Assembly (NCBI GenBank): GCA_013298775.1
Contig: JAAFIV010000010.1
Location: 1-64,000, forward strand
Direction: 5' to 3'
From: Ignavibacteria bacterium
GTDB taxonomy: Bacteria > Bacteroidota > Ignavibacteria > Kapaibacteriales > UBA4661
Length of the DNA: 64,000 bases
Of the stretch, positions 1-64,000 are shown in pieces; the first letter of the stretch is position 1; every line of letters begins with the position of its first letter. Under the pieces are notes generated by a model, which was not told the DNA's origin, did no database searches, and was given only the letters and a program-made list of their open reading frames with translations. Position numbers and translations under genes: made by a program.

Positions 1-3000
1 GGAGTGACCCGACTTGGTGTGTCTCCCGGAGGTGTCCCCAATTTTGCGTGGCAGCCAAATATAAACTCAACTGTCTATGCAATAGCGATTGATGGAACAA
101 ACGTCTATGCCGGCGGAGCGTTTACGTTTGTCAATGGTGTGACTCCTCGCAATAAACTTGCCGCATTTCCAACATCGCCCACTACTCCTACTGCAACTGC
201 CTTTGATCCCAATATCACTGGCGGCGATGTCTTTGCGCTTGCTGCTGGAGGCGGTAGAGTCTATGCGGCAGGTAATTTTGCCAATGTCGGCGGTCAGCCG
301 CGTGCGAGTTTTGCGGTATTCTCAAGTACACCTGTACCGGCGATTATGGGCTTCACCCCAACCAATGCTTATCCAATGCAAGTTGTTCGTATCACAACGA
401 CTGCACCTGTGAGTAGTCCAATTACACAAGTGCAATTTGGTGGAGTAAATTCTCCCAGTGTCAAAAATGTGAACTCAACAACAATAGATGCCGTTGTACC
501 GTATGGAGCAATGAGTGGCAACGTAACGATTGGTGATGGTGCTACGACAGTGAACCAAATGGGTTTTACGGTGAATGCTATTCCGCCTGTGGCAACGTTT
601 ATTGGCAGAGGAACGGTCTTCCTTCCTCAAAATGCCGCAGGGCAGATGACCACTCTCGCCCAGCCTCTTGGCATGACGTTCAATTCTACAGGGGATATGT
701 TCATAACAGAATCATCTGCGCATAATATTCGCCGTGTAACGCCAGGCGGCTTCGCCACGAATTTCGCTGGAATCCCGCTGTCTGCTGGGTCCGCAAATAG
801 TACGGCATTAAACTCAACATTTGACAATCCCGTAGCTGTTGCATTTGATAATGCAGATAATCTTTATGTCAGTGATTATATCAACAACAAAATTCGGAGA
901 ATTGACAACATAACCAAAATTGTTACCGACCTTGCGACGGTGAACACTCCGGGCGGAATAATATTTGACGGTACAGATTTAGTTGTTGTCAGCCAAGGGC
1001 AGCACATTATTAACAAACTTACCTTGGGTGGTGTGGTAACACCCTTTGCTGGAACGGCGGGAATGTCAGGAACGCTGGATGCAACGGGTACTGCAGCGCG
1101 GTTTAATGGTCCAATGTATGTCGTAAAAGATGCAAGCAATAATTTTTATGTAACCGAACAATTCAATCATCGTATTCGGAAAATTACCTCTGCTGGCGTT
1201 GTTACAACCCTCGCTGGAAGTACGCAGGGGTTTGCGGACGGTTTCGGTACGGCGGCACAATTTAATAGACCAAGTGGCATCGCTGTTGAGCCAACAAGCG
1301 GTGTCGTCTATATTGGCGATGGCTTCGATGCTTCGTCGAACTTCCGTATCCGCATGATTCAGCCAAACGGCATGGTTACTACTCTCGCAGGAACGGGTGC
1401 TGCTGGCACAACCGATGGACTGTATAATGCTGCGCAGTTTCCCTCAAGTATAGCTGGTTTGCTTATCAAAGGCGATACCTTGTTTGTGAGTGGTCGGCAG
1501 AATAACGATATTCGCCGCATCCACATTGCAAAATACCAGTATGTAAGCGGTGATGCGGGTGTTGCGTCGAATTGGCGATTGCTTCCGGGCTTGGTTACTC
1601 CTGCGCCAAACTTCACTGGACCAGGTTTTCAATTTATTCTTGCTTCAGGCACGGCTACGGCGACATCAGGCTTTACGCTCGGCGCGAACTGCGTGATGAC
1701 CGTCAAAAACGGTGCGACGCTGACGTTAAACAATGCAGTAACCAATAGCGGAGCAATGATTGTTGAAAACGGTGGAACGCTGGAAGTGAGCAATGGCGTA
1801 ACCTTGACCAATAGCGGGCGACTGATTATTGATAACGGTGCAACAGGCGGCAGACTTCTTCTGACGGGAACGGGCGCGGTCGCAAGCACCACTCCTGTCT
1901 ATGGCGATGCTATTGTTCCCAATAACGCCACGCTGGAATCTGGCGGCGCAGCAGCGAAAACGCTCACGGCAGTTGAAATTCCTTCGCCGATGCTTGCGAA
2001 ACTTGTCATTTCCAACACCGTCGGTACGACCCCGCCTAATGCGCAAGCTATCGGCGCAGTAACGGGAACGCTTACCGTCAATTCCGGCGGACGATTGATT
2101 ATTCCAAGCGGCAACAGCCTCGCGCATAACAACGCAACGGCACTATCGTTTACGGTGAATAACGGTGGCTTTGTGGAAATTCAAGGCACGGGGCAAATCT
2201 CGGCAGCCGCATCACCACTGAATTACGTGGCTGGTTCGACGCTTCAGTATTCCGGTACGGTGGCAAAAACGACCACAACGGCAGAGTTTCCCGCCGCAAT
2301 GGGTGGAAATCTTCTTTTGACCAATACCAACACGATAACAATCAATGCCGCAAAAGTACTGGGCGCGTCGGCAACGCTTTCGCTCAACGGCGGGCGCGTG
2401 ATTACCACAGGCGTAAATATGCTCACGGTCTCGAACACCGCGCCAACAGCCATTACCGTAACTTCGGGCTATGTGGATGGACCATTGCAGCGCGATATGG
2501 CGGCGAATCTTACGGGAACGGCGGGGACGTATTTATTTCCGGTTGGCGTGGGTGCAGACAAATTTCCCTTTAAGGTCCTCGACCCAACCACCGGCGGCAC
2601 AGGACCTCGTTTGCAGGTACAAGCCTTTGTCGGAAATGCAATGGGCATGGCAGGAATGAATATTTCATCTCTTTCCACAAGTGAATACTGGCAGCTTCAG
2701 CAAGTGAGCGGTAACTACACGAGCGGGCGTATTTCTCTCGAACGCCTCGTGATGCCCTTCACTGCCATCAACAGTATCGGTGGGAATCCAGCCACCGCCA
2801 ACGGGACGTATAACAACAGCCTTTCTACGTGGGCGGCGGGTAGTTTAACGACCAATGCTGCCATTGCGGGCGCAGGGTATTTCCTTGCGGGAATTGGACC
2901 GAACCTGTATGATTGGCAAGGCGGAGCAACAGGCGATTGGACAGTAGCAGCAAATTGGGTGGATCCAGTAACCATGCTGACCCGCACCACACCTGCCGCG

Positions 3001-6000
3001 ACCGACAGACTGCGCTTCAATGCCGGAACATTTGCACCAACAAATATTCCAACGCAAACGATACAAGAACTTATCATTGGCGGGAATGTCACGTTAAGTC
3101 CTGCAGCCGCACAAACACTCACCGTCGGAAGTGGCGGCGTTTCTATTCCGGGCGGAAGCTCTCTCACTCTCGGCAATAACATGATTCTCACCCAAGCAGC
3201 AGGTGCTACCATTACCGTAGGTGGGACGCTGAACACAGGCACAAGCTACGTCAATGGCGCGGGGAATTTCACGCTTGGAGCAAGCGGAACGCTCGCCACC
3301 TCACGCACCGACGGTATCAACGGAGCGGCTCTGGCGCAAGGTGCGGTGCAGTGTTCGGGAACAGTTACCTACACGGCAGGAGCGAGTTACACCTTTAATT
3401 CTGCGCCAAATGCTATTACCACAAACTTTGCAATGGCAGGAAGTAAGCCCGCCATTACGATGCCCATGGGTACATTGACCACAAGCGGCATGAATCCTAT
3501 CACGCTGAATACTCCTGCAACGGTGGATGTTGCCACGAACATCAACGGCACGGGCGCATTTCAGACGGGCATACACACGCTGACGCAAAATAACGCTGCC
3601 ACGCTGACGGTTGCTTCTGGCGCACGCTTATTGATTAGTCCGTTAGGGGCTGTTGTGAATAATAATTCTTCTGGCACAAGTTTCACCGTGCAGAACATGG
3701 GAACGCTGGAAATACAAGGCAATGGCTTGGTAACTGGCGCGTCGGATGTGAACTACGTTCCGGGTTCGACGCTGGAGTATTCTGGCGCGGCAGTAAAAAC
3801 CACCAACACGCGTGAAATGGGCGTGGCGGGCGCACAAAACGTTACCATTTCTAACTCGCAGCCCGTTACGCTTGGTGCGAATGCTCTTGTTTTGGGGAGT
3901 TTCATTGTGAATGATGGCTCAACGATGAATCTGAGCAGCACCGCAAGCAATACGCTCACGCTGAACGGCGCAATAAATCTGTACGCCACGGGCAAGTTCA
4001 ATAGCGTAAACGCCGCAGGTGCTTCTTCGCTGACTATCGGCGGCACAGGCTCCATCAGCACACTCCGCATGGATGCTGTGAATAACACGCTGAATAATTT
4101 CACCATGAATCGCACAGGCAGCTATTCCGTGACAGGCGACCTGAATGTGCGCGGTACGCTGAACCTCCAAAACGGCATTCTTCAACCCACAACGCGCATT
4201 TTTTCTGGCGACCCAAGCGGTGCAACGCCTGGCGTAATAACAGGCGGTAGCATTGGAAGCTACGTACAAGGCAAGCTCCACCGCCGCTTCACGCCAAACA
4301 TTGCGGCGGCGGGAACAAATTATGATTTTCCTGTTGGCACAAGTGGCACAGGGTATCGCCCTGCAACGCTCGTCAGTACGCTCACGGGCGCGATGTCGCC
4401 CGTTGTGGAGGTAGAAAATTTCGATGCTGGAGCCAGCACCTTCGATATGTCGCTTACCGCTCTTCTCACGCCTCGCAACTGGCGCGTACAAACAATGTCG
4501 GGTAATTTCAACGGTTCTGCTATCACGCTCTTTGAAGCAGGTATTGTGCAATCAAGCGTGGTTGCTCGTTCTGCCATGCAAGCGGGAATGTATCAGGGTT
4601 TTGGGGGAAATGGTATCACAACGACCGTTACCTCCAACGCAGGTGCGGTGCCAGCGAGCGCGAATCACTTTTTTGCTGTTGGCACTGTCATACCGACGAT
4701 TACGGGTGTTTCTGCGACGACGGTTTCTCCAGGCGATACGCTCATGGTAACGGGAACGCAGCTGAGTGGTGTGTCGGCGGTATCTATTGGCGGTGCGGCG
4801 GTACAAAGTTTCACGGTGCTTTCGCCAACATCCATGCGGATTGTAGTTGGCAGTGGCTCAAACGGTCCGATTGGCTTGATTCATACGGGCGGCTCGGCAA
4901 CGTCTATGGTCAATATCACCTTCAATAATGCGCCGCTCATCACAGGTTTTACGCCGACATACGGTACAACAAGTAGCACCGTTACTATCCAAGGACAACG
5001 CCTTGCAAACCCAAGTAATGTGAGCTTTGGCGGCACCAATGCACTTTCGGTTGTATCATCCAATTTTGGTGCAGTAACGGCGGTGGTGGGCAATGGTGCT
5101 TCGGGTGTGATTTCCGTGCAGAACGCAGGTGGTATCGGGGTTTCCAGTGGAATGTTTGATTTTGTCATCAAACCCTCCATCGTAAACTTCTTCCCGAAAT
5201 GGGCGAAAGCTGGCGACACCGTTCGCATTGTTGGCGGGAATTTCCAACGCCTTTCGGGTGTGCAGTTTGGAAACAGCACGTTCAAGCAACAGTTTATACC
5301 CGTTACAAACGGTGAGATTCGTATTCTCATGCCCAGCGACGCAACGACGGGGCTTATTCGTATGGAAAATCTTGTCGGGCAGGATTCGCTCGGTGTGATG
5401 ATTGCCGTAAAGCAGCCTACTATCTCGTCTATGCAACCCCTGACGATTGTTGGTGTTGGGCAAACAATAACCTTGAGCGGCACAGAATTTCACCCCTTTC
5501 CTGTGGTGCAAATTGGCTCAGTAACAGCCGCAACGCTTGATTGGACGAGCCTCACCGAAATGCGCGTCACTTTTGCACAAGCAACCACCGGCAATTTGAC
5601 CATTTTTGCAAGCGGCGGAACAGTTGCCGCGCCATCGCTGATTCGCGTTGTCGGACCGCCAATTGTTACGAGTTTCTCGCCCGCAAGCCCCTTACCAGGC
5701 GACCTTGTGAGCGTGACGGGCGCAAATTTCGTTACGAATCAGCTTGCCGTGCGCGTGAACGGGATGACGGTACAAAATCTTGCTCGGCAATCCGACAACG
5801 GCTTGACCTTTATCATGCCGAACACAACAAATGGACCGATTTCTATCACCACGCTCGCTGGCTCAACGACGGCAGGTATCACCTTCCAACCTATCACCGT
5901 TACTGCCGCACAGCCCATGGACGCATTACCTGGAGTAGATGTAACGCTGACGGGGACACGCTTTACGGGAATTACGCAAGTGCGCTTTGGTCCCGTAACG

Positions 6001-9000
6001 GCTTCGCAATTTACCGTGGTTTCGCCAACACAACTGAGTGTACGTGTACCACTGAGCGTAACGGGTGGCACGACCAGTATTTTTGTAACGGGAGCTGCTG
6101 GCACGGCAACGCTGAACGGCTTTATCCTGCGTGTTCCTGCGCCTGTTATCAATAGCTTTTCGCCATTTTCGGCTGCTCCCATGCAGACGGTACGAATTTC
6201 GGGTTTGAATTTTTCGGGAACAACTCAAGTGCGTTTTGGCGGAGTAGCAGCCACGCAGTTTACGGTCGAGTCGGGAACGCAGATTACAGCGACGGTGCCT
6301 GAGAACGCATCAAGTGGAAGTATTACGGTCGTGAATGCAGCAGGGATGGGGTCGCGCCCGGGCTTTACGGTGACGGCTGCGCAACCGAATCCGAGTACGG
6401 CACTAGGTAATTTTCCAACGTTTAATGCTGACGTTCGTGCGGTGCTTGTCATTGGAAATACCGTGTACGTGGGCGGCGATTTTAGCGAAGCGACGAATGC
6501 ACCTGCAAATGGCGGAACGACGCTTTCAAGAGTTGGGCTTGCGGCTATAAATGCCACAACAGGAGCATTGCTGCCTTGGACGTTGAAATTGGAAGGAAAT
6601 TCTGTCTATGCTCTTACGTATTCAGGCGATAGAATCTTTGCTTCTGGTGATTTTACGAGAGTGAATGATAATGGTACGAGCTACACAAGAAACAGAATAC
6701 TTGCTATTGAAATCGCCACGGGAAAGTTGATGAGTTGGACTGCGAATGTTGGCGAGAATGAAGGTGTTTTCGCAAGTTTAGCAATGGATAGAGGCACGGT
6801 GTATGTAGCAGGCGCTTTTACAAGGGTTGCAGGGCAAGTCCGAAATAACTCTTGTGCCTTTAATGGCACGGACGGTTCGCTCATGCAGAACTACGCGCCA
6901 GATATAGCAGCTCCTACCTTTGCGATTGATATTGCGGGTCCATGGGCAATTATCGGCGGGCGATTTGGTCAAGTGAATGGAAATACCTCACGAGTGCATA
7001 TCACGGGAATTGGCATAGACAATGGTATTATTGCACCTTGGAATCCAGTTATTCCTATGGGCTATGTGAATTCAGTCAAAGTTGATGGCGACAAAGTGTA
7101 TCTCGGTGGTGGTTTCACGCAAGTAGGCGGTGTGCCGCGTAATCTTATGTGTGCGGTGGATGCTGTTACCGCCGCTCCCTTGGCGTGGAATCCCAATGTA
7201 AACGGTGCGCCCTTGGCGATAACGGTTTCTAATGGTGTTGTGTACGCAGGAGGCACGTTTACAATGGCGAATGGTAGTGTTCCTCGCAATCGTCTCGCAG
7301 CTTTTCCCGCGCCTCCGATGGACGCAACCGTTACGGTGTTCAATCCGAATATTGACGATCGGGTGATGGGGCTTGCAAGTAATGGCTCTACACTGTTTGC
7401 TGTTGGTTCCTTTACCACCGTCGGCGGGCAGCCTCGTCGCGGTTTTGCTGCCTTTAGCACAACAGGAGCGGGCAGCACAGGTGGTGGTAGTACGTCTGGT
7501 GGTAGTAGTAGTACGTCTGGTGGTAGTACCTCCGGTGGTGGAAGCGCAACGTCGCCCGTCATTAGTACAATTTCACCCGAAACGGCAGCACCAATGCAGT
7601 CTGTAACAATTTCGGGAGCAAACTTCGAGGGAATTACAAAGGTAGAGTTTGGTGATAAAGAGGCATGGTACAAAGTTATTTCGCCGACGCAAATTCGCGC
7701 TGTTGTCCCGTTTGGTGCAGGTGGCGCAAATGGTGGCGGAGTGAGCGTCGTTGTCAGCACGGCGCAAAGTGCAGGCAGCCGAGAAGGATTTACTGTTAGC
7801 GCGACCCCTCTTGTTTCCACGCTTGCAGGGAATGGTGTAAGAGAAGATGTAAGCGATAGTGCAGGGCAGTCTGCAAGTTTGCAAGTACCTCGTTTCGGTA
7901 CCAAAATTGGGAACAATGTCTATTTCTCAACCATAAACGCTATTCGGAAGCTGAATCTTCTGACAGGTGCAGTTTCTACGCTTGCTGGCAGCTCTGCATA
8001 TGGAGGTGATGATGGTATTGGAGCAGAGGCAAGTTTTGACAGCCCCTATGGTATGATTTCCAGCAACGAAACTGGAGGTGAAGGCTCTTCCTTCTTGTTA
8101 ATTGCAGATTATGGTAATAATAAAATACGCTTTGTTGAAATCGAAAGTGGAGAAGTGGGGACACTTGCAGGAACCGGGGATAAATCTCATGTTGATGCGA
8201 CATTGGAGCAGTCTAGTTTTAACAGTCCGCAAGGACTCGTCCGAGATTCACAAGGGCGTATCTTGGTGACAGACCATGAAGGTCAAACGATTCGATTTCT
8301 ACAAGGTAGCCGTGTCGGTACAGAAGCTGGTACTCCCGGTAGAGCAGGTACAGTCAATGGTCTTGCCGATACAGCACTATTTAGTGGTCCAAGTGGAATT
8401 GTGGTGGACAATCAGAATAATGCGTACGTTGCGGATAGAAATGGGAATAGAATTCGGAAAATTTCACTTGATGATGGCATCGTAACAACACTTGCTGGAA
8501 CAGGCGAGGCGGGCTTTGCCAACGGCGCAGCTGAAACGGCAAAGTTCAATAGCCCCATTGGGCTTGCTATCAATGGTACGACCTTATTTGTGGCTGATGC
8601 CTTTAATAATCGTATTCGTGCTGTAAGTACGCAAACAGGAGAGGTCATAACAGTCGCGGGAAGTGGAATACAAGGCTTTGCCGATGGTTCCCAACAAAGC
8701 GCACAGTTTGATGCCCCTCATTCGCTTTTGTGGGACAATGATAGTGGTTCACTCATTGTTTTTGATACTGAAAATAATCGCATACGTCGCGTAGTGCCTG
8801 GAACAATAGTATTTGCGCCATCCACAAGGAATTCAATGACAATGACCAATGGCACAGTAACGATGACCAATGCAACAGTTGAACCAATAATGAAGATTAC
8901 TGACGTATTGCCGAGAACGGTTGTCGAAGGCTCAAACGTTACGCTATCTGGCGAAAACATAAGTACCAATGCAACAGTTTCTATTGGCAGATCATCGTTG

Positions 9001-12000
9001 GAAATTATCGAGCAAAGCACGACAGCGATTGTAGTGAAAATACCAAACAACATTGTGCCAGCGATAATGCTCTCAACAAATGCGCGTTTGGTCGTAACGT
9101 CACCAACGATTCGGATAAACGTGTTTCCGCCTGTGGTCGTAACAGCGCGTGATATTCCTTTTATTTCGATTGTCTTTCCAAGTATTGCCACAACGCGGTC
9201 TGTGGTCTCAATTTTGGGGCAGCACCTCGCTCCACTCAGTGAACGTGTACGCGGTTCGGTGACGGGGGTGAGTATTGGCGGTGTTCCCGTGCAAGCCTTT
9301 TCCGTACTTACTCCTGGTCAAATTCAAGTAACCGTCGGCTCGGTGCGGTCGGGAGTAGTTCAAGTTCGGACACTTTCGGGGCAGACTCTCACCGCTGATG
9401 GTCGTTTTACGCTGGACACAACACAGGTTCAAATGAGTGGGGGCAACGTCAGTACAAGTGCCACGATGCAGTCCGCTCCAATGCCGGTTGCCATTCCGCG
9501 TGTTTCAATGCAAGATTCAATCGCGCTCAATCGCCTTTTTGCCGCTACACAAGGTATGCAGTGGGCAACGAACAGCAACTGGGCGAATGGTGCGCCTGTT
9601 GCCTTGCGCTTTGGCGTGCGAGTACGCGACGAGCGTGTCGTCGAAATTCGTTTGCCGAGCGCGGGTTTATCGGGTTCGATTCCGCCGGAAGTGCTTCAAA
9701 CACTCGATAAACTGGAAGTTCTCGACCTCAGCAATAACCGCCTTGCAGGTGCTATTCCGCCTATGATTGCGATGGCGCAAAACCTCGAAGTGCTGAACTT
9801 GCAGGGAAATCGCTTTATTGGTGCCTTGCCGTCGGGTTTTTGTTCGATGGGAAAAATGCGCGAATTGAACCTCGCGGGCAATAGTATTGAAGACAGTTTG
9901 GCGCGATTGTGTTGCTTGGCAAATGCGACTACTATCAACCTACAAGGAAACAAATTCACAGGCACGATGCCGCCGTGCATCCAGAATATACGTGGCTTGT
10001 CGGTGCTGAATCTTGCTGGGAATGCTGCCTCAGGACCGCTTCCCGAAGCACTTGGGCAATTACGCAGCTTGACGCAGGTGAATTTGCGCGGCAATCGCTT
10101 TACGGGCGTATTCCCACGTGCTTTGGCGCAGGTGTTCACGAATAATCCTTCGGCGCAGAAACGCCAATCAACGTCTGAAGCCAATGAAGCATTAGGGTTG
10201 GAGGTGCTGGACTTGGGCGAAAACGGCTTGACGGGCGACATTCCAGAAGAAATCGGGAACTTGCTCAATCTTCGCACCATTCGCCTCGACCGCAATAACT
10301 TTACGGGCATACTGCCCAAAGGCTTGTTATCCTTGAACCGCCTCAGAATGCTGGATGTACGCAATAATCAATTTACTTCCGGACCAGATTTGAACACAAC
10401 CCGCATTGATACATTGCTCGTACAGAACAACCGCTTTACGGTGGTGTCATTGGAACGATTTTTTGGTTTGAGGGTGTATCAGTATTTGCCGCAAGAATTT
10501 ACGGCACCTCGCATCACAGCTCGGAGTGGAGCAGTTACGTTTACAACGAATAGCTTTACTATTACCGTGAATGAACCGCTTACGCTCACCATTCCTCGCA
10601 CGGACAATTTCAGCCTCACGCAATGGCGCAAAAACGGTGTGGCAATTCAAACGCCGCTCGACACCAATAACCACGCAGAGTTGCGCATACCAGCCTTTAC
10701 GCTCGCCGATACGGGCGTGTATGATTGCGTTGTTCGCAATACTGTTTTGGCGGGAATTGTTCTGACAACCGCACAGATACAGGTTCGTGGGACAATCCCG
10801 ATGATTATTCCAACGGCAGTACAGCTTATTGCACCACGAGTAAACGACGAAGATTTGCCCCTTGAACCGCGTTTCCGTTGGACGAGCAGTCGCGCTGCCG
10901 ATACCTACCGTCTTGAACTTGCTTCCGATAGCAGTTTCACATCAACAATAAGCACGGTGCAAATCCCACAAAGTGTGGAATTGCTGGCTGCGGGCGAAGT
11001 TATTGCCTCGCGCACAAGTGCTGCTGCATTCTTCTCACGAGGCTTCCCGCTACAAAACGACCGTCGCTACTACTGGCGCGTGCGTGCGGAAAACACCTTT
11101 GGCACAAGCGCGTGGTCTATTGGTACGTTTACGACTGTTCCTTTGAACGCCGAGCTTTCAATTGGTACACTCGACTTTGGCACAGTGACAAGACGAGACA
11201 CTGTGCGGGGTGTGGTGAGAATTCGCAATTTCGGCGGCGTAACCCTCCGACTTGATAGCATAAGAACCGACAACACCGCATTCGTACTGGATTCCTTACC
11301 CATCGGAACAGTTCTCGCGCCCGGCAATGAGTTGCTCTTTAGAGTAAGCACTCCTTCCGAAAAAATTGGAAATTCTGTGGGCGGATTGTTCGTCTATTTC
11401 CGCTCTGGTATGAATAATGTCAGGGGAGATCGAAAGTCCCCAAATCGCTTGACAGTTCGAGTGCAAGGGATAAAGCTGACCGCAAATCAGCTTGATACAG
11501 TTATTGTTGGAAGGCGCGTATTAACGACGGTTCTCATCCAAAATCTGTCGGATGAAGTTATCACAATTGAAAACAAAAATGTTGCAATGGTGAATAAAAT
11601 CCCTGATTTTCAACTCAAATCTCTTGAACGTTTTGTGGAAATCGCACCCAATCAGTTTGAAACGGTGAAGATTGAAATTACCGCTCAAAAAGAAGGGGCA
11701 ATACCGGAGGAAATTTTACAGGTTATTGGCATTCGCGGAGACGCTTCAAGAACCATTGAACGAGAAAAAATAGACACTGCTCGCATTAGTTCTCGCCTGT
11801 TTGCTCGGCAAGCAAAGCCAGAAGATATTTTTGTGAGAATTGCCGTAAAAGCAGTGCGGGATAGTATTGCTCCAGGCGGATCGGCAACACTGGAGTTGTC
11901 GCTGGTACCGCTTGATAACTCGCCCTTTACAAAGATTTTGCAAGCAGGAACGCCGTCATTTTCAGGTACTCTGCGCTGGAATCCGCAAGTGCTTTCCTTA

Positions 12001-12555
12001 ACGCCAAACGAAAAGGGAGTGCGTCCGATTATTGATACGAGCAAGGCATCGCGCCAAGCGTCATCATCATTACAGCAGTTTGCGCTCGTTCCGGGATTGT
12101 TCTGGGATGGTCGAACAAATCTACTTCTGCGGATAAACGCGGTTTCTGTTTCTGGCAATACCGATAATACGCCAATTCTCATTGACAATTTGCAATGGGG
12201 AGCGAAAAGGGTGTTTATTGATAGTTTGATACCGGGAAGATTTACCGCAAAGGCGTGTGAAGCAGGCGGGAAGCGGCTTGTAACAAGTGCGAAAGCGACG
12301 CAGTTGGCGGTGATTGCGCCCAATCCCGCAAAAGACGAGGTAAGCATTGCCTACACGCTCCGCGAGGACGGTTTTGTGGAAATTTCTCTTATTGATGCAA
12401 ACGGCAAAACCGCACAAACACTTGTTTCTGAAGAACAAACCGCAGGAGACTATACGACCACAAAAGCCTTGAAAAATGTACCGAGCGGAAGCTACACGGT
12501 GCGACTTTCGACGCAGAATGGCGTGGTAACGAAGCGGGTGAATGTGGTGCGGTAA
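1..12555 (+). CDS. Giant T9SS-secreted multidomain surface protein (5' partial)
   Basis: The frame is open to the window edge and there is no signal peptide, so the true start lies upstream; the GTG at 4 is not taken as the start. About 4,183 residues are visible. Order (residues from position 4): end of a Kelch-like propeller 1-105; IPT/TIG 113-196; NHL repeats 200-510; beta-helix-like repeats 513-1562, with two inserts of the 'YVDGPL...YLFPVG' type common in Bacteroidota; seven IPT domains 1563-2130; a second propeller 2130-2488; a Gly/Ser linker 2487-2516; IPT; NHL repeats 2603-2933; two IPT; leucine-rich repeats 3170-3493; Ig-like 3510-3596; fibronectin-like 3600-3713; ASPM/Hydin-like 3717-3935; cohesin-like 3938-4080; T9SS sorting domain about 4085-4183 (IAPNPAKDE...VVR). 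The T9SS domain implies outer-membrane export and surface anchoring or release. An adhesive or binding role is inferred; no catalytic domain was seen. Confidence 0.9.
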   Translation, partial: GVTRLGVSPGGVPNFAWQPNINSTVYAIAIDGTNVYAGGAFTFVNGVTPRNKLAAFPTSPTTPTATAFDPNITGGDVFALAAGGGRVYAAGNFANVGGQPRASFAVFSSTPVPAIMGFTPTNAYPMQVVRITTTAPVSSPITQVQFGGVNSPSVKNVNSTTIDAVVPYGAMSGNVTIGDGATTVNQMGFTVNAIPPVATFIGRGTVFLPQNAAGQMTTLAQPLGMTFNSTGDMFITESSAHNIRRVTPGGFATNFAGIPLSAGSANSTALNSTFDNPVAVAFDNADNLYVSDYINNKIRRIDNITKIVTDLATVNTPGGIIFDGTDLVVVSQGQHIINKLTLGGVVTPFAGTAGMSGTLDATGTAARFNGPMYVVKDASNNFYVTEQFNHRIRKITSAGVVTTLAGSTQGFADGFGTAAQFNRPSGIAVEPTSGVVYIGDGFDASSNFRIRMIQPNGMVTTLAGTGAAGTTDGLYNAAQFPSSIAGLLIKGDTLFVSGRQNNDIRRIHIAKYQYVSGDAGVASNWRLLPGLVTPAPNFTGPGFQFILASGTATATSGFTLGANCVMTVKNGATLTLNNAVTNSGAMIVENGGTLEVSNGVTLTNSGRLIIDNGATGGRLLLTGTGAVASTTPVYGDAIVPNNATLESGGAAAKTLTAVEIPSPMLAKLVISNTVGTTPPNAQAIGAVTGTLTVNSGGRLIIPSGNSLAHNNATALSFTVNNGGFVEIQGTGQISAAASPLNYVAGSTLQYSGTVAKTTTTAEFPAAMGGNLLLTNTNTITINAAKVLGASATLSLNGGRVITTGVNMLTVSNTAPTAITVTSGYVDGPLQRDMAANLTGTAGTYLFPVGVGADKFPFKVLDPTTGGTGPRLQVQAFVGNAMGMAGMNISSLSTSEYWQLQQVSGNYTSGRISLERLVMPFTAINSIGGNPATANGTYNNSLSTWAAGSLTTNAAIAGAGYFLAGIGPNLYDWQGGATGDWTVAANWVDPVTMLTRTTPAATDRLRFNAGTFAPTNIPTQTIQELIIGGNVTLSPAAAQTLTVGSGGVSIPGGSSLTLGNNMILTQAAGATITVGGTLNTGTSYVNGAGNFTLGASGTLATSRTDGINGAALAQGAVQCSGTVTYTAGASYTFNSAPNAITTNFAMAGSKPAITMPMGTLTTSGMNPITLNTPATVDVATNINGTGAFQTGIHTLTQNNAATLTVASGARLLISPLGAVVNNNSSGTSFTVQNMGTLEIQGNGLVTGASDVNYVPGSTLEYSGAAVKTTNTREMGVAGAQNVTISNSQPVTLGANALVLGSFIVNDGSTMNLSSTASNTLTLNGAINLYATGKFNSVNAAGASSLTIGGTGSISTLRMDAVNNTLNNFTMNRTGSYSVTGDLNVRGTLNLQNGILQPTTRIFSGDPSGATPGVITGGSIGSYVQGKLHRRFTPNIAAAGTNYDFPVGTSGTGYRPATLVSTLTGAMSPVVEVENFDAGASTFDMSLTALLTPRNWRVQTMSGNFNGSAITLFEAGIVQSSVVARSAMQAGMYQGFGGNGITTTVTSNAGAVPASANHFFAVGTVIPTITGVSATTVSPGDTLMVTGTQLSGVSAVSIGGAAVQSFTVLSPTSMRIVVGSGSNGPIGLIHTGGSATSMVNITFNNAPLITGFTPTYGTTSSTVTIQGQRLANPSNVSFGGTNALSVVSSNFGAVTAVVGNGASGVISVQNAGGIGVSSGMFDFVIKPSIVNFFPKWAKAGDTVRIVGGNFQRLSGVQFGNSTFKQQFIPVTNGEIRILMPSDATTGLIRMENLVGQDSLGVMIAVKQPTISSMQPLTIVGVGQTITLSGTEFHPFPVVQIGSVTAATLDWTSLTEMRVTFAQATTGNLTIFASGGTVAAPSLIRVVGPPIVTSFSPASPLPGDLVSVTGANFVTNQLAVRVNGMTVQNLARQSDNGLTFIMPNTTNGPISITTLAGSTTAGITFQPITVTAAQPMDALPGVDVTLTGTRFTGITQVRFGPVTASQFTVVSPTQLSVRVPLSVTGGTTSIFVTGAAGTATLNGFILRVPAPVINSFSPFSAAPMQTVRISGLNFSGTTQVRFGGVAATQFTVESGTQITATVPENASSGSITVVNAAGMGSRPGFTVTAAQPNPSTALGNFPTFNADVRAVLVIGNTVYVGGDFSEATNAPANGGTTLSRVGLAAINATTGALLPWTLKLEGNSVYALTYSGDRIFASGDFTRVNDNGTSYTRNRILAIEIATGKLMSWTANVGENEGVFASLAMDRGTVYVAGAFTRVAGQVRNNSCAFNGTDGSLMQNYAPDIAAPTFAIDIAGPWAIIGGRFGQVNGNTSRVHITGIGIDNGIIAPWNPVIPMGYVNSVKVDGDKVYLGGGFTQVGGVPRNLMCAVDAVTAAPLAWNPNVNGAPLAITVSNGVVYAGGTFTMANGSVPRNRLAAFPAPPMDATVTVFNPNIDDRVMGLASNGSTLFAVGSFTTVGGQPRRGFAAFSTTGAGSTGGGSTSGGSSSTSGGSTSGGGSATSPVISTISPETAAPMQSVTISGANFEGITKVEFGDKEAWYKVISPTQIRAVVPFGAGGANGGGVSVVVSTAQSAGSREGFTVSATPLVSTLAGNGVREDVSDSAGQSASLQVPRFGTKIGNNVYFSTINAIRKLNLLTGAVSTLAGSSAYGGDDGIGAEASFDSPYGMISSNETGGEGSSFLLIADYGNNKIRFVEIESGEVGTLAGTGDKSHVDATLEQSSFNSPQGLVRDSQGRILVTDHEGQTIRFLQGSRVGTEAGTPGRAGTVNGLADTALFSGPSGIVVDNQNNAYVADRNGNRIRKISLDDGIVTTLAGTGEAGFANGAAETAKFNSPIGLAINGTTLFVADAFNNRIRAVSTQTGEVITVAGSGIQGFADGSQQSAQFDAPHSLLWDNDSGSLIVFDTENNRIRRVVPGTIVFAPSTRNSMTMTNGTVTMTNATVEPIMKITDVLPRTVVEGSNVTLSGENISTNATVSIGRSSLEIIEQSTTAIVVKIPNNIVPAIMLSTNARLVVTSPTIRINVFPPVVVTARDIPFISIVFPSIATTRSVVSILGQHLAPLSERVRGSVTGVSIGGVPVQAFSVLTPGQIQVTVGSVRSGVVQVRTLSGQTLTADGRFTLDTTQVQMSGGNVSTSATMQSAPMPVAIPRVSMQDSIALNRLFAATQGMQWATNSNWANGAPVALRFGVRVRDERVVEIRLPSAGLSGSIPPEVLQTLDKLEVLDLSNNRLAGAIPPMIAMAQNLEVLNLQGNRFIGALPSGFCSMGKMRELNLAGNSIEDSLARLCCLANATTINLQGNKFTGTMPPCIQNIRGLSVLNLAGNAASGPLPEALGQLRSLTQVNLRGNRFTGVFPRALAQVFTNNPSAQKRQSTSEANEALGLEVLDLGENGLTGDIPEEIGNLLNLRTIRLDRNNFTGILPKGLLSLNRLRMLDVRNNQFTSGPDLNTTRIDTLLVQNNRFTVVSLERFFGLRVYQYLPQEFTAPRITARSGAVTFTTNSFTITVNEPLTLTIPRTDNFSLTQWRKNGVAIQTPLDTNNHAELRIPAFTLADTGVYDCVVRNTVLAGIVLTTAQIQVRGTIPMIIPTAVQLIAPRVNDEDLPLEPRFRWTSSRAADTYRLELASDSSFTSTISTVQIPQSVELLAAGEVIASRTSAAAFFSRGFPLQNDRRYYWRVRAENTFGTSAWSIGTFTTVPLNAELSIGTLDFGTVTRRDTVRGVVRIRNFGGVTLRLDSIRTDNTAFVLDSLPIGTVLAPGNELLFRVSTPSEKIGNSVGGLFVYFRSGMNNVRGDRKSPNRLTVRVQGIKLTANQLDTVIVGRRVLTTVLIQNLSDEVITIENKNVAMVNKIPDFQLKSLERFVEIAPNQFETVKIEITAQKEGAIPEEILQVIGIRGDASRTIEREKIDTARISSRLFARQAKPEDIFVRIAVKAVRDSIAPGGSATLELSLVPLDNSPFTKILQAGTPSFSGTLRWNPQVLSLTPNEKGVRPIIDTSKASRQASSSLQQFALVPGLFWDGRTNLLLRINAVSVSGNTDNTPILIDNLQWGAKRVFIDSLIPGRFTAKACEAGGKRLVTSAKATQLAVIAPNPAKDEVSIAYTLREDGFVEISLIDANGKTAQTLVSEEQTAGDYTTTKALKNVPSGSYTVRLSTQNGVVTKRVNVVR
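7462..7550 (+). repeat. Gly/Ser-rich linker-coding microsatellite-like tract
   Basis: GGTGGTAGTA-type triplets repeat irregularly here and encode an about 30-residue Gly/Ser/Thr linker between a propeller and the next IPT domain of the first giant protein. The three paralogues in the window have no such linker. Confidence 0.75.
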
Positions 12556-12610
12556 GATTGAATTGATGAGAAATATGTCTGGACACAGAACAGACAGTGA
12601 TATAAGGGGA

Positions 12611-12649
12611 AACAGCCCGTTCTTAGCAGGAAAGAACGGGCTGTTTTTA
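12611..12649 (+). terminator. Intrinsic terminator of the first giant gene
   Basis: There is a perfect 14-bp stem, 12611-12624 paired with 12632-12645 (AACAGCCCGTTCTT and its complement), with a 7-nt loop and a following T-run. It starts 56 nt after the stop codon. Confidence 0.92.
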
Positions 12650-12670
12650 TGTTGTGGAAGAGATTGCTCT

Positions 12671-12709
12671 GTGACTATCTGCGACTATCTGCGACTATCT
12701 GCGACTATA
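12671..12709. repeat. 10-bp tandem repeat, four copies
   Basis: The unit GCGACTATCT occurs four times in a row, the first copy with GTG and the last diverging at its end. The tract overlaps the final codons of the reverse-strand nuclease gene, so its 3' end was formed inside or next to the repeat. Confidence 0.85.
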
Positions 12710-13571
12710 GGTTGAGTAGTTGTCGAACTTCCTGCGGCGAACAACCGAGCAAGTCGGCAATTTCCTGCACCGAGCGACCTTGCGTGTGCCATTGCTGTGC
12801 AAGGCGTACGATAGTGATAGATTCACCTTTTTCAATACCTTTTTCAATACCTTTTTCAATACCTTTTTCAATACCTTTTTCGATACCTTCATTCAGCACT
12901 TCCTCACGAATTTCACGGTAGAAGCGGGATTCAAAAAATTTGCTGGTGGGTGTGTACATCATGGTTTCAAGCTCCTTTCGGGCAATATCGGGAAATTTTT
13001 CAATGAGAATGTTGAGAACAATTTGCAAAATCGGGTCGTGGTCGGCTTCGCTGGGGAAATACGTTTGCGCATCCTCAACGATAGGTTCTACGCGCTTTGT
13101 GATGTCTTCGCGCTTCAGGGGTTCTTCGATGAGACGCAAAATATTGAGCGGAAACGGCGTTATGTCTTGCCTTTGGAACTCGCTCAAATACACCCGCGAA
13201 AGCTGTTTCTGCGTTTCAAAAGCCTGATACTGAATTGGTAAGCCCGCATCAGCGCGGGTGTTGGGGAAGAGCGCGATGGCGTGCCAATGGGTTTCTTCGC
13301 CCTGCCGCCGAAATTGGTGCAAGTACAGCATAATCTCCGCAAAGAGGCGTGGATACAGCGTTTTGTCCTTGCGAAACTGCGCCTCCACAAAATAGACGGT
13401 ATCTTCAGCACGTTCTGGCAAGAGGACACCATCAATCCGCAAACTGTGTCCCTTCAGTTCCAGCGATGTGAAAGTATAAGAACTACCTGGCGGCGGCTTC
13501 ATTCCTAAGAGTGCGAAGACAGCACTTGGCAAAACCTGAAAAAATTTGTAAATGAGGGAATCAGTTTTCAT
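12705..13571 (-). CDS. Rpn/DUF2887-type PD-(D/E)XK nuclease-like protein
   Basis: A 288-residue protein resembling the Rpn family (recombination-promoting nuclease/putative transposase; DUF2887 group). The N-terminal PD-(D/E)XK core is visible as D47 (RIDGVLLPE) and E63-x-Q65 (YFVEAQF), followed by a helix with YPRLFAEIMLYLHQF, typical of this group. Residues about 229-249 are a tandem GIEK repeat, predicted to be helical or coiled coil. The last about 30 residues (SVQEIADLLGCSPQEVRQLL) look like a helix-turn-helix. Known Rpn proteins are DNA endonucleases that stimulate RecA-independent recombination; activity here is inferred. The gene lies alone, convergent to the first giant gene and divergent from the next. 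Confidence 0.85.
   Translation of the reverse strand: MKTDSLIYKFFQVLPSAVFALLGMKPPPGSSYTFTSLELKGHSLRIDGVLLPERAEDTVYFVEAQFRKDKTLYPRLFAEIMLYLHQFRRQGEETHWHAIALFPNTRADAGLPIQYQAFETQKQLSRVYLSEFQRQDITPFPLNILRLIEEPLKREDITKRVEPIVEDAQTYFPSEADHDPILQIVLNILIEKFPDIARKELETMMYTPTSKFFESRFYREIREEVLNEGIEKGIEKGIEKGIEKGIEKGESITIVRLAQQWHTQGRSVQEIADLLGCSPQEVRQLLNL
12826..12885. repeat. 12-bp tandem repeat encoding GIEK units
   Basis: Five head-to-tail copies of CCTTTTTCAATA (last copy has one change) lie inside the Rpn-like gene and encode repeated Gly-Ile-Glu-Lys on the reverse strand. The near-perfect unit identity makes this a likely site of copy-number change that preserves the frame. Confidence 0.92.
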
Positions 13572-13744
13572 GAAATGTGCTGATGAAAAAAGTGCTGTTG
13601 TGCCAAACTGCTTGCCAAAATGCTTCGTTCAAAATAGCATATTTTGCCGCCATTTTCAAGCTCTGAAGCAAGGACTGTATGGTAACGAAGAAATCGCGTC
13701 AGGCGATGTCGTTCCCACAGCGTTGAATGGTCCACACACTCTAC

Positions 13745-13777
13745 GCCACCCAAGCGGCTTCATCGCCGTTAGGTGGC
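13745..13777. other. Stem-loop in intergenic region
   Basis: GCCACC at 13745-13750 pairs with GGTGGC at 13772-13777, and an inner AGCGGC/GCCGTT stem (with one G-U pair) closes a 6-nt loop. Only a short T-run follows. It could end transcripts or be a small repeat element. Confidence 0.4.
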
Positions 13778-13796
13778 TTTCAATGACAAAAAACGC

Positions 13797-13827
13797 TTGT
13801 TCTTTGCACAAAAAATGGTACATTTAC
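13797..13827 (+). promoter_or_regulatory. Candidate Bacteroidota-type promoter
   Basis: TTG at 13797-13799, a 20-nt spacer and TACATTTA at 13820-13827 resemble the Bacteroidota consensus TTG-N19-TAnnTTTG with one mismatch. It would give a leader of about 180 nt before the giant gene at 14011. Confidence 0.35.
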
Positions 13828-14010
13828 GCGATTAAAAATATCATTCTGAATATCCCGACCATAATAATTCTCATAGTGCTGTCCTTTGAACGAATACGTA
13901 GAGTTCTTGCGCTTTTGTCTTGATTCCAAACTTCTGTTCTGCAGAAAAGTGTACCTCCGTTCTACTGTTCATCGTTTCCATCTTTCTTCATCTTTTTCAC
14001 TGGTGCGTCT

Positions 14011-17000
14011 ATGCGTTTGGCTGCTTTTTCCCGTTATTTCATTGTTGTTTCTCTACTACTGCTCGCGCCGCGCCTTTGGGCGCAGCCAGGGAGTCTTGAC
14101 CTGAGTTTTGCACAAGCAGGCGGAGGTCCAGACAACTTAGTAGAGTGTCTTGCCGTTCAAAATGATGGAAAAGTGATTATCGGCGGGGGCTTTAGCAATT
14201 CGCACGGACAGCCTCGTGCTAATCTTGCTCGCCTGAACGCTGACGGGACACTGGATCTTAGCTTTACTCCTCCGAGCTTTAGTCCATATGTGTTTGCCAT
14301 TGCTATTCAAGCGGATGGAAAAATTCTTGTAGGAGGCTCTTTTACTTCTGTGCGTAATAGAATTGCTCGCCTTAATGCCGACGGTACACTTGATAACAGC
14401 TTTGGACAAGTGGGTCTGGGACTTGATAATTCTGTCCGAGCCATTGCTGTTCAAAGCGATGGAAAAATTATTGTGAGCGGGGAATTTGAGAACTACAATA
14501 CTCCATCGTCTATACAACGTGGGAAAATTGCCCGCCTCAACGCCGACGGTACACTCGACAATACCTTTACAACACCAAATCCAGGGTTTAATGGTGTGCG
14601 AGTAACTACTCTTGCCATTCAAAGCGATGGTAAGATCCTCGCAGGAGGAAATTTTTTTCAGTATGGAGCAACCGCTCGGGGTAATCTTGCTCGTCTAAAC
14701 TCCGATGGCACACTCGACTCTTTTACCTCATCTATTTCGCTTGGTCCATTAAGTGCCGTCGTTCTTCAAAGTGACGGCAACATTCTCGTTGCAGGGAATG
14801 TTACAAATAGAATTGCTCGGCTTTTGGCTAATGGTATGACTGATGCTGCCTTTAATACTAACGTAGCCGCCTTGGCATTAAACGCTGGTGTAAACTCCGT
14901 TGCTTTTCAAAGTAACGGGAAAATCATTATTGGAGGATCGTTCAGCACACCACCACGCAACAATATTATGCGAATGAATGCGGACGGTACGATAGACGCC
15001 AGCTTTGGACCAACGATGGGGGGGGTGAATGGCAGTGTGAATGCTATGTTTCTTCAAACCGATGGAAAAATCGTTATAGGCGGTGGTTTTGGCTTTTACA
15101 ACGCAATACCTCGTTTGAGAATCGCCCGCATCAACGGCGGCGAACAATACACCTGGGATGGCTCGGCAGGCACCGACTGGCAAAACCCCGCAAACTGGAC
15201 TCCCGATCGCACCACCCCTGCTGTAACGGACGTTCTTCAATTCCCATCAGGAGGACCTTGGACACCCACAAATATCCCCAGCCAAACCCTTGGCGGACTG
15301 ATTATTGATAACTCCACCGTTACCTTGCGCGGCGCGTCATCAAATATACAACTGACCGTAATAAATCCAGGCAATAGCGCAGTATTACAAGGAGCGGCTC
15401 CTGTTCTCAATCTTGGCGGGGTGAATGGTAATGCGGATAATCCGGTAACTATCACCATGGCTGCCGGTGCGACCTTTATTGTAGGGGGAACCTCAACTCT
15501 CAACGTGAGTACGGCTGCTATTCGCGGCGCAGGAAATTTTATCATGCTCGCTTCTGTTACAGGTCGTTTTATTACTAGCCGCGCTGACGGTATCAATGGG
15601 ATAAGCCAAAATACAGGTTCTATCCAGTGTTCAGGAATGGTTAATTATGATATGGGAAATAAGAGGTTTGAATTTCGTGGTCTGCCAGGTATTGACCAAA
15701 CAGCAAATATGCAAGCCGTAGGCACAAAACCTGCTGTCATTGCTGTAACGAACTTGGGAAAAACGGGACCAAATACATTATTCATCAACAGTAATCTTAC
15801 CGTATCACAGGCTTTTGTGCCTGCTACCATTGACGGAACTATCGAAGTTATGCAGGGCGTAACGTTTGGATATTTGACTAATGGTCCGACGCTCAATCCC
15901 GCAGCTACCCTGCGTGTACGCGGCACATTGAACGCTGGGGCAAGTACGACGGTGAATGATGGTACTATCGAGGTTGCTGGTGGAAGTATTACTGGTGCAG
16001 GACTTTTCACGTATTCCGCAGCTTCCCGCCTCATCTACTCTGGTGCGGGCAATCTCACTGCGGGACCTGAATTTCCCACAGGTGCTGTCATGCCCGCCGA
16101 TGTGTACGTGCAGAAGTCCTCTGGCATACTCACTCTTCAGCTTGCTGGCTACACTATCAACCGCAATATGTATGTTTCCTCCCCAGTTTTCGTTCCTTAT
16201 GCTATGCCAATTCCAAGTTCAATTACAATAAATTCGTCAGCTTTGCTGGAGGTACAAAATGGTGGGACGGTCTCGGTTGCTGGCACTCTCTCGGTTATAG
16301 GTGGTGGACTTGCTCGTATCAAAACTGGCGGAACGTTGGAACAGATTGCTCCGAACGGCGTAATATCTGCTATTGCTCCGCTCACCTATGAAGTTGGCTC
16401 TACACTGCGGTATAGCGGTACGGGGGCTATTATGAGCGGGGCTGAACTCCCAAGCATCCTCCCTGCCAACCTCAATGTAAATAATGTTGGAACTCTTACC
16501 TGTGGGGCGGGAGTAATTCTTCAAGGAACAAGCACGATTGGCACTGCCAGCGTGATGCAGATTGCTAGTGGAAGTGGGCAGATAACAGATTTTGTCGGCT
16601 CTTTGACGCTGAATGGTATCATAAGAATTCCTCCTGGTATAAACACTCTAAAATTCAGCGGTCCGCTTTCGCTGAATGGCTCTATTGACGGGGCGTTTCT
16701 TACTGGAAATTCAAATTTGCAGTTTGTTGGAAGTGGCTCTGTTACTGGTGCGCTTGGGTTTCTTGGTAATACCTATCGCGGTGCAGTGCTGCTCGACCGT
16801 CCAGGAATGCGCCTTACACTTGGCTCATCGCTCAGTTTGACGAACAACACCCTACCGCTCACGCTCACGCAAGGCGTTCTGGTAACGAGTGCTGCAAACC
16901 TTCTGACCATAACACTGGACTTCTTTGATTCCATTCTTGGCGGCAATGCGAATGCCTACATTGATGGACCGCTTGCGCGGAGGCTTCGCGCAAACTGGAC

Positions 17001-20000
17001 CATGCCTGATTCGTGGCTCTTTCCTGTCGGCAAAAACGGACGCTATTTACCCGTGAGCATTGTTACACCCCAAACAGGCGGTATCGCGCCACTTATTCAA
17101 GCCGAAGCCTTCACGGGCGCGACGGGCGGCACAGCAGATTCCACGCTGAATAACCTCCTCCCCAATACCTACTGGGATGTGAACCTCGTTTCGGGTAATA
17201 TCCTTTCCACCCGCATCCGCCTCGACCGCGATGTGCCGACGATTCCACTCAACGCCGTTGTAGCGAAATCTCCCACGCTCACTGGCTCGTACACCAGCAT
17301 TGGTCGGGATTCCGTGTCGGCGACGCGCATTGTGAGTGCGCCGTTCTCGAGCTTTAGTACCTTTACCCTTGGTTCGCCGTTTATTCCGCCGCCGCCCGTT
17401 GTTACCATTGCTACGGTTTCTCCGCTCATTGCCACGCAAGGCACAACGGTCGTCATCACGGGCGCGAACTTTAGCACGGTTACGGGCGTGTTCTTTGGTG
17501 GGCAGCCCGCCGCGACGTTTATGGTCAATTCTACCACGCACATTACCGCCCTTGTCGGCAATGGCGCGTCGGGACGAGTAACGGTGCGCACTTCGGGTTT
17601 TTCATCCGCAACCACCAACACGCAATTTACCTTCATCGGCGCACCGACTATCACTGACATTCAGCCCAGAAGCGTTCTGCCGAATCAAGATTTTGTGATA
17701 ACAGGAACAAACTTTTTTACGACCACGAATGCCTCGCAAGGCGCGTCCTTGCTGGTCTCAATGAATGGCAATACCGCAAGCTCGGTGATAATCAATTCTC
17801 CCACGCAGCTCACGGTACGCTTTATTGCATCGGGTTCGGGAATGCCGACCCTAAGGGCGCAAGGCGGCATCACTACCTCGCCCGTTGTGGTGAGCATTTT
17901 TGCACCGCCCGTCATTACGAGCTTCGCACCAACGACCGTTCCGCAAAACAGCATGGTTACGATTACGGGTGCAAATTTTGTGGTCAATCAAACGCAAGTG
18001 CGCTTGAATAATCTCACGCTGCCAGTGATGGTGAATTCTACCTCGCTCGCAACGGTGCAGATTCCTCAGAACGCGCTCTCCGGCACGCTTTCGCTAACCA
18101 CGCCTGGCGGAATAGCAACCACCAGCCAAACGCTCACGGTCGTGCCAGCACCCAGCATTTCCAGCATCACGCCTACAAGCGGCGACATGGGAACACCTAT
18201 CACCATAACGGGACAGAATCTCGCTGCTTCGGGAACGCTGCTCATTGGCGGCATTCCCACAACCTTCACGGGTTCGGGCAATGTGCTGACCGCAATTCTG
18301 CCCACGCTGCCAAACAATGTCGTCTCCAGCCAAGCAACGGTGAGCTTTCAGACGCTCGGCGGCACGGCAATCTTTCCGCAATCCATTACAATTTTCTTGC
18401 CCACGCGCCTCGCCATTACGGGGCTTGAGCCGAATCCTACGGTGGAAGGCTTGTCAATGCTGATTCGCCTTGCCGGAGCAACCGCCAACACTGTGATTAC
18501 CAACGTTTCCATCGGCGGCGTTGCGGCGACCAATGCAACGCTTCAGCAAACCAATGGAACCGTGCGCCTTACCACGCCAACGGGTATCGTGATGCCGCTT
18601 TCAGCGCGGCAAGTGCAAGCTCCCGTGCTGATTTCCTTTACGCAAAATGGTCGGGCAAGCAGCACCAATGCTGCGATTTCGCTCACCGTGCAAGCGGCGA
18701 ATTTCCCTGCGCTCACCAGCTTTTCACCGCAAACAGGCTCGTCCACCACCACGCTCACGCTCACGGGCGAGAACTTTGGTAGTGCTCCGCGCGGCAGTAT
18801 TCAAGCGGTGTTGGTGGGTGGCGTGCGTGTGCAGAGTTTCCGCATCGTTTCGCCAAATCAAATTCAAGCAACGGTGGGAACGGTGATGAGCGGCGCAGTT
18901 ACCGTCGAAACCAGTGCTGGTGTGCTTTCCGCGCCAGGTGTGTTTACCTTTGATGCCCGCACTCAGCCTGTCATTGTGCCAGAGCCGCCCGTTGCCACGC
19001 AAGATTCTCTCGCGCTTATTGCCTTGTACAATGCCACAAGCGGTGCTGCTTGGCGCACGAACACTGGCTGGCAGACTACGCGCCCACTAAGAACCTGGTT
19101 CGGCGTGGTCGTTGCAAATGCTCGCGTTGTGGAATTGCGTCTGCCCGCAAACGCGCTACAAGGAACGCTGCCCGTGCAGGCACTTCGCGCTCTGGCAAAC
19201 GCGCCGCTCTCGAATCTGCGCGTACTCGACCTCAGCGGCAACACGATAAGCGGCGACGTTGCGAATCTTTTTCCCTTGCTTACCGCACTCGAAAGCCTGA
19301 ACCTGAGCAATACTCAGCTCTCTGGCGCATTGGCGAATATCTGCTCGGCGACGAATCTGCGCAGCATCAATCTGGCAAATGCTCGCTTCGCAGGAACGCT
19401 GGACGCTCTTTGTTGCTTGAATCGCATGGAATCGCTGAATGTTGGCAATAATCAATTCACAGGCGCACTTCCCGCGTGTTTAGGTGATAAACAAACGCTG
19501 ACGGTCATCGAAGCAAGCAATAATCAGCTTTCTGGGGCATTACCGAGCGGACTGGGCGCGTCGGAAGGCTTGCAAGTGCTGAATCTGCGGGGGAATCGTC
19601 TCACGGGCGGCATTCCCGCTACGTGGGGAGATAATACCGCGAAAAACCGCACCACTGCTCAATCTTTGACGGGGTTGCAACGGCTTGATTTATCGCAAAA
19701 TCAGCTTTCAGGTGCGCTCCCAAGTGAATGGAGCGGGCTACAAAACGTGCGCGAACTCTTGCTTGCGGGCAATCGTTTTACGGGCGCGATTCCTACGTCT
19801 TTCCTCGCGCTCTCACGCCTTCGCTTGCTGGACGTGAGTAATAATCAACTCTCTGACGGACCCGATTTAGGAACAATTTCCCGCTTGGATACGCTCGCCG
19901 TCGGCGGCAATCGCTTTCCCGTTGAAGTATTGGAGCGGTTTGCGGGACAACGCAGTACGCGGCGCATTTTCACGTATCTTCCGCAAGAATTTGCCCAACC

Positions 20001-22083
20001 CCGCATCGTTGCTAATGGCGTGGATGCACCACCAACGTTCACCGCCGTTGTCAACGACCCGTTCCGCCTTTCGGTTGCACAGCCTGGCGCATTTGCTCGC
20101 AGCACGTGGCGGCGCAATGGTCAGGTGGTGCGGACAGTTGGCGACACCAGTCGTTATGCGGACTTCAGGGTGAGTTCCTTCGCACTGTCCGATACGGGCG
20201 TGTATGATTGCGTTATCACAAACGAACTTTTGCCAGAAATTATCCTCACCACAGCAACCGTGCGGATTCTGGGGCGTATTCCCATTATTCTGCCAAGTGC
20301 GGTGCGCCTTCTCACGCCGCTTCTGGGCGAAGAAGACCTTGGGCGCACTCCAAATTTTTCATGGACAAGCAGCCAACACGCGGCGATATACCGCATAGAA
20401 TGTGACTCGGACGCTCGTTTTACCACGCTTGTCAGCACAGCAACCGTTCCGCAAAGTGCGGCGATTCTTGCTGAGGGACGTTTTCTCGCCACACCACAAA
20501 CCCTACCAAGCCTGTATGCAAGCGGCTCTCCACCAAGCGGCTTTCCGCCAAGCGGCTTTCCGCTTCTTGCTGACCGCCAATACTTCTGGCGTGTTCGGGC
20601 AGAAAATATGTTTGGCGTGAGCGATTGGGTGATGGGGAATTTTATTACCGCGCCGCCAGACGCTTCGGTGGCAGTTACGGTGCTGGATTTGGGCAAAACC
20701 GCCCTGAACGACACAGCACGTGGTACGCTCATTGTGCGCAATCTCGGCGAGAGTACGCTGACGTTGGAAAGTGTCGTTGCCGATAGCGCAGATTTTATCA
20801 TTGAGCCAGTTCGTGTAGGAACGGTGCTACTTCGCGGTGGGGAATTGCGTTTGGGCGTGAGCAATCGTGCGCGGCGCGTGGGAACGAGATTTTCCGCCGT
20901 AACAGTACGCTTCCGTGCTGGACTGAGCAGCACCCTTCAAACACGGACGCTGGCAAACCGCATTTCGCTTCGGGTGAGCGGTGTGAAAATTATTCCACCC
21001 GTGATAGATACGGTGATTGTGAACCGGCAGCAAGTTAGCACTGCTCTTTTCGCTAATCTCAGCGATGAAGCAATCACGCTCAAGAACGCATATATGCTGG
21101 ATGCTGACGGACCCTACCGACTTCGCGCTATTGACCGAGGGCGAAGTATTGCGCCACGAGACACAATCACCCTTCTCGTGGAAACAACCGCTCGCCAAGT
21201 GGGACTGCTCCCACCAGACCAGATTCGCTGTATCGTCCTCTACGGCAATGCCACCGCCGATACCCGCGACCAAGCCGATACCGTAGAAGCAACTATTCGT
21301 GGGGTAGAAGCAAGTTTGAGTGGCGTTGTGGCGCGAGATGTGCGGCGCGAAGACGTGTTTTTAAGAGTGGGCATTCGTGCCGTGCAGGACAGCGTTGCCC
21401 CAGGAGGCGCAGTAACACTGGAGGTCTATCTTGCGCAGCTTTCGGGTGGTACAGGCGAAGTGGGCGGCTTCCAGCAAATTATTCGCGCAGCACAGCCGAC
21501 CTTTAGCGGGACGCTGCGGTGGAATCCTAATGTACTACAACTCGCACCGAATGAGCGCGGTGTGCGTCCAGTACGCATGGAGGGCAGTACCACTGCGACG
21601 CTGAGGACGTTTACCATTCCGACAACATTTTGGTCGGGGCGCACTTCCACGCTGCTAACGCTGCAAGCCCGCGTTGTTGCTGGTAATACCGACGTAACAC
21701 CTTTGGAACTGGAAACATTTCGCTGGGGTGCAGGGACAGTGTTTGCCGATAGTCTGGAATCGTCCACGTTCACGGCAAAGGTGTGTACAGCAGGTGGGAA
21801 GCGGCTTGTAACGAGCGCGAAAGCAACACAGCTTGCGGCAATTGCGCCAAATCCAGCAAAAGACGAGGTGAGCATTCCGTACACGCTGCGCGAGGACGGA
21901 TTTGTGGAAATCGCGCTCGTGGATATGCACGGGAAGACCGCGCAACTACTGCTTTCTGAAGAGCAAACGGCGGGCGAGTACACCATCACGAAAGCCTTGA
22001 AGAATGTGCCAAGTGGGGCATATACGGTGCGGCTTTCGACGCAGAATGGCGTAGTAACGAAGCGGGTGAGCGTGGTGCGGTAG
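14011..22083 (+). CDS. Giant T9SS-secreted protein with delta-60 propeller head
   Basis: 2,690 residues. The ATG at 14011 is followed by a clean signal peptide (hydrophobic core residues 8-20, cut after LWA-24). Residues about 29-374 hold seven delta-60/DUF5122 repeats, recognised by the recurring QxDGKIxxGG and RLNADGTLD pattern, which form a beta-propeller. Then come a beta-helix-like region about 380-1127, six IPT/TIG domains 1128-1650, leucine-rich repeats 1659-1990, and Ig-like, fibronectin-like, ASPM/Hydin-like and cohesin-like domains. A T9SS sorting domain ends in RVSVVR. From the beta-helix onward it aligns closely with the proteins at 23149 and 1-12555; only the head differs. It is a predicted surface or released protein, probably binding carbohydrate or protein; the ligand is unknown. 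No catalytic motif was seen. Confidence 0.92.
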   Translation: MRLAAFSRYFIVVSLLLLAPRLWAQPGSLDLSFAQAGGGPDNLVECLAVQNDGKVIIGGGFSNSHGQPRANLARLNADGTLDLSFTPPSFSPYVFAIAIQADGKILVGGSFTSVRNRIARLNADGTLDNSFGQVGLGLDNSVRAIAVQSDGKIIVSGEFENYNTPSSIQRGKIARLNADGTLDNTFTTPNPGFNGVRVTTLAIQSDGKILAGGNFFQYGATARGNLARLNSDGTLDSFTSSISLGPLSAVVLQSDGNILVAGNVTNRIARLLANGMTDAAFNTNVAALALNAGVNSVAFQSNGKIIIGGSFSTPPRNNIMRMNADGTIDASFGPTMGGVNGSVNAMFLQTDGKIVIGGGFGFYNAIPRLRIARINGGEQYTWDGSAGTDWQNPANWTPDRTTPAVTDVLQFPSGGPWTPTNIPSQTLGGLIIDNSTVTLRGASSNIQLTVINPGNSAVLQGAAPVLNLGGVNGNADNPVTITMAAGATFIVGGTSTLNVSTAAIRGAGNFIMLASVTGRFITSRADGINGISQNTGSIQCSGMVNYDMGNKRFEFRGLPGIDQTANMQAVGTKPAVIAVTNLGKTGPNTLFINSNLTVSQAFVPATIDGTIEVMQGVTFGYLTNGPTLNPAATLRVRGTLNAGASTTVNDGTIEVAGGSITGAGLFTYSAASRLIYSGAGNLTAGPEFPTGAVMPADVYVQKSSGILTLQLAGYTINRNMYVSSPVFVPYAMPIPSSITINSSALLEVQNGGTVSVAGTLSVIGGGLARIKTGGTLEQIAPNGVISAIAPLTYEVGSTLRYSGTGAIMSGAELPSILPANLNVNNVGTLTCGAGVILQGTSTIGTASVMQIASGSGQITDFVGSLTLNGIIRIPPGINTLKFSGPLSLNGSIDGAFLTGNSNLQFVGSGSVTGALGFLGNTYRGAVLLDRPGMRLTLGSSLSLTNNTLPLTLTQGVLVTSAANLLTITLDFFDSILGGNANAYIDGPLARRLRANWTMPDSWLFPVGKNGRYLPVSIVTPQTGGIAPLIQAEAFTGATGGTADSTLNNLLPNTYWDVNLVSGNILSTRIRLDRDVPTIPLNAVVAKSPTLTGSYTSIGRDSVSATRIVSAPFSSFSTFTLGSPFIPPPPVVTIATVSPLIATQGTTVVITGANFSTVTGVFFGGQPAATFMVNSTTHITALVGNGASGRVTVRTSGFSSATTNTQFTFIGAPTITDIQPRSVLPNQDFVITGTNFFTTTNASQGASLLVSMNGNTASSVIINSPTQLTVRFIASGSGMPTLRAQGGITTSPVVVSIFAPPVITSFAPTTVPQNSMVTITGANFVVNQTQVRLNNLTLPVMVNSTSLATVQIPQNALSGTLSLTTPGGIATTSQTLTVVPAPSISSITPTSGDMGTPITITGQNLAASGTLLIGGIPTTFTGSGNVLTAILPTLPNNVVSSQATVSFQTLGGTAIFPQSITIFLPTRLAITGLEPNPTVEGLSMLIRLAGATANTVITNVSIGGVAATNATLQQTNGTVRLTTPTGIVMPLSARQVQAPVLISFTQNGRASSTNAAISLTVQAANFPALTSFSPQTGSSTTTLTLTGENFGSAPRGSIQAVLVGGVRVQSFRIVSPNQIQATVGTVMSGAVTVETSAGVLSAPGVFTFDARTQPVIVPEPPVATQDSLALIALYNATSGAAWRTNTGWQTTRPLRTWFGVVVANARVVELRLPANALQGTLPVQALRALANAPLSNLRVLDLSGNTISGDVANLFPLLTALESLNLSNTQLSGALANICSATNLRSINLANARFAGTLDALCCLNRMESLNVGNNQFTGALPACLGDKQTLTVIEASNNQLSGALPSGLGASEGLQVLNLRGNRLTGGIPATWGDNTAKNRTTAQSLTGLQRLDLSQNQLSGALPSEWSGLQNVRELLLAGNRFTGAIPTSFLALSRLRLLDVSNNQLSDGPDLGTISRLDTLAVGGNRFPVEVLERFAGQRSTRRIFTYLPQEFAQPRIVANGVDAPPTFTAVVNDPFRLSVAQPGAFARSTWRRNGQVVRTVGDTSRYADFRVSSFALSDTGVYDCVITNELLPEIILTTATVRILGRIPIILPSAVRLLTPLLGEEDLGRTPNFSWTSSQHAAIYRIECDSDARFTTLVSTATVPQSAAILAEGRFLATPQTLPSLYASGSPPSGFPPSGFPLLADRQYFWRVRAENMFGVSDWVMGNFITAPPDASVAVTVLDLGKTALNDTARGTLIVRNLGESTLTLESVVADSADFIIEPVRVGTVLLRGGELRLGVSNRARRVGTRFSAVTVRFRAGLSSTLQTRTLANRISLRVSGVKIIPPVIDTVIVNRQQVSTALFANLSDEAITLKNAYMLDADGPYRLRAIDRGRSIAPRDTITLLVETTARQVGLLPPDQIRCIVLYGNATADTRDQADTVEATIRGVEASLSGVVARDVRREDVFLRVGIRAVQDSVAPGGAVTLEVYLAQLSGGTGEVGGFQQIIRAAQPTFSGTLRWNPNVLQLAPNERGVRPVRMEGSTTATLRTFTIPTTFWSGRTSTLLTLQARVVAGNTDVTPLELETFRWGAGTVFADSLESSTFTAKVCTAGGKRLVTSAKATQLAAIAPNPAKDEVSIPYTLREDGFVEIALVDMHGKTAQLLLSEEQTAGEYTITKALKNVPSGAYTVRLSTQNGVVTKRVSVVR
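20518..20562 (+). repeat. 15-bp in-frame triplication (SGFPP units)
   Basis: Three tandem copies of a CCAAGCGGCTTTCCG unit (the first diverged) insert SGSPP-SGFPP-SGFPL into the fibronectin-like domain of the second giant protein. The paralogues have only a single GFPL or PFPL at this point, so this looks like a recent local slippage expansion. Confidence 0.8.
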
Positions 22084-22137
22084 CGCATGGTGCGGTAGAT
22101 GGTCTTTCAGAAAACCAGATGTACCGCTTAAAAGGGG

Positions 22138-22177
22138 AAAAAGCCCGTTCCAAATAGGAGAGGACGGGCTTTTTTTA
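22138..22177 (+). terminator. Intrinsic terminator of the second giant gene
   Basis: AAAAAGCCCGT at 22138-22148 pairs with ACGGGCTTTTT from 22164; a bulged CC/GG extension closes the loop, and a run of seven T follows. It starts 55 nt after the stop. The preceding bases (ACCGCTTAAAAGGGG) recur before the terminator at 32385. Confidence 0.9.
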
Positions 22178-22205
22178 TTTTCAAGATTTTCGTGAGTATT
22201 TCGTC

Positions 22206-22874
22206 CTAGAACGCCTTCGGAACAAAGCCTTTCGGCACATCCAAACGAAAGGTCTTTGCCGTCATCCGTGCCAGATACAATCCCGCTTCATAGACGCGCT
22301 CTTCCATGCCGTGCGCGGCGTGAACCACTGCCAGTATGCCATAAAGTTTCTTTTGCCGATGTTCGGGGAAAAACTCCTGCACGTCACGCATTTTTTTGAG
22401 CATTTTGTCCAATTCCTGCTGGTTGAGAGTGCTTTTGACTTCAATCACCACGCAGACATTCTGCGTTCCATTGGCAACGGCAAGCGCGTCTATTTCGATA
22501 TGGCGGTCGCCGATTTTTCGCGCAACGTTGATATCCAACGCCTCCGCACCAAAGTTCTTGCGGACAATGCGTTGGAGCGAGGGCAGCATCAGCCCTTCGG
22601 TGAATTTCCCGAATTTCTCATGGATGCCGCCGATTTGTTTGCCTAGTTCTTTCATATACCGCTTCATATCGGCGGTTTCGGCTTTCGCTTCGGCTGCACG
22701 TTTATCAGCTTCGGCTGCACGTTTATCGGCTTCTGCTTTTGCTTCAGCCGCACGTTTGTCGGCTTCTGCAGCGCGAATATCGGCAGCTTCCTGCGAAGCG
22801 GCTAATTGCTGCTTAAAGGCTTGGGTGTCGAGCGCGAGTTGCGCGACGAGGTTGCGGAGTTCTTGGTCGGTCAT
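22206..22874 (-). CDS. DUF3782-like coiled-coil PD-(D/E)XK nuclease-family protein
   Basis: 222 residues if translation starts at the ATG at 22874 (MTDQELRNLV). A longer in-frame start at 22943 exists, but it adds 23 residues unlike the family. Residues about 30-70 are an Ala/Glu/Lys-rich coiled coil built from repeated ADKRAAEA units. The C-terminal half carries a PD-(D/E)XK core: D129 (EIDALA) and E145-V-K147 (VVIEVKST). This layout, a coiled coil before a restriction-like fold, matches the DUF3782 family, common in cyanobacteria and FCB bacteria. Its function is not established; a DNA-processing role is inferred. It lies alone and is convergent with the giant gene ending at 22083. The two hairpin terminators nearby appear to serve the forward genes. 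Confidence 0.75.
   Translation of the reverse strand: MTDQELRNLVAQLALDTQAFKQQLAASQEAADIRAAEADKRAAEAKAEADKRAAEADKRAAEAKAETADMKRYMKELGKQIGGIHEKFGKFTEGLMLPSLQRIVRKNFGAEALDINVARKIGDRHIEIDALAVANGTQNVCVVIEVKSTLNQQELDKMLKKMRDVQEFFPEHRQKKLYGILAVVHAAHGMEERVYEAGLYLARMTAKTFRLDVPKGFVPKAF
22687..22728. repeat. 21-bp tandem repeat in coiled-coil gene
   Basis: Two nearly identical 21-bp units (GCTTCGGCTGCACGTTTATC plus one base) lie head to tail, with further diverged copies to about 22784. They encode the DKRAAEA coiled-coil units of the reverse-strand gene. Confidence 0.8.
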
Positions 22875-23148
22875 GGTTGTTGGGAAAACTGTTTTGGGAG
22901 ATGAACACTCTACAAAATTGTGCAAAAAAACACTCAAACGCAAGTATTGACAACGCTTCTCTGCGATGACAGATTATACAAGCGTGGCTACGTCTGCCTT
23001 CACAATATTTTACCTGAAACACAGCATCACGAATACACATCCTATACCAAGAAAAAACAACATACGAAGTCTAGGCTTCTTTCGCGTAATGTTGTAAATT
23101 ACGGCACTTCCCAAGCAAATTTTTCCTCTTTTTCCTTTTAGGTGCTGT

Positions 23149-26100
23149 ATGCATTCTTCTGTTTCTTTTGTGCGGTTTTTTATCGTGGTGCTTGTGTTGG
23201 TGCTGCCTGTGGGTCAGTCATTTGCCCAAATCTTGTCATTGCAATCTTGGTCTCCGTCTCAGAGTGCAACGATTCGTACTACTCCGCAGCTTGCTAAGAA
23301 GCTGCCAGAAGCCAGCAGTAATTTCACGAGGGAATTCGACAAATTCCTGCGCACAATGCCCATGCCTCAATCAACCATGCAAGATACTCTTGCCGAGCAG
23401 CATTCAAGCGGCATTGAGAATGAAGAAGCAGTGAAACGCCGTGCATTAGAAGAGTTCAATAATCCCGCGTCCAGACGGCATCTTTCCTTCATTGAAAACA
23501 AAGGACAATGGGCGGACAGCGTTCTCTACTGCGCTCGCATGGGCGGACTCACGATGTGGCTCATGCGCGATGGTGTTCTCTACGATTTCCACCGTCGTAT
23601 TTCTAAACCAAACAATCCAGAAAACCTCAATAATCCACGCCATGCGCATCCACGCCATGCGCACGACAGCGACCGCGTAGAAGGACACGTCGTAAAAATG
23701 CGCTTCGATGGCGGAAAAACCATTACACAATTCTCCGGCATAGACAAGCAACACACTTACCATAACTACTTTCTCGGCGCAGATTCCACGAAATGGCGCA
23801 GCAACGTACCGCTCTGGAGCGAAGTACGCCTTGCAGACGTGTATGCGGGCGTGGATGTGCGCTTCTACGAGGATGCTGCTTCGCCGCGCTTCGACTACAT
23901 CGTCAAGCCCGGCGCGGACGCACATCAGATTGCCCTTGCCTTTGAGGGAACAGACAAAGCGCGTGTCGGCGACGATGGCAAACTGCACCTCGCAACAAGT
24001 CTGGGCGATGTCGCGCTGCAAGGTTTGTACGCTTATCAGGAAGTGGATGGCAAAAAGAAGCAAGTAGCCTGCGAGTTTATTCTCAAAAGCGGAAAAGGGA
24101 GTGAGCCGTCGCTGACCTTCGCTCTGGGTGCGTACAATCCCGCATTGCCGCTTGTGATAGACCCGCTTGTGTATTCCACGTATATTGGTGGAATGGGAGT
24201 GAGTTCTGCGAAGGATATCGCTCTCGATGCAAGTGGGAGGGCTGTGGTTCTTGGAGATGCCGATGGTGGTGGATTTCCACTCCTGGGAGCGTATCAAGGA
24301 ACGTATGGTGGTGGTACAAACGATATTGTTGTAAGCAGGCTGAATGCAACGGGAACAATGCTGGATTATTCCACCTATCTTGGCGGAAATGATAGCGATA
24401 CTGGCAATAGGATTGCCCTTGATGCAAGCGGTAATATGGTGATTATTGGTACTTCCTTTAGTACCAATTACCCAATTACAATGATGTCTGCATTCCAAAG
24501 CTTATTCGCTGGTGTTACAGATATAGTTGTGAGCAAATTGAATGCAGCGGGAACGACGCTGCTGTATTCCACCTATATTGGCGGAAATAATCAGGATGAC
24601 GGCGGCGACATCGCTATTGACACGGGCGGTAATATCGTCATTGTGGGAACGGGAAGTATTGGCTATCCATTAGTACTACCAGCCCAAATGGCATTTGGTT
24701 ATGGTACGTGGGATATCGTTGTTACCAAATTCACTTCAGCTGGAGCAGTGGTATATTCCACGTATATTGGCGGCGGCGGGATTGAAACGGGTACGGGTAT
24801 TGCTCTTGACGCAAGTAATAATGCGGTGATTGTAGGATATTCTACCGGTTCATTTCCAACAACTGGGGGGGTCGTTCAAGGCGGTTTTGGTGGAGTGGAG
24901 GATATAGTGGTGAGTAAACTTAGCCCTGCGGGCGCGATACTCTATTCAACCTATCTGGGTGGTGCTGGCAGTGATGCTGCCAATGCTGTAGCTATTGATG
25001 CAGGTGGTAATGCGATAATTACGGGAGATTCCGACGGTTCGTATCCAACGACCATAGGGGCGTACCAAACTACATTTGGCGGTATGAAGGATGTTGTTGT
25101 CAGCAAATTGAATCCAACGGGAAGCGCGTTGCTGTATTCAACCTATATTGGTGGAGCAGCTATAGATTTGGCGAGAGCTATCGCTGTTGATGGAGATGGT
25201 AATGCGGTCATTGTCGGATGGTCCGAGGGTTCGTATCCGACAACTATCGGGGCGTACCAAACTGTATTCGGCACTGGTGGGAATGATGCCATTGTCAGCA
25301 GATTGAGTGCAACAGGAGCAGTATTATTGTATTCCACGTATATTGGCGGAAATACAGGGGATATTGCCAACGGTGTTGCCCTTCGTGCAAATGATCATGC
25401 GGTGATAGCTGGTTTGAGTGGTGGGAATTTTCCTACAACTCCGCTTGCTTTCCAACCAATGCCTAACGGAGCAGCAAACATTGTCGTTGCCTCGCTTTCG
25501 ATGAATACCTACGTCTGGAACGGCTCCATTTCTAACGACTACCAAAACCCCAACAACTGGGGACCCATGCCGCGCACCACACCTCTGCCAACGGATGACA
25601 TTATCTTCGACCCGCCCACAAGTACCGTACAAGTCGTTACCAATATTCCATCGCAAACGGTCAATAACCTGATCATCAATAATAGCGGTGGACCAGGTAA
25701 TATTGTTCGCTTCCAAAGCTCTACCTCGCGCACTCTGACGGTGAACGGCTCGTTCACTAATTCTGCCAGAGTAGAAGTAGGCGATGTTACTCAACTAAAC
25801 GAGCTTTCTGCGATAACGATTGTTCTGCGTGGCGCAAGTAATAATCAGCCCGCTTCTGGCGCAATAACGCTTGGCAAACAAGCCAGCATTCGCTTGGAAA
25901 ACGGCGCAGCATTTACCATAAACGGCGTGGTGCGTACTTCCCGTGCCGACGGCATCAATGGCACAAGCGCACTTGCGGGCGCATTCCAACTTGGCACGGG
26001 TGGTGGCACATTGATATATGGGGCGGTTGGCACGTATAGCTTTGTTGGGTATGGAAATCAAACGGCAAATTTTGCGGCAGTTGCGGGTAAACCCGCTATC

Positions 26101-29100
26101 AGCAGTATTGCAGGTGATATTCAGATAGACAAGCCCGGCGGGACGGCTGCCGCGAATGCAGAAGTAACCATCAACAGCGACATGACCATTCAAGGCTTCA
26201 ATTGGGGTACGTTTCCGAATAGGGCTTGTTTTATTCCCTCAGGTGTTACAGTAACGACCACCATGCCAAACACGTGGGCAGGTACGATAAAAATGCGCAT
26301 TGCTGGACAATTCATTAACGGCATGGGAGTAACAGTGAGTGCCGGCGGCGAAATAGAAATGATAGGCACAGCAGGATGGATGGGAGCAGTGCCGACGTTC
26401 AACACAAATACAAGCCTACGCTACACAGGTGCGGGCAATGTGATGACTTCTATCGTTCCCACAACTATGAACGGCAAATTGTACGTCCAAAAATCCTCCG
26501 GCGACCTCCCCATTACCGGACCTCCACAAACCTTTAACGATAGCGTTGTTGTTGCGTCAAGACTGGTTTTTCCAGTTAATTCAGTCGCACTCGGCGCAAG
26601 CGGACAAGTGGAAATTCGGAGCGGCGGAACGCTTCAGTTTGCGGGTGCGGCAGCAACTCTGACGGCTCCAAATGCAACAAACCGCGTTGTTGTGCGCAAT
26701 GGCGGTACGCTTGAGCGTGTCGCTGGTGCTGGGACAATCGGCTCCCCAAATCCAACGCTTGTGTACGAAGTAGGCTCCACGCTGCTCTATTCTGGCACAG
26801 GAAATATTACCACTGGTACAGAATTACCATTGTTCCCAGCCCCTGTTATCTCTAATCTGAATGTAAATAATGCTGGTACTCTGACGTGTTCGTCACCATT
26901 CCCATTAAGGCTCGAAGGCACAAGCACGATTGGCACTGCCAGCGTCATGCAGATTGTTGGTCCAACATCTTTTTCGGGTCCGTTGACGCTCAATGGCATA
27001 ATCAAAATCCCCGTAGCAAGCAGTAATCTACTCTTTAACGGTCCGCTTCTTCTCAATGGCTCGATTGATGCGACGGGGGTTTCTTCTTCTGTGCAGATGC
27101 AGTTTAATGGGAGCGGCTCCGTTACTGGTACACTTGGGTTTATTGGCAATACGTATAACGGACGAATTTTCCTCAACCGCCCAGGAATGCGCCTCGTGCT
27201 TGGTTCGTCGCTCAACTCTGGGGGTATCACGTTTACGCAAGGCGTACTTGTTGTCAATCCACCGAATCTGCTCACGCTCACGAATGTCTCTGTTATAGGC
27301 ATTCTGGGCGGTAACGCACATTCCTACGTTGATGGAATGCTTGCACGGAATCTCCCCACAAACCAGACCATGCCTGATACGTGGCTGTTTCCTGTTGGCA
27401 AAAACGGGCGGTATCTGCCCGTGAGTATTGTTTCGCCCAAAACAGGCGGTAACGCGCCGCTTGTGCAAGCTGAAGCCTTCACCGGCGCGACCGGCGGCAG
27501 GGCAGATTCCACGTTGAATAGCCTTCTTTCTGGCACGTACTGGAATGTGAATCTAGTTTCGGGCGATATCCTTTCCACCCGCATCCGCCTTGAGAGCGAC
27601 GCACCAACGATTCCTCTGAATGCAGTGGTGGCAAAGTCCCCAACGCTCACGGGCGCGTACACCAGCATTGGTCGGGATTTCGTGTCAGCTACGCGCATTG
27701 TGAGTGCGCCCTTCACTGGCTTCAGCACCTTCACGCTTGGAACGCCGTTTGTTCCGCCGCCGCCCACCGTTGCTATCACCAATTTCAGCCCATTGTCAGG
27801 CACATCTGGCACAACGGTTATTATCAACGGAGCAAATTTTAGTACCGTTACAGGCGTGTTCTTTGGCGGCGTTCCCGTGCAGTCCTTTACGGTAGATTCC
27901 GCTTCGCAGATAAGAGCTATTGTCGGTAGTGGCGCGTCGGGAGCAGTAACCGTGCGGACAATGAGTTTTTCTTCTGCCACAACCGCTACACAATTCACCT
28001 TCATCGGCGCACCAACCATCACGAACATTCAACCGCCGATTGTTGGGATAAATCAAGACATCGTTATAACGGGAACAAACTTTTTCACAACAACGAATGC
28101 TTCACAAGGCGCGTCGTTACTTGTTTCGATGGGAAATGTAACGGCAAGTTCGGTGGTGATAAACTCTCCCACACAAATTACGGTGCGCTTCCAAGCAATC
28201 ACGTCGGGTACGCTCACCGTGCGGGCGCAAGGCGGCACGGTTACGTCCTCGCAGATGCTCTCGGTTGTTCCACCGCCGACCATTACTGGCTTTTCACCAA
28301 GCGCAGTGCCGCAAAACAGCGTTCTCACGGTGACGGGCGCGAATTTTATCCAAAATCAAACGCAAGTCCGTTTGAATGGTTTCGTGCTGCCCGCAACGGT
28401 CAATTCTCCCACGCGAGTATCGGTGCAGATTCCCGCCAACGCGCAATCAGGAACGCTCACCTTCACCACGCCTGGCGGCACGACAACGAGCAATCAACAA
28501 CTGACGGTTCTTCAGGCACCAACAATCACTGCCGCCCAGCCCACAAGCGGCATTGCAGGAACACCTTTCACGATAACGGGACAAAATCTTGCTTTGAGTG
28601 GCATCTTGCTCGTGGGCGGCGTACAGACTGCCTTTACGCTGAACAGCACGGGAACGGTCATCACCGCGCTTTTTCCCGGATTGCCCAATGATGTGTTCTC
28701 CAGCCAAGCAAGTATCAGTTTTACAACGCTCGGCGGCACGGCAACTTTTGGGCAGTCGCTCACGATTCTCCCACCCGCGCAGCCGACCATTACCAGCATT
28801 GAGCCAAATCCTATTTTGGAAGGCGCACCAGCACTCATTCGCCTTGCGGGAACAACCGCCACAACGAGCATTGGTGAACTTTCCATTGGCGGCATTGTGG
28901 TAACAAATGTGGTGGTGCAAGCCGATGGCTCCATTCGTTTTACCGTGCCAAGCGGCGTGGTTTCTCGCTCCGCAACACAATCGCAAGCCGCCATAACGCT
29001 CACCACCACGCAAAACGGACGCACAAGCAGCACCACTGCCGCACTCGCGCTCACCGTGCAAGCCGCGAATCTACCTGCTCTGACGGGCTTTTCGCCGCAA

Positions 29101-32100
29101 GCAGGTTCGTCCACCACCACGCTCACCATCACGGGACAGAATTTCGGCATTGCTCCCAGAGGCAGTATTCAAGCGGTGTTGGTGGGAGGAGTTCCCGTGC
29201 AGAGTTTTAGCATTGTTTCTCCCAATGAAATTCGCGTAATGCTGGGAACGGTGCAAAGTGGCGCAATTACCGTGCAGACAAGTTCTGGTGAGCTTTCCAC
29301 AAGCGGCACATTTACCTTCGACCCACGTTTTATTCCCTCCATTCCCGTTTCGGCACAAGATTCTATCGCGCTTGTAGCCTTGTATCGTGCTACGGGCGGC
29401 GCGAGTTGGACAAACCGAACAAACTGGCTTATCGAACCCGTTTCTACGTGGTTCGGCGTGGTACTTGCAAATGGGCGCGTTGCTGAATTGCGATTACCCG
29501 CAAACGCGCTTCGAGGCGTTGTTCCGGTGGTGGAATTGCAGGCATTGTCGGGTCTGAGGGTGTTGGAACTGAGCGGTAATGCGCTTTCGGGCGACGTTTC
29601 CGCACTTCTGCCCACGCTTACCTTCCTCGAAAGCCTGAACCTCAGCAATACCGAGCTTTCTGGCACACTGGCAGGAATTTGTCCATTGGCAAATCTGCGA
29701 ACGATAAATCTCGCAAATTGCCGCTTCGAGGGAACGCTAGAGCCGCTCTGTTGCTTGAACCGCGTGGAATTGCTGAACGTAAGTAATAATCTTTTCTCTG
29801 GCACAATTCCCGTGTGTTTTGGTGAAAAACCAACGCTCACGGTCTTCGATGCAAGCAATAATCAGCTTTCTGGAGAATTACCGCGTGCGCTTGGCGCATC
29901 AGAAACGCTGCAAGTGCTGAATTTGCGCGGCAATCGTCTCACGGGCAGTATTCCTGCGGCGTGGGGCGCACCTGCTGGAAAAGTACGCGCCAGCGCACAC
30001 GCGCTCACGGGCTTACAACGGCTCGACCTCGCACAAAATCAGCTTTCGGGCGCGTTGCCGCCAGAACTTGGCGCACTCAAAAATGTACGCGAGCTTTCGC
30101 TTGCGGGCAATCGTTTTTCGGGCGCAATACCCGCATCAATGCTGGGAATGATTCGCCTTCGGGTGTTGGATGTGAGCAATAATCAGCTTTCGGAAGCACC
30201 GAATTTTACAACGATTAGCCGCATGGACACGCTTGCCATGCAGAATAATCTGTTTGATTTTGCCACGTTGGAGCAACAACTCATTCCTTTGCAAGCCGCA
30301 CCAACACGAGCCTTTCGGTATGCTCCGCAAAATACCGTTCTCGCTATCACAGGCGCGACAACGGCGGTGCTAGATTCAGAACTCACCCTCCGCATCAATG
30401 CTCGCGGCAGCCAGAACACGTATCGCTGGCGGTTGGATTCCAACGCTCTTTCAGGCACAACCTCTGCAAGCCTCGTGAATGCTCGTTGCACCTCAGAAAT
30501 GGCAGGAACGTATCAAGCTGAAGTTCGGAGTGCGCTGTTGCCACAACTGACCTTGCCGACGCAGCCTCTCACGGTGCGCTTCGCACAACCAGCTACTGCG
30601 CCGCAAGAACTGGTGCGGCTTCTGGAGCCAAGCGCGGGAGCGACGGATGTTTCGCCCGTACCAAACTTCGCATGGTCGAGTGTGCGCGGCGCGGGCGTGT
30701 ACCGCTTTGAGCTTGCCCGAGCGCAAGATTTTACCAGCATTCTCGCCACGACCACCATTGAACAAAGTGCGGAAATCCTTGCTGCGGCTCGCGTTGCTCG
30801 TTCTGGGCAAATGCTCGCAGACATAGCAGGTGCTGGAACAACGCCGTTTCCGCTTCAGGCACTGACGCAGTATTTTTGGCGTGTTCGCGCCGAGAATGTG
30901 CTGGGAAATGGCGCGTTTGCGAGCGGCTCATTTATCACGGCAGGGCGTGATGCGGTTTTGGGAGCAGACAAAGTAGAATTTGGCAGAATAGCCCGCTTGG
31001 ATACTGGTGTTGGCGTGTTTACGGTGCGGAATATCACTGCCGCGCCCGTGCGCCTCATCGCGCTTGCCAGCACGAATCCTGCTTTTGCGTTTGATGCGGT
31101 GCAAAATCTCGCTGTGCCTGTGGGCGGCTCGGCGCGAGTAAGGGTGCTGTTTTTGCCACAAACACTCGTCCCGCAAGAAGCTGATGTTCGCATGAATTAC
31201 GCCATTGGAACAAGCACGAATGCTCAGGCGCAAGTTCTGACGGCGCGTCTGGCGGGTTCGGCGAGCGGCTTAAAAGTGATTCCGCCGCGCTTCGATACGG
31301 TGCTGGCGGGGCAGACGCGCATAGCTTCGGCGCAGGTTATCAATCGCGGCGACCGCACGGCAGTGTTGAAACGCCTCAGCATTGAAGCGCGTGGTGGGGA
31401 ATACGACGTTGTTTCCCAGCGCGACAAAACGGGGCTTGCTGTTGGTGCGAACGATACGATAGCCGTGCCGCTCCGCGTCCGCGCGACGCAGGTAGGGCGT
31501 GTGCCAACAGGACTGATGCGCTACGAAGCGGAATTTGAGGGAAATCTCCGTGCCACGCCGCCTGTGGCTGTGCTGAACGAAGTGGTGAATGTGGCACTGA
31601 ACGCTTTCGCACGCTCACGCACAGGCAACGAGCCGACGGCGCACGTGGGAATCCGCGTGAAGGAGAGCGAAAAAGCACAAGGTATTGCGCCAGGCGCGAG
31701 CGTTACGCTGGAGGTATTTCTTGCGGGCGGGAATCGCAACAGTTTGGTTCAAAGGACGAGTTCGCTTGTAAGCGGGACGCTCCGCTACGACCGCAATGTT
31801 CTCGTGCTAACCGAGCAAGAACGCAGCGTCCGCCGCATCCGCAACACGGCAGCGCAAAACCGTTTTGAACGCCTCGCACTCGCGCCCACGCGCTGGGACG
31901 GTCGCAGCGAGGTCTTGGCAACGATTCAATGCCGCGCCGTTGCAGGCGATGTGGACACGACGGCGATTGAATTAGAAAATATTGTCTGGGAAGGCGCGGA
32001 ACTGGATGATTTTGTGCCAGACGTGCTGCGATTGAGCATCTGTACAGCAGGTGGGAAGCGGCTTGTAACGAGCGCGAAAGCAACACAGCTTGCGGCAATT

Positions 32101-32340
32101 GCGCCAAACCCAGCAAAGGACGAGGTGAGCATTTCGTACACGCTGCGCGAGGACGGATTTGTGGAAATCGCAATGATTGATGCAAGCGGGAAGATCGCAC
32201 AAATACTTGTTTCTGAGGAGCAAGCGGCAGGAGAGTACAGCATCACGAAGGCATTGAAGAATGTTCCAAGCGGGGCATATACGGTGCGGTTCTCGACGCA
32301 GAATGGCGTAGTTACGAAGCGCGTGAGCGTGGTGCGGTAG
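23149..32340 (+). CDS. Giant T9SS-secreted protein with SBBP propeller head
   Basis: 3,063 residues. The signal peptide covers residues 1-26 (cut after SFA). Residues about 105-335 form a DUF7948-type domain (starting FIENKGQWADSVLY), which in known proteins precedes SBBP propellers. Residues 338-785 hold seven SBBP repeats marked by YSTYIGG or YSTYLGG. Then follow a beta-helix-like region 788-1540, six IPT/TIG domains to about 2060, leucine-rich repeats 2066-2380, and Ig-like, fibronectin-like, ASPM/Hydin-like and cohesin-like domains, with a T9SS sorting domain at the end. Its last 300 bp are almost identical to those of the gene at 14011, including 68 identical bases. It is predicted to be exported through the outer membrane; its binding partner is unknown. 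Confidence 0.92.
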   Translation: MHSSVSFVRFFIVVLVLVLPVGQSFAQILSLQSWSPSQSATIRTTPQLAKKLPEASSNFTREFDKFLRTMPMPQSTMQDTLAEQHSSGIENEEAVKRRALEEFNNPASRRHLSFIENKGQWADSVLYCARMGGLTMWLMRDGVLYDFHRRISKPNNPENLNNPRHAHPRHAHDSDRVEGHVVKMRFDGGKTITQFSGIDKQHTYHNYFLGADSTKWRSNVPLWSEVRLADVYAGVDVRFYEDAASPRFDYIVKPGADAHQIALAFEGTDKARVGDDGKLHLATSLGDVALQGLYAYQEVDGKKKQVACEFILKSGKGSEPSLTFALGAYNPALPLVIDPLVYSTYIGGMGVSSAKDIALDASGRAVVLGDADGGGFPLLGAYQGTYGGGTNDIVVSRLNATGTMLDYSTYLGGNDSDTGNRIALDASGNMVIIGTSFSTNYPITMMSAFQSLFAGVTDIVVSKLNAAGTTLLYSTYIGGNNQDDGGDIAIDTGGNIVIVGTGSIGYPLVLPAQMAFGYGTWDIVVTKFTSAGAVVYSTYIGGGGIETGTGIALDASNNAVIVGYSTGSFPTTGGVVQGGFGGVEDIVVSKLSPAGAILYSTYLGGAGSDAANAVAIDAGGNAIITGDSDGSYPTTIGAYQTTFGGMKDVVVSKLNPTGSALLYSTYIGGAAIDLARAIAVDGDGNAVIVGWSEGSYPTTIGAYQTVFGTGGNDAIVSRLSATGAVLLYSTYIGGNTGDIANGVALRANDHAVIAGLSGGNFPTTPLAFQPMPNGAANIVVASLSMNTYVWNGSISNDYQNPNNWGPMPRTTPLPTDDIIFDPPTSTVQVVTNIPSQTVNNLIINNSGGPGNIVRFQSSTSRTLTVNGSFTNSARVEVGDVTQLNELSAITIVLRGASNNQPASGAITLGKQASIRLENGAAFTINGVVRTSRADGINGTSALAGAFQLGTGGGTLIYGAVGTYSFVGYGNQTANFAAVAGKPAISSIAGDIQIDKPGGTAAANAEVTINSDMTIQGFNWGTFPNRACFIPSGVTVTTTMPNTWAGTIKMRIAGQFINGMGVTVSAGGEIEMIGTAGWMGAVPTFNTNTSLRYTGAGNVMTSIVPTTMNGKLYVQKSSGDLPITGPPQTFNDSVVVASRLVFPVNSVALGASGQVEIRSGGTLQFAGAAATLTAPNATNRVVVRNGGTLERVAGAGTIGSPNPTLVYEVGSTLLYSGTGNITTGTELPLFPAPVISNLNVNNAGTLTCSSPFPLRLEGTSTIGTASVMQIVGPTSFSGPLTLNGIIKIPVASSNLLFNGPLLLNGSIDATGVSSSVQMQFNGSGSVTGTLGFIGNTYNGRIFLNRPGMRLVLGSSLNSGGITFTQGVLVVNPPNLLTLTNVSVIGILGGNAHSYVDGMLARNLPTNQTMPDTWLFPVGKNGRYLPVSIVSPKTGGNAPLVQAEAFTGATGGRADSTLNSLLSGTYWNVNLVSGDILSTRIRLESDAPTIPLNAVVAKSPTLTGAYTSIGRDFVSATRIVSAPFTGFSTFTLGTPFVPPPPTVAITNFSPLSGTSGTTVIINGANFSTVTGVFFGGVPVQSFTVDSASQIRAIVGSGASGAVTVRTMSFSSATTATQFTFIGAPTITNIQPPIVGINQDIVITGTNFFTTTNASQGASLLVSMGNVTASSVVINSPTQITVRFQAITSGTLTVRAQGGTVTSSQMLSVVPPPTITGFSPSAVPQNSVLTVTGANFIQNQTQVRLNGFVLPATVNSPTRVSVQIPANAQSGTLTFTTPGGTTTSNQQLTVLQAPTITAAQPTSGIAGTPFTITGQNLALSGILLVGGVQTAFTLNSTGTVITALFPGLPNDVFSSQASISFTTLGGTATFGQSLTILPPAQPTITSIEPNPILEGAPALIRLAGTTATTSIGELSIGGIVVTNVVVQADGSIRFTVPSGVVSRSATQSQAAITLTTTQNGRTSSTTAALALTVQAANLPALTGFSPQAGSSTTTLTITGQNFGIAPRGSIQAVLVGGVPVQSFSIVSPNEIRVMLGTVQSGAITVQTSSGELSTSGTFTFDPRFIPSIPVSAQDSIALVALYRATGGASWTNRTNWLIEPVSTWFGVVLANGRVAELRLPANALRGVVPVVELQALSGLRVLELSGNALSGDVSALLPTLTFLESLNLSNTELSGTLAGICPLANLRTINLANCRFEGTLEPLCCLNRVELLNVSNNLFSGTIPVCFGEKPTLTVFDASNNQLSGELPRALGASETLQVLNLRGNRLTGSIPAAWGAPAGKVRASAHALTGLQRLDLAQNQLSGALPPELGALKNVRELSLAGNRFSGAIPASMLGMIRLRVLDVSNNQLSEAPNFTTISRMDTLAMQNNLFDFATLEQQLIPLQAAPTRAFRYAPQNTVLAITGATTAVLDSELTLRINARGSQNTYRWRLDSNALSGTTSASLVNARCTSEMAGTYQAEVRSALLPQLTLPTQPLTVRFAQPATAPQELVRLLEPSAGATDVSPVPNFAWSSVRGAGVYRFELARAQDFTSILATTTIEQSAEILAAARVARSGQMLADIAGAGTTPFPLQALTQYFWRVRAENVLGNGAFASGSFITAGRDAVLGADKVEFGRIARLDTGVGVFTVRNITAAPVRLIALASTNPAFAFDAVQNLAVPVGGSARVRVLFLPQTLVPQEADVRMNYAIGTSTNAQAQVLTARLAGSASGLKVIPPRFDTVLAGQTRIASAQVINRGDRTAVLKRLSIEARGGEYDVVSQRDKTGLAVGANDTIAVPLRVRATQVGRVPTGLMRYEAEFEGNLRATPPVAVLNEVVNVALNAFARSRTGNEPTAHVGIRVKESEKAQGIAPGASVTLEVFLAGGNRNSLVQRTSSLVSGTLRYDRNVLVLTEQERSVRRIRNTAAQNRFERLALAPTRWDGRSEVLATIQCRAVAGDVDTTAIELENIVWEGAELDDFVPDVLRLSICTAGGKRLVTSAKATQLAAIAPNPAKDEVSISYTLREDGFVEIAMIDASGKIAQILVSEEQAAGEYSITKALKNVPSGAYTVRFSTQNGVVTKRVSVVR

Positions 32341-32384
32341 CGGTGAATACGCTAAAGAAAACTAGATATACCGCTTAGAAGGGG

Positions 32385-32425
32385 AAAAAGCCCGTTCCAG
32401 ATAGGAGAGAACGGGCTTTTTTTTA
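32385..32425 (+). terminator. Intrinsic terminator of the third giant gene
   Basis: A perfect 13-bp stem (AAAAAGCCCGTTC at 32385-32397 with 32409-32421) has an 11-nt loop and a long T-run. It starts 45 nt after the stop and closely resembles the terminators at 12611 and 22138. Confidence 0.93.
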
Positions 32426-32457
32426 TTTATGATGTTTGTGATTGTGCGCCGTCCTAA

Positions 32458-32538
32458 AACATCTTGAGCAGGAATTGTTCCATGTGGCTTTCCATGCAGA
32501 ATGGCGTGGCGACGAAGCGCGTGAATGTGGTGCGGTAA
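32458..32538 (+). pseudogene. Fossil 3' end of a T9SS giant gene
   Basis: Read in frame, these 81 bases encode NILSRNCSMWLS then MQNGVATKRVNVVR and a TAA stop. This aligns without a gap to the last 26 residues of the neighbouring giant proteins (NVPSGSYTVRLS then TQNGVVTKRVNVVR). The codon just before is TAA where the paralogues have AAA or AAG (Lys), so the frame is closed upstream. The final 10 residues are conserved except for one V-to-A change, while the first 12 have decayed. It is a remnant of a further paralogue whose body has been lost. Confidence 0.88.
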
Positions 32539-32568
32539 ATGCCTCTAAAATCGCTACTTGCCAAGTAC

Positions 32569-32608
32569 AAAAGTGCTATCTACGTTCAATGTGGGTAGCA
32601 CTTTTCTG
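32569..32608 (+). terminator. Hairpin terminator downstream of the gene fossil
   Basis: A 15-bp stem with two G-U pairs (32569-32583 with 32591-32605) and a 7-nt loop carries A-run and T-run flanks. It starts 31 nt after the fossil stop codon, the same spacing as the terminator of the fourth giant gene, so it is probably the retained terminator of the lost gene. Confidence 0.75.
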
Positions 32609-32721
32609 TTTACGTTCCCAAATATACTGAATGTATTTTCATACTACTTCGAGGTATATTGTTTCTCCTACGAATTAGTAGTATATTATTTTCTGATAAG
32701 CGTAAACAGCACTATTTGTGC

Positions 32722-32729
32722 TACCTTTG
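32722..32729 (+). promoter_or_regulatory. -7 promoter box (TACCTTTG)
   Basis: This is an exact match to the Bacteroidota TAnnTTTG box. No good TTG -33 element is seen at the expected distance. It lies inside the longest open frame that starts at 32718, which argues that translation of the fourth giant gene begins downstream, at 32802 or 32931. Confidence 0.5.
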
Positions 32730-32801
32730 CGTCTTTTTAGATGTTTCTTTGGTGCATCACTTTTCTGTTCAAGATTGTTTCTCTCCTATTTGCGTTTTTT
32801 T

Positions 32802-35800
32802 ATGAAAATTTTATCACCCTCTCTTTGCTTAAAGAGCGTACAAATACTCGTCGCGCCCTTTATTAGTATTCTCTCTGCCGTCCAAGGACGAGCAAGAGAT
32901 TTCACGCGCTTTCTGGGACACGTCGTCCAAATGCGCTTCGCCGATGCTCCATTCCGCCGGCTTGGGAGCTTGTTGGTGCTGCTGTTCTGCCTTTCTCTCC
33001 CGACACAAACGGTTGCTCAGGTCGTAACGACACTGGCGGGCGATGGCACTGCCGCCCTTCTCAATGGCACTGGCACCGGAGCGCGATTCAATTCCCCATC
33101 AAGAGTGGTAAGCGATGGCGCGGGCGGGAATCTTTATGTAGCCGATTTCTCCAATCACTGCATTCGCAGAATCGTCGTTGCAACGGGTGTGGTTACAACA
33201 CTTGCCGGAAGCGGTGTTGCGGGCTTTCTTGATGCGACTGGCACGGCGGCTCAATTTGAAAACCCGTACGCATTGTGGCTTGATGGAGCGGGGAATTTGT
33301 ATGTGTCTGATGGTGCGAGTGGGGCACGCATTCGCAGAGTTGTCATTGCAACAGGTGTGGTTACGTCGTATGCCGGAACGGGAGTATCCGGATTTGTCAA
33401 TGGTCCCGTGGCATCGGCACAGTTTTCCGGAATAGAGAGTCTCACCAGCGACGGTGCAGGAAATCTGTTCGTGTCGGATGGGGGCAACAATGCCATTCGG
33501 CGAATTGTGATAGGTACTGGCACGGTTTCAACACTTGCAGGGACAGGTGCTTTTGGACTGAATAATGGACCGGGTGCGACGGCAACGTTTGATAATCCGA
33601 AAGGTATAGGCTGCGATGGTCTGAATGTGTATGTATGCGACGCTGCAAATTACTGTATTCGCAAAATCGTCATTGCAACCGGCGTAGTCTCTACTCTGTC
33701 GGGAGGTGCCGGTCCGGGCGTGTCGGATGGTGCAGCGGGAGTGGCACAGTTTCTTGGACTAATTAGTGATATGGTCTATGACGGAATCGGTAATTTTTAT
33801 TTTGGTGATAATAACCGCATTCGCAGCATTTCCGCCGCAACGGGCGCTGTCTCAACGATTGCCGGATCAGGTACAGCAGGCTTTGTTGACGGGACGGGTG
33901 TTGCCGCACAGTTTAATTCTGCTTTGGGTATTACCCGCGACGCGGCAGGCATTCTCTATATTGGCGACTTTAATAACCACCGCGTCCGCAGACTTGTCCT
34001 GCCGACACCCACCGTTACAGGCTTTGTGCCAACAAGTGCCTACGCACTGCAAGCCGTAACCATAAATGGCACAAACTTCTCAGGCGCAACACAAGTGCAG
34101 TTCGGCGGCGTGAATGCAGCGTGGTTTACAATCGTCTCGGCAACGCAAATACGCGCTGTTGTGCCGATTGGCGGCGCAAGCGGGAACGTGAGCGTTACCA
34201 CAGGCGCAGGAACGGGTTCGTTTGCGGGCTTTACCTTCACCGTAACGCCGCGTGTTTCCTCGTTTGCGGGGCAATTAACGGGCGGGTATTTGGATGCCGT
34301 CGGTGCTGGGGCGCAGTTCGTGAACCCCAACGGTATCGGCGTGGATCCTTCGGGCAATCTGTACGTTGCGGAAAGTGCAAATCACCGTATTCGCAAAATC
34401 ACGGCGACGGGCGTGGTTACGACCTTCGCAGGAAGCGGCGTGGCGGGCTTTGCTGATAATACGGGCATTTTGGCGCAGTTCGCTAGTCCGTCGGGCGTTG
34501 CGTGCGATGCGTTGGGAAATGTCTATATCGGCGACGAGGGCAATCATTGTATTCGCAAAATCACGCCGGGCGGCGTAGTTACGACGCTGGCAGGCTTGGG
34601 AGCAACGTCGGGTTTTGCCGATGGCACAGGCACGGCGGCGCGGTTCAATAATCCTGCCAGACTCAGCATTGATGCGGCGGGCAATCTTTTCGTCCCCGAT
34701 GCAAGCAATCACCGCATTCGTAGAGTAACTCCCGGCGGCGTGGTTACGACGATTGCGGGAAGCGGCACGATGGGTTCGCTGGACGGAACGGGCGTAGCAG
34801 CGCAATTTAACGCGCCAACAGCCACAGCCGTTGATGCGGCAGGGAATGTCTATGTCGCAGAAACAGGTGGCAATCGCATTCGCAAAATCTCTCCCGTTGG
34901 CGTGGTTACGACGCTGGCGGGCAATGGCACTGCCAGCAGCGTGGACGGTGTAGGCGCGGCAGCAACCGTAAACGCGCCCGTCGGCTTGGCGACGGATGCG
35001 GCGGGAATGCTCTACCTCATTGAATCTACCTCCTATCGGATTCGCACGGTCTCTCAAAGCGGTACGGTTACGACCTTCGCGGGAACAGGCACGGCGGGGC
35101 TGACCGACGGAACACTCACTGCTTCGCAATTCGGATGGATGCGCGGCGCAGTTGCTGATGCGGCGGGCAATCTCTACATCACCGACACGGGCAACAACAC
35201 CATTCGCAAAATTAGCGTCGCCCAGCCCGTCGTTACGAGTTTTCTGCCCACAAGTGCGTATCCGATGCAAGTAGTAACCATCACCGGTACAGACTTTTTC
35301 GGCGTTACGCAAGTGCGCTTTGGCGGGGTAAATGCTGCGTGGTTTGAATCGGTTTCGCCGACGCAAATACGCGCCGTTGTGCCGATTGGCGGCGCAAGCG
35401 GCAATGTAAGCGTTACCAACAGCGCGGGAACGGGAACACAAGCGGGCTTCACCATGATTGCCGCACCTGCGGTTTCAACAGTTGCGGGTGATGGGACCCT
35501 GAGTTTTCGTGATGCTGTGGGTGCAGGAGCGCAGTTCAATTCTCCCTGCCATATCGTACGCGACGGCGCAGGAAACGTGTACATTTCCGACCGCCTCAAT
35601 AACCGTATTCGCAGAATGACTCCGTCAGGAGTGGTTACAACCCTTGCAGGAAGCGGCACGGCGGGCGGTCTGGATGGAACAGGCACGGCGGCGCAGTTTA
35701 ACCTGCCCTACGGCATTGCTATCAATGCGGCGGGAACAATTCTTTACGTTGCGGAGTCTGTTGGACATCGTATTCGGCAAATCGTTATTGCGACGGGTGT

Positions 35801-38800
35801 TGTTACGACGATTGCAGGAAGCGGCACTGCTGGATATGCCGATGGAACGGGCGTTGCGGCGCAGTTTAATGCCCCGATTGGTTTGTGTACGGAAGGCGCA
35901 GGAAACCTGATTGTTGCCGATGTGTTGAATAATCGTATTCGCCGCGTGGTGATTGCTACGGGCGTGGTTACAACCGTTGCTGGAAACGGAACGGCGGGAT
36001 TTGCTGATGGATTGGCAGCGACGGCGCAATTTAATCATCCGCGCTCACCTGTTGTTGATGCCGCAGGGAATATTTTCATTGCTGATTATTTGGGTCATCG
36101 TATTCGCAAAATTACTCCGGGCGGTGTTGTTACGACGCTCACGGGCAATGGCACTGCGGGAAATGTGGACGGCGGACCAGCCACAGCCCAAGTGAATAAT
36201 CCTAATCATTTGCTCTTGGATGCTGTTGGGAATCTCTACTTCGCTTCGGGGAATGGCCACACCGTTCGTATAGTCTCTCCTGCCGGGGTGGTAACAACCA
36301 TCACTGGAACGGGTACATCGGGATTTCTTGATGGAGCGGTGAACGTCGCGCAATTATTTTTTGTTGCTGGAATACTCCAAGAAGCATCAGGTTCGCTCTT
36401 GGTAGCGGACGAAGGGAATCATCGCATTCGCCGCATCGTTCTTCCGCCGCCGACGGTTACGAGCTTTAACGCCACCACAGGCTATCCGGGTTTGGGCGTG
36501 ATTATCAACGGTACAAACCTTGCCACCGTTACGCAAGTTACGTTTGGCGGCGTAGTTTCGCCGTCCTTTACGGTACTTTCCAACACGCAAATTGTCGCGG
36601 CAGTGCCTGCGGTAGGCGCGTCGGGGAATGTGCAAGTAACCAATCCGGGTGGAAGCGGCTCATTTGGCGGATTTACCTTTACGCCGACTATTCCTGAAGT
36701 GTCGCAATTTGTCGGAAATGGTGCAGGTGGCGACTTTGCAGACGGTACGCAAGGCGCAGCGCGGCTGAATAATCCTAGCGGTATTGCTTTCAATGGCACG
36801 GGGGATATGTTTGTCGGTGATATTAACAATAATGTTATTCGCCGCATCACACCAACGGGCGTGGTAACAACCTTTGCCGGAAGCGGTGTTCCGGGCTGGA
36901 ATGATGCAACCGGCACGGCTGCTCAGTTTAATATCCCACACGGCGTACTGGTGGATGGTTCGGGCAATGTTCTTGTGGCGGATTATGGCAATCATCGTAT
37001 TCGCTCCATTACGCCGGGCGGCGCGGTTACGACGCTTGCGGGAAGTGGTGCGTTTGCGTTCGTGGATGGTACAGGCACGGGAGCGTCGTTTTTCTATCCG
37101 TTTGACATGGTGCTTTCGGGCGGCTTTTTGTATGTTTCGGATTATTACAATCACGCCATTCGCCGCATTACCTATCCGGGCGGCGTGGTTACGACCTTAG
37201 CGGGAAATGGCACGACGGGAACTGCCAACGGCACGGGCGCAGCAGCGCGGTTTAATAGTCCCGCAGGAATTGTCGCCGATGCAGGAGGAAATTTCTTTGT
37301 CTGCGACCAAGCAAACCACACCATTCGCCGCGTTACTCCGGCGGGCGTGGTTACGACCTTCGCAGGAAGCGGCACGATGGGCTTTGCGGATGGCACAGGC
37401 GCGGCGGCGCAGTTCAATAGCCCTCGCGGAATCACGATTGATGCCGCAGGGAATTTCTATGTGTCGGATGCCGGAAACAATCGCATTCGTCTGATTACTC
37501 CGGCGGGCGTGGTTACGACGCTTGTCGGCACAGGCACGTCAGGGCTGTTGGACGGAGCGGGTCTTTCCGCGCAAATAGCCGGAGGTGAATTGCTGAAGTT
37601 TAATTCCTCAGGTGTGTTGTTTTTTGCTGATAGAGGCAACAATGCCATTCGCCGCATCCTTCCTGCATCGCCCGTCGTTACGAGCTTTAATGCCACAACG
37701 GGCTATCCGGGCTTGGGTATTATTATCAATGGTGCGAATTTTTCGAGTGTAACGCAAGTGCAATTTGGCGGGGTAAATTCGCCGTCGTTTACCATTATTT
37801 CTCCCTCGCAAATTGTCGCGGCTGTGCCTGCGGGCGGTGCGTCGGGCAGTGTGAGCGTTACTGCGCCAAGCGGGACGGGTTCGCTGACTGGATTTACCTT
37901 TACGGCGGTTGTCCCGCCTGTTTCGACCTTTGCGGGAAATGCGGCTGGTGTTGGCTTTGCAAACGGCACGGCTGGCGCGGCGAGGTTTAATCTGCCTGTT
38001 GGCTTGGCGTTCAATTCTGCGGGTGAGATGCTTGTGGGCGGCTCTGCGAATAATGTGATTCACCGCATTACCGCAACTGGCGTGGTTACGACCTTTGCCG
38101 GAACAGGTGTTGGGGGATTTGCCGACGGACCAAGCGCGTCGGCGCAGTTCGCTAACCCACACGGCGTAGCCATTGATGGTTCGGGGAATGTTTTTGTGGC
38201 GGATTTTGGTAATCATCGTATTCGCGTTATTTCTGGCGGCGTTGTCTCGACCCTTGCCGGAAGCGGTGTTGCGGGTTATGCCGATGCGACGGGTGCGGCG
38301 GCGCAATTTAGCTTTCCCTTTGGCATTCGGGTTATCGGCTCGAATGTGTATGTAACCGAACAAGGCAATCGTATTCGCCAAATAACCTATCCGGGCGGCG
38401 TGGTAACGACCCTTGCGGGAAGTGGTACGGCGGGCTTTGCCGATGGCACAGGTGCGGCAGCGCAATTCTCCAATCCACAAGGCTTAGGCTCGGATGCCGC
38501 AGGAAACCTCTACGTGGCAGACAATGTGAACAATCGTATTCGCAAAATTACCACACCGGGCGGCGTTGTTACAACGCTCGCGGGAAGCGGCGCGGCTGGT
38601 GCGGCGGATGGTCTGGGCGCAGCAGCAACGTTTAATCAACCACGCGGGCTTACGCTGGATGCCGTAGGAAACCTTTATGTTACCGATGCGGGAAATGCTC
38701 GTATTCGGCTTATCACGCCTTCGGGCAACGTTTCCACCTTCGTTGGGGGCGCACCCGGAAACACGGACGGAACATATCCCGCAGGGCAGTTTTCTTGGAA

Positions 38801-41800
38801 TGGCTCGATAGGCTTGGAACAGCCTGCATTTGACGCTTTGGGCAATTTGTTTGTGGTGGATAGAGTGAATAATGCTATTCGCCGCATTGTTCTGCCGCCT
38901 CCAACTGTTACCAGTTTCAACGCCACCACAGGCTATCCGGGCTTGGGTGTGATTATCAACGGTACAAATTTGGCAAATGTTACGCAAGTTACGTTTGGCG
39001 GCGTGGCTTCGCCGTCGTTTACAGTCATTTCCAACACGCAACTTGTCGCAGCTGTACCTGCGGGCGGTGCGTCGGGGGCGGTGCAAGTAACCAATTCGGT
39101 AGGAAACGGTTCGCTGACTGGGTTTACCTTTACAGCAGTCATTCCGCCGATTTCTACCTACGCCGGAAATGCTGCACCTTTGGGCTTTGCCGACGGTACG
39201 CAAGGCGCAGCGCGGTTTAATGGTCAGGTGGGCATTGCCTTCGATGGAACGAACTTGTATGTTGCCGACACGGACAATCATCGTATTCGGAGAATTACCG
39301 CAGCTGGCGTGGTAACAACGTTTGCAGGAAGCGGCACGGCAGGATTTGCCGATGCAACAGGTACAGCGGCACAATTTAACCGACCAGCAGGACTAACCAT
39401 AGATGGAGTGGGGAATATACTGGTCGCCGATTATTTGGGAAATCGTATTCGCGTCATTACGCCGGGCGGCGTTGTTTCTACTCTTGCCGGAAGCGGAGTG
39501 GCAGGCTTTAACGATGCTACGGGAACGGCGGCGCAGTTCAACAATCCAGTAGCCGTCGCGCTCAGTGGCGGATTTGTGTATGTAGCCGACCAAGGCGGCT
39601 TCCGCATTCGCCGCATAACCTATCCGGGTGGCGTGGTTACGACGCTGGCAGGAAGCGGCGTGTCAGGATTTGCCGATGGAACAGGTGTGGCGGCGCAATT
39701 TGCTCTTACCGAAGGCATGACGGTTGATGGCGCAGGAAACCTCTATGTTACCGATTATGGAAACCATCGTATTCGGAAAATTACTCCCGCAGGTGCGGTA
39801 ACAACCCTCGCTGGAAGCGGCACAGCAGGTTATCTGGACGGACCCGGAGCAACGGCACAATTTAACACTCCGCGTGGCATTACCACTGATGCTGTCGGTA
39901 ATCTCTATGTTACCGATGCGGGCAATGCTCGTATCCGCGTTATTACTCCGTTGGGGGATGTTACCACATTTGCCGGAAGTGGTACGGCGGGCTTCCAAGA
40001 CGGAACTGTGGGAGCAGGGCAATTTTCTACGGTTATTGAACATCTTGTCTTTAATGCCGCAGGAGCATTGTTTGTCGCGGACAGAGGCAACAACGCCATT
40101 CGCCGCATTACACCGCAAATTCTCGTTACGTCGTTCACACCCACCAGCGCAGGTCCGAGCGACGTTGTAACAATAAGTGGTTCCGGCTTTACCGGCGCAA
40201 CCCAAGTGCAGTTCGGTGGCGTAAATGCTGCTTCTTTCACTGTCGTCAATAACAACACCATCACCGCAACACCTGCGGCGGGTGGCGCGACGGGCAGCGT
40301 GAGTGTTACTGCGCCCTTGGGAATGGCTTCGCTTGTGGGTTTTACGTTTTTGCCGAATGTGTTTTACTACGTGGGTCCTGCCGACGCTTCGGTGAACACG
40401 AGTTGGAACTCGGTATTGGGCGGAGGCGGCGTAAATCCTACTCCGGCGCAGTTTATGAACAAAGCGGGCGATACCTACATTTGCCCCACAAGTGTTCCGT
40501 TAGTATCTGTTGGAACGCCGCTGACGGTGGGCAATGGCGTAACGGTGAATGTACAGGCTAACGTAATATTCAACCTCGGCGGCTTAGTGCCAATGACGCT
40601 GAACGCAGGTAGCACCTTTAATATTCTTGCCACTGGTACGGTTGCAGTTGCTGGCGGGGTAGTTACAAATAATGGTACGTTGAATGTCGCGGGTTCTCTT
40701 GCTTTTGGCGGTCCACCAGCCTTTACGGGTACTTCTCCAATATACGTTGCTGGCAGTTCACTTGCATATGGTCAATCAGGCAACGGTACGGCAGGTGCCG
40801 AATGGTCCACCATCATGCCCGCAGGAGTTGGGATAGTGATTGCAAAGTTTGGTGCAACATCCATTACTCTCCCCTCAAACCGTGTGGTCAATGGTTCAAT
40901 CCTCTTGAATAGTGGAGTTCTCAGTCTTGGTGCTGCTACGCTTACCTTAAACGGCGCAAGTACACTTACCCCCGGACTTGTACAAGGCGGCGCAGGCTCT
41001 GGTTTAACCATAGGCGGTGCTGGTGCAATTACGGGTAATCTTACCCTTACAGCCCCACAAACACTCGGTGCAGGGCTAACAATGAGCCGAGCAGGAGCAA
41101 CGCTGACGCTTGCTTCGCCGCTTACCGCCACGCCCGTTACGGTGAATAGCGGCGGTAGTCTGAATACAGGTGCGCTTGCACACACGTTCTCAGGGCTTAA
41201 TGTTGGTAATATTTCTACCTTGACCGTCGCGGCAGGTGGCTCTGTTACGCCAACGGCAAACTATTCGGTCGCTGGTTCTATTGTCATAGACGGCGTTTTC
41301 GATGCAGGTACAAATGTCGCAAGCGGTACAGGCGGTATTGCTGTGAATGCGGCGGGAATGTTCTCCACAGCGCATCCTGCGGGCTTGGCGGGCGCACTCA
41401 CGAATACGGGCGGCAACACATACAATGGCACTGTCCGCATACAAGGCGCGACGGTGGGCAATACTGCTGGATTGAACTTGGTGAATCTCATCATAGACCG
41501 CGCCACTGCTGTTACGCTACCGCAAAATATCACCATTACGGGCGTTTTGAATGTTGCGAGCACAGGCAATTTCGACCTCGCAGGACGGCAGCTTTCGCTC
41601 ACCGCCACCGCTAGCACCAGCACTAGTGCCACAGGCACAATAGACGCAAGCGGTATAGGTTCAAGCATTTTGCTCAATACCGCAACGCTGAACGGAGAGC
41701 ATTTCACAGGCGGCGCAATTCGGCAACTTAATGTCAATAGCGTTCCGACTCTTTCCAACAGCCTCGCTATTACGGGGCTGCTCAATATGGGTAATGACCT

Positions 41801-44800
41801 TACGCTTGCCGCGCCGCATGGACGCTTGTGGCTACGCTCTCCAGCCACGCTGAACGCTCCCGGAACGCGCATTCAAGGCACGAACACCACGAGCGAAGTA
41901 ATGATTGAAGGCGGCTTCAATGGCGGCACAATGCCAAGTGCATTTGGAAATCCTTACAATGGCGCAATTACCTTTTTAGGTGCGGAAAACTTCACGGGCG
42001 CACTCACCATGAGCGCGGCGGCGGGCGCACTCACGCTCAACGGCAATGTGAACGTGCAAGCCACATCCACACTCAGCTTGAACCAAACCGCCGCAAACTC
42101 GCTCACAGGAACCGCCACGCTACAAGGCGCGGGCGCGACTTCCATCATTGTGCTTGGCAATGGCTTCAATGCTGGTGTTGTACCTGCGCTGCGCTTTGCA
42201 AATCCGCTCAATGCAAACCTAACCACGCCGGGCGGTGTTGCTACCTTGTCGGGCGGCAATCTCACGCTGGGAGGCGCACAAACACTCACACTTGGCGGAC
42301 GCTTGACCACAAGTTTGGCGAATACGCTCACGGTTACCAATACAGCAACAACATCAATTGCGGGTGCAAGCGCGACAAATTACATTGACGGACCGCTTGA
42401 ACGCCAGCTTTTAGGCGGCATTGCGGCAAATGGTACGACCTATCTTCTGCCCATTGGCGAAGGTACAAGTTATCGCCCTATGACCTTGCGCGACATTCGC
42501 ACGGGCGCATCACCACTCGTGCGGGGAACGGTTGCTCCTTCTGGTGCGACCATGCCTGACAATCTCACCATTCTTTCGCTTCTTTCAGGCAGAAACTGGC
42601 AATTAGAGCAGCTTTCGGGCGTATTTACCTCCACCACGCTAGAATTGACCGAAGGTGGACTTACACCAACGGATTTGATTGGCATTTCTACCACGCAAGC
42701 AGGTACATACTCCAGCATTGGCGGCATTCCGGGCGCAGGTTTTGTTCGCTCGAATGTGCAAGCTGGTCTCGGCAATAGATTTTACGCCATTGCTGGCACG
42801 CCGCCTGGTACATTTTTTTACAACGAAACCCTCATGGGCGATGCCTCGTTGCCAACTTCGTGGAATTCCGTTCCGAATGGAAGCGGCGTAGCTGCGAGCT
42901 TGGGGCTGATGACAAGCGGCATTGGAACGGCGTTCATCGTGCGAAGTGGCATTACAGCAAATGCTTCGAGCAGTCTCACGTTTGGACCAAGCGTTACACT
43001 CACCTTGCAACCCTCATCAAACCTCACCGTGCAATCAGGAACGCTGACGGTGAACGGCACAGCAAACGTTTCTGGTATCTTGGCAATTGGTGACGGCGCG
43101 ACGCTGGCAAATGCTGGCTCAACGACAATTGCGGCAAACGGGACGCTTCGTATGATGGGCAATGGAGCTGTAAGCGGCACTGCGCCTGTCTTTGCAGCAA
43201 CAACGTCTGCACTTGAATACACAGGCACAACGCCAAAAACGGCGGGAAGTGAATGGCAAAACCCGCTTCCATACACGGTACGCGTTGCAAACGCAGGTGG
43301 TGTGCGGCTTTCCAGCACACGTACCCTTGCAAATACCGCAAACGTGAATGTTCAAACAAACGGTGTTTTGACGATTGGCGATGGCGCGAATCTGGTAAAT
43401 GATGGTAACATCTTGGTTGGCGGACTAGGAAGAATGCGCCTCGACGGGAATGCACAACTGTCGGGCGCAAGCGGCATCACCTACCTTTCCACGTCCACGC
43501 TTGAATTTAGCAATGCCACCGCAACACCAAACCCAACGGCTGGAAACAAGGCATTTCCTACGCCAATGAACGCAAACGTTATCGTAAACAACGCCGTTAC
43601 GCTGGGTGAAAGCAAGCAAATAAACGGCTCGTGGACAGGCATTGGCGGCAGTGTAAATTTGAATGGGAACACACTTACGCTGAATGACGCAATTGCATTC
43701 GGCGGAACAAGTTTTGTCGGTAATGCTACAAGCGGCTTAGTAATTGCTGGAAGCGGCGCAATAACTGGTCTCACGACCATCACAGGCGGCGCAATCGGAA
43801 CATTGACTATGAATCGCGCTGGCGCGACACTCACAAACACCGCACCAGTACAGGTTGCCAGCACATTAACCTTGCAAAATGGCTTTATTTCAACAACATT
43901 GGGAATGATAACGCTCACAAACCCAGCAGTTACGGGTTTAGTGGGCGGTTCGGTAATGTCGTACATTATTGGTGGTTTGGAGCGAACATTGCAAGCAAAT
44001 TTGTCCGCAAGCCCGCTTCAATACCTATTTCCTGTTGCAAAAAATGGTGCATATTTACCACTCATTGTAACAAACCTTACAACGGGTGTAACCGCGCCAA
44101 TTGTCCGCACAGAGGCATTTAATACTGGTGTTGCTGGAAGTACGTTGTCGGTTGTGGGTAGTCTCAGCCTTACCGAATACTGGCAAACTACGCTTGTAAG
44201 CGGCGCGTACACAAGCGGCGCGGCAATCCTGACGCGCCCAACGCTGGCAGCAAGCAACAGCACAGCCTTCACCGCAGGAGTGGGAACAGTATTTAATCCA
44301 TCGGGCGGAACGCTTGCAGGAATGAACCCAACGGCAACGCTTACAAGTAGCGTGGTTGCTGGTTTAGGGCGGTTTGCTGTTACGTTCCCTTCGTCGGTGT
44401 TGATTGGTAATTTTTCGCCAAAAACTGGTGGCGGGGGAACAATAGTAACCATCACGGGTTCAGGCTTTACGGGTGCAAGTGCGGTGCGTGTGGGCGGCAT
44501 GAATGTTACTTCCTTTGTTGTCAATTCACCCACTTCCATCAACGCAACGCTTGCAAGCGGCATGACGGGTACGATTGACGTTATCACTGGCTTGGGAACA
44601 GGTACATCAGATTCTACGTTTGTTTTCACACCACCACCAACAATCACCTCCTTTTCACCAACTGGTGGTGGCACAGGAACACTTGTAACGCTCACGGGAA
44701 CAAACTTTATCGGCGTTACGAGTGTACGCTTCGGCTCAACGTCGGTAACGTTTACGGTTCTTTCTCCGACGCAAATTCGCGTGCAATCGCCTCTGAATGG

Positions 44801-47800
44801 GTACGCACCTATTCAGGTAACTGCTACGGGTGGCTCTGTAACAACTCTGCAAGCCTTTACCCAACAACTTTTGCCAGAAATCTATTCCTTTAGCCCCACA
44901 ACAGGTTGTCCGGGAACATTGGTAACAATTATTGGCAAAAATTTCTCGTCGAATATCACCGATGTTGATTTTGGCTTCAAAACAGCCGTTCCGTTTGATA
45001 CTGTCTCCTCAACGGTTCTGACGGCAACAGTTTCGCCGCTTGGGGCAACGGGTCTAGTGCGCGTCGGCGTTCCAGGATATTGGGCAATTGCTCCGCAAAT
45101 GTTTACCTTTACAACATCTTGTACTACCTCCGCCGTCGTCGTTCGCCCTGATTCTGCTGTCGCTGGTGATGTCCTCACGCTTTCAGGACGTGATTTTTCA
45201 AAAGCCGACCGGTTTACATTTGTGAATGGCTCTACCTTCATTGAACAAACGCCCCTCTCGCAAACGAGGGATACGGTGAAACTTACCATGCCACCACTTT
45301 CCTTTAGCGGCGACCGAATCCGAATGAGAATACAATTTCAATTGAATACAAATGTTGATACAACTGCATCCTTTCTTGCGCTGCAAACTCCCGCCATTAC
45401 TGGCTTTTTTGATAGTACCAATACAAGGGCAATAACCGAAGGAACGCGCGGCGCACGTATCACCATTCGTGGGCAATATTTCCACAGACTTACGAATGTA
45501 CGCTTTGGCAGCACCTCAGCAACTATTTTATCCAGCACTCCAACCGTCATTCAAGTACGAGTACCAGAGACAGCACAATACGGCTTTGATATTGTCTCCG
45601 TGAATGCTCGGGGCGTATGGGTTTCAGCACCAGAGCGCTGGTTTACTATTCCACCTCGCCCAAAGATTCTCACGCAATCGCCGCTTGATAGCGGGGAAGT
45701 CGGCGAAACAGTGCTGCTTCGGGGCGAGAACTTTTTCCCTGATAGCCGTGTGTTTTTCAATAGCAGTTCGTCCTTCAATCGCATACCAGCCGCATCAGTA
45801 CGAGTGATTTCAATGGATAGCGTGGCGGCGGTTGTTCCCGTTGGCGCACGTGATGGATTTATTACACTGTATAATTTTTATGATAGTGCTGCCGGACCCA
45901 GAATCTTTCGCATCGCTCAACCCAAAACCCGCATCATATCATTCTCGCCTGAGCGCGGCGGTGTGGGAACGGCAGTGCGCCTCACTGGTGTTCTCTTCGA
46001 TACAACGGGCGGCGCAGTTGTCTCTTTCAACGGTTTACCCGCACGAACACTGGTTTCTTCGACTACCGACGCACTTGCAATTGTACCTGCGGGCGTGAGT
46101 GTTGGCGCGGCGAGTGTCAGTATCACGGGTAGAAATGGCGCGTTTACCTCAACGCGAGCATTTATCGTGCTTCCCGCGCCTGTGATTACCGACATTGACC
46201 CCGTTTCTGGCGGCGTAGATGATACAATTACGCTCACAGGGCGCAATTTTACTGGTGTTACGACGGTTACGATAAATGGTCGTGCGCTGCAAAATATGGT
46301 TGTGGTTTCGGATAGAAGCATTACCGCGAGTTTGACGGATATTCCCGTCGGACTTGGCACGGTAACAGCTTTCAGCGAAGGCGGGCAGGGAAGTTATCCC
46401 GTGCAGTTTGAATTATTGCCGCCAAGCCTTGCAAATGCGCCACGTATTGAATCGTTCTCGCCCGCCTTTGGTCCTGCGGGAACGCGCATTGTGGTTCGCG
46501 GGCGCAATTTCTTCACGATAGCATCGGCGCGGGTTGGGGGCGTTTTTGCGACAGTGGAGCAGATTTCCACGACAGAAGTAATTGTGATAGTTGGGCGCGG
46601 CGCGACAGGCGCAATCACGCTTACGAACGAGTTTGGTTCGCGCGGAAGCCGCACACCGTTCCGCTTCCAAACGCCATTGGATTTAGATTCCATCGCGCTT
46701 GTGGCATTCTACAATGCCCACAGACCAAGCCCCAATGCGATTCCTGGAGCAAATTGGTTTACGGTAAATCCAATACAAACATGGCAGGGAATCACCGTCG
46801 GACGTGCGGGCGAAGACGACCGTATTTTGGGAATAGTGCTTACTAATGCAAGTATTCGTGCGGTGTCTGCGCTTCAAACGCAAGAGTTGGTAAAAATTTC
46901 CGAACTCCGTATCCTGAACCTCAGTAATAACGCGCTCTCTGGCGGTATTCCCGCTCAATTTGCTCAGTTCCGTACGCTAACCGAATTACGCCTTGCAAAT
47001 AATACGTTCTCTGAAGCAATTCCCGTCGCACTCGCAGAGCTTTCTGCGCTGGAAATTCTCGACCTACGACGGAATCAATTGACGGGCAATATCCCCACAC
47101 GGCTTGTTTCCTTGCCGCAACTGAGGGTCTTGTTGCTGTCGGATAATCGTTTCACAGGAAACCTTCCAACGCCGATAAACACTGGGCTTGCAAGTAAATT
47201 CACGACACAAACAAATGCTGCGTCGGTATTAGAAATGCTGGACGCAAGCAATAATCAGCTCTCTGGCGCGATTCCCGCAACGATAAACGCTTATGCGCAA
47301 CTTCGTGTGCTGGGCTTGTCGAATAACGAATTTACAGGGGCAATTCCGCAAAGCCTCGGTAATTGCTTGTTCCTCACAGACCTCGCCCTCAACAATAACC
47401 GCTTGAGCGGTACTGTCCCTGCCGATGTGCTGCGTTGTGTGCGCCTAGAGCGTTTGCATCTTGAAAATAATAGATTAACGTTTGTTCCAAACCTTACTCC
47501 GCTCAATCGCCGCTTGAAATCGGTGTTTGTTGGAAATAACCGTTTAGATTTTGGTTCGCTTGAGCCAAATATCACCATGGACACGCTTCGTTACACGCCG
47601 CAAGATACCTTAGACGTTGCAGAGCGCATCATAACTGGTGTTGTGGGCTTGCCGCTCCGAATGCCGCTTACGGTGGGCGGCGCGAGCAATCGCTTTGCGT
47701 GGGAACGCAACGGACGTAGTATTGACGGGCTTCCAACGGCATTTGCACTTGCCGACACAGGAGAATATGTATGCCAAATCACGAATGCACGCGTCCCGAA

Positions 47801-49586
47801 TTTAACCTTAGTTACGCGCCCATTTACCGTAAATGGGCGCATTCCGCTTCCGCCGAACGCCGCACCAGAACTGGTGTTCCCGCCAAATAATACCAATAGC
47901 GCACCAACAAACGTGCGAAGCGAGTGGACGGGAATTCCGGAAGCGGCTGCATATGATGTTGAAGTCGCCACAACGCAAGATTTTACGGGCAATCTCATAC
48001 GTTTGCGCAGTACGAATCTGCAAACCGTTGTTGAAGGGCTAAATAATCTTCAACGCTACTATTGGCGTGTCCGTGCGGTCAATGCTGGCGGTGCGGGACC
48101 GTGGTCGGCGGTGAGTACCTTTGTTACGGTGCGTTTGGGAGCAGTATTGGCGGCGGTAGCGGAGACATTCCCGAAAACTTCGATTGGTGATGCGAGTTTC
48201 CGCCGTATTGTGCTAACAAATGTCCTGTCGCAAAGTATTCGCCTTGATAGCATTCGTTTTCAAGAAACGGAAAATAGCTTTGAAACCCGCTCTGGCTTTA
48301 ATGGATTGACCTTTGAAGGCAAGCAAGAACGCTCACTCAGTCTTGCATTTTTACCGAAATCTGTTGGAATGAAACAGGGGTCAATGATTGCCTATTGCAG
48401 TATTTTGAATACGCAAACACAAGAAGTAGAGCGGTTTGAGAGTATTTTGCGTGGTCAAGCAACAGCATTGAAAGCCCTGAGTGTTGATTTTGATACTGTC
48501 CTTGCTGGAAAACCAACGATTTCTTCTGCTTTGCTTCTCAATCGCGGTCGCACTCCCATTCAAGTGCGCTCGGTGGCATACGTGAACAGCACGAATGGTC
48601 TTGTTTCTGGCGTGTTCTCGTTTCAAGGCGCGGATGGTCGTTCTTCGATTGCTGCACCCATTCCAAAGGGTCGAGAAATCACGCTTGCAGGAGGCGATAC
48701 CCTCAGCGTTACGCTTCGATGCGACCCCAAAACATTGGGCAATCAAACAGCCGAATTACGCTGGGAAACAAGCGGCACAGGGGCGGACACGATAGACATT
48801 CCCGTTACAGCATTCGTGCGCCCTCCAGAGCCTTCCGATGTTGAAGTTCGCTTTGGAATTCGCTCGGTCAATGAACGCGGACAAAAGCAGGATAGTGTGC
48901 CACCAGGCGGTACAACATGGCTTGAAATCTTTATCGTGGAAGGGGATTTGACAAATTTACTTCGTATTTCGCAACCCGAAATGCGAGCAACCTTTAGTTT
49001 TGATAACAATGTTCTTACCGTTTCGCCCAACGAGCGAAGTGTACGCATACTGCGCAGCAACAGTATTGGTGAGCGTTTAATGCGCGTGCAGGTTCCGCCA
49101 ACACGCTGGGATGGGCGCAGTCAAGTTGTTGCGCGTTTCGAGTGCCGTGCTGTTGCGGGCGATACGGTAAACACCGCATTAAACCTAGAAAGTGTTCAAT
49201 GGGGCGGTGTTGGAGCAACTAAAGGGTCGTGGGAACGAAAAGTATTTATACTCGCTCCACAAAATGGAACGTTTACTTCTTTGGCATGTAAGGCAGGCGG
49301 GACGCGGCTTGTAACAAGTGCGAAAGCAACGCAACTTGCCGTGATTGCACCGAATCCCGCAAAAGAAACGCTCACCGTGGCATACAATCTCCGCGAGGAT
49401 GGATTTGTAGAAATTGCCATGATTGATGCAAGCGGGAAAACCGCACAAATACTGGTTTCTGAGGAACAATCGGCAGGAGAGCATTCGATGACAAAAGCAT
49501 TGAAAAATCTCCCGAGTGGAAGTTATACAGTTCGATTAACAACGCAAAATGGCGTTGTGACGCGAGGGGTAAATGTTGTTCGGTAG
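32802..49586 (+). CDS. Giant T9SS-secreted protein with six NHL-propeller/IPT modules
   Basis: 5,594 residues from the ATG at 32802. The frame is open to 32718, but a promoter box lies within it. The ATG at 32931 would instead give a clean 30-residue signal peptide (RLGSLLVLLFCLSLPTQTVA). The head is six consecutive modules, each an about six-bladed NHL propeller plus one IPT/TIG domain, repeating every about 1.22 kb from 33,020 to 40,350. A beta-helix-like region follows (40,360-44,390), then nine more IPT domains (44,400-46,660), leucine-rich repeats (46,680-47,600), and Ig-like, fibronectin-like, ASPM/Hydin-like and cohesin-like domains. The T9SS sorting domain (49,290-49,586) ends GVNVVR. 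About 36 NHL blades and 15 IPT domains make this a very large extended surface protein. An adhesin or matrix role is inferred. Confidence 0.9.
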   Translation: MKILSPSLCLKSVQILVAPFISILSAVQGRARDFTRFLGHVVQMRFADAPFRRLGSLLVLLFCLSLPTQTVAQVVTTLAGDGTAALLNGTGTGARFNSPSRVVSDGAGGNLYVADFSNHCIRRIVVATGVVTTLAGSGVAGFLDATGTAAQFENPYALWLDGAGNLYVSDGASGARIRRVVIATGVVTSYAGTGVSGFVNGPVASAQFSGIESLTSDGAGNLFVSDGGNNAIRRIVIGTGTVSTLAGTGAFGLNNGPGATATFDNPKGIGCDGLNVYVCDAANYCIRKIVIATGVVSTLSGGAGPGVSDGAAGVAQFLGLISDMVYDGIGNFYFGDNNRIRSISAATGAVSTIAGSGTAGFVDGTGVAAQFNSALGITRDAAGILYIGDFNNHRVRRLVLPTPTVTGFVPTSAYALQAVTINGTNFSGATQVQFGGVNAAWFTIVSATQIRAVVPIGGASGNVSVTTGAGTGSFAGFTFTVTPRVSSFAGQLTGGYLDAVGAGAQFVNPNGIGVDPSGNLYVAESANHRIRKITATGVVTTFAGSGVAGFADNTGILAQFASPSGVACDALGNVYIGDEGNHCIRKITPGGVVTTLAGLGATSGFADGTGTAARFNNPARLSIDAAGNLFVPDASNHRIRRVTPGGVVTTIAGSGTMGSLDGTGVAAQFNAPTATAVDAAGNVYVAETGGNRIRKISPVGVVTTLAGNGTASSVDGVGAAATVNAPVGLATDAAGMLYLIESTSYRIRTVSQSGTVTTFAGTGTAGLTDGTLTASQFGWMRGAVADAAGNLYITDTGNNTIRKISVAQPVVTSFLPTSAYPMQVVTITGTDFFGVTQVRFGGVNAAWFESVSPTQIRAVVPIGGASGNVSVTNSAGTGTQAGFTMIAAPAVSTVAGDGTLSFRDAVGAGAQFNSPCHIVRDGAGNVYISDRLNNRIRRMTPSGVVTTLAGSGTAGGLDGTGTAAQFNLPYGIAINAAGTILYVAESVGHRIRQIVIATGVVTTIAGSGTAGYADGTGVAAQFNAPIGLCTEGAGNLIVADVLNNRIRRVVIATGVVTTVAGNGTAGFADGLAATAQFNHPRSPVVDAAGNIFIADYLGHRIRKITPGGVVTTLTGNGTAGNVDGGPATAQVNNPNHLLLDAVGNLYFASGNGHTVRIVSPAGVVTTITGTGTSGFLDGAVNVAQLFFVAGILQEASGSLLVADEGNHRIRRIVLPPPTVTSFNATTGYPGLGVIINGTNLATVTQVTFGGVVSPSFTVLSNTQIVAAVPAVGASGNVQVTNPGGSGSFGGFTFTPTIPEVSQFVGNGAGGDFADGTQGAARLNNPSGIAFNGTGDMFVGDINNNVIRRITPTGVVTTFAGSGVPGWNDATGTAAQFNIPHGVLVDGSGNVLVADYGNHRIRSITPGGAVTTLAGSGAFAFVDGTGTGASFFYPFDMVLSGGFLYVSDYYNHAIRRITYPGGVVTTLAGNGTTGTANGTGAAARFNSPAGIVADAGGNFFVCDQANHTIRRVTPAGVVTTFAGSGTMGFADGTGAAAQFNSPRGITIDAAGNFYVSDAGNNRIRLITPAGVVTTLVGTGTSGLLDGAGLSAQIAGGELLKFNSSGVLFFADRGNNAIRRILPASPVVTSFNATTGYPGLGIIINGANFSSVTQVQFGGVNSPSFTIISPSQIVAAVPAGGASGSVSVTAPSGTGSLTGFTFTAVVPPVSTFAGNAAGVGFANGTAGAARFNLPVGLAFNSAGEMLVGGSANNVIHRITATGVVTTFAGTGVGGFADGPSASAQFANPHGVAIDGSGNVFVADFGNHRIRVISGGVVSTLAGSGVAGYADATGAAAQFSFPFGIRVIGSNVYVTEQGNRIRQITYPGGVVTTLAGSGTAGFADGTGAAAQFSNPQGLGSDAAGNLYVADNVNNRIRKITTPGGVVTTLAGSGAAGAADGLGAAATFNQPRGLTLDAVGNLYVTDAGNARIRLITPSGNVSTFVGGAPGNTDGTYPAGQFSWNGSIGLEQPAFDALGNLFVVDRVNNAIRRIVLPPPTVTSFNATTGYPGLGVIINGTNLANVTQVTFGGVASPSFTVISNTQLVAAVPAGGASGAVQVTNSVGNGSLTGFTFTAVIPPISTYAGNAAPLGFADGTQGAARFNGQVGIAFDGTNLYVADTDNHRIRRITAAGVVTTFAGSGTAGFADATGTAAQFNRPAGLTIDGVGNILVADYLGNRIRVITPGGVVSTLAGSGVAGFNDATGTAAQFNNPVAVALSGGFVYVADQGGFRIRRITYPGGVVTTLAGSGVSGFADGTGVAAQFALTEGMTVDGAGNLYVTDYGNHRIRKITPAGAVTTLAGSGTAGYLDGPGATAQFNTPRGITTDAVGNLYVTDAGNARIRVITPLGDVTTFAGSGTAGFQDGTVGAGQFSTVIEHLVFNAAGALFVADRGNNAIRRITPQILVTSFTPTSAGPSDVVTISGSGFTGATQVQFGGVNAASFTVVNNNTITATPAAGGATGSVSVTAPLGMASLVGFTFLPNVFYYVGPADASVNTSWNSVLGGGGVNPTPAQFMNKAGDTYICPTSVPLVSVGTPLTVGNGVTVNVQANVIFNLGGLVPMTLNAGSTFNILATGTVAVAGGVVTNNGTLNVAGSLAFGGPPAFTGTSPIYVAGSSLAYGQSGNGTAGAEWSTIMPAGVGIVIAKFGATSITLPSNRVVNGSILLNSGVLSLGAATLTLNGASTLTPGLVQGGAGSGLTIGGAGAITGNLTLTAPQTLGAGLTMSRAGATLTLASPLTATPVTVNSGGSLNTGALAHTFSGLNVGNISTLTVAAGGSVTPTANYSVAGSIVIDGVFDAGTNVASGTGGIAVNAAGMFSTAHPAGLAGALTNTGGNTYNGTVRIQGATVGNTAGLNLVNLIIDRATAVTLPQNITITGVLNVASTGNFDLAGRQLSLTATASTSTSATGTIDASGIGSSILLNTATLNGEHFTGGAIRQLNVNSVPTLSNSLAITGLLNMGNDLTLAAPHGRLWLRSPATLNAPGTRIQGTNTTSEVMIEGGFNGGTMPSAFGNPYNGAITFLGAENFTGALTMSAAAGALTLNGNVNVQATSTLSLNQTAANSLTGTATLQGAGATSIIVLGNGFNAGVVPALRFANPLNANLTTPGGVATLSGGNLTLGGAQTLTLGGRLTTSLANTLTVTNTATTSIAGASATNYIDGPLERQLLGGIAANGTTYLLPIGEGTSYRPMTLRDIRTGASPLVRGTVAPSGATMPDNLTILSLLSGRNWQLEQLSGVFTSTTLELTEGGLTPTDLIGISTTQAGTYSSIGGIPGAGFVRSNVQAGLGNRFYAIAGTPPGTFFYNETLMGDASLPTSWNSVPNGSGVAASLGLMTSGIGTAFIVRSGITANASSSLTFGPSVTLTLQPSSNLTVQSGTLTVNGTANVSGILAIGDGATLANAGSTTIAANGTLRMMGNGAVSGTAPVFAATTSALEYTGTTPKTAGSEWQNPLPYTVRVANAGGVRLSSTRTLANTANVNVQTNGVLTIGDGANLVNDGNILVGGLGRMRLDGNAQLSGASGITYLSTSTLEFSNATATPNPTAGNKAFPTPMNANVIVNNAVTLGESKQINGSWTGIGGSVNLNGNTLTLNDAIAFGGTSFVGNATSGLVIAGSGAITGLTTITGGAIGTLTMNRAGATLTNTAPVQVASTLTLQNGFISTTLGMITLTNPAVTGLVGGSVMSYIIGGLERTLQANLSASPLQYLFPVAKNGAYLPLIVTNLTTGVTAPIVRTEAFNTGVAGSTLSVVGSLSLTEYWQTTLVSGAYTSGAAILTRPTLAASNSTAFTAGVGTVFNPSGGTLAGMNPTATLTSSVVAGLGRFAVTFPSSVLIGNFSPKTGGGGTIVTITGSGFTGASAVRVGGMNVTSFVVNSPTSINATLASGMTGTIDVITGLGTGTSDSTFVFTPPPTITSFSPTGGGTGTLVTLTGTNFIGVTSVRFGSTSVTFTVLSPTQIRVQSPLNGYAPIQVTATGGSVTTLQAFTQQLLPEIYSFSPTTGCPGTLVTIIGKNFSSNITDVDFGFKTAVPFDTVSSTVLTATVSPLGATGLVRVGVPGYWAIAPQMFTFTTSCTTSAVVVRPDSAVAGDVLTLSGRDFSKADRFTFVNGSTFIEQTPLSQTRDTVKLTMPPLSFSGDRIRMRIQFQLNTNVDTTASFLALQTPAITGFFDSTNTRAITEGTRGARITIRGQYFHRLTNVRFGSTSATILSSTPTVIQVRVPETAQYGFDIVSVNARGVWVSAPERWFTIPPRPKILTQSPLDSGEVGETVLLRGENFFPDSRVFFNSSSSFNRIPAASVRVISMDSVAAVVPVGARDGFITLYNFYDSAAGPRIFRIAQPKTRIISFSPERGGVGTAVRLTGVLFDTTGGAVVSFNGLPARTLVSSTTDALAIVPAGVSVGAASVSITGRNGAFTSTRAFIVLPAPVITDIDPVSGGVDDTITLTGRNFTGVTTVTINGRALQNMVVVSDRSITASLTDIPVGLGTVTAFSEGGQGSYPVQFELLPPSLANAPRIESFSPAFGPAGTRIVVRGRNFFTIASARVGGVFATVEQISTTEVIVIVGRGATGAITLTNEFGSRGSRTPFRFQTPLDLDSIALVAFYNAHRPSPNAIPGANWFTVNPIQTWQGITVGRAGEDDRILGIVLTNASIRAVSALQTQELVKISELRILNLSNNALSGGIPAQFAQFRTLTELRLANNTFSEAIPVALAELSALEILDLRRNQLTGNIPTRLVSLPQLRVLLLSDNRFTGNLPTPINTGLASKFTTQTNAASVLEMLDASNNQLSGAIPATINAYAQLRVLGLSNNEFTGAIPQSLGNCLFLTDLALNNNRLSGTVPADVLRCVRLERLHLENNRLTFVPNLTPLNRRLKSVFVGNNRLDFGSLEPNITMDTLRYTPQDTLDVAERIITGVVGLPLRMPLTVGGASNRFAWERNGRSIDGLPTAFALADTGEYVCQITNARVPNLTLVTRPFTVNGRIPLPPNAAPELVFPPNNTNSAPTNVRSEWTGIPEAAAYDVEVATTQDFTGNLIRLRSTNLQTVVEGLNNLQRYYWRVRAVNAGGAGPWSAVSTFVTVRLGAVLAAVAETFPKTSIGDASFRRIVLTNVLSQSIRLDSIRFQETENSFETRSGFNGLTFEGKQERSLSLAFLPKSVGMKQGSMIAYCSILNTQTQEVERFESILRGQATALKALSVDFDTVLAGKPTISSALLLNRGRTPIQVRSVAYVNSTNGLVSGVFSFQGADGRSSIAAPIPKGREITLAGGDTLSVTLRCDPKTLGNQTAELRWETSGTGADTIDIPVTAFVRPPEPSDVEVRFGIRSVNERGQKQDSVPPGGTTWLEIFIVEGDLTNLLRISQPEMRATFSFDNNVLTVSPNERSVRILRSNSIGERLMRVQVPPTRWDGRSQVVARFECRAVAGDTVNTALNLESVQWGGVGATKGSWERKVFILAPQNGTFTSLACKAGGTRLVTSAKATQLAVIAPNPAKETLTVAYNLREDGFVEIAMIDASGKTAQILVSEEQSAGEHSMTKALKNLPSGSYTVRLTTQNGVVTRGVNVVR
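33020..40350 (+). repeat. Six-copy tandem array of about 1.22-kb NHL+IPT modules
   Basis: Equivalent Val codons at the start of each IPT domain lie at 34014, 35232, 36456, 37677, 38907 and 40135, giving spacings of 1218, 1224, 1221, 1230 and 1228 bp. Every spacing is a multiple of three. Each module holds about six blades of about 55 residues with the recurring pattern VVTTLAGSGTAGFADGTG. Confidence 0.88.
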
Positions 49587-49617
49587 AGTGCAGTATATCT
49601 GTGAAAAAAATAGCATG

Positions 49618-49654
49618 AAACACCCTTTGAATCAAGGTTTGAAGGGTGTTTTTT
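49618..49654 (+). terminator. Intrinsic terminator of the fourth giant gene
   Basis: AAACACCCTT at 49618-49627 pairs with AAGGGTGTTT at 49642-49651, followed by more T. It starts 32 nt after the stop and is unrelated in sequence to the GCCCGTT family of terminators upstream. Confidence 0.85.
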
Positions 49655-49905
49655 GTTACGAAATACATGGTTCGTACATAAAATGATTCTTTGGAACGCC
49701 GATGAAGCCCAGACTATGAGGATGTTGAGGACTTTTTTCCATTTTCAATATCCTCAAAATGCTTGAATTCAAGATGAGATGTGTGTGCGCCAACAAAAAT
49801 AAATACGTGATGGTAGTTGCATTGAAGAGTGATTTTTTGTAGTTTGGTTGCTGAATATTTTGAGAATGCCTATACTTCTCTTCCTGTTGTTTGATTGCTT
49901 TGGGG

Positions 49906-49913
49906 TACCTTTG
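49906..49913 (+). promoter_or_regulatory. -7 promoter box (TACCTTTG) for the kinase-oxylipin operon
   Basis: An exact TAnnTTTG match with a TTG at 49887-49889, slightly closer (16 nt) than the usual 19. It would start a transcript near 49920, about 145 nt before the kinase start codon. Confidence 0.45.
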
Positions 49914-50064
49914 TTGTTGCTTGTTTGATGTCTTGGTACAATACAGATAGGGCATAATCTCTCTGTTCTCTTGGAATACGCGTCTTACACAAATCAAGTC
50001 CAATCCATGATTCGTTTTTGGGAAAAAACGTTTTTGGTTTTTACACTCTTTATGGCATTACTTT

Positions 50065-53000
50065 ATGGAATCTACACTACTTTACGAAAGCCAAAAGTCG
50101 AAAATTTTTGTGCGTAAGCGGGACGAAAAGTGGAATCAATCTACGGTTCTGAAGGTTCTGAATTACGAATATCCCTCTCCAAGCGATATTGCGCATTTTT
50201 ACAATGAGCAAGAAATTTTGGATGGATTAAATCTGAATGGCGTACGCCACGTTTTGGAGCGGACAAAAGACCACAACCGCCATGCAATGGTGCTGGAATG
50301 GGTCGAAGGGGAAAATATCCATGAAGCATTCCGCCAGCATCGGTCGGATATTGGTCGTTTCCTGCGTACTGCCATCGCGCTTACCGAAACCCTTGCGGGA
50401 CTGCACCAACACAACATCATCCACAAAGATATTTCCTCCACAAACGTTATTGCGAACCTTGAAAAAGGCAGCGTTTGTTTGATTGACTTCGGCATTGCCA
50501 CCAACCTCGACCTCAAGCACACCTATCTCGGAAATCCAGAACGTTTGGAAGGAAACCTGCGCTATATCTCGCCTGAGCAGAGCGGGCGCATGAATCGTAT
50601 CGTGGATTTCCGTTCGGATTTGTACTCGCTCGGTGTGGTCTTGTACGAGACGCTTGCTGGTGTGCCGCCTTTTACTGCCAAAGATGCAATGGAGCTGATT
50701 CACGCGCACATTGCGCACACGCCAGCACCGCTTTCCGAGGTAAATCCAGCAGTGCCGGAGCAGATTTCACGCATTGTAGGGAAACTTCTTGCAAAAAATG
50801 CGGAAGACCGCTACCAATCCGCAGTTGGTGTAAAGGCTGATTTGGAGCGGTGTTTGCGCGAATGGGAACAATCAAAAAAAATTGAACATTTCCCGCTTGC
50901 AAGCGTTGATTTTTCTGGCAAGTTTATTATTTCGCAAAAACTCTACGGACGCGAAAACGAGATTGAACAAATTCTGAACGCTTTCCATGAATGTGCTGCG
51001 GGAAAGCTCGGTTTAATGACCGTTGGCGGGTATTCTGGGACAGGGAAGTCTGCGCTTGTGAATGAAGTTCATAAGCCAATTACCGAAAAACGCGGATATT
51101 TTGCATCGGGGAAATTCGACCAATTCCAACGCGCCGTACCGTATTCCGCGTTTATTGATGCCTTCAAAGAATTGATTTCGATTCTTCTCACCGAGCCAGA
51201 AGCAAAGCTGGCTGAGTATAAGCATCGCATCCAAGAAGCTCTCGGCGAGGAAGGGCAAGTTCTCACGAATGTCGTCCCGACGCTGGAATATATCATCGGC
51301 GAGCAGCCGCCTTTGCCAGAAGTGGGCGGTGCTGAGGCGCAGAGCCGCTTTAATTACGTTGTGCGAAAGTTTGTTCATGCCTTGTGTACGCCGGAGCATC
51401 CCGTTGTGCTGTTTATTGACGACCTACAATGGGCGGATGCTGCTTCGTTGAACCTGTTGAACGCGCTCATGGATGACACCGAAGGCGCGTATTTGCTGTG
51501 TATTTGTGCGTATCGTGATAACGAAGTAAGTACATCGCATCCGTTTATGCTGCTTGTGAATGACCTTCAGAAAAAAGTACCAATTTTTCGCCAAATAACG
51601 ATTGGGAATCTCGCGCTGAATGACATTGAAAGCCTGATTGCTGCTTCCTTGGGGCAAGAACAAGCGGCAGTGGGCGAACTTGCTGCGTTGGTGCATGAAA
51701 AGACGCATGGAAACGCATTTTTTGTTACGCAATTTTTGAAATCTCTAGCCGAAGAGCGGCTTCTGACCTTCGATTATCAATCCTACAAGTGGCAATGGGA
51801 TGTGCAGAAAATCCGCGAAAAAAACATTACTGATAACGTGGTGGAATTGATGGCAAGTAAAGTTTTGCGCTTGCCCGCCCAAACGCAAGAAATTATCAAG
51901 CTGGGAGCGTGTTTGGGCAGTAGTTTTGATGTTGCGACGCTGCTCCTTGTTTCTGATTTTTCCGAAGAAGACGTGCTGAAAAATTTGAAACCCGCTCTTA
52001 AAGAAGGCATGGCGTTTCCTTTAGGCAAGCATATTTACAAATTTTCCCATGACCGCATCCAGCAAGCCGTGTACTCGCTTCTTTCGGACGAGCAGCGTGT
52101 TTCCACGCACATCCGAATTGGGCGATTGCTGCGCGATAAATTTACAGAAGAAGAGCGCGAGAATCGTTTGTTCGACGTTGTGAATCACCTCAACACTGGC
52201 TCTGCGCTCATTACCAATGCTGCCGAACAAGAAGAACTTGCTGCGCTGAATATCAAAGCCGCGAAGAAATCCCGTGAAAACTCAGCCTTTGATACTGCAC
52301 TTCAATACGCCGAAACAAGTTTGCGTTTGCTCACCAACGATGCGTGGAAAAGCCAGTACGAACTCGCGCTCGCGGCTCACACTGAGGCGACAGAGGCTGC
52401 GTACTTGAGCGGTGATATTGAAAAAATGGATGGATATTTTCAAATTATTTTGAGCAAAGCTCAGAACATTCTTGAAAAAGTAAAACCCTACGAAATCCGC
52501 ATTCTTGGCTACAAAGCAGAAAACAAGCTGCATGACGCGATTCGCGTTGGACTGGAAGTCTTGGAGCAGCTTGGTGAGCCGTTTCCGAAAAAACCGAATC
52601 TGCTCTTCGTGGCTCAAGGCTTAATTTCGACAGCACTTTCCTTGCGCAAATACTCGGATGAACAAATTTACGCGCTCCCGCTCATGACCGACCCCTACAA
52701 GCGAGCAGCAATGCGGATTATCGCCGGCATTACCTCATCCATCTATTGGGCTTCGCCGAATTTATTTCCGCTTGTGGTATTTCGCATGGTGTCTCTCACC
52801 TTGAAGTATGGCAATCACCCCGTAACGTGTTTTGCGTTAGGAACATACGGCGTAATTATGTGCGGCGTGTTGGGTGCGATGCGAGCAGGATATAAGTATT
52901 CAAACCTTGCGCTGACGTTGTTGGATAAAATTGATGCAAAAGAGTGGAAAGCACAGGTGTATTGCAGTCCATACGCCTTGATTGTCCACTGGAATCGGCA

Positions 53001-55509
53001 CGTCGAGGAGACGCTTATTCCTTTGCGCGATTCGTTCCAAATCGGCATGGAAACTGGTCTGGTGGAATTTTCGTGTATCAATTCCAACATTTATTGTATC
53101 CATTCTTTTCTCATGGGAAAGCCGCTTGAGCGTGCCGAAGAAGAGACGAAGTCCTTTAGCCAAAGCTATTTCCACTTGCAGCAAATGACCAATTTCAACT
53201 ATAACGAGGTCTATCGTCAGGCAATGTTGAATTTTCTTGGTCGCTCGGAGAACCCACTCATGCTGGTCGGCGAGGCATACGACGAAGTGCAAATGAGCAA
53301 ACAAAACCTCGACCGCGCCGACAAAACAGGGCAGTTCTTTTACAACTTCAATAAGTCCATTGTCAGTTATTATTTTCAAGATTTTGAGAATGCACACAAA
53401 TTTGCTGGCGAATCGGAAAAGCTCTTGGAAGCGGTGTTGGCAAAATTTGAAGTGCCAAATCATGCGTTTTACAGGGCATTATCCGCCACTGCGTTATATC
53501 CTACAAAGTCAGGTTTCGAGCGGGTTAATCTATTGCGCATAGCACGAAAATATAGTGGAAAACTCAAAACGTGGGCGAAAACTGCGCCGGAGAACTTTCT
53601 ACATAAGCATATTCTGATACAAGCAGATATTGCGCGGGTTACAGGCAAAATTGATGAAGCACGTGTTGGGTATGATTCAGCGATTGCACTTGCAAATAAG
53701 CATGGTTATCTTCACGAAGCTGCGCTTGGCTACGAGCTTGCGGGAGCTATGTACGTGGGGCAGAAGGCGACCGACCTTGCGACATTTTACCTGAAATCCG
53801 CGTACAATACCTACCGCGAATGGGGCGCAGCCGCAAAACTCCGCGACTTGGAGCAACGATATTCCACGTACATTTCGAGCGTGAATACGGCGGGAGCATC
53901 GCTGTTGCAAACGGTTCAAGCGGGAACCACGACTGCTTCCACAAGCCGCTTCGCTTCTGGTGCGCTCGACATGGGAACGATTCTGAAAGCCTCCACAACG
54001 ATTTCTGGTGAAGTGGTGTTTTCTCGTTTGCTTGGCGTAATGATGCGTATTGTGATGGAAAATGCCGGAGCGCAGCGTGGAATCTTGCTTCTCGAAGACA
54101 ATGGCGAATTGTGGATTCAAGCACAACGCACGCTTGCAGGAGCAACCGCAGGAGCAACCGTAGGAACAACCGCAGGTGCAGGTGAGGGAAGCGAGACGCT
54201 TGATTTGGAGCGCATTGCCTTCAAAAGTGCGAACGCCGCTTCAAACCTTATGCCGGAGAGCATTGTGCAGTTTGTACAACGTTCCAAAAAGGTTGTTGTG
54301 GTGGACAATGCCGAAGAAGACAAACGCTTTAATTCCGATGGCTATATTCTTGCCCAGAAGCCGCAATCGGTCTTGTGTTTGCCGATTTTGAATCAAGGAA
54401 AATTGCTGGGGATTTTGTATTTGGAACATCGCTCCACAACGGGCGCGTTTACCAGCAATCGCGTGGAATTATTGTCATTGTTATCAGGACAGATTGCGGT
54501 GTCGCTGACAAATTCTCTGGCGTATGAGCAATTGGAGCAGAAAGTAGCCGAAAGAACACAGGAATTGGCGCGAGAGAAAAAGAATATCGAGATTGCAAAC
54601 GGCGAACTTTCGGAAAGAAACGAGCAGTTGCACGTAACGATGAACAATCTCAAGCAAACACAATCGCAGCTTGTCCAAGCAGAAAAGATGGCATCGCTGG
54701 GTGTGCTGACGGCTGGCGTGGCTCATGAAATCAATAATCCTATCAATTTTATTTCGGGTTCGATTCCGTCTTTGGAACGCAACGTACATGCGATGATTGC
54801 GACGCTGGATAAATTCAACGAAATAAAACCCGAAAAGGTGAGTAGTGAAAATATTGAGGAAATTCGTACAACTCTTCGCGCCATTCACGACGAGCAACAA
54901 TCAAAGCGGCTTCCCAAAATGATGTCGCAAGTTCCGACGCTCTTTACTGCCATCAACGGAGGAGCAGAGCGAGTGATTGAGATTGTACGCGGCTTGCAGA
55001 GCTTTTCGCGCTTGGATGAAAACGCCCTCAAAATGATGTCGGTACAAGAAGGTATTGATTCCACACTCGTTATTTTGCAATCGCAGTTTAAAGAACGCGG
55101 CGTTCATGTTGAAAAGAACTATGGCGCAATTCCAGAAGTGGAGTGCTTTCCGGGGCAAATCAACCAAGTGTTTATGAATGTTCTCGCTAACGCTCTCTAC
55201 GCCATTCCAAAGGAGAAAAGCGATGGCATTGTGCATATTTCTACGGAGATTGCAAAAGATGATGAAAATATCGTCGAAATTCACATCCGCGACAACGGAA
55301 TCGGTATGACAGAAGAAATTCAAAAAAGTATTTTCGACCCATTTTTTACCACGAAAAAAGTTGGCGAAGGCACGGGACTAGGGCTTTCGATAGTTTTGGG
55401 AATTATCGAAAAACATCACGGTACAATTACCGTGCAGAGCGCACCGAATGAGGGCGCGGACTTTTGTGTACGCTTGCCTTTGAAGCAAGTGCGGCAATCG
55501 GCAAATTAA
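50065..55509 (+). CDS. Ser/Thr kinase-AAA ATPase-GAF-sensor histidine kinase fusion
   Basis: 1,814 residues with the layout known as trifunctional Ser/Thr kinase/ATP-binding protein/sensor histidine kinase. The kinase domain is residues 1-270: K30 in VLKVL, H120-K-D122 catalytic loop, DFG at 141-143, and SPEQ in place of APE; the glycine loop is degenerate, as seen elsewhere in this family. The ATPase domain has a P-loop GYSGTGKS near 321-328 and Walker B VVLFIDD near 448-454. A long TPR-like helical region runs from about 700 to 1270. A GAF domain (about 1297-1480) and a coiled coil lead to the histidine kinase: H1554 in GVAHEINNP, then N box, DNGIGM, and FDPFFTTK with GTGLGLS. It is cytoplasmic and is probably the sensor for the operon that it opens. 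The ligand is unknown. Confidence 0.92.
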   Translation: MESTLLYESQKSKIFVRKRDEKWNQSTVLKVLNYEYPSPSDIAHFYNEQEILDGLNLNGVRHVLERTKDHNRHAMVLEWVEGENIHEAFRQHRSDIGRFLRTAIALTETLAGLHQHNIIHKDISSTNVIANLEKGSVCLIDFGIATNLDLKHTYLGNPERLEGNLRYISPEQSGRMNRIVDFRSDLYSLGVVLYETLAGVPPFTAKDAMELIHAHIAHTPAPLSEVNPAVPEQISRIVGKLLAKNAEDRYQSAVGVKADLERCLREWEQSKKIEHFPLASVDFSGKFIISQKLYGRENEIEQILNAFHECAAGKLGLMTVGGYSGTGKSALVNEVHKPITEKRGYFASGKFDQFQRAVPYSAFIDAFKELISILLTEPEAKLAEYKHRIQEALGEEGQVLTNVVPTLEYIIGEQPPLPEVGGAEAQSRFNYVVRKFVHALCTPEHPVVLFIDDLQWADAASLNLLNALMDDTEGAYLLCICAYRDNEVSTSHPFMLLVNDLQKKVPIFRQITIGNLALNDIESLIAASLGQEQAAVGELAALVHEKTHGNAFFVTQFLKSLAEERLLTFDYQSYKWQWDVQKIREKNITDNVVELMASKVLRLPAQTQEIIKLGACLGSSFDVATLLLVSDFSEEDVLKNLKPALKEGMAFPLGKHIYKFSHDRIQQAVYSLLSDEQRVSTHIRIGRLLRDKFTEEERENRLFDVVNHLNTGSALITNAAEQEELAALNIKAAKKSRENSAFDTALQYAETSLRLLTNDAWKSQYELALAAHTEATEAAYLSGDIEKMDGYFQIILSKAQNILEKVKPYEIRILGYKAENKLHDAIRVGLEVLEQLGEPFPKKPNLLFVAQGLISTALSLRKYSDEQIYALPLMTDPYKRAAMRIIAGITSSIYWASPNLFPLVVFRMVSLTLKYGNHPVTCFALGTYGVIMCGVLGAMRAGYKYSNLALTLLDKIDAKEWKAQVYCSPYALIVHWNRHVEETLIPLRDSFQIGMETGLVEFSCINSNIYCIHSFLMGKPLERAEEETKSFSQSYFHLQQMTNFNYNEVYRQAMLNFLGRSENPLMLVGEAYDEVQMSKQNLDRADKTGQFFYNFNKSIVSYYFQDFENAHKFAGESEKLLEAVLAKFEVPNHAFYRALSATALYPTKSGFERVNLLRIARKYSGKLKTWAKTAPENFLHKHILIQADIARVTGKIDEARVGYDSAIALANKHGYLHEAALGYELAGAMYVGQKATDLATFYLKSAYNTYREWGAAAKLRDLEQRYSTYISSVNTAGASLLQTVQAGTTTASTSRFASGALDMGTILKASTTISGEVVFSRLLGVMMRIVMENAGAQRGILLLEDNGELWIQAQRTLAGATAGATVGTTAGAGEGSETLDLERIAFKSANAASNLMPESIVQFVQRSKKVVVVDNAEEDKRFNSDGYILAQKPQSVLCLPILNQGKLLGILYLEHRSTTGAFTSNRVELLSLLSGQIAVSLTNSLAYEQLEQKVAERTQELAREKKNIEIANGELSERNEQLHVTMNNLKQTQSQLVQAEKMASLGVLTAGVAHEINNPINFISGSIPSLERNVHAMIATLDKFNEIKPEKVSSENIEEIRTTLRAIHDEQQSKRLPKMMSQVPTLFTAINGGAERVIEIVRGLQSFSRLDENALKMMSVQEGIDSTLVILQSQFKERGVHVEKNYGAIPEVECFPGQINQVFMNVLANALYAIPKEKSDGIVHISTEIAKDDENIVEIHIRDNGIGMTEEIQKSIFDPFFTTKKVGEGTGLGLSIVLGIIEKHHGTITVQSAPNEGADFCVRLPLKQVRQSAN

Positions 55510-55556
55510 AGCGGTAGAGTTATTTTCTCACTATTTCACTCTCAATATTTGGCATT

Positions 55557-56789
55557 ATGAATGAACTTCCAGTAATTCTTTACGTGGATGACGAACCAAG
55601 CAATCTAGCGATGTTTGAGGCGGCGTTTTTTGAGTTTTACGATATTTATACAGCTCAAACCATATCGGAGGCAAATGCTATCCTTGATGAGCATCCCATA
55701 CAAGTTATCCTGAGCGACCAGCGTATGCCAGAGATGACGGGTTCGCGCTTTCTCGCGCTTTCGCTTGGGGACTGCCCCGATGCTGTCCGCATGATTGTAA
55801 CGGGCTTTTCCGATATTGAAGACGCGATTGCTGCGGTGAACGAAGGGAAAATTCATCGCTACATTAAAAAACCTTGGGACAACAACGACCTCAGAGCAGC
55901 CATTGATGAGGCGTTGAAGTTTTATAGCGTCAAAAAAGAGCGGGATGATTTATTGCAAACACTTGAGGTGAAGGTAGAACAACGAACACAGGAATTAAGC
56001 CAAGCAAACGATAAACTTGCCCAACAGAATCAGCAACTTGAGAACTTGAATAAAGAAAAAAATGAAATTCTTGAAATAGTCTCACACGATTTGAAGAATC
56101 CATTGTCAGCAATTACTGGTTTTACCGAATTATTGCTGTTTGTAGGTGAGAAAATTTTTACAGCTGAAGCGTTTGAATATATCGGGCAAATACGCTCGGC
56201 GGTGAGCCGCATGATGGAATTGGTCTTGCAAATTCTTGATTCGCATTTGTTGGAAGAAGGGCGTATCAATATTAATCCTATTCACTTCTCGTTTGATGGT
56301 ATTGCCAATGCGTTTGTAGATGAGTACCAATCTCGTGCTGAGGCTAAAAATATCACGATCCATTATCAAAACTCCTCTAAAAATCTCATTTTTGCGGACG
56401 AGCAGAAATTGTATCAAGTCATTGATAATCTTGTGTCGAATGCCGTAAAATACTCACCTCATGGCAAAAATGTATGGATGTTGGTCGAAGATACCGATAC
56501 TTCTACCCTCAGTAAAAGTTTTCATCCAAACAGCGTTGTGTTGGCGGTGCGCGACGAGGGTCCGGGGCTTGCGCCCGACGAAATGGAGAAATTATTTCGG
56601 CGTTTTTCACGATTAAGTCCACAGCCCACGGGTGGGGAGAATTCAACGGGGTTGGGCTTGTACATCGCAAAAAAGCTCATCGAAGCTATGAAAGGGCGCA
56701 TTTGGTGCGAATCTACGCTTGGTGAGGGATGCACGTTTTTTGTGGAATTGCAGATTTCACCCGCACCCGAAGTGAAAGAGCTTCCGTGA
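55557..56789 (+). CDS. Response regulator-histidine kinase hybrid
   Basis: 410 residues. The N-terminal receiver domain has the acidic pair D11-D12, the phospho-acceptor D54 (LSDQRMPEM), a conserved Thr (VTGFSD) and a switch Lys (IKKPW). A coiled coil (about 120-165) links it to a histidine kinase with H177 in VSHDLKNPLS, an N box (DNLVSNAVKYS), DEGPGL and GLGLYIAKK. There is no DNA-binding domain, so output must pass through phosphotransfer or partner binding. It starts 47 nt after the large kinase, a likely cognate partner, and only a few bases before the lipoxygenase frame, which indicates co-transcription. Confidence 0.93.
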   Translation: MNELPVILYVDDEPSNLAMFEAAFFEFYDIYTAQTISEANAILDEHPIQVILSDQRMPEMTGSRFLALSLGDCPDAVRMIVTGFSDIEDAIAAVNEGKIHRYIKKPWDNNDLRAAIDEALKFYSVKKERDDLLQTLEVKVEQRTQELSQANDKLAQQNQQLENLNKEKNEILEIVSHDLKNPLSAITGFTELLLFVGEKIFTAEAFEYIGQIRSAVSRMMELVLQILDSHLLEEGRININPIHFSFDGIANAFVDEYQSRAEAKNITIHYQNSSKNLIFADEQKLYQVIDNLVSNAVKYSPHGKNVWMLVEDTDTSTLSKSFHPNSVVLAVRDEGPGLAPDEMEKLFRRFSRLSPQPTGGENSTGLGLYIAKKLIEAMKGRIWCESTLGEGCTFFVELQISPAPEVKELP

Positions 56790-56807
56790 TGATTGTTTGC
56801 ACTAGGG

Positions 56808-59048
56808 ATGTATTCTCCGCGTTTTCAAACCATATTTTTCAATATCTCTATGACACCGCAACTCCTTGAAACGACCCTACCTGTGCTTGATACGACACAT
56901 CCTGACCACATTTGTAAAGAATGCGAGAAAAAGGCTGGGATTGAGTACAAGAACAACGACGGCTTCTTTACACCGCGTTTGAGGAGTATCAATCATCTTG
57001 AAGTTGGGTATTCAAAGATTATTTCCAATCCCTTTACAATTTTCCTTGAGCTGCTCTATGTCGGCTTCAAGCAGCTTCGTAAGACATGGCAAAATTTTTG
57101 CAAATGGCTTTTTCCACGTACTCCTACGATAAAAAAACAACGAATTGATAGTACGCTTGTCGGTAGTCTGATGTTTGCAGAAAAAGCCGACAAAAACACG
57201 CCCATTCACAATATGCAGCTTGAGTTTTGGGCAAGGACATGGCTTGGAACGTGGCGCAAACTCAGCGAGGGATATAGCAATCATCAGGGCGAATTTGCGT
57301 TGCCTTTTCACCTCCGCGCTGCTCGAAACGTCTGCAATCGGGTGTTGTATTGCGAAATTCACGGAATTGACCATATTCGCTACGATGGAGATACACCCCG
57401 CCTCATTCCGACAGTTTTTAAGCGACTGACTATACCCAAAAAAGATTTGATTGGAATGCGGTACAATCTCAGGACTATCCACCTTGAGTATTGGGAATAT
57501 CGAACAGATTTTTCTACACCTCGCGCCCGCATTGAGGATTCCGATACGAACTCACCGGAATACTATTCAAAAGGGCGCAGCGATGCCATGATTGAGCAAG
57601 TGATACCGATAGAATTAACCAAACTCAAGCATCTTGAGCAAATACAATTCGCCCCAGAAACAATCAGCATAGAACAAATCCAAGCTGAGTACCCCAGAAA
57701 TCTTACGCGCTGCATTGAGGAAAAACTTCCCGGGTATTCACGGGGAGATGACTGGTTCGGAAAGCGCATGATGAACGGCATGAATAAAGGTGCTTTCCTG
57801 AAAGACCGCGAAAATCCAGAGTATTATTGGATAAAATATTTTGGCGTGTGCAATTACCACCACAATGACAAATACGCCTTGCCAACAGCAGAAATTCAAT
57901 TCAAATTCAAAGATAATGGACTGCCTGAACCGCTTACAATCGTGCTAACGGGGCAGTTGAACGCATTTGAAAAAGACCCTTTCCAAAAACATACCTTTAC
58001 GCCTAAGGACGGTGAACACTGGCTTGCAGCCAAGCGTATTGCTCGCGTCAGTGGGGCAACCAGCACGGAGGTGGATGAGCATTTTACAGGAACGCACCTG
58101 AACGCAGAACAGTTTGCTCTTGCTGCCTATCGCAATCTCCGTCGTAATCCAGTGGCGTATTTGCTGCTTCCGCACCTCAAAGAGGTTTCGCTTATCAATC
58201 ATACCGCAGATAAACTCTTACTTAATGGCTATTTGCAAAGCGCGACGGCATTTACCTATAAAGGTATTGAACACAGGACGCGAGATATTCTCGGCGTGCA
58301 AGATTGGTGGGGCTGGAAGCCAATGGAAGTGCTGAGTGATGCGCACACCTACGCAAAAGCCGAACAGCTTTTCTGGGAGGTAACGGGACAGTTTGTTGAT
58401 ACATTTTTTGACCAATACGAAGCAGAAATTAAGCATCATTGGCACGAAATCTGGTGCTTTTCCGAAGACTTGGTGCGCAATAGTGTTCCTGTTTTTCTCT
58501 CGGATGTGGATATTGATGCACTTCCTCTTCATGAACGCAAACTCGCCAAAGAACGGCTCGAATACTACACCTTCCAATACAGCTTTCAACTGGGTGCGCC
58601 ACGTGTGGAATACAATGGCGAAAAGAAAGTCATCACCCCAATTACTCAGAATCCCAGATTTGATGACGCTTCCAACGATATGCAGAATCTGAAAGATGCC
58701 TGCCGATACGCAATCATGGTGGCAACCTTCATGCACACGTGGATAAATGAGCATCAGTACGACGATATTGGTGAAATTCTGTATAATTGCCTCGGCTTGC
58801 GGTTTGGGACAGGGAAAAGCGGAGTTCTCGCACCAGAAAACGATATGTCCATCGCGCCAGATTTGACCAGTGGTACGCAAATGATGTGGTTTGCGAATTT
58901 GCTTTCTCGCACCGAGTACGGCTTTATCACGAACAACGAAGAAGGCGATGTCCATCCAGCATTTATCAGCCTTCTGGAGGAGAGAAGAGCGCAGTTTCTG
59001 GAACTGGGAGTAGATATTGATGCCATTGAATCCAGAACCAACATTTAG
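56808..59048 (+). CDS. Lipoxygenase family protein
   Basis: 746 residues from the ATG at 56808; a TTG at 56793 and an ATG at 56850 (MTPQLL) are alternatives. It should be an iron dioxygenase that adds O2 to polyunsaturated fatty acids to give hydroperoxides. Evidence: the lipoxygenase signature DDWFGKRMMNGMN (about 314-326); TPKDGEHWLAAK; iron ligands H425 and H430 in HFTGTH; the RNPVAYLLLPH...IN segment after them; H643 with N647 in FMHTWIN; and isoleucine as the last residue (TNI), whose carboxylate binds iron in this family. The N-terminal about 250 residues are not an evident PLAT domain. One part (YSNHQGEFALPF) resembles a transthyretin-like beta-sandwich, and another (near 67-100) is hydrophobic and could touch membrane. 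The gene begins just after the hybrid kinase and is followed 33 nt later by the haem protein. Substrate and regiospecificity are unknown. Confidence 0.9.
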   Translation: MYSPRFQTIFFNISMTPQLLETTLPVLDTTHPDHICKECEKKAGIEYKNNDGFFTPRLRSINHLEVGYSKIISNPFTIFLELLYVGFKQLRKTWQNFCKWLFPRTPTIKKQRIDSTLVGSLMFAEKADKNTPIHNMQLEFWARTWLGTWRKLSEGYSNHQGEFALPFHLRAARNVCNRVLYCEIHGIDHIRYDGDTPRLIPTVFKRLTIPKKDLIGMRYNLRTIHLEYWEYRTDFSTPRARIEDSDTNSPEYYSKGRSDAMIEQVIPIELTKLKHLEQIQFAPETISIEQIQAEYPRNLTRCIEEKLPGYSRGDDWFGKRMMNGMNKGAFLKDRENPEYYWIKYFGVCNYHHNDKYALPTAEIQFKFKDNGLPEPLTIVLTGQLNAFEKDPFQKHTFTPKDGEHWLAAKRIARVSGATSTEVDEHFTGTHLNAEQFALAAYRNLRRNPVAYLLLPHLKEVSLINHTADKLLLNGYLQSATAFTYKGIEHRTRDILGVQDWWGWKPMEVLSDAHTYAKAEQLFWEVTGQFVDTFFDQYEAEIKHHWHEIWCFSEDLVRNSVPVFLSDVDIDALPLHERKLAKERLEYYTFQYSFQLGAPRVEYNGEKKVITPITQNPRFDDASNDMQNLKDACRYAIMVATFMHTWINEHQYDDIGEILYNCLGLRFGTGKSGVLAPENDMSIAPDLTSGTQMMWFANLLSRTEYGFITNNEEGDVHPAFISLLEERRAQFLELGVDIDAIESRTNI

Positions 59049-59081
59049 CCAAGTGTACACCACCACCATTCAGGAAAAACC

Positions 59082-60185
59082 ATGAAGACAGAACGATTTT
59101 CATTGTGGCTATTGATAAAAAAATGGGTCAGCGCATTCATTGATAAATGTATTCTTTTCTTCACGGCTCGTTTTTTCGGGCTAGGCTTGGCACTATTTCT
59201 TTCCTTTCCACATCGCAATCGCATGAGCCACGATAACGGCATTGGCGGGCTGGGGTGGCTGAAAATTGTGAACAATCCTCTTTTTCCGCCGCATGATTTT
59301 TTTGCTCCTGGTCGGCGGTTTCCTGTGCGTATTCGCCACGCTTCTGCTACATTTTTGGATGATGGCATGAATTGTATTCGCAGTATTTCGATAAAATTTT
59401 CGCACCATCATTTCAAAAGCCCATTCGATATTGAATGCAACACGAGCAATCTTAATTTATTTTGGTCTGCGGTCAGCTTTCTGAAGTTTGCAAAGCTCAG
59501 AAAGCAGCAATGGGGCGTGCAATATGCCGAGTATTACCGAAAATACCCCGATGGTTTGAAGGGCGCACAAAAGGCGTTACGACGCGACCCAAGTTCATTT
59601 AACAATCTTCATTATTATTGCTTAACGCCATTTTTATACGTCGGTACGGATAATTTGAAGCGATACGCCAAATATCGTGTTTTGCCAAACAATGACGAAC
59701 CTGAAACGGGTATCAACTCCAACCCAAGCGACTGGGACACGTGCAACCAGCGTGCTTTGCCGCACGAAACAAATGGGCGAAATTTTTTGAAAGATGAGTT
59801 TGTAGAACGCGTCAAAGCCAAAGGTGCAGTATATCGTTTACAAATCCAAACGCGCTTGGCGAATGACGACGACGACCCAGAAATCTTCAACAATATGAAT
59901 GCTTGGGATGAGAACCTGTTTCCTTGGCATAATCTCGCTACGTTTGAAATAGAGGAAGCCCTTAATTGGACTGAAAGCACAAAAACCTCGTTTTCGGTGA
60001 ATAATATGCCCAAAACACTGGGAATTCTACCAGCAGCGTCAGTGTACGACTATAACTCTTTGAATTATTTGCGTGCGCATTCGGAAATTGCTCGCAAGGC
60101 ACGTTTGCTTTCGTACAAATTTTTTGGAATGGTTCCACCCATTCCCGATAATGATAATCGGAATGTTGCTGTGTGGGGAGAGTAA
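59082..60185 (+). CDS. Catalase-related haemoprotein, allene oxide synthase-like
   Basis: 367 residues, far shorter than a true catalase (about 480 or more) but close to the coral allene oxide synthase domain (about 373). The catalase core is recognisable: PVRIRHASATF with candidate distal His H86; RSISIKF matching the catalase RGFAVKF; DIECNT with N120-T121 matching the distal Asn region; and near the C-terminus R341-x-x-x-Y345 (RLLSY), matching the catalase RxxxY haem ligand and followed by only 22 residues. The first 45 residues are hydrophobic or amphipathic and may anchor it to membrane. Such enzymes convert lipoxygenase hydroperoxides to allene oxides or cleave them. Adjacency to the lipoxygenase supports that role. 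Arg occupies the position before the distal His where catalases have Val, so the exact reaction is uncertain. Confidence 0.8.
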   Translation: MKTERFSLWLLIKKWVSAFIDKCILFFTARFFGLGLALFLSFPHRNRMSHDNGIGGLGWLKIVNNPLFPPHDFFAPGRRFPVRIRHASATFLDDGMNCIRSISIKFSHHHFKSPFDIECNTSNLNLFWSAVSFLKFAKLRKQQWGVQYAEYYRKYPDGLKGAQKALRRDPSSFNNLHYYCLTPFLYVGTDNLKRYAKYRVLPNNDEPETGINSNPSDWDTCNQRALPHETNGRNFLKDEFVERVKAKGAVYRLQIQTRLANDDDDPEIFNNMNAWDENLFPWHNLATFEIEEALNWTESTKTSFSVNNMPKTLGILPAASVYDYNSLNYLRAHSEIARKARLLSYKFFGMVPPIPDNDNRNVAVWGE

Positions 60186-60230
60186 TTTTCAAATTTTGGT
60201 AGTGTCGAACATTCGTTGCTGCTCCATTGC

Positions 60231-60379
60231 TTTGTACACGACAAAACTTTTTTATTAGTGGCACAGACATTCTTGTCTGTGAGTATTGGTGCGGGGTTCA
60301 AGCAACGAATACAGACAAGAAGTCTCAAGCCACTGAAGCCTGATTTAATGGGCTTCTCAGAGGTTTTATCGTGTACAAA
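60231..60379. mobile_element. Nested inverted-repeat element (MITE- or REP-like)
   Basis: Outer arms of 17 nt (60231-60247, TTTGTACACGACAAAAC) match the complement of 60363-60379 at 16 positions. Inner arms of about 24 nt (60257-60280 and 60311-60334) are also inverted copies, and the left inner arm itself holds an 8-bp hairpin (CACAGACA with TGTCTGTG at 60262-60281). There is no coding capacity. Whether it moves is unknown. Confidence 0.55.
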
Positions 60380-60526
60380 GGCTCCTTTGACCAAATAAGT
60401 CAGCGTGGTACTTGCTTCCAAGTTAGCGGCTGAAAAATAGACACTATCTCACCTGTTTATACAATAATTTTTGTGTAAAAAGTCCGCAAGGCTCATAAAA
60501 GCTCACCTCGCTTCTTATTTCTTCGT

Positions 60527-60562
60527 GAATTCTGTGTTGAATTCTGTGTTGAATTCTGTGTT
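60527..60562. repeat. 12-bp tandem repeat, three copies
   Basis: GAATTCTGTGTT occurs three times head to tail in the non-coding region before the chemoreceptor gene. Confidence 0.9.
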
Positions 60563-60718
60563 GCAGCCTGTGTCCACTTTATTTGAAAAAACCTGCTTGA
60601 AGCAAGACTGTTCCAAACAAGATTTTCTTCATTAAAAATTGAGAAATTTTTGTACATTGTTTTTGACTGAATACCGCTTCAAATCTATTGTGATGTCTTT
60701 TTTCTTTTTTTGTTCGCC

Positions 60719-63169
60719 ATGAAAAATATACTGCTCTTCGTCCTTGGAAGTATCGTCTTTGTCCCTCTCTCAAGTTTCGCACAAGCGTTGTCGGTTGATA
60801 GTCTTCTTAATGTCGTAAACTCAAGAACACAAGAGGACACAAGCCGCGTCAATGCTCTCAATGAACTCGCTTTTGCCTCATTGCAAAAGAATACAGCTAA
60901 TACGCTGAAATATGCGCAAGAGGCGAAAGTATTAGCCGAAAAGCTCGGTTTTATGCGAGGTTTAGCGCGAGCCTTGAGCAATATCGCTACCTATCACAGT
61001 TTTTTGAGTGATTACCCAACCGCACTAGAATTTTTGAAACAATCGCTGGAAATAGCTCGCAAGGCTGATGATAAGGTGGGAATTGGTCGTGCGCTGAATA
61101 ATTCTGGCTTACTCTATCGGCGTTTAGGCGATTACGCACCTGCACTGGATATGTTTTCCCAAAGTTTGGAAATTAGTGAATCCACAAACAATAAGCGGTT
61201 AATGGCGACTACGCTAGGAAATATCGGCATTGTGTATCAGGAGCAACGCAATTACACGAAAGCAATTGAATACATGAATCGCACAGTTTCGGTCGCGGAA
61301 GAGAGTGGCAATACAACCGCCGTGCTAGATGCAATGCTGGTTCTGGGGGATATTGCGAAAGCACAATCCGATACTGCAAAGGCAAAAGACTTGTACCAAC
61401 GCGCTCTTTTCCGCGCTCAGTCAGCGAAAAACGAGCGAGCAATGCTTTCCCGCGCTCTGGATGCCATTGCGGGCGTGTTCCAACGTGCAGGAGAGCAGGA
61501 TAGCGCGATTGCGTATTCTGTCCAAGCACTTGCTATTCACGAAGCGGTCAATGCTCGCTTTCGCCTTGTGAACACGTACAACTGCTTAGGGCGAGCATAC
61601 ACGCAAAAGCAGCAGTTCGATTCGGCAACATTTTACCTTGAAAAAGCTCTGGAAATCGCGCGGTTTATTAAGTCCAAACGAGATGAGATAGATTGTTTGG
61701 AATCCTTATCAATTCTTGCTGAAACAGAAAAAAATGTACCTAAAGCACTCGATTTGCATAAGAAATTTTCAACCTTGCGCGATAGCATTTACTCGGCAGA
61801 ATCCTCCGTGAAATTTGCTGCCGCGCAGAACCGTATTGATGCGCAGAAGAGGGAACAGGCTCGTTTGCAAACAGAATCCACGCAAGCGTTGGTACGAAAT
61901 TCGCTTATTGGCGGGCTTACAGCCGTTGCATTGATTAGCTTTGTGCTGTTACGCTCGAACAGGCAGAATCGCAAGCGCAATGACCAATTAGCGCAGCAAA
62001 ACAAGGAAATGACCGAGCAGCAGACTCAACTTGCCGAACAAACCGCGCAAATTCAAGCACAAAACCGCGAAGCTGCCGAGCGAAACGCCCAGCTCGACGA
62101 GATGCGCCGCCGCTCCGAACTTGCTCGCGAGCATCTTTCGCAGAACGTGGAAACGATTTTGCAGGTTATGGACAAAATGGCAGAAGGGGACTTGCGCCAG
62201 CACAGCGAACTTGCGCTCACAGCGCATTCTGCCGATACCACGAACCTTGCTCCTCACGAAGTCGAAAGCAGGGAAGTGATTCGCCTTCGTGCGGGCTTGA
62301 AGGAAACCATCGAAACAATGCGTACTATTATTGGACAATTAAGCCACGCAACTGGCTCCGTTGCTGATGCAGCAGAGCAAATTGCCAGTGAATCAATGTC
62401 GTTATTGCATATTGCAAAAAATCAAAATTCAATAGCCAATAAAGCAACAACAGTAATTAAAGAAACATCGAATTCTCTTGAGGAAAACGCAGATCACGTG
62501 CGACATACGAGCGAAACAGCTCTGCAAAACAAAACCCGTGCGTTGGAAGGCGGCGAGACGATTCAACAAGCAATTCAGAAAATGCGGAGTATTGCAGAAG
62601 TGATTCGCTCCAGCGCAGGAATGGTACAGAAACTCGCCGTTTCGAGCGAGGAAATAAGCGATTTTGTAAAAGAAATTCAGGAAATTGCGGACCAAACAAA
62701 TCTGCTTGCCTTGAATGCTTCAATCGAAGCTGCCCGCGCAGGCGAGCAGGGGCGCGGTTTTGCGGTTGTTGCCGACGAAGTGCGCAAACTTGCCGAGCGC
62801 AGTGCTGAGACCACCAAAAACATTGCGAAAATTGTTCAAAGTATTCTCCGCGAGACGGACGCTGTTGAGCGGGCAATGAAATCTGGCACGGCAGAGGCGG
62901 AAGAAGGTATCGCGCTTGCGGACTCAACGATGAGCGTCTTGCAGCAAATCATTAGCGGTGCAGACACGAATGCAAGCGCACTTCGGCAAATCGTGGAAGC
63001 CAGTACCACGCAGCTTCACAATGGCAAACAAGCCTCCGAAGCAATCAACGATATTCTCCAAAGCAACGAAAGTTCTGCTGCTTCTATCCGCTCCATTGCT
63101 GGGCTGGCGGAGCAACTGCACACACTAACGCAAGAACTGGAAACAAACGTTGCGCGTTTCCATTTGTAA
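60719..63169 (+). CDS. Methyl-accepting chemotaxis protein with TPR sensor domain
   Basis: 816 residues from the ATG at 60719; an ATG nine bases upstream would add MFA before the signal peptide and is less likely. There is a signal peptide at residues 1-21 (cut after SFA), then about seven to eight TPR-like helical repeats at 25-360 predicted to lie in the periplasm. One membrane segment lies at about 395-414 ([16 protein letters not shown]), followed by a coiled coil 415-480 and a HAMP-like stretch (MAEGDL). The chemoreceptor signalling domain shows the conserved hairpin tip at 655-695 ([20 protein letters not shown], then [18 protein letters not shown]). It should signal to CheA/CheW or a related pathway, though no such genes are in the window. 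Replacing the usual Cache or 4HB sensor with TPRs suggests it senses a protein or peptide. It is transcribed separately from the oxylipin operon. Confidence 0.92.
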
Positions 63170-63358
63170 TGTTCACCCACCCTGAGGGTAAAAACGTCTG
63201 CAAGCCAGAAATAATCTAATTTGTAGGGTATGCTGGCACAAAGTGTGTAAATCAAAAAACACCCTTCAAATGCAGATGTAATCTTGTGTTGAGGTGATTT
63301 TAAGTGTTTTTAATAGCCGCTCGGTATTGATTTTCCCCACAATATTCGCAAAATTTAC

Positions 63359-63366
63359 TAACTTTG
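63359..63366 (+). promoter_or_regulatory. -7 promoter box (TAACTTTG) for the glycosidase gene
   Basis: An exact TAnnTTTG match 41 nt before the ATG at 63408, giving a predicted leader of about 35 nt. The -33 TTG is not obvious at standard spacing. Confidence 0.5.
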
Positions 63367-63407
63367 AGCTTCAACGTCGTTTTTATCAGCTTTTTGCGTA
63401 TTCCTCT

Positions 63408-64000
63408 ATGCCATTTCTCCGATTTCCCGACCATTTTCTTTTTGGCTCTTCCTCATCCGCACATCAAGTGGAAGGGAATAATATTCACAATCAATGGTGG
63501 CACTTTGAGCAAGCACAGGATAAAATCAAGCGTGGGGAAAAATCGGGACGCGCCGCCGACCATTACACTCGCTACCAAGAAGATTTCCAAACCTTGAAGG
63601 AACTCCGCCATGAGGCGCATAGAATCTCGCTGGAATGGAGTCGCTTTTTTCCTGAATCTCCCGACAACCTTAATCCCGAAGCCGTTGAACATTACCACAA
63701 CGTTCTTGATGCTTTGCTGGAACAAGGAATAGAGCCATTTGTAACGACATTTCATTTTACTATTCCTCAGTGGTTTGCGGAAATGGGCGGATTTGAAAAA
63801 GCAGAAAACATCCGCCACTATGAAGCATTTGTGCGCTTTCTGGGAGAAGAATACGGCGCGAAAGTCCGCTACTGGTGTACCATCAACGAACCCAATATCT
63901 ATGCGTCGTTTGCGTACATTATCGGGGAATATCCGCCGGGCGTAAAGAATATCGGTTTGGCGTTGAAGGTGCTGAATCACCTCATCAAAGCTCATGCGAA
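63408..64000 (+). CDS. Glycoside hydrolase family 1, beta-glucosidase-like (3' partial)
   Basis: The ATG at 63408 opens a frame running off the window after 197 codons; full GH1 enzymes are about 450 residues. GH1 landmarks are visible: LFGSSSSAHQVEG near the N-terminus (sugar-binding Gln), SLEWSRFFPE, and the acid/base motif TINEPN with Glu161 as the predicted proton donor. The catalytic nucleophile (ITENG-type) would lie beyond the edge. No signal peptide is seen, so it is predicted to be cytoplasmic and to hydrolyse beta-linked glucosides or galactosides taken up by the cell; the exact sugar cannot be judged. Confidence 0.93.
   Translation, partial: MPFLRFPDHFLFGSSSSAHQVEGNNIHNQWWHFEQAQDKIKRGEKSGRAADHYTRYQEDFQTLKELRHEAHRISLEWSRFFPESPDNLNPEAVEHYHNVLDALLEQGIEPFVTTFHFTIPQWFAEMGGFEKAENIRHYEAFVRFLGEEYGAKVRYWCTINEPNIYASFAYIIGEYPPGVKNIGLALKVLNHLIKAHA

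Follow-up and report, generated by a model that had tools for sequence, protein, structure and literature searches.

Introduction

The variable lymphocyte receptors of lampreys are built on leucine-rich repeats, and their formation is somatic and enzyme-driven. The HNWD genes of Podospora anserina (het-d, het-e and het-r) have four codons per WD blade under diversifying selection, paired around a conserved residue at positions 7/9 and 25/27 (PMC1805685), and their repeat arrays are unstable (PMC2873952). Assembly of the lamprey receptors resembles gene conversion (PMC3900441). Propellers newly amplified from single blades reveal ongoing remodelling by duplication (PMC9218822). Recombinational diversification of propellers has so far been known at the level of single blades. 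In the locus described here, the exchanged unit is probably a whole propeller.

The locus lies in a stretch of 64,000 nucleotides from an Ignavibacteria bacterium, called the window below. It codes for a giant protein with alternating NHL propellers and TIG (IPT) domains. We propose that recombination in conserved linker blocks of ~300 bp probably swaps whole propellers and thereby diversifies a secreted recognition protein. Full arrays from four species were compared (n = 4, one per species, all from draft genomes): that of the window and those of G001, G006 and G007, which are metagenome-assembled genomes (MAGs). Protein identities in gyrB, valS and ileS define the window and G001 as sister species (96–99%; gyrB 99%), with G006 and G007 more distant. 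Papers on Kapabacteria with NHL repeats were absent from the literature library searched.

Gene and protein architecture

The ORF codes for 5622 aa and carries the array in its N-terminal part. Its true start is likely internal, at the ATG at 32931, because of conservation with G007; this start would open a signal peptide, MRFADAPFRRLGSLLVLLFCLSLPTQTVAQ. Behind the signal-peptide-like stretch there are 36 NHL blades in six sets of six, with one TIG behind each set. They are followed toward the C-terminus by a conserved scaffold, further TIGs, leucine-rich repeats and a Por_Secre_tail domain. The features are as follows, with P for propeller and T for TIG linker.

32718–49586, plus strand: whole ORF, 5622 aa
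33024–34007, plus strand: P1, six NHL blades; same cassette as G007 P1 (93% aa) and G006 P1, absent in the sister species G001
34008–34247, plus strand: T1 (Pfam, HMM)
34254–35225, plus strand: P2; same cassette as G007 P3 and G006 P2, another cassette in G001
35226–35468, plus strand: T2 (HMM)
35472–36449, plus strand: P3; same cassette as G001 P2 (91% aa), unlike G007 P4
36450–36692, plus strand: T3, type B (HMM)
36699–37670, plus strand: P4; matched by G001 P3 only (78% aa); modelled with AlphaFold2 together with T4
37671–37913, plus strand: T4 (HMM, AlphaFold2)
37920–38900, plus strand: P5; best counterpart in the family at most 65–68% identical
38901–39143, plus strand: T5, type B (HMM)
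39150–40118, plus strand: P6; counterparts in the family at most 66% identical, yet the flanking T5 and T6 are conserved
40119–40361, plus strand: T6, the last of the array (HMM)
37605–37920, plus strand: example of a conserved linker block (identity profile, repeat families D7 and D15, model strands)
near 33939–34238, 35157–35456, 36387–36686 and 38838–39137, plus strand: equivalent linker blocks (identity profile, repeats)
41319–44201, plus strand: conserved scaffold region, used as orthologue marker; 69–83% aa identity between species
44397–46673, plus strand: additional TIG domains beyond the propeller array, variable in part from species to species (Pfam, HMM)
46881–47561, plus strand: leucine-rich repeats (Pfam LRR_8, LRR_4, LRR_1)
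49350–49562, plus strand: Por_Secre_tail, type IX sorting domain (PF18962)

The domain assignments are well above the Pfam cut-offs. NHL is found with E 2.4e-118 (PF01436, 381 bits, cut-off 20), and TIG with E 6.4e-35 (PF01833, 119.5 bits in the array and 157.2 in the C-terminal part, cut-off 20.9). The type IX secretion sorting domain scores 33.6 bits (cut-off 27). From these sequence features, the giant protein is probably exported by type IX secretion and located at the cell surface or outside the cell. TEN_NHL also matches, and the Pfam search of both ORF halves gave no YD/RHS family, so that the teneurin combination of NHL with a YD/RHS shell is not found here.

Four genes for giant, probably secreted proteins lie one after another (1–12555, 14011–22083, 23149–32340 and 32718–49586), and the array gene is the last of them. 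The first is an ORF of >4184 aa, in which a long region of several TIGs separates two six-bladed NHL propellers. Short tandem repeats occupy 12668–12889 (TCTGCGACTA in four copies and ACCTTTTTCAAT in 5.4); the latter repeat lies inside a DUF2887 ORF on the minus strand (12705–13571). Downstream of the array gene, 50065–56789 codes for a 1814-aa serine/threonine kinase-AAA-GAF-histidine kinase fusion and, after it, a response regulator-histidine kinase, and 56793–59048 codes for a 751-aa protein with a lipoxygenase match of 31 bits. Within the array gene, the TIGs at 44679–45400, outside the array, are only ~30–50% identical between species, while their flanks are 70–90% identical; this is possibly another exchange patch.

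Module format and fold

Each of the six modules has ~400–410 aa and consists of six blades (~53–59 aa each) and one TIG; the earlier note had proposed one closed propeller and one IPT domain per module. The propeller starts listed above are the module starts from a blade-by-blade dissection, and the last module ends near 40361. The TIG starts from the HMM are spaced by 1218, 1224, 1221, 1230 and 1218 bp; the first four spacings agree with the earlier note, which gave the fifth as 1228, 10 bp too long. The 1.22-kb periodicity that it described also emerges mechanically from a repeat search (families D7, D13 and D15). Blade number is the same in all modules. Neither finding that the note named as a refutation, a missing 1.22-kb diagonal or differing blade numbers, was thus obtained.

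The AlphaFold2 model of module 4, for which 24 modules served as alignment, is a closed six-bladed propeller with one TIG (pLDDT 94.7, pTM 0.87), in agreement with the expected string of six propellers. The strand order of the model is that of a ring of six four-stranded blades, and it superposes on 7djm with Z 45.1 and an rmsd of 1.6. According to its strand list, the module opens with a strand separated from blade 1, and blade 6 contributes only three strands ahead of the TIG. The model suggests that this opening strand completes blade 6 and closes the ring.

The modules are old, and their silent sites are near saturation. Module pairs in the window share 46–63% protein identity and 54–67% DNA identity, and fourfold sites are 0.36–0.53 identical, compared with 0.31 expected from composition. 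The longest run of identity in any aligned module pair is 26 bp. In modules 2–6, the blade 1-to-blade 1 register is best in nearly every pair, and therefore these modules arose by duplication of modules; for module 1, no register with the others stands out. The equal length is explained by the fixed six-blade fold, which demands such length, and not by recent copying. Blade-by-blade amplification inside one propeller was considered as well and is rejected, with a blade identity of 0.49 within a module versus 0.52 at the same position in other modules.

Propeller cassettes and TIG linkers across species

The scaffold region is present in six of the eight genomes of the genus, and its matches, to Candidatus Kapaibacterium and Ignavibacteria MAGs, identify the group to which the window belongs. 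In 147 other genomes of the wider phylum, a search at E 1e-70 gave no comparable full module and one partial match in a 429-aa frame. Module number varies between species, where the earlier note had suggested variation between strains: seven modules in G007, six in G006 and in the window, and five in G001 (one array each), with six blades in every propeller. The G001 array opens with a leading TIG that lacks its propeller.

Between species, propellers are nearly all-or-none. They are either the same cassette (76–95% aa identity) or unrelated (mostly 52–65%), with an intermediate case in window P3 and G006 P3 (70%). The surrounding TIG linkers keep their position and identity, mostly at ~80–95%. 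Propeller ancestry is thus mosaic against conserved linkers. In the tree of TIG domains, linkers including the last one cluster according to position; in the propeller tree the propellers do not, and they group across species and not by genome. Near-identical repeats grouping by species, typical of HNWD-type concerted evolution, are not observed among these modules, which are 46–63% identical and group across species. A single cassette type occupies slots 2 and 4 of G007 and slot 1 of G001, and another occupies slots 2 and 4 of G001 and slot 3 of the window. A donor or counterpart of P5 and P6 was sought in ten genomes of the family and none was found.

The AU test rejects positional orthology of the propellers at position 3 (p 2e-37) and position 5 (p 1e-51). 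Positions 1 and 2 form clean clades. Positional orthology is not rejected at position 4 and the last position, which leaves room for P4 and P6 as highly diverged alleles.

The edges of the conserved blocks are well defined. DNA identity climbs at about 37605, within the second half of blade 6, and drops again at about 37920, past the first strand of the following propeller. The profile has the same shape at other linkers, and the edges of high identity coincide with the linker blocks. Each block of ~300 bp comprises strands B and C of blade 6, the TIG and the closing strand of the next propeller. In the type-B linkers T3 and T5, likeness across positions equals likeness across species, as expected of exchange points; from their sequences, only these linkers look exchangeable between positions.

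Hypervariable blade positions

Loop residues of propellers are generally variable. Among 144 blades, positions 24, 26, 30, 41 and 42 stand out, with an entropy of 3.2–3.9 bits compared with a mean of 1.6, and the same five positions lead in 72 blades of other arrays. In the model, positions 24 and 26 are at the start of strand A, positions 41 and 42 are in the loop after strand B, and position 30 is at the opposite end of strand A. General propeller topology would place 24, 26, 41 and 42 on one face. At the five sites, matched cassettes are 63% identical and mismatched ones 17%, compared with 86% and 63% elsewhere. The excess of amino-acid over silent change at these sites is significant in one pair only (G007 P2–P4, p 0.005) and nearly so in a second (p 0.06); it is not significant in the other pairs.

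Divergence relative to housekeeping and control genes

Housekeeping genes (gyrB, valS and ileS) alone were judged too strict a baseline because giant secreted genes diverge faster. A giant gene with one six-bladed propeller and ~41 TIGs was added as a second control (contig C34, 205470–216751, in the window's own genome). It is present in all other genomes of the genus looked at except G002, and its propeller and TIGs diverge evenly together in six out of six species pairs.

P1 of the window and P1 of G007 have a fourfold identity of 0.90, compared with 0.51 in housekeeping genes (p 2e-28) and 0.37 in the control gene (p 5e-49). For G007 P7 and G006 P6 the value is 0.84, compared with 0.57 (p 3e-13) and 0.37 (p 1e-37). 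Such silent-site identities above the genome level point to transfer between lineages. The sister pair shows the opposite deviation: between the window and G001, identity is only 56% in P5 and 63% in P6, whereas the control gene is 83–88% identical. Both are too divergent relative to this gene (p 2e-26 and 8e-16 for amino acids; p 0.004 and 0.005 for fourfold sites). The divergence of P4 in the same pair is ordinary and fits the control gene, so with the second control P4 is no longer counted as replaced.

These values bear directly on an old tandem duplication followed by vertical descent in place, with unequal rates and positive selection on binding residues. The in-register duplication of modules 2–6, the hypervariable sites that outpace the rest even in matched cassettes, and positions 1, 2, 4 and last, all compatible with positional descent, agree with it. 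We nevertheless consider it unlikely, given the AU test at positions 3 and 5, the same cassette types in different slots, the cassettes at 0.84–0.90 between species whose genomes are at 0.51–0.57, and the even divergence of a control gene with the same domains. Positive selection in place as the only cause is ruled out at positions 3 and 5 and by the silent-site identities above genome level.

Still less probable is an artefact of assembly or binning, in which modules from different strains or from paralogous genes were merged during short-read MAG assembly. Three of the four arrays are of known MAG origin, and contig breaks fall at module sequences both in G002 and in contigs C62 and C71 of the window's genome. 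However, identical runs of at most 26 bp between aligned modules are far below the usual assembly word length, ORFs of 5–6 kaa are open in four genomes from separate projects, six blades are kept in every propeller, and the control gene in the same genomes lacks the pattern.

Other arrays in the same genomes

A second array is found in G007 (contig C61) and G001 (contig C63), with cassettes reordered between the two, and contig C34 of G001 holds another NHL6-TIG array. In the window's own genome, two genes open with a very similar propeller (C71:1–4000 and C62:1–4000). Both contigs break at the same point and their last 126 bp are identical, a sign of recent duplication or exchange, which the assembly left unjoined.

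The reordered cassettes and the near-identical gene starts would suit programmed switching from a silent cassette store, as in pilE or vlsE, with variants arising within a clone. This seems very improbable, as the other arrays start with signal peptides or N-terminal domains of their own and have no close cassette in common with the main gene, and neither a recombinase in the window nor a silent store was identified; the contigs of these arrays end inside the arrays. Recent amplification with ongoing homogenisation, which the earlier note took from the even module length and to which the likeness of type-B linkers across positions and species would add, is scarcely credible with modules 46–63% identical in protein, identical runs of no more than 26 bp, fourfold sites near saturation and propellers that group across species and not within genomes. 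The recombination proposed here would diversify propellers, the opposite of homogenising them.

Proposed mechanism and comparison with known systems

Exchange of whole propellers through the linker blocks remains the preferred explanation. In the N-terminal part, recognition cassettes that can replace one another would be lined up, every cassette being an entire six-bladed NHL propeller, separated from the next by conserved ~300-bp blocks that would supply homology. Recombination between blocks, both inside the gene and with DNA of related strains or species, would exchange, delete or insert whole propellers with frame and fold kept, so that the protein retains its shape while its binding face changes. 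The linker block holds both the recombination homology and the ring-closing strands, so any cassette should fit any slot. Homologous recombination would be the simplest account of the pattern, binding is presumably the role of the cassettes, and diversification may be the selected effect. Swaps could alter what the protein binds without breaking it.

If confirmed, the gene would be an example of natural modular display by a giant bacterial protein, and the targets recognised by bloom- and mat-associated Kapaibacteria would become testable. The arrays would then also provide dozens of naturally occurring propellers that share one frame and differ in their binding faces. An enrichment culture of Dolichospermum is reported to have yielded a Kapabacteriales MAG (PMC7714850), and cyanobacterial surfaces as the ligand are a guess from this source.

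The fold itself is well known. SOQ1 (7djm), NHLRC2 (6g7w) and TRIM71 (8j72) have the same fold as the module 4 model (Z 45.1, 43.9 and 37.4, rmsd 1.5–1.9), as does the teneurin-like protein 9ifo (Z 39.0, rmsd 4.0 over 357 residues). However, all four have one propeller per chain and no TIG-linked array. The Bacteroides structures 3hrp, 3tc9 and 4hw6 also contain an NHL propeller of like fold (Z 30–34); 4hw6 is named an IPT/TIG domain protein, and 3tc9 and 4hw6 are titled auxiliary nutrient binding proteins. They differ in being proteins of 400–430 aa with one propeller.

Tentatively, and with somewhat less assurance than for the exchange itself, the locus may represent a bacterial recognition system in which complete beta-propellers serve as cassettes between invariant linker-and-latch blocks and are exchanged also across species, each swap resetting ~30 residues of the binding face. 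It would then be the propeller counterpart of the lamprey receptors or the fungal HNWD genes. Like the lamprey receptors, it would have recognition cassettes of a repeat protein exchanged between constant flanks, but nothing here indicates a somatic or programmed process. In contrast to amplification at the blade level, blade number is fixed and whole propellers move. With the HNWD genes it would have in common a propeller diversified by recombination, and it has paired variable sites, here 24/26 around P25. There, near-identical single blades are shuffled in one propeller under concerted evolution, whereas here the moving units would be entire, divergent propellers with conserved TIG linkers on either side, and the protein is bacterial and probably secreted.

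Follow-up and report, generated by a model that had tools for sequence, protein, structure and literature searches.

The gene run at 50065–60185

The window, which is the whole stretch of 64,000 nucleotides that we analysed, carries a run of four genes on the forward strand between positions 50065 and 60185. The first gene (50065–55509, +) encodes a giant sensor of 1814 amino acids in which a Ser/Thr kinase, AAA_16, GAF and histidine kinase follow one another; the Pfam domains Pkinase, AAA_16, GAF and HATPase_c are all found in this one protein, together with HKD, DFG, Walker A and H-box motifs. The second gene (55557–56789, +) encodes, by Pfam, a 410-aa fusion of a response regulator receiver with a histidine kinase, and a gene of this kind is found in the same place only in the congener locus L006 (L006 9949–11175). 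The third gene (56808–59048, +) encodes a lipoxygenase of 746 aa, and the fourth (59082–60185, +) encodes a catalase-related protein of 367 aa with a predicted allene-oxide-synthase-like fold from which the proximal tyrosine has been deleted. The original prediction had described these last two open reading frames as adjacent genes, and we found both at their predicted positions, on the same strand and separated by 33 nt; it had overlooked the two kinase genes upstream. Because the pair is found again in genomes from several phyla, a chance pairing can be excluded.

Upstream of the run, at 4–49586, there are four giant open reading frames on the + strand (4183, 2690, 3063 and 5622 aa), each with a T9SS C-terminal sorting tail. 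The next gene downstream (60710–63169) encodes TPR repeats and a methyl-accepting chemotaxis signalling domain in one protein. The organism's own genome contains about 100 Por secretion (T9SS) tails, which bears out the earlier description of a T9SS-bearing host. We looked for a link between T9SS and the four-gene run and found none.

In a Pfam search, the lipoxygenase scores 31.3 bits against PF00305, for which the curated cut-off is 23.6. Its best solved relative is the Cyanothece lipoxygenase 5ek8 (E 2.4e-97), which it matches over residues 118–745; compared to 5ek8, the window protein has about 60 extra N-terminal residues and has Ala467 where 5ek8 has Gly. The start codon is uncertain, with the starts of relatives falling near residues 27–33. 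The iron ligands H425 and H430 (58080–58097, +), H643 and N647 (58734–58748, +) and the C-terminal Ile746 (59043–59045, +) are invariant across 14 aligned homologues. Thus, the complete iron site of three His, one Asn and the terminal Ile that had been proposed is present, and as judged from these residues the first gene of the pair is a lipoxygenase with all five predicted iron ligands.

The haem site of the catalase-related protein

The catalase-related protein has no match among Pfam and NCBIfam profiles; against solved structures, it matches coral allene oxide synthase 1u5u with an E of 9.7e-52. The AlphaFold2 model (pLDDT 87.7) aligns to 1u5u with a TM of 0.82 and a Z of 41.2, as compared to a Z of about 25 for true catalases, so that the predicted fold is closest to coral allene oxide synthase and the placement of the protein in the catalase superfamily holds. 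On the combined strength of alignment and model, we regard the second protein as a true homologue of the coral catalase-related allene oxide synthase. The modelled secondary structure includes a hydrophobic N-terminal helix at residues 8–41 (59103–59204, +), with a hydropathy peak at residues 24–42, which is a possible site of membrane attachment.

To place the haem site, we used the key residues of the coral enzyme, which are R64, T66, H67, R102, N137, Y353 and R360 (PMC5617202). The original prediction had named H86, N120 and the motif R341-xxx-Y345 as catalase haem-site features, and these fared differently. H86 lines up with coral H103; it is H50, the counterpart of coral H67, that is the distal His. 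N120 (59439–59441, +) does correspond to the distal coral N137, and so this residue, like the homology to coral allene oxide synthase, stands. The profile alignment rules out R341-xxx-Y345 as the proximal motif: R341 is coral R360, and Y345 is not conserved, with Leu or Ile taking its place in some close homologues and others lacking the residue. The arginines that coordinate haem in coral (R64, R102 and R360) are kept as R47, R85 and R341, and H50, N120, R85 and R341 do not vary even among very diverse sequences. The distal His sits within M48-S49-H50 (59223–59231, +), where Met replaces coral Ala65 and a Ser that is invariant in the clade replaces coral Thr66.

The proximal side is different. 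In coral, this stretch reads R349-V-A-V-Y353-T-W-V-Q-H-L-R360, and the corresponding stretch of the window protein, R331 to R341 (60072–60104, +), is one residue shorter. In a profile built from 15 bacterial relatives, the window protein included, R331 aligns with coral R349 and R341 with coral R360, leaving a one-residue gap exactly at Y353. The same gap is present in all 15 testable clade sequences (the window protein and 14 relatives), every one of which has Met-Ser-His where coral has Ala-Thr-His. This register agrees with the structural alignment to human catalase, at whose end model residue 346 falls on residue 370 of 8sgv. Coral-like Ala-Thr-His and R-xxx-Y are both retained in two bacterial relatives, L018 and L069; the branch that separates the tyrosine-keeping from the tyrosine-less sequences has support of 100/98, although the tyrosine-keeping sequences form long branches. 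In the models, the proximal helix is broken at 333–334 in the window protein, whereas it is continuous (304–327) in L018. The clade alignment contains no other conserved candidate for an Fe ligand in that helix. Haem may still be bound, as the retained arginines would suggest.

These data bear on what the second protein does. One reading is an ordinary two-step oxylipin pathway, in which this protein would work as a haem enzyme through another axial ligand and make allene oxide or short aldehydes from the lipoxygenase product, and the kinases would merely control it. The homology to coral allene oxide synthase in both fold and sequence, the retention of the distal His, Asn and three propionate arginines, the presence of a lipoxygenase in all 16 haem-type-gene carriers checked and a fusion of the coral allene oxide synthase–lipoxygenase type in Thiohalocapsa (L017) are all consistent with such a pathway; the deletion of the tyrosine with the helix broken at that point, the lack of another conserved ligand candidate there and the replacement of Thr66 by Ser argue against it, and we consider it a possible but doubtful explanation. 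The loss of the tyrosine could also mean that the protein is a dead scaffold without haem that only supports, activates or anchors the lipoxygenase as the sole enzyme of the set. The locus L009, in which a lipoxygenase N-terminal domain is fused to the haem-type protein while the full lipoxygenase is elsewhere, fits this idea as well. However, a dead pocket would not need His50, Asn120, R85 and R341, which are invariant over diverse sequences, and we find a scaffold role improbable.

Because Y353 is deleted in all 15 clade members, we do not file the window protein as an allene oxide synthase or hydroperoxide lyase, and it would be unsafe to attach either label ahead of haem data. The proposal that the pair yields allene oxides or cleavage products thus draws no support from the motifs, the proximal ligand being deleted. 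The clade amounts to a natural experiment on the catalase fold, in which the distal site and the propionate arginines are kept and the axial tyrosine is deleted, and it cautions that a protein called allene oxide synthase on no more than its fold and short motifs may be misnamed.

The giant AAA_16 sensor and the spread of the trio

To find relatives, we scanned named genomes and found 12 loci, the congener's own contig among them, in Rhodobacterales, Flammeovirgaceae, other Bacteroidia, Ignavibacteria, Saprospiraceae, Planctomycetota, an unclassified bacterium and several Gammaproteobacteria. A sample of 395 genomes of the phylum added four loci besides that of the window, so that the haem-type gene is present in 5/395; the lipoxygenase profile is above cut-off in six of these genomes, five of which have the haem-type gene. 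Among 246 genomes sampled from the phylum of L013 there was one added locus, L069, in which the tyrosine is kept, and among 369 genomes from the class of Thiohalocapsa there was no further locus. Viral contigs contained no relatives; on plasmids, there were only weak catalase-like matches, in Sinorhizobium, and lipoxygenases of cyanobacteria that have no haem-type gene beside them. On the Sinorhizobium fredii NGR234 plasmid (L021 5880–11933), two adjacent open reading frames match the haem-type protein, one of them annotated as catalase, and their neighbours are genes for a di-haem cytochrome c peroxidase and a patatin-like phospholipase.

This distribution is relevant to a further explanation, lipid-peroxide detoxification, in which the pair would remove oxidised lipids and the sensor would report oxidative stress. 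Membership of the catalase superfamily and the GAF domain of the sensor would suit such a function, but a lipoxygenase produces hydroperoxides and does not remove them, and occurrence in 5 of 395 genomes is too patchy for a general stress response; we regard detoxification as very unlikely.

In all 15 readable Met-Ser-His loci (the window, L006, L007, L009, L010, L012, L013, L014, L015, L016, L017 and L029–L032), a homologue of the sensor or an AAA_16 protein of similar design adjoins the pair, or adjoins the haem-type gene alone where the lipoxygenase is elsewhere. L008 is cut by a contig end, and the haem-type gene of L012 is truncated ahead of the tyrosine position, which is therefore unreadable in that locus. 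By comparison, the window organism's genome has only two full-length sensors of this kind, and from these two copies we estimate that about half a percent of its positions lie within 3 kb of one. The 15 loci span Ignavibacteria/Bacteroidota, Alpha- and Gammaproteobacteria, Planctomycetota and one unclassified bacterium. The sensor has a histidine-kinase output in the window, L014, L031 and L032, and in L006 by its sequence; a nucleotide-cyclase output in L007, L009, L010, L016, L029 and L030; and a SAM-cyclase-AAA_16 design in L015 and L017. In L013 it combines a kinase with AAA_16 and has only a weak cyclase match. No sensor was seen near the tyrosine-keeping genes of L018, which is a 6.3-kb contig, and L069, these two bacterial loci being the whole contrast group. 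Thus, what recurs is a trio: a lipoxygenase, a tyrosine-less protein of the allene oxide synthase family and a giant AAA_16 sensor whose output is a histidine kinase or a nucleotide cyclase.

The 1814-aa protein shares its architecture with other Ser/Thr kinase–AAA_16–GAF–histidine kinase (or cyclase) sensors; what sets the present case apart is that, across phyla, this design goes together with a lipoxygenase and a catalase-related gene. A known anti-phage defence system was considered and rejected, since the sensor's matches to PADLOC defence models cover its generic kinase part only, with no whole-protein match; the lipoxygenase, the haem-type protein and the 55557–56789 protein match no PADLOC model. 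The second giant kinase of the organism's own genome (L020 7442–12814) is near a 752-aa open reading frame (14100–16358) whose start resembles catalase-peroxidase by eye. At L061 (8240–17263), there is a lipoxygenase without a haem-type gene and a giant kinase two genes away, and between them is a 472-aa open reading frame with weak lipoxygenase similarity and no Pfam match.

The order of the genes varies and the parts remain together. All four genes of the window's run are found in the congener L006, and their order there is unchanged. The order is sensor–lipoxygenase–haem in L007 and L029, sensor–haem–lipoxygenase in L030, lipoxygenase–haem–sensor in L031 and L032 and lipoxygenase–sensor–haem in L014, and the ends and starts of neighbouring open reading frames overlap by a few bases in L009, L014, L030 and L008. 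Between the three parts, the identity matrices are correlated, with r values of 0.79, 0.72 and 0.68; shared history alone also produces such a correlation. Within the genus of the window organism, a lipoxygenase is found in two of eight genomes. The haem-type protein of the window is 65% identical to that of Rhodobacterales as compared to 56% for the congener, and these identities therefore suggest that the cassette has moved by horizontal transfer.

Some individual loci have further features. In the Flammeovirgaceae MAG, the fusion of a lipoxygenase N-terminal domain to the haem-type protein lies at L009 9533–11047, and the complete lipoxygenase, on another contig (L065 4268–7647), overlaps the gene for a cNMP-binding/HisKA protein. 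In Thiohalocapsa halophila (L017 5467–8190), the haem-type protein is fused to the lipoxygenase in the coral order (907 aa); despite this order, it has Met-Ser-His and the proximal tyrosine is absent. Downstream of the congener cassette, on the opposite strand (L006 5995–6471), a 158-aa open reading frame resembles by eye the C-terminal end of an FAD amine-oxidase-type oxidoreductase, and Amino_oxidase genes adjoin L015 as well.

A candidate signalling cassette and its relation to known systems

The neighbourhood, with a conserved giant sensor kinase or cyclase next door, points to signalling, a possibility that the original prediction overlooked. A lipid-oxidising enzyme, a modified haem-fold protein and a large sensor would together suit a signalling role. 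Our preferred explanation, to which we give somewhat less than an even chance, is that the run at 50065–60185 represents a copy of an oxylipin signalling cassette that spreads by horizontal transfer and in which the lipoxygenase feeds the tyrosine-less partner and the sensor relays. Close to the inner face of the membrane, the lipoxygenase would convert a polyunsaturated acyl chain to a hydroperoxide. The partner, held by its hydrophobic N-terminal helix, would take the hydroperoxide into a pocket with the distal His, Asn and the arginines that in coral hold the haem propionates, and it could either bind the hydroperoxide as a sensor, with haem on some other ligand, or rearrange it by altered chemistry. 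The giant sensor would then read the state or the product of the partner, and its output would be by phosphorelay here, with the response-regulator kinase at 55557–56789, and by cyclic nucleotide in relatives.

In favour of this signalling cassette are the invariable adjacency of the sensor in the readable Met-Ser-His loci, the lipoxygenase in every carrier checked, the deletion of the tyrosine in every testable clade member while it is kept in L018, L069 and coral, where the sensor is absent wherever readable, and the two different output types. Against it, the retained arginines, distal His and Asn would fit a working haem enzyme as well, and the giant sensor could control something else in the cell. 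As a source of substrate, a PUFA synthase was sought by profile search and rejected, with none above cut-off in 13 carriers, and fatty-acid desaturases are present in the window organism's genome; the substrate may therefore be external or internal. As the set recurs in several phyla, oxidised fats may serve some bacteria as messages that they send or sense. A broader version, which we think rather unlikely, is a multi-phylum form of oxylipin signalling in which a catalase-fold protein traded its tyrosine ligand for hydroperoxide sensing, fed by a lipoxygenase and read by an AAA_16 sensor that signals through cyclic nucleotide or phosphorelay; if true, this would be a prokaryotic parallel to eicosanoid signalling.

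Fused pairs of a lipoxygenase and a catalase-related protein have been described from corals and cyanobacteria (PMC5617202, PMC11719350, PMC10813956). The coral AOS-LOX and HPL-LOX fusions (Plexaura 1u5u/3dy5 and Capnella; PMC5617202) likewise combine a catalase-related domain with a lipoxygenase, and the window protein is 36% identical over the coral segment, with the same predicted fold, distal His and Asn and propionate arginines; at coral L150 it has Phe, as in coral hydroperoxide lyase. In contrast to the coral fusions, the window genes encode two separate polypeptides and have a giant sensor next door, and the haem-type protein has Met-Ser-His for Ala-Thr-His, a deletion at Y353 and Thr90 at coral K107. 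The cyanobacterial pairs of Acaryochloris and Anabaena (PMC11719350) are a bacterial pairing of the same two enzyme types reported as fusions; our comparison with them covers enzyme type and gene arrangement. One sentence in PMC11507377 describes two separate genes in an operon, yet the pair is also termed a fusion there. Therefore, although the two open reading frames are indeed separate, as the original prediction had stressed, we do not claim that separate genes alone are new.

In the literature that we searched, which left out most subscription papers, no paper linked lipoxygenase genes with sensors of this kind, and as far as this literature goes, neither their association with giant sensors nor the tyrosine-less clade seems to have been described. 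Bacterial oxylipin signalling is known mainly from the diol synthases of Pseudomonas aeruginosa, where oxylipin-dependent quorum sensing involves these oxylipin-forming enzymes, encoded beside the regulator OdsR (PMC6377657). The arrangement in the window resembles that system in placing oxylipin-forming enzymes next to a regulator; however, the enzymes are unrelated, and the regulator is of the LysR type there and a giant kinase or cyclase here. If the signalling reading is true, lipid oxidation in these bacteria would be tied directly to second-messenger and phosphorelay signalling.
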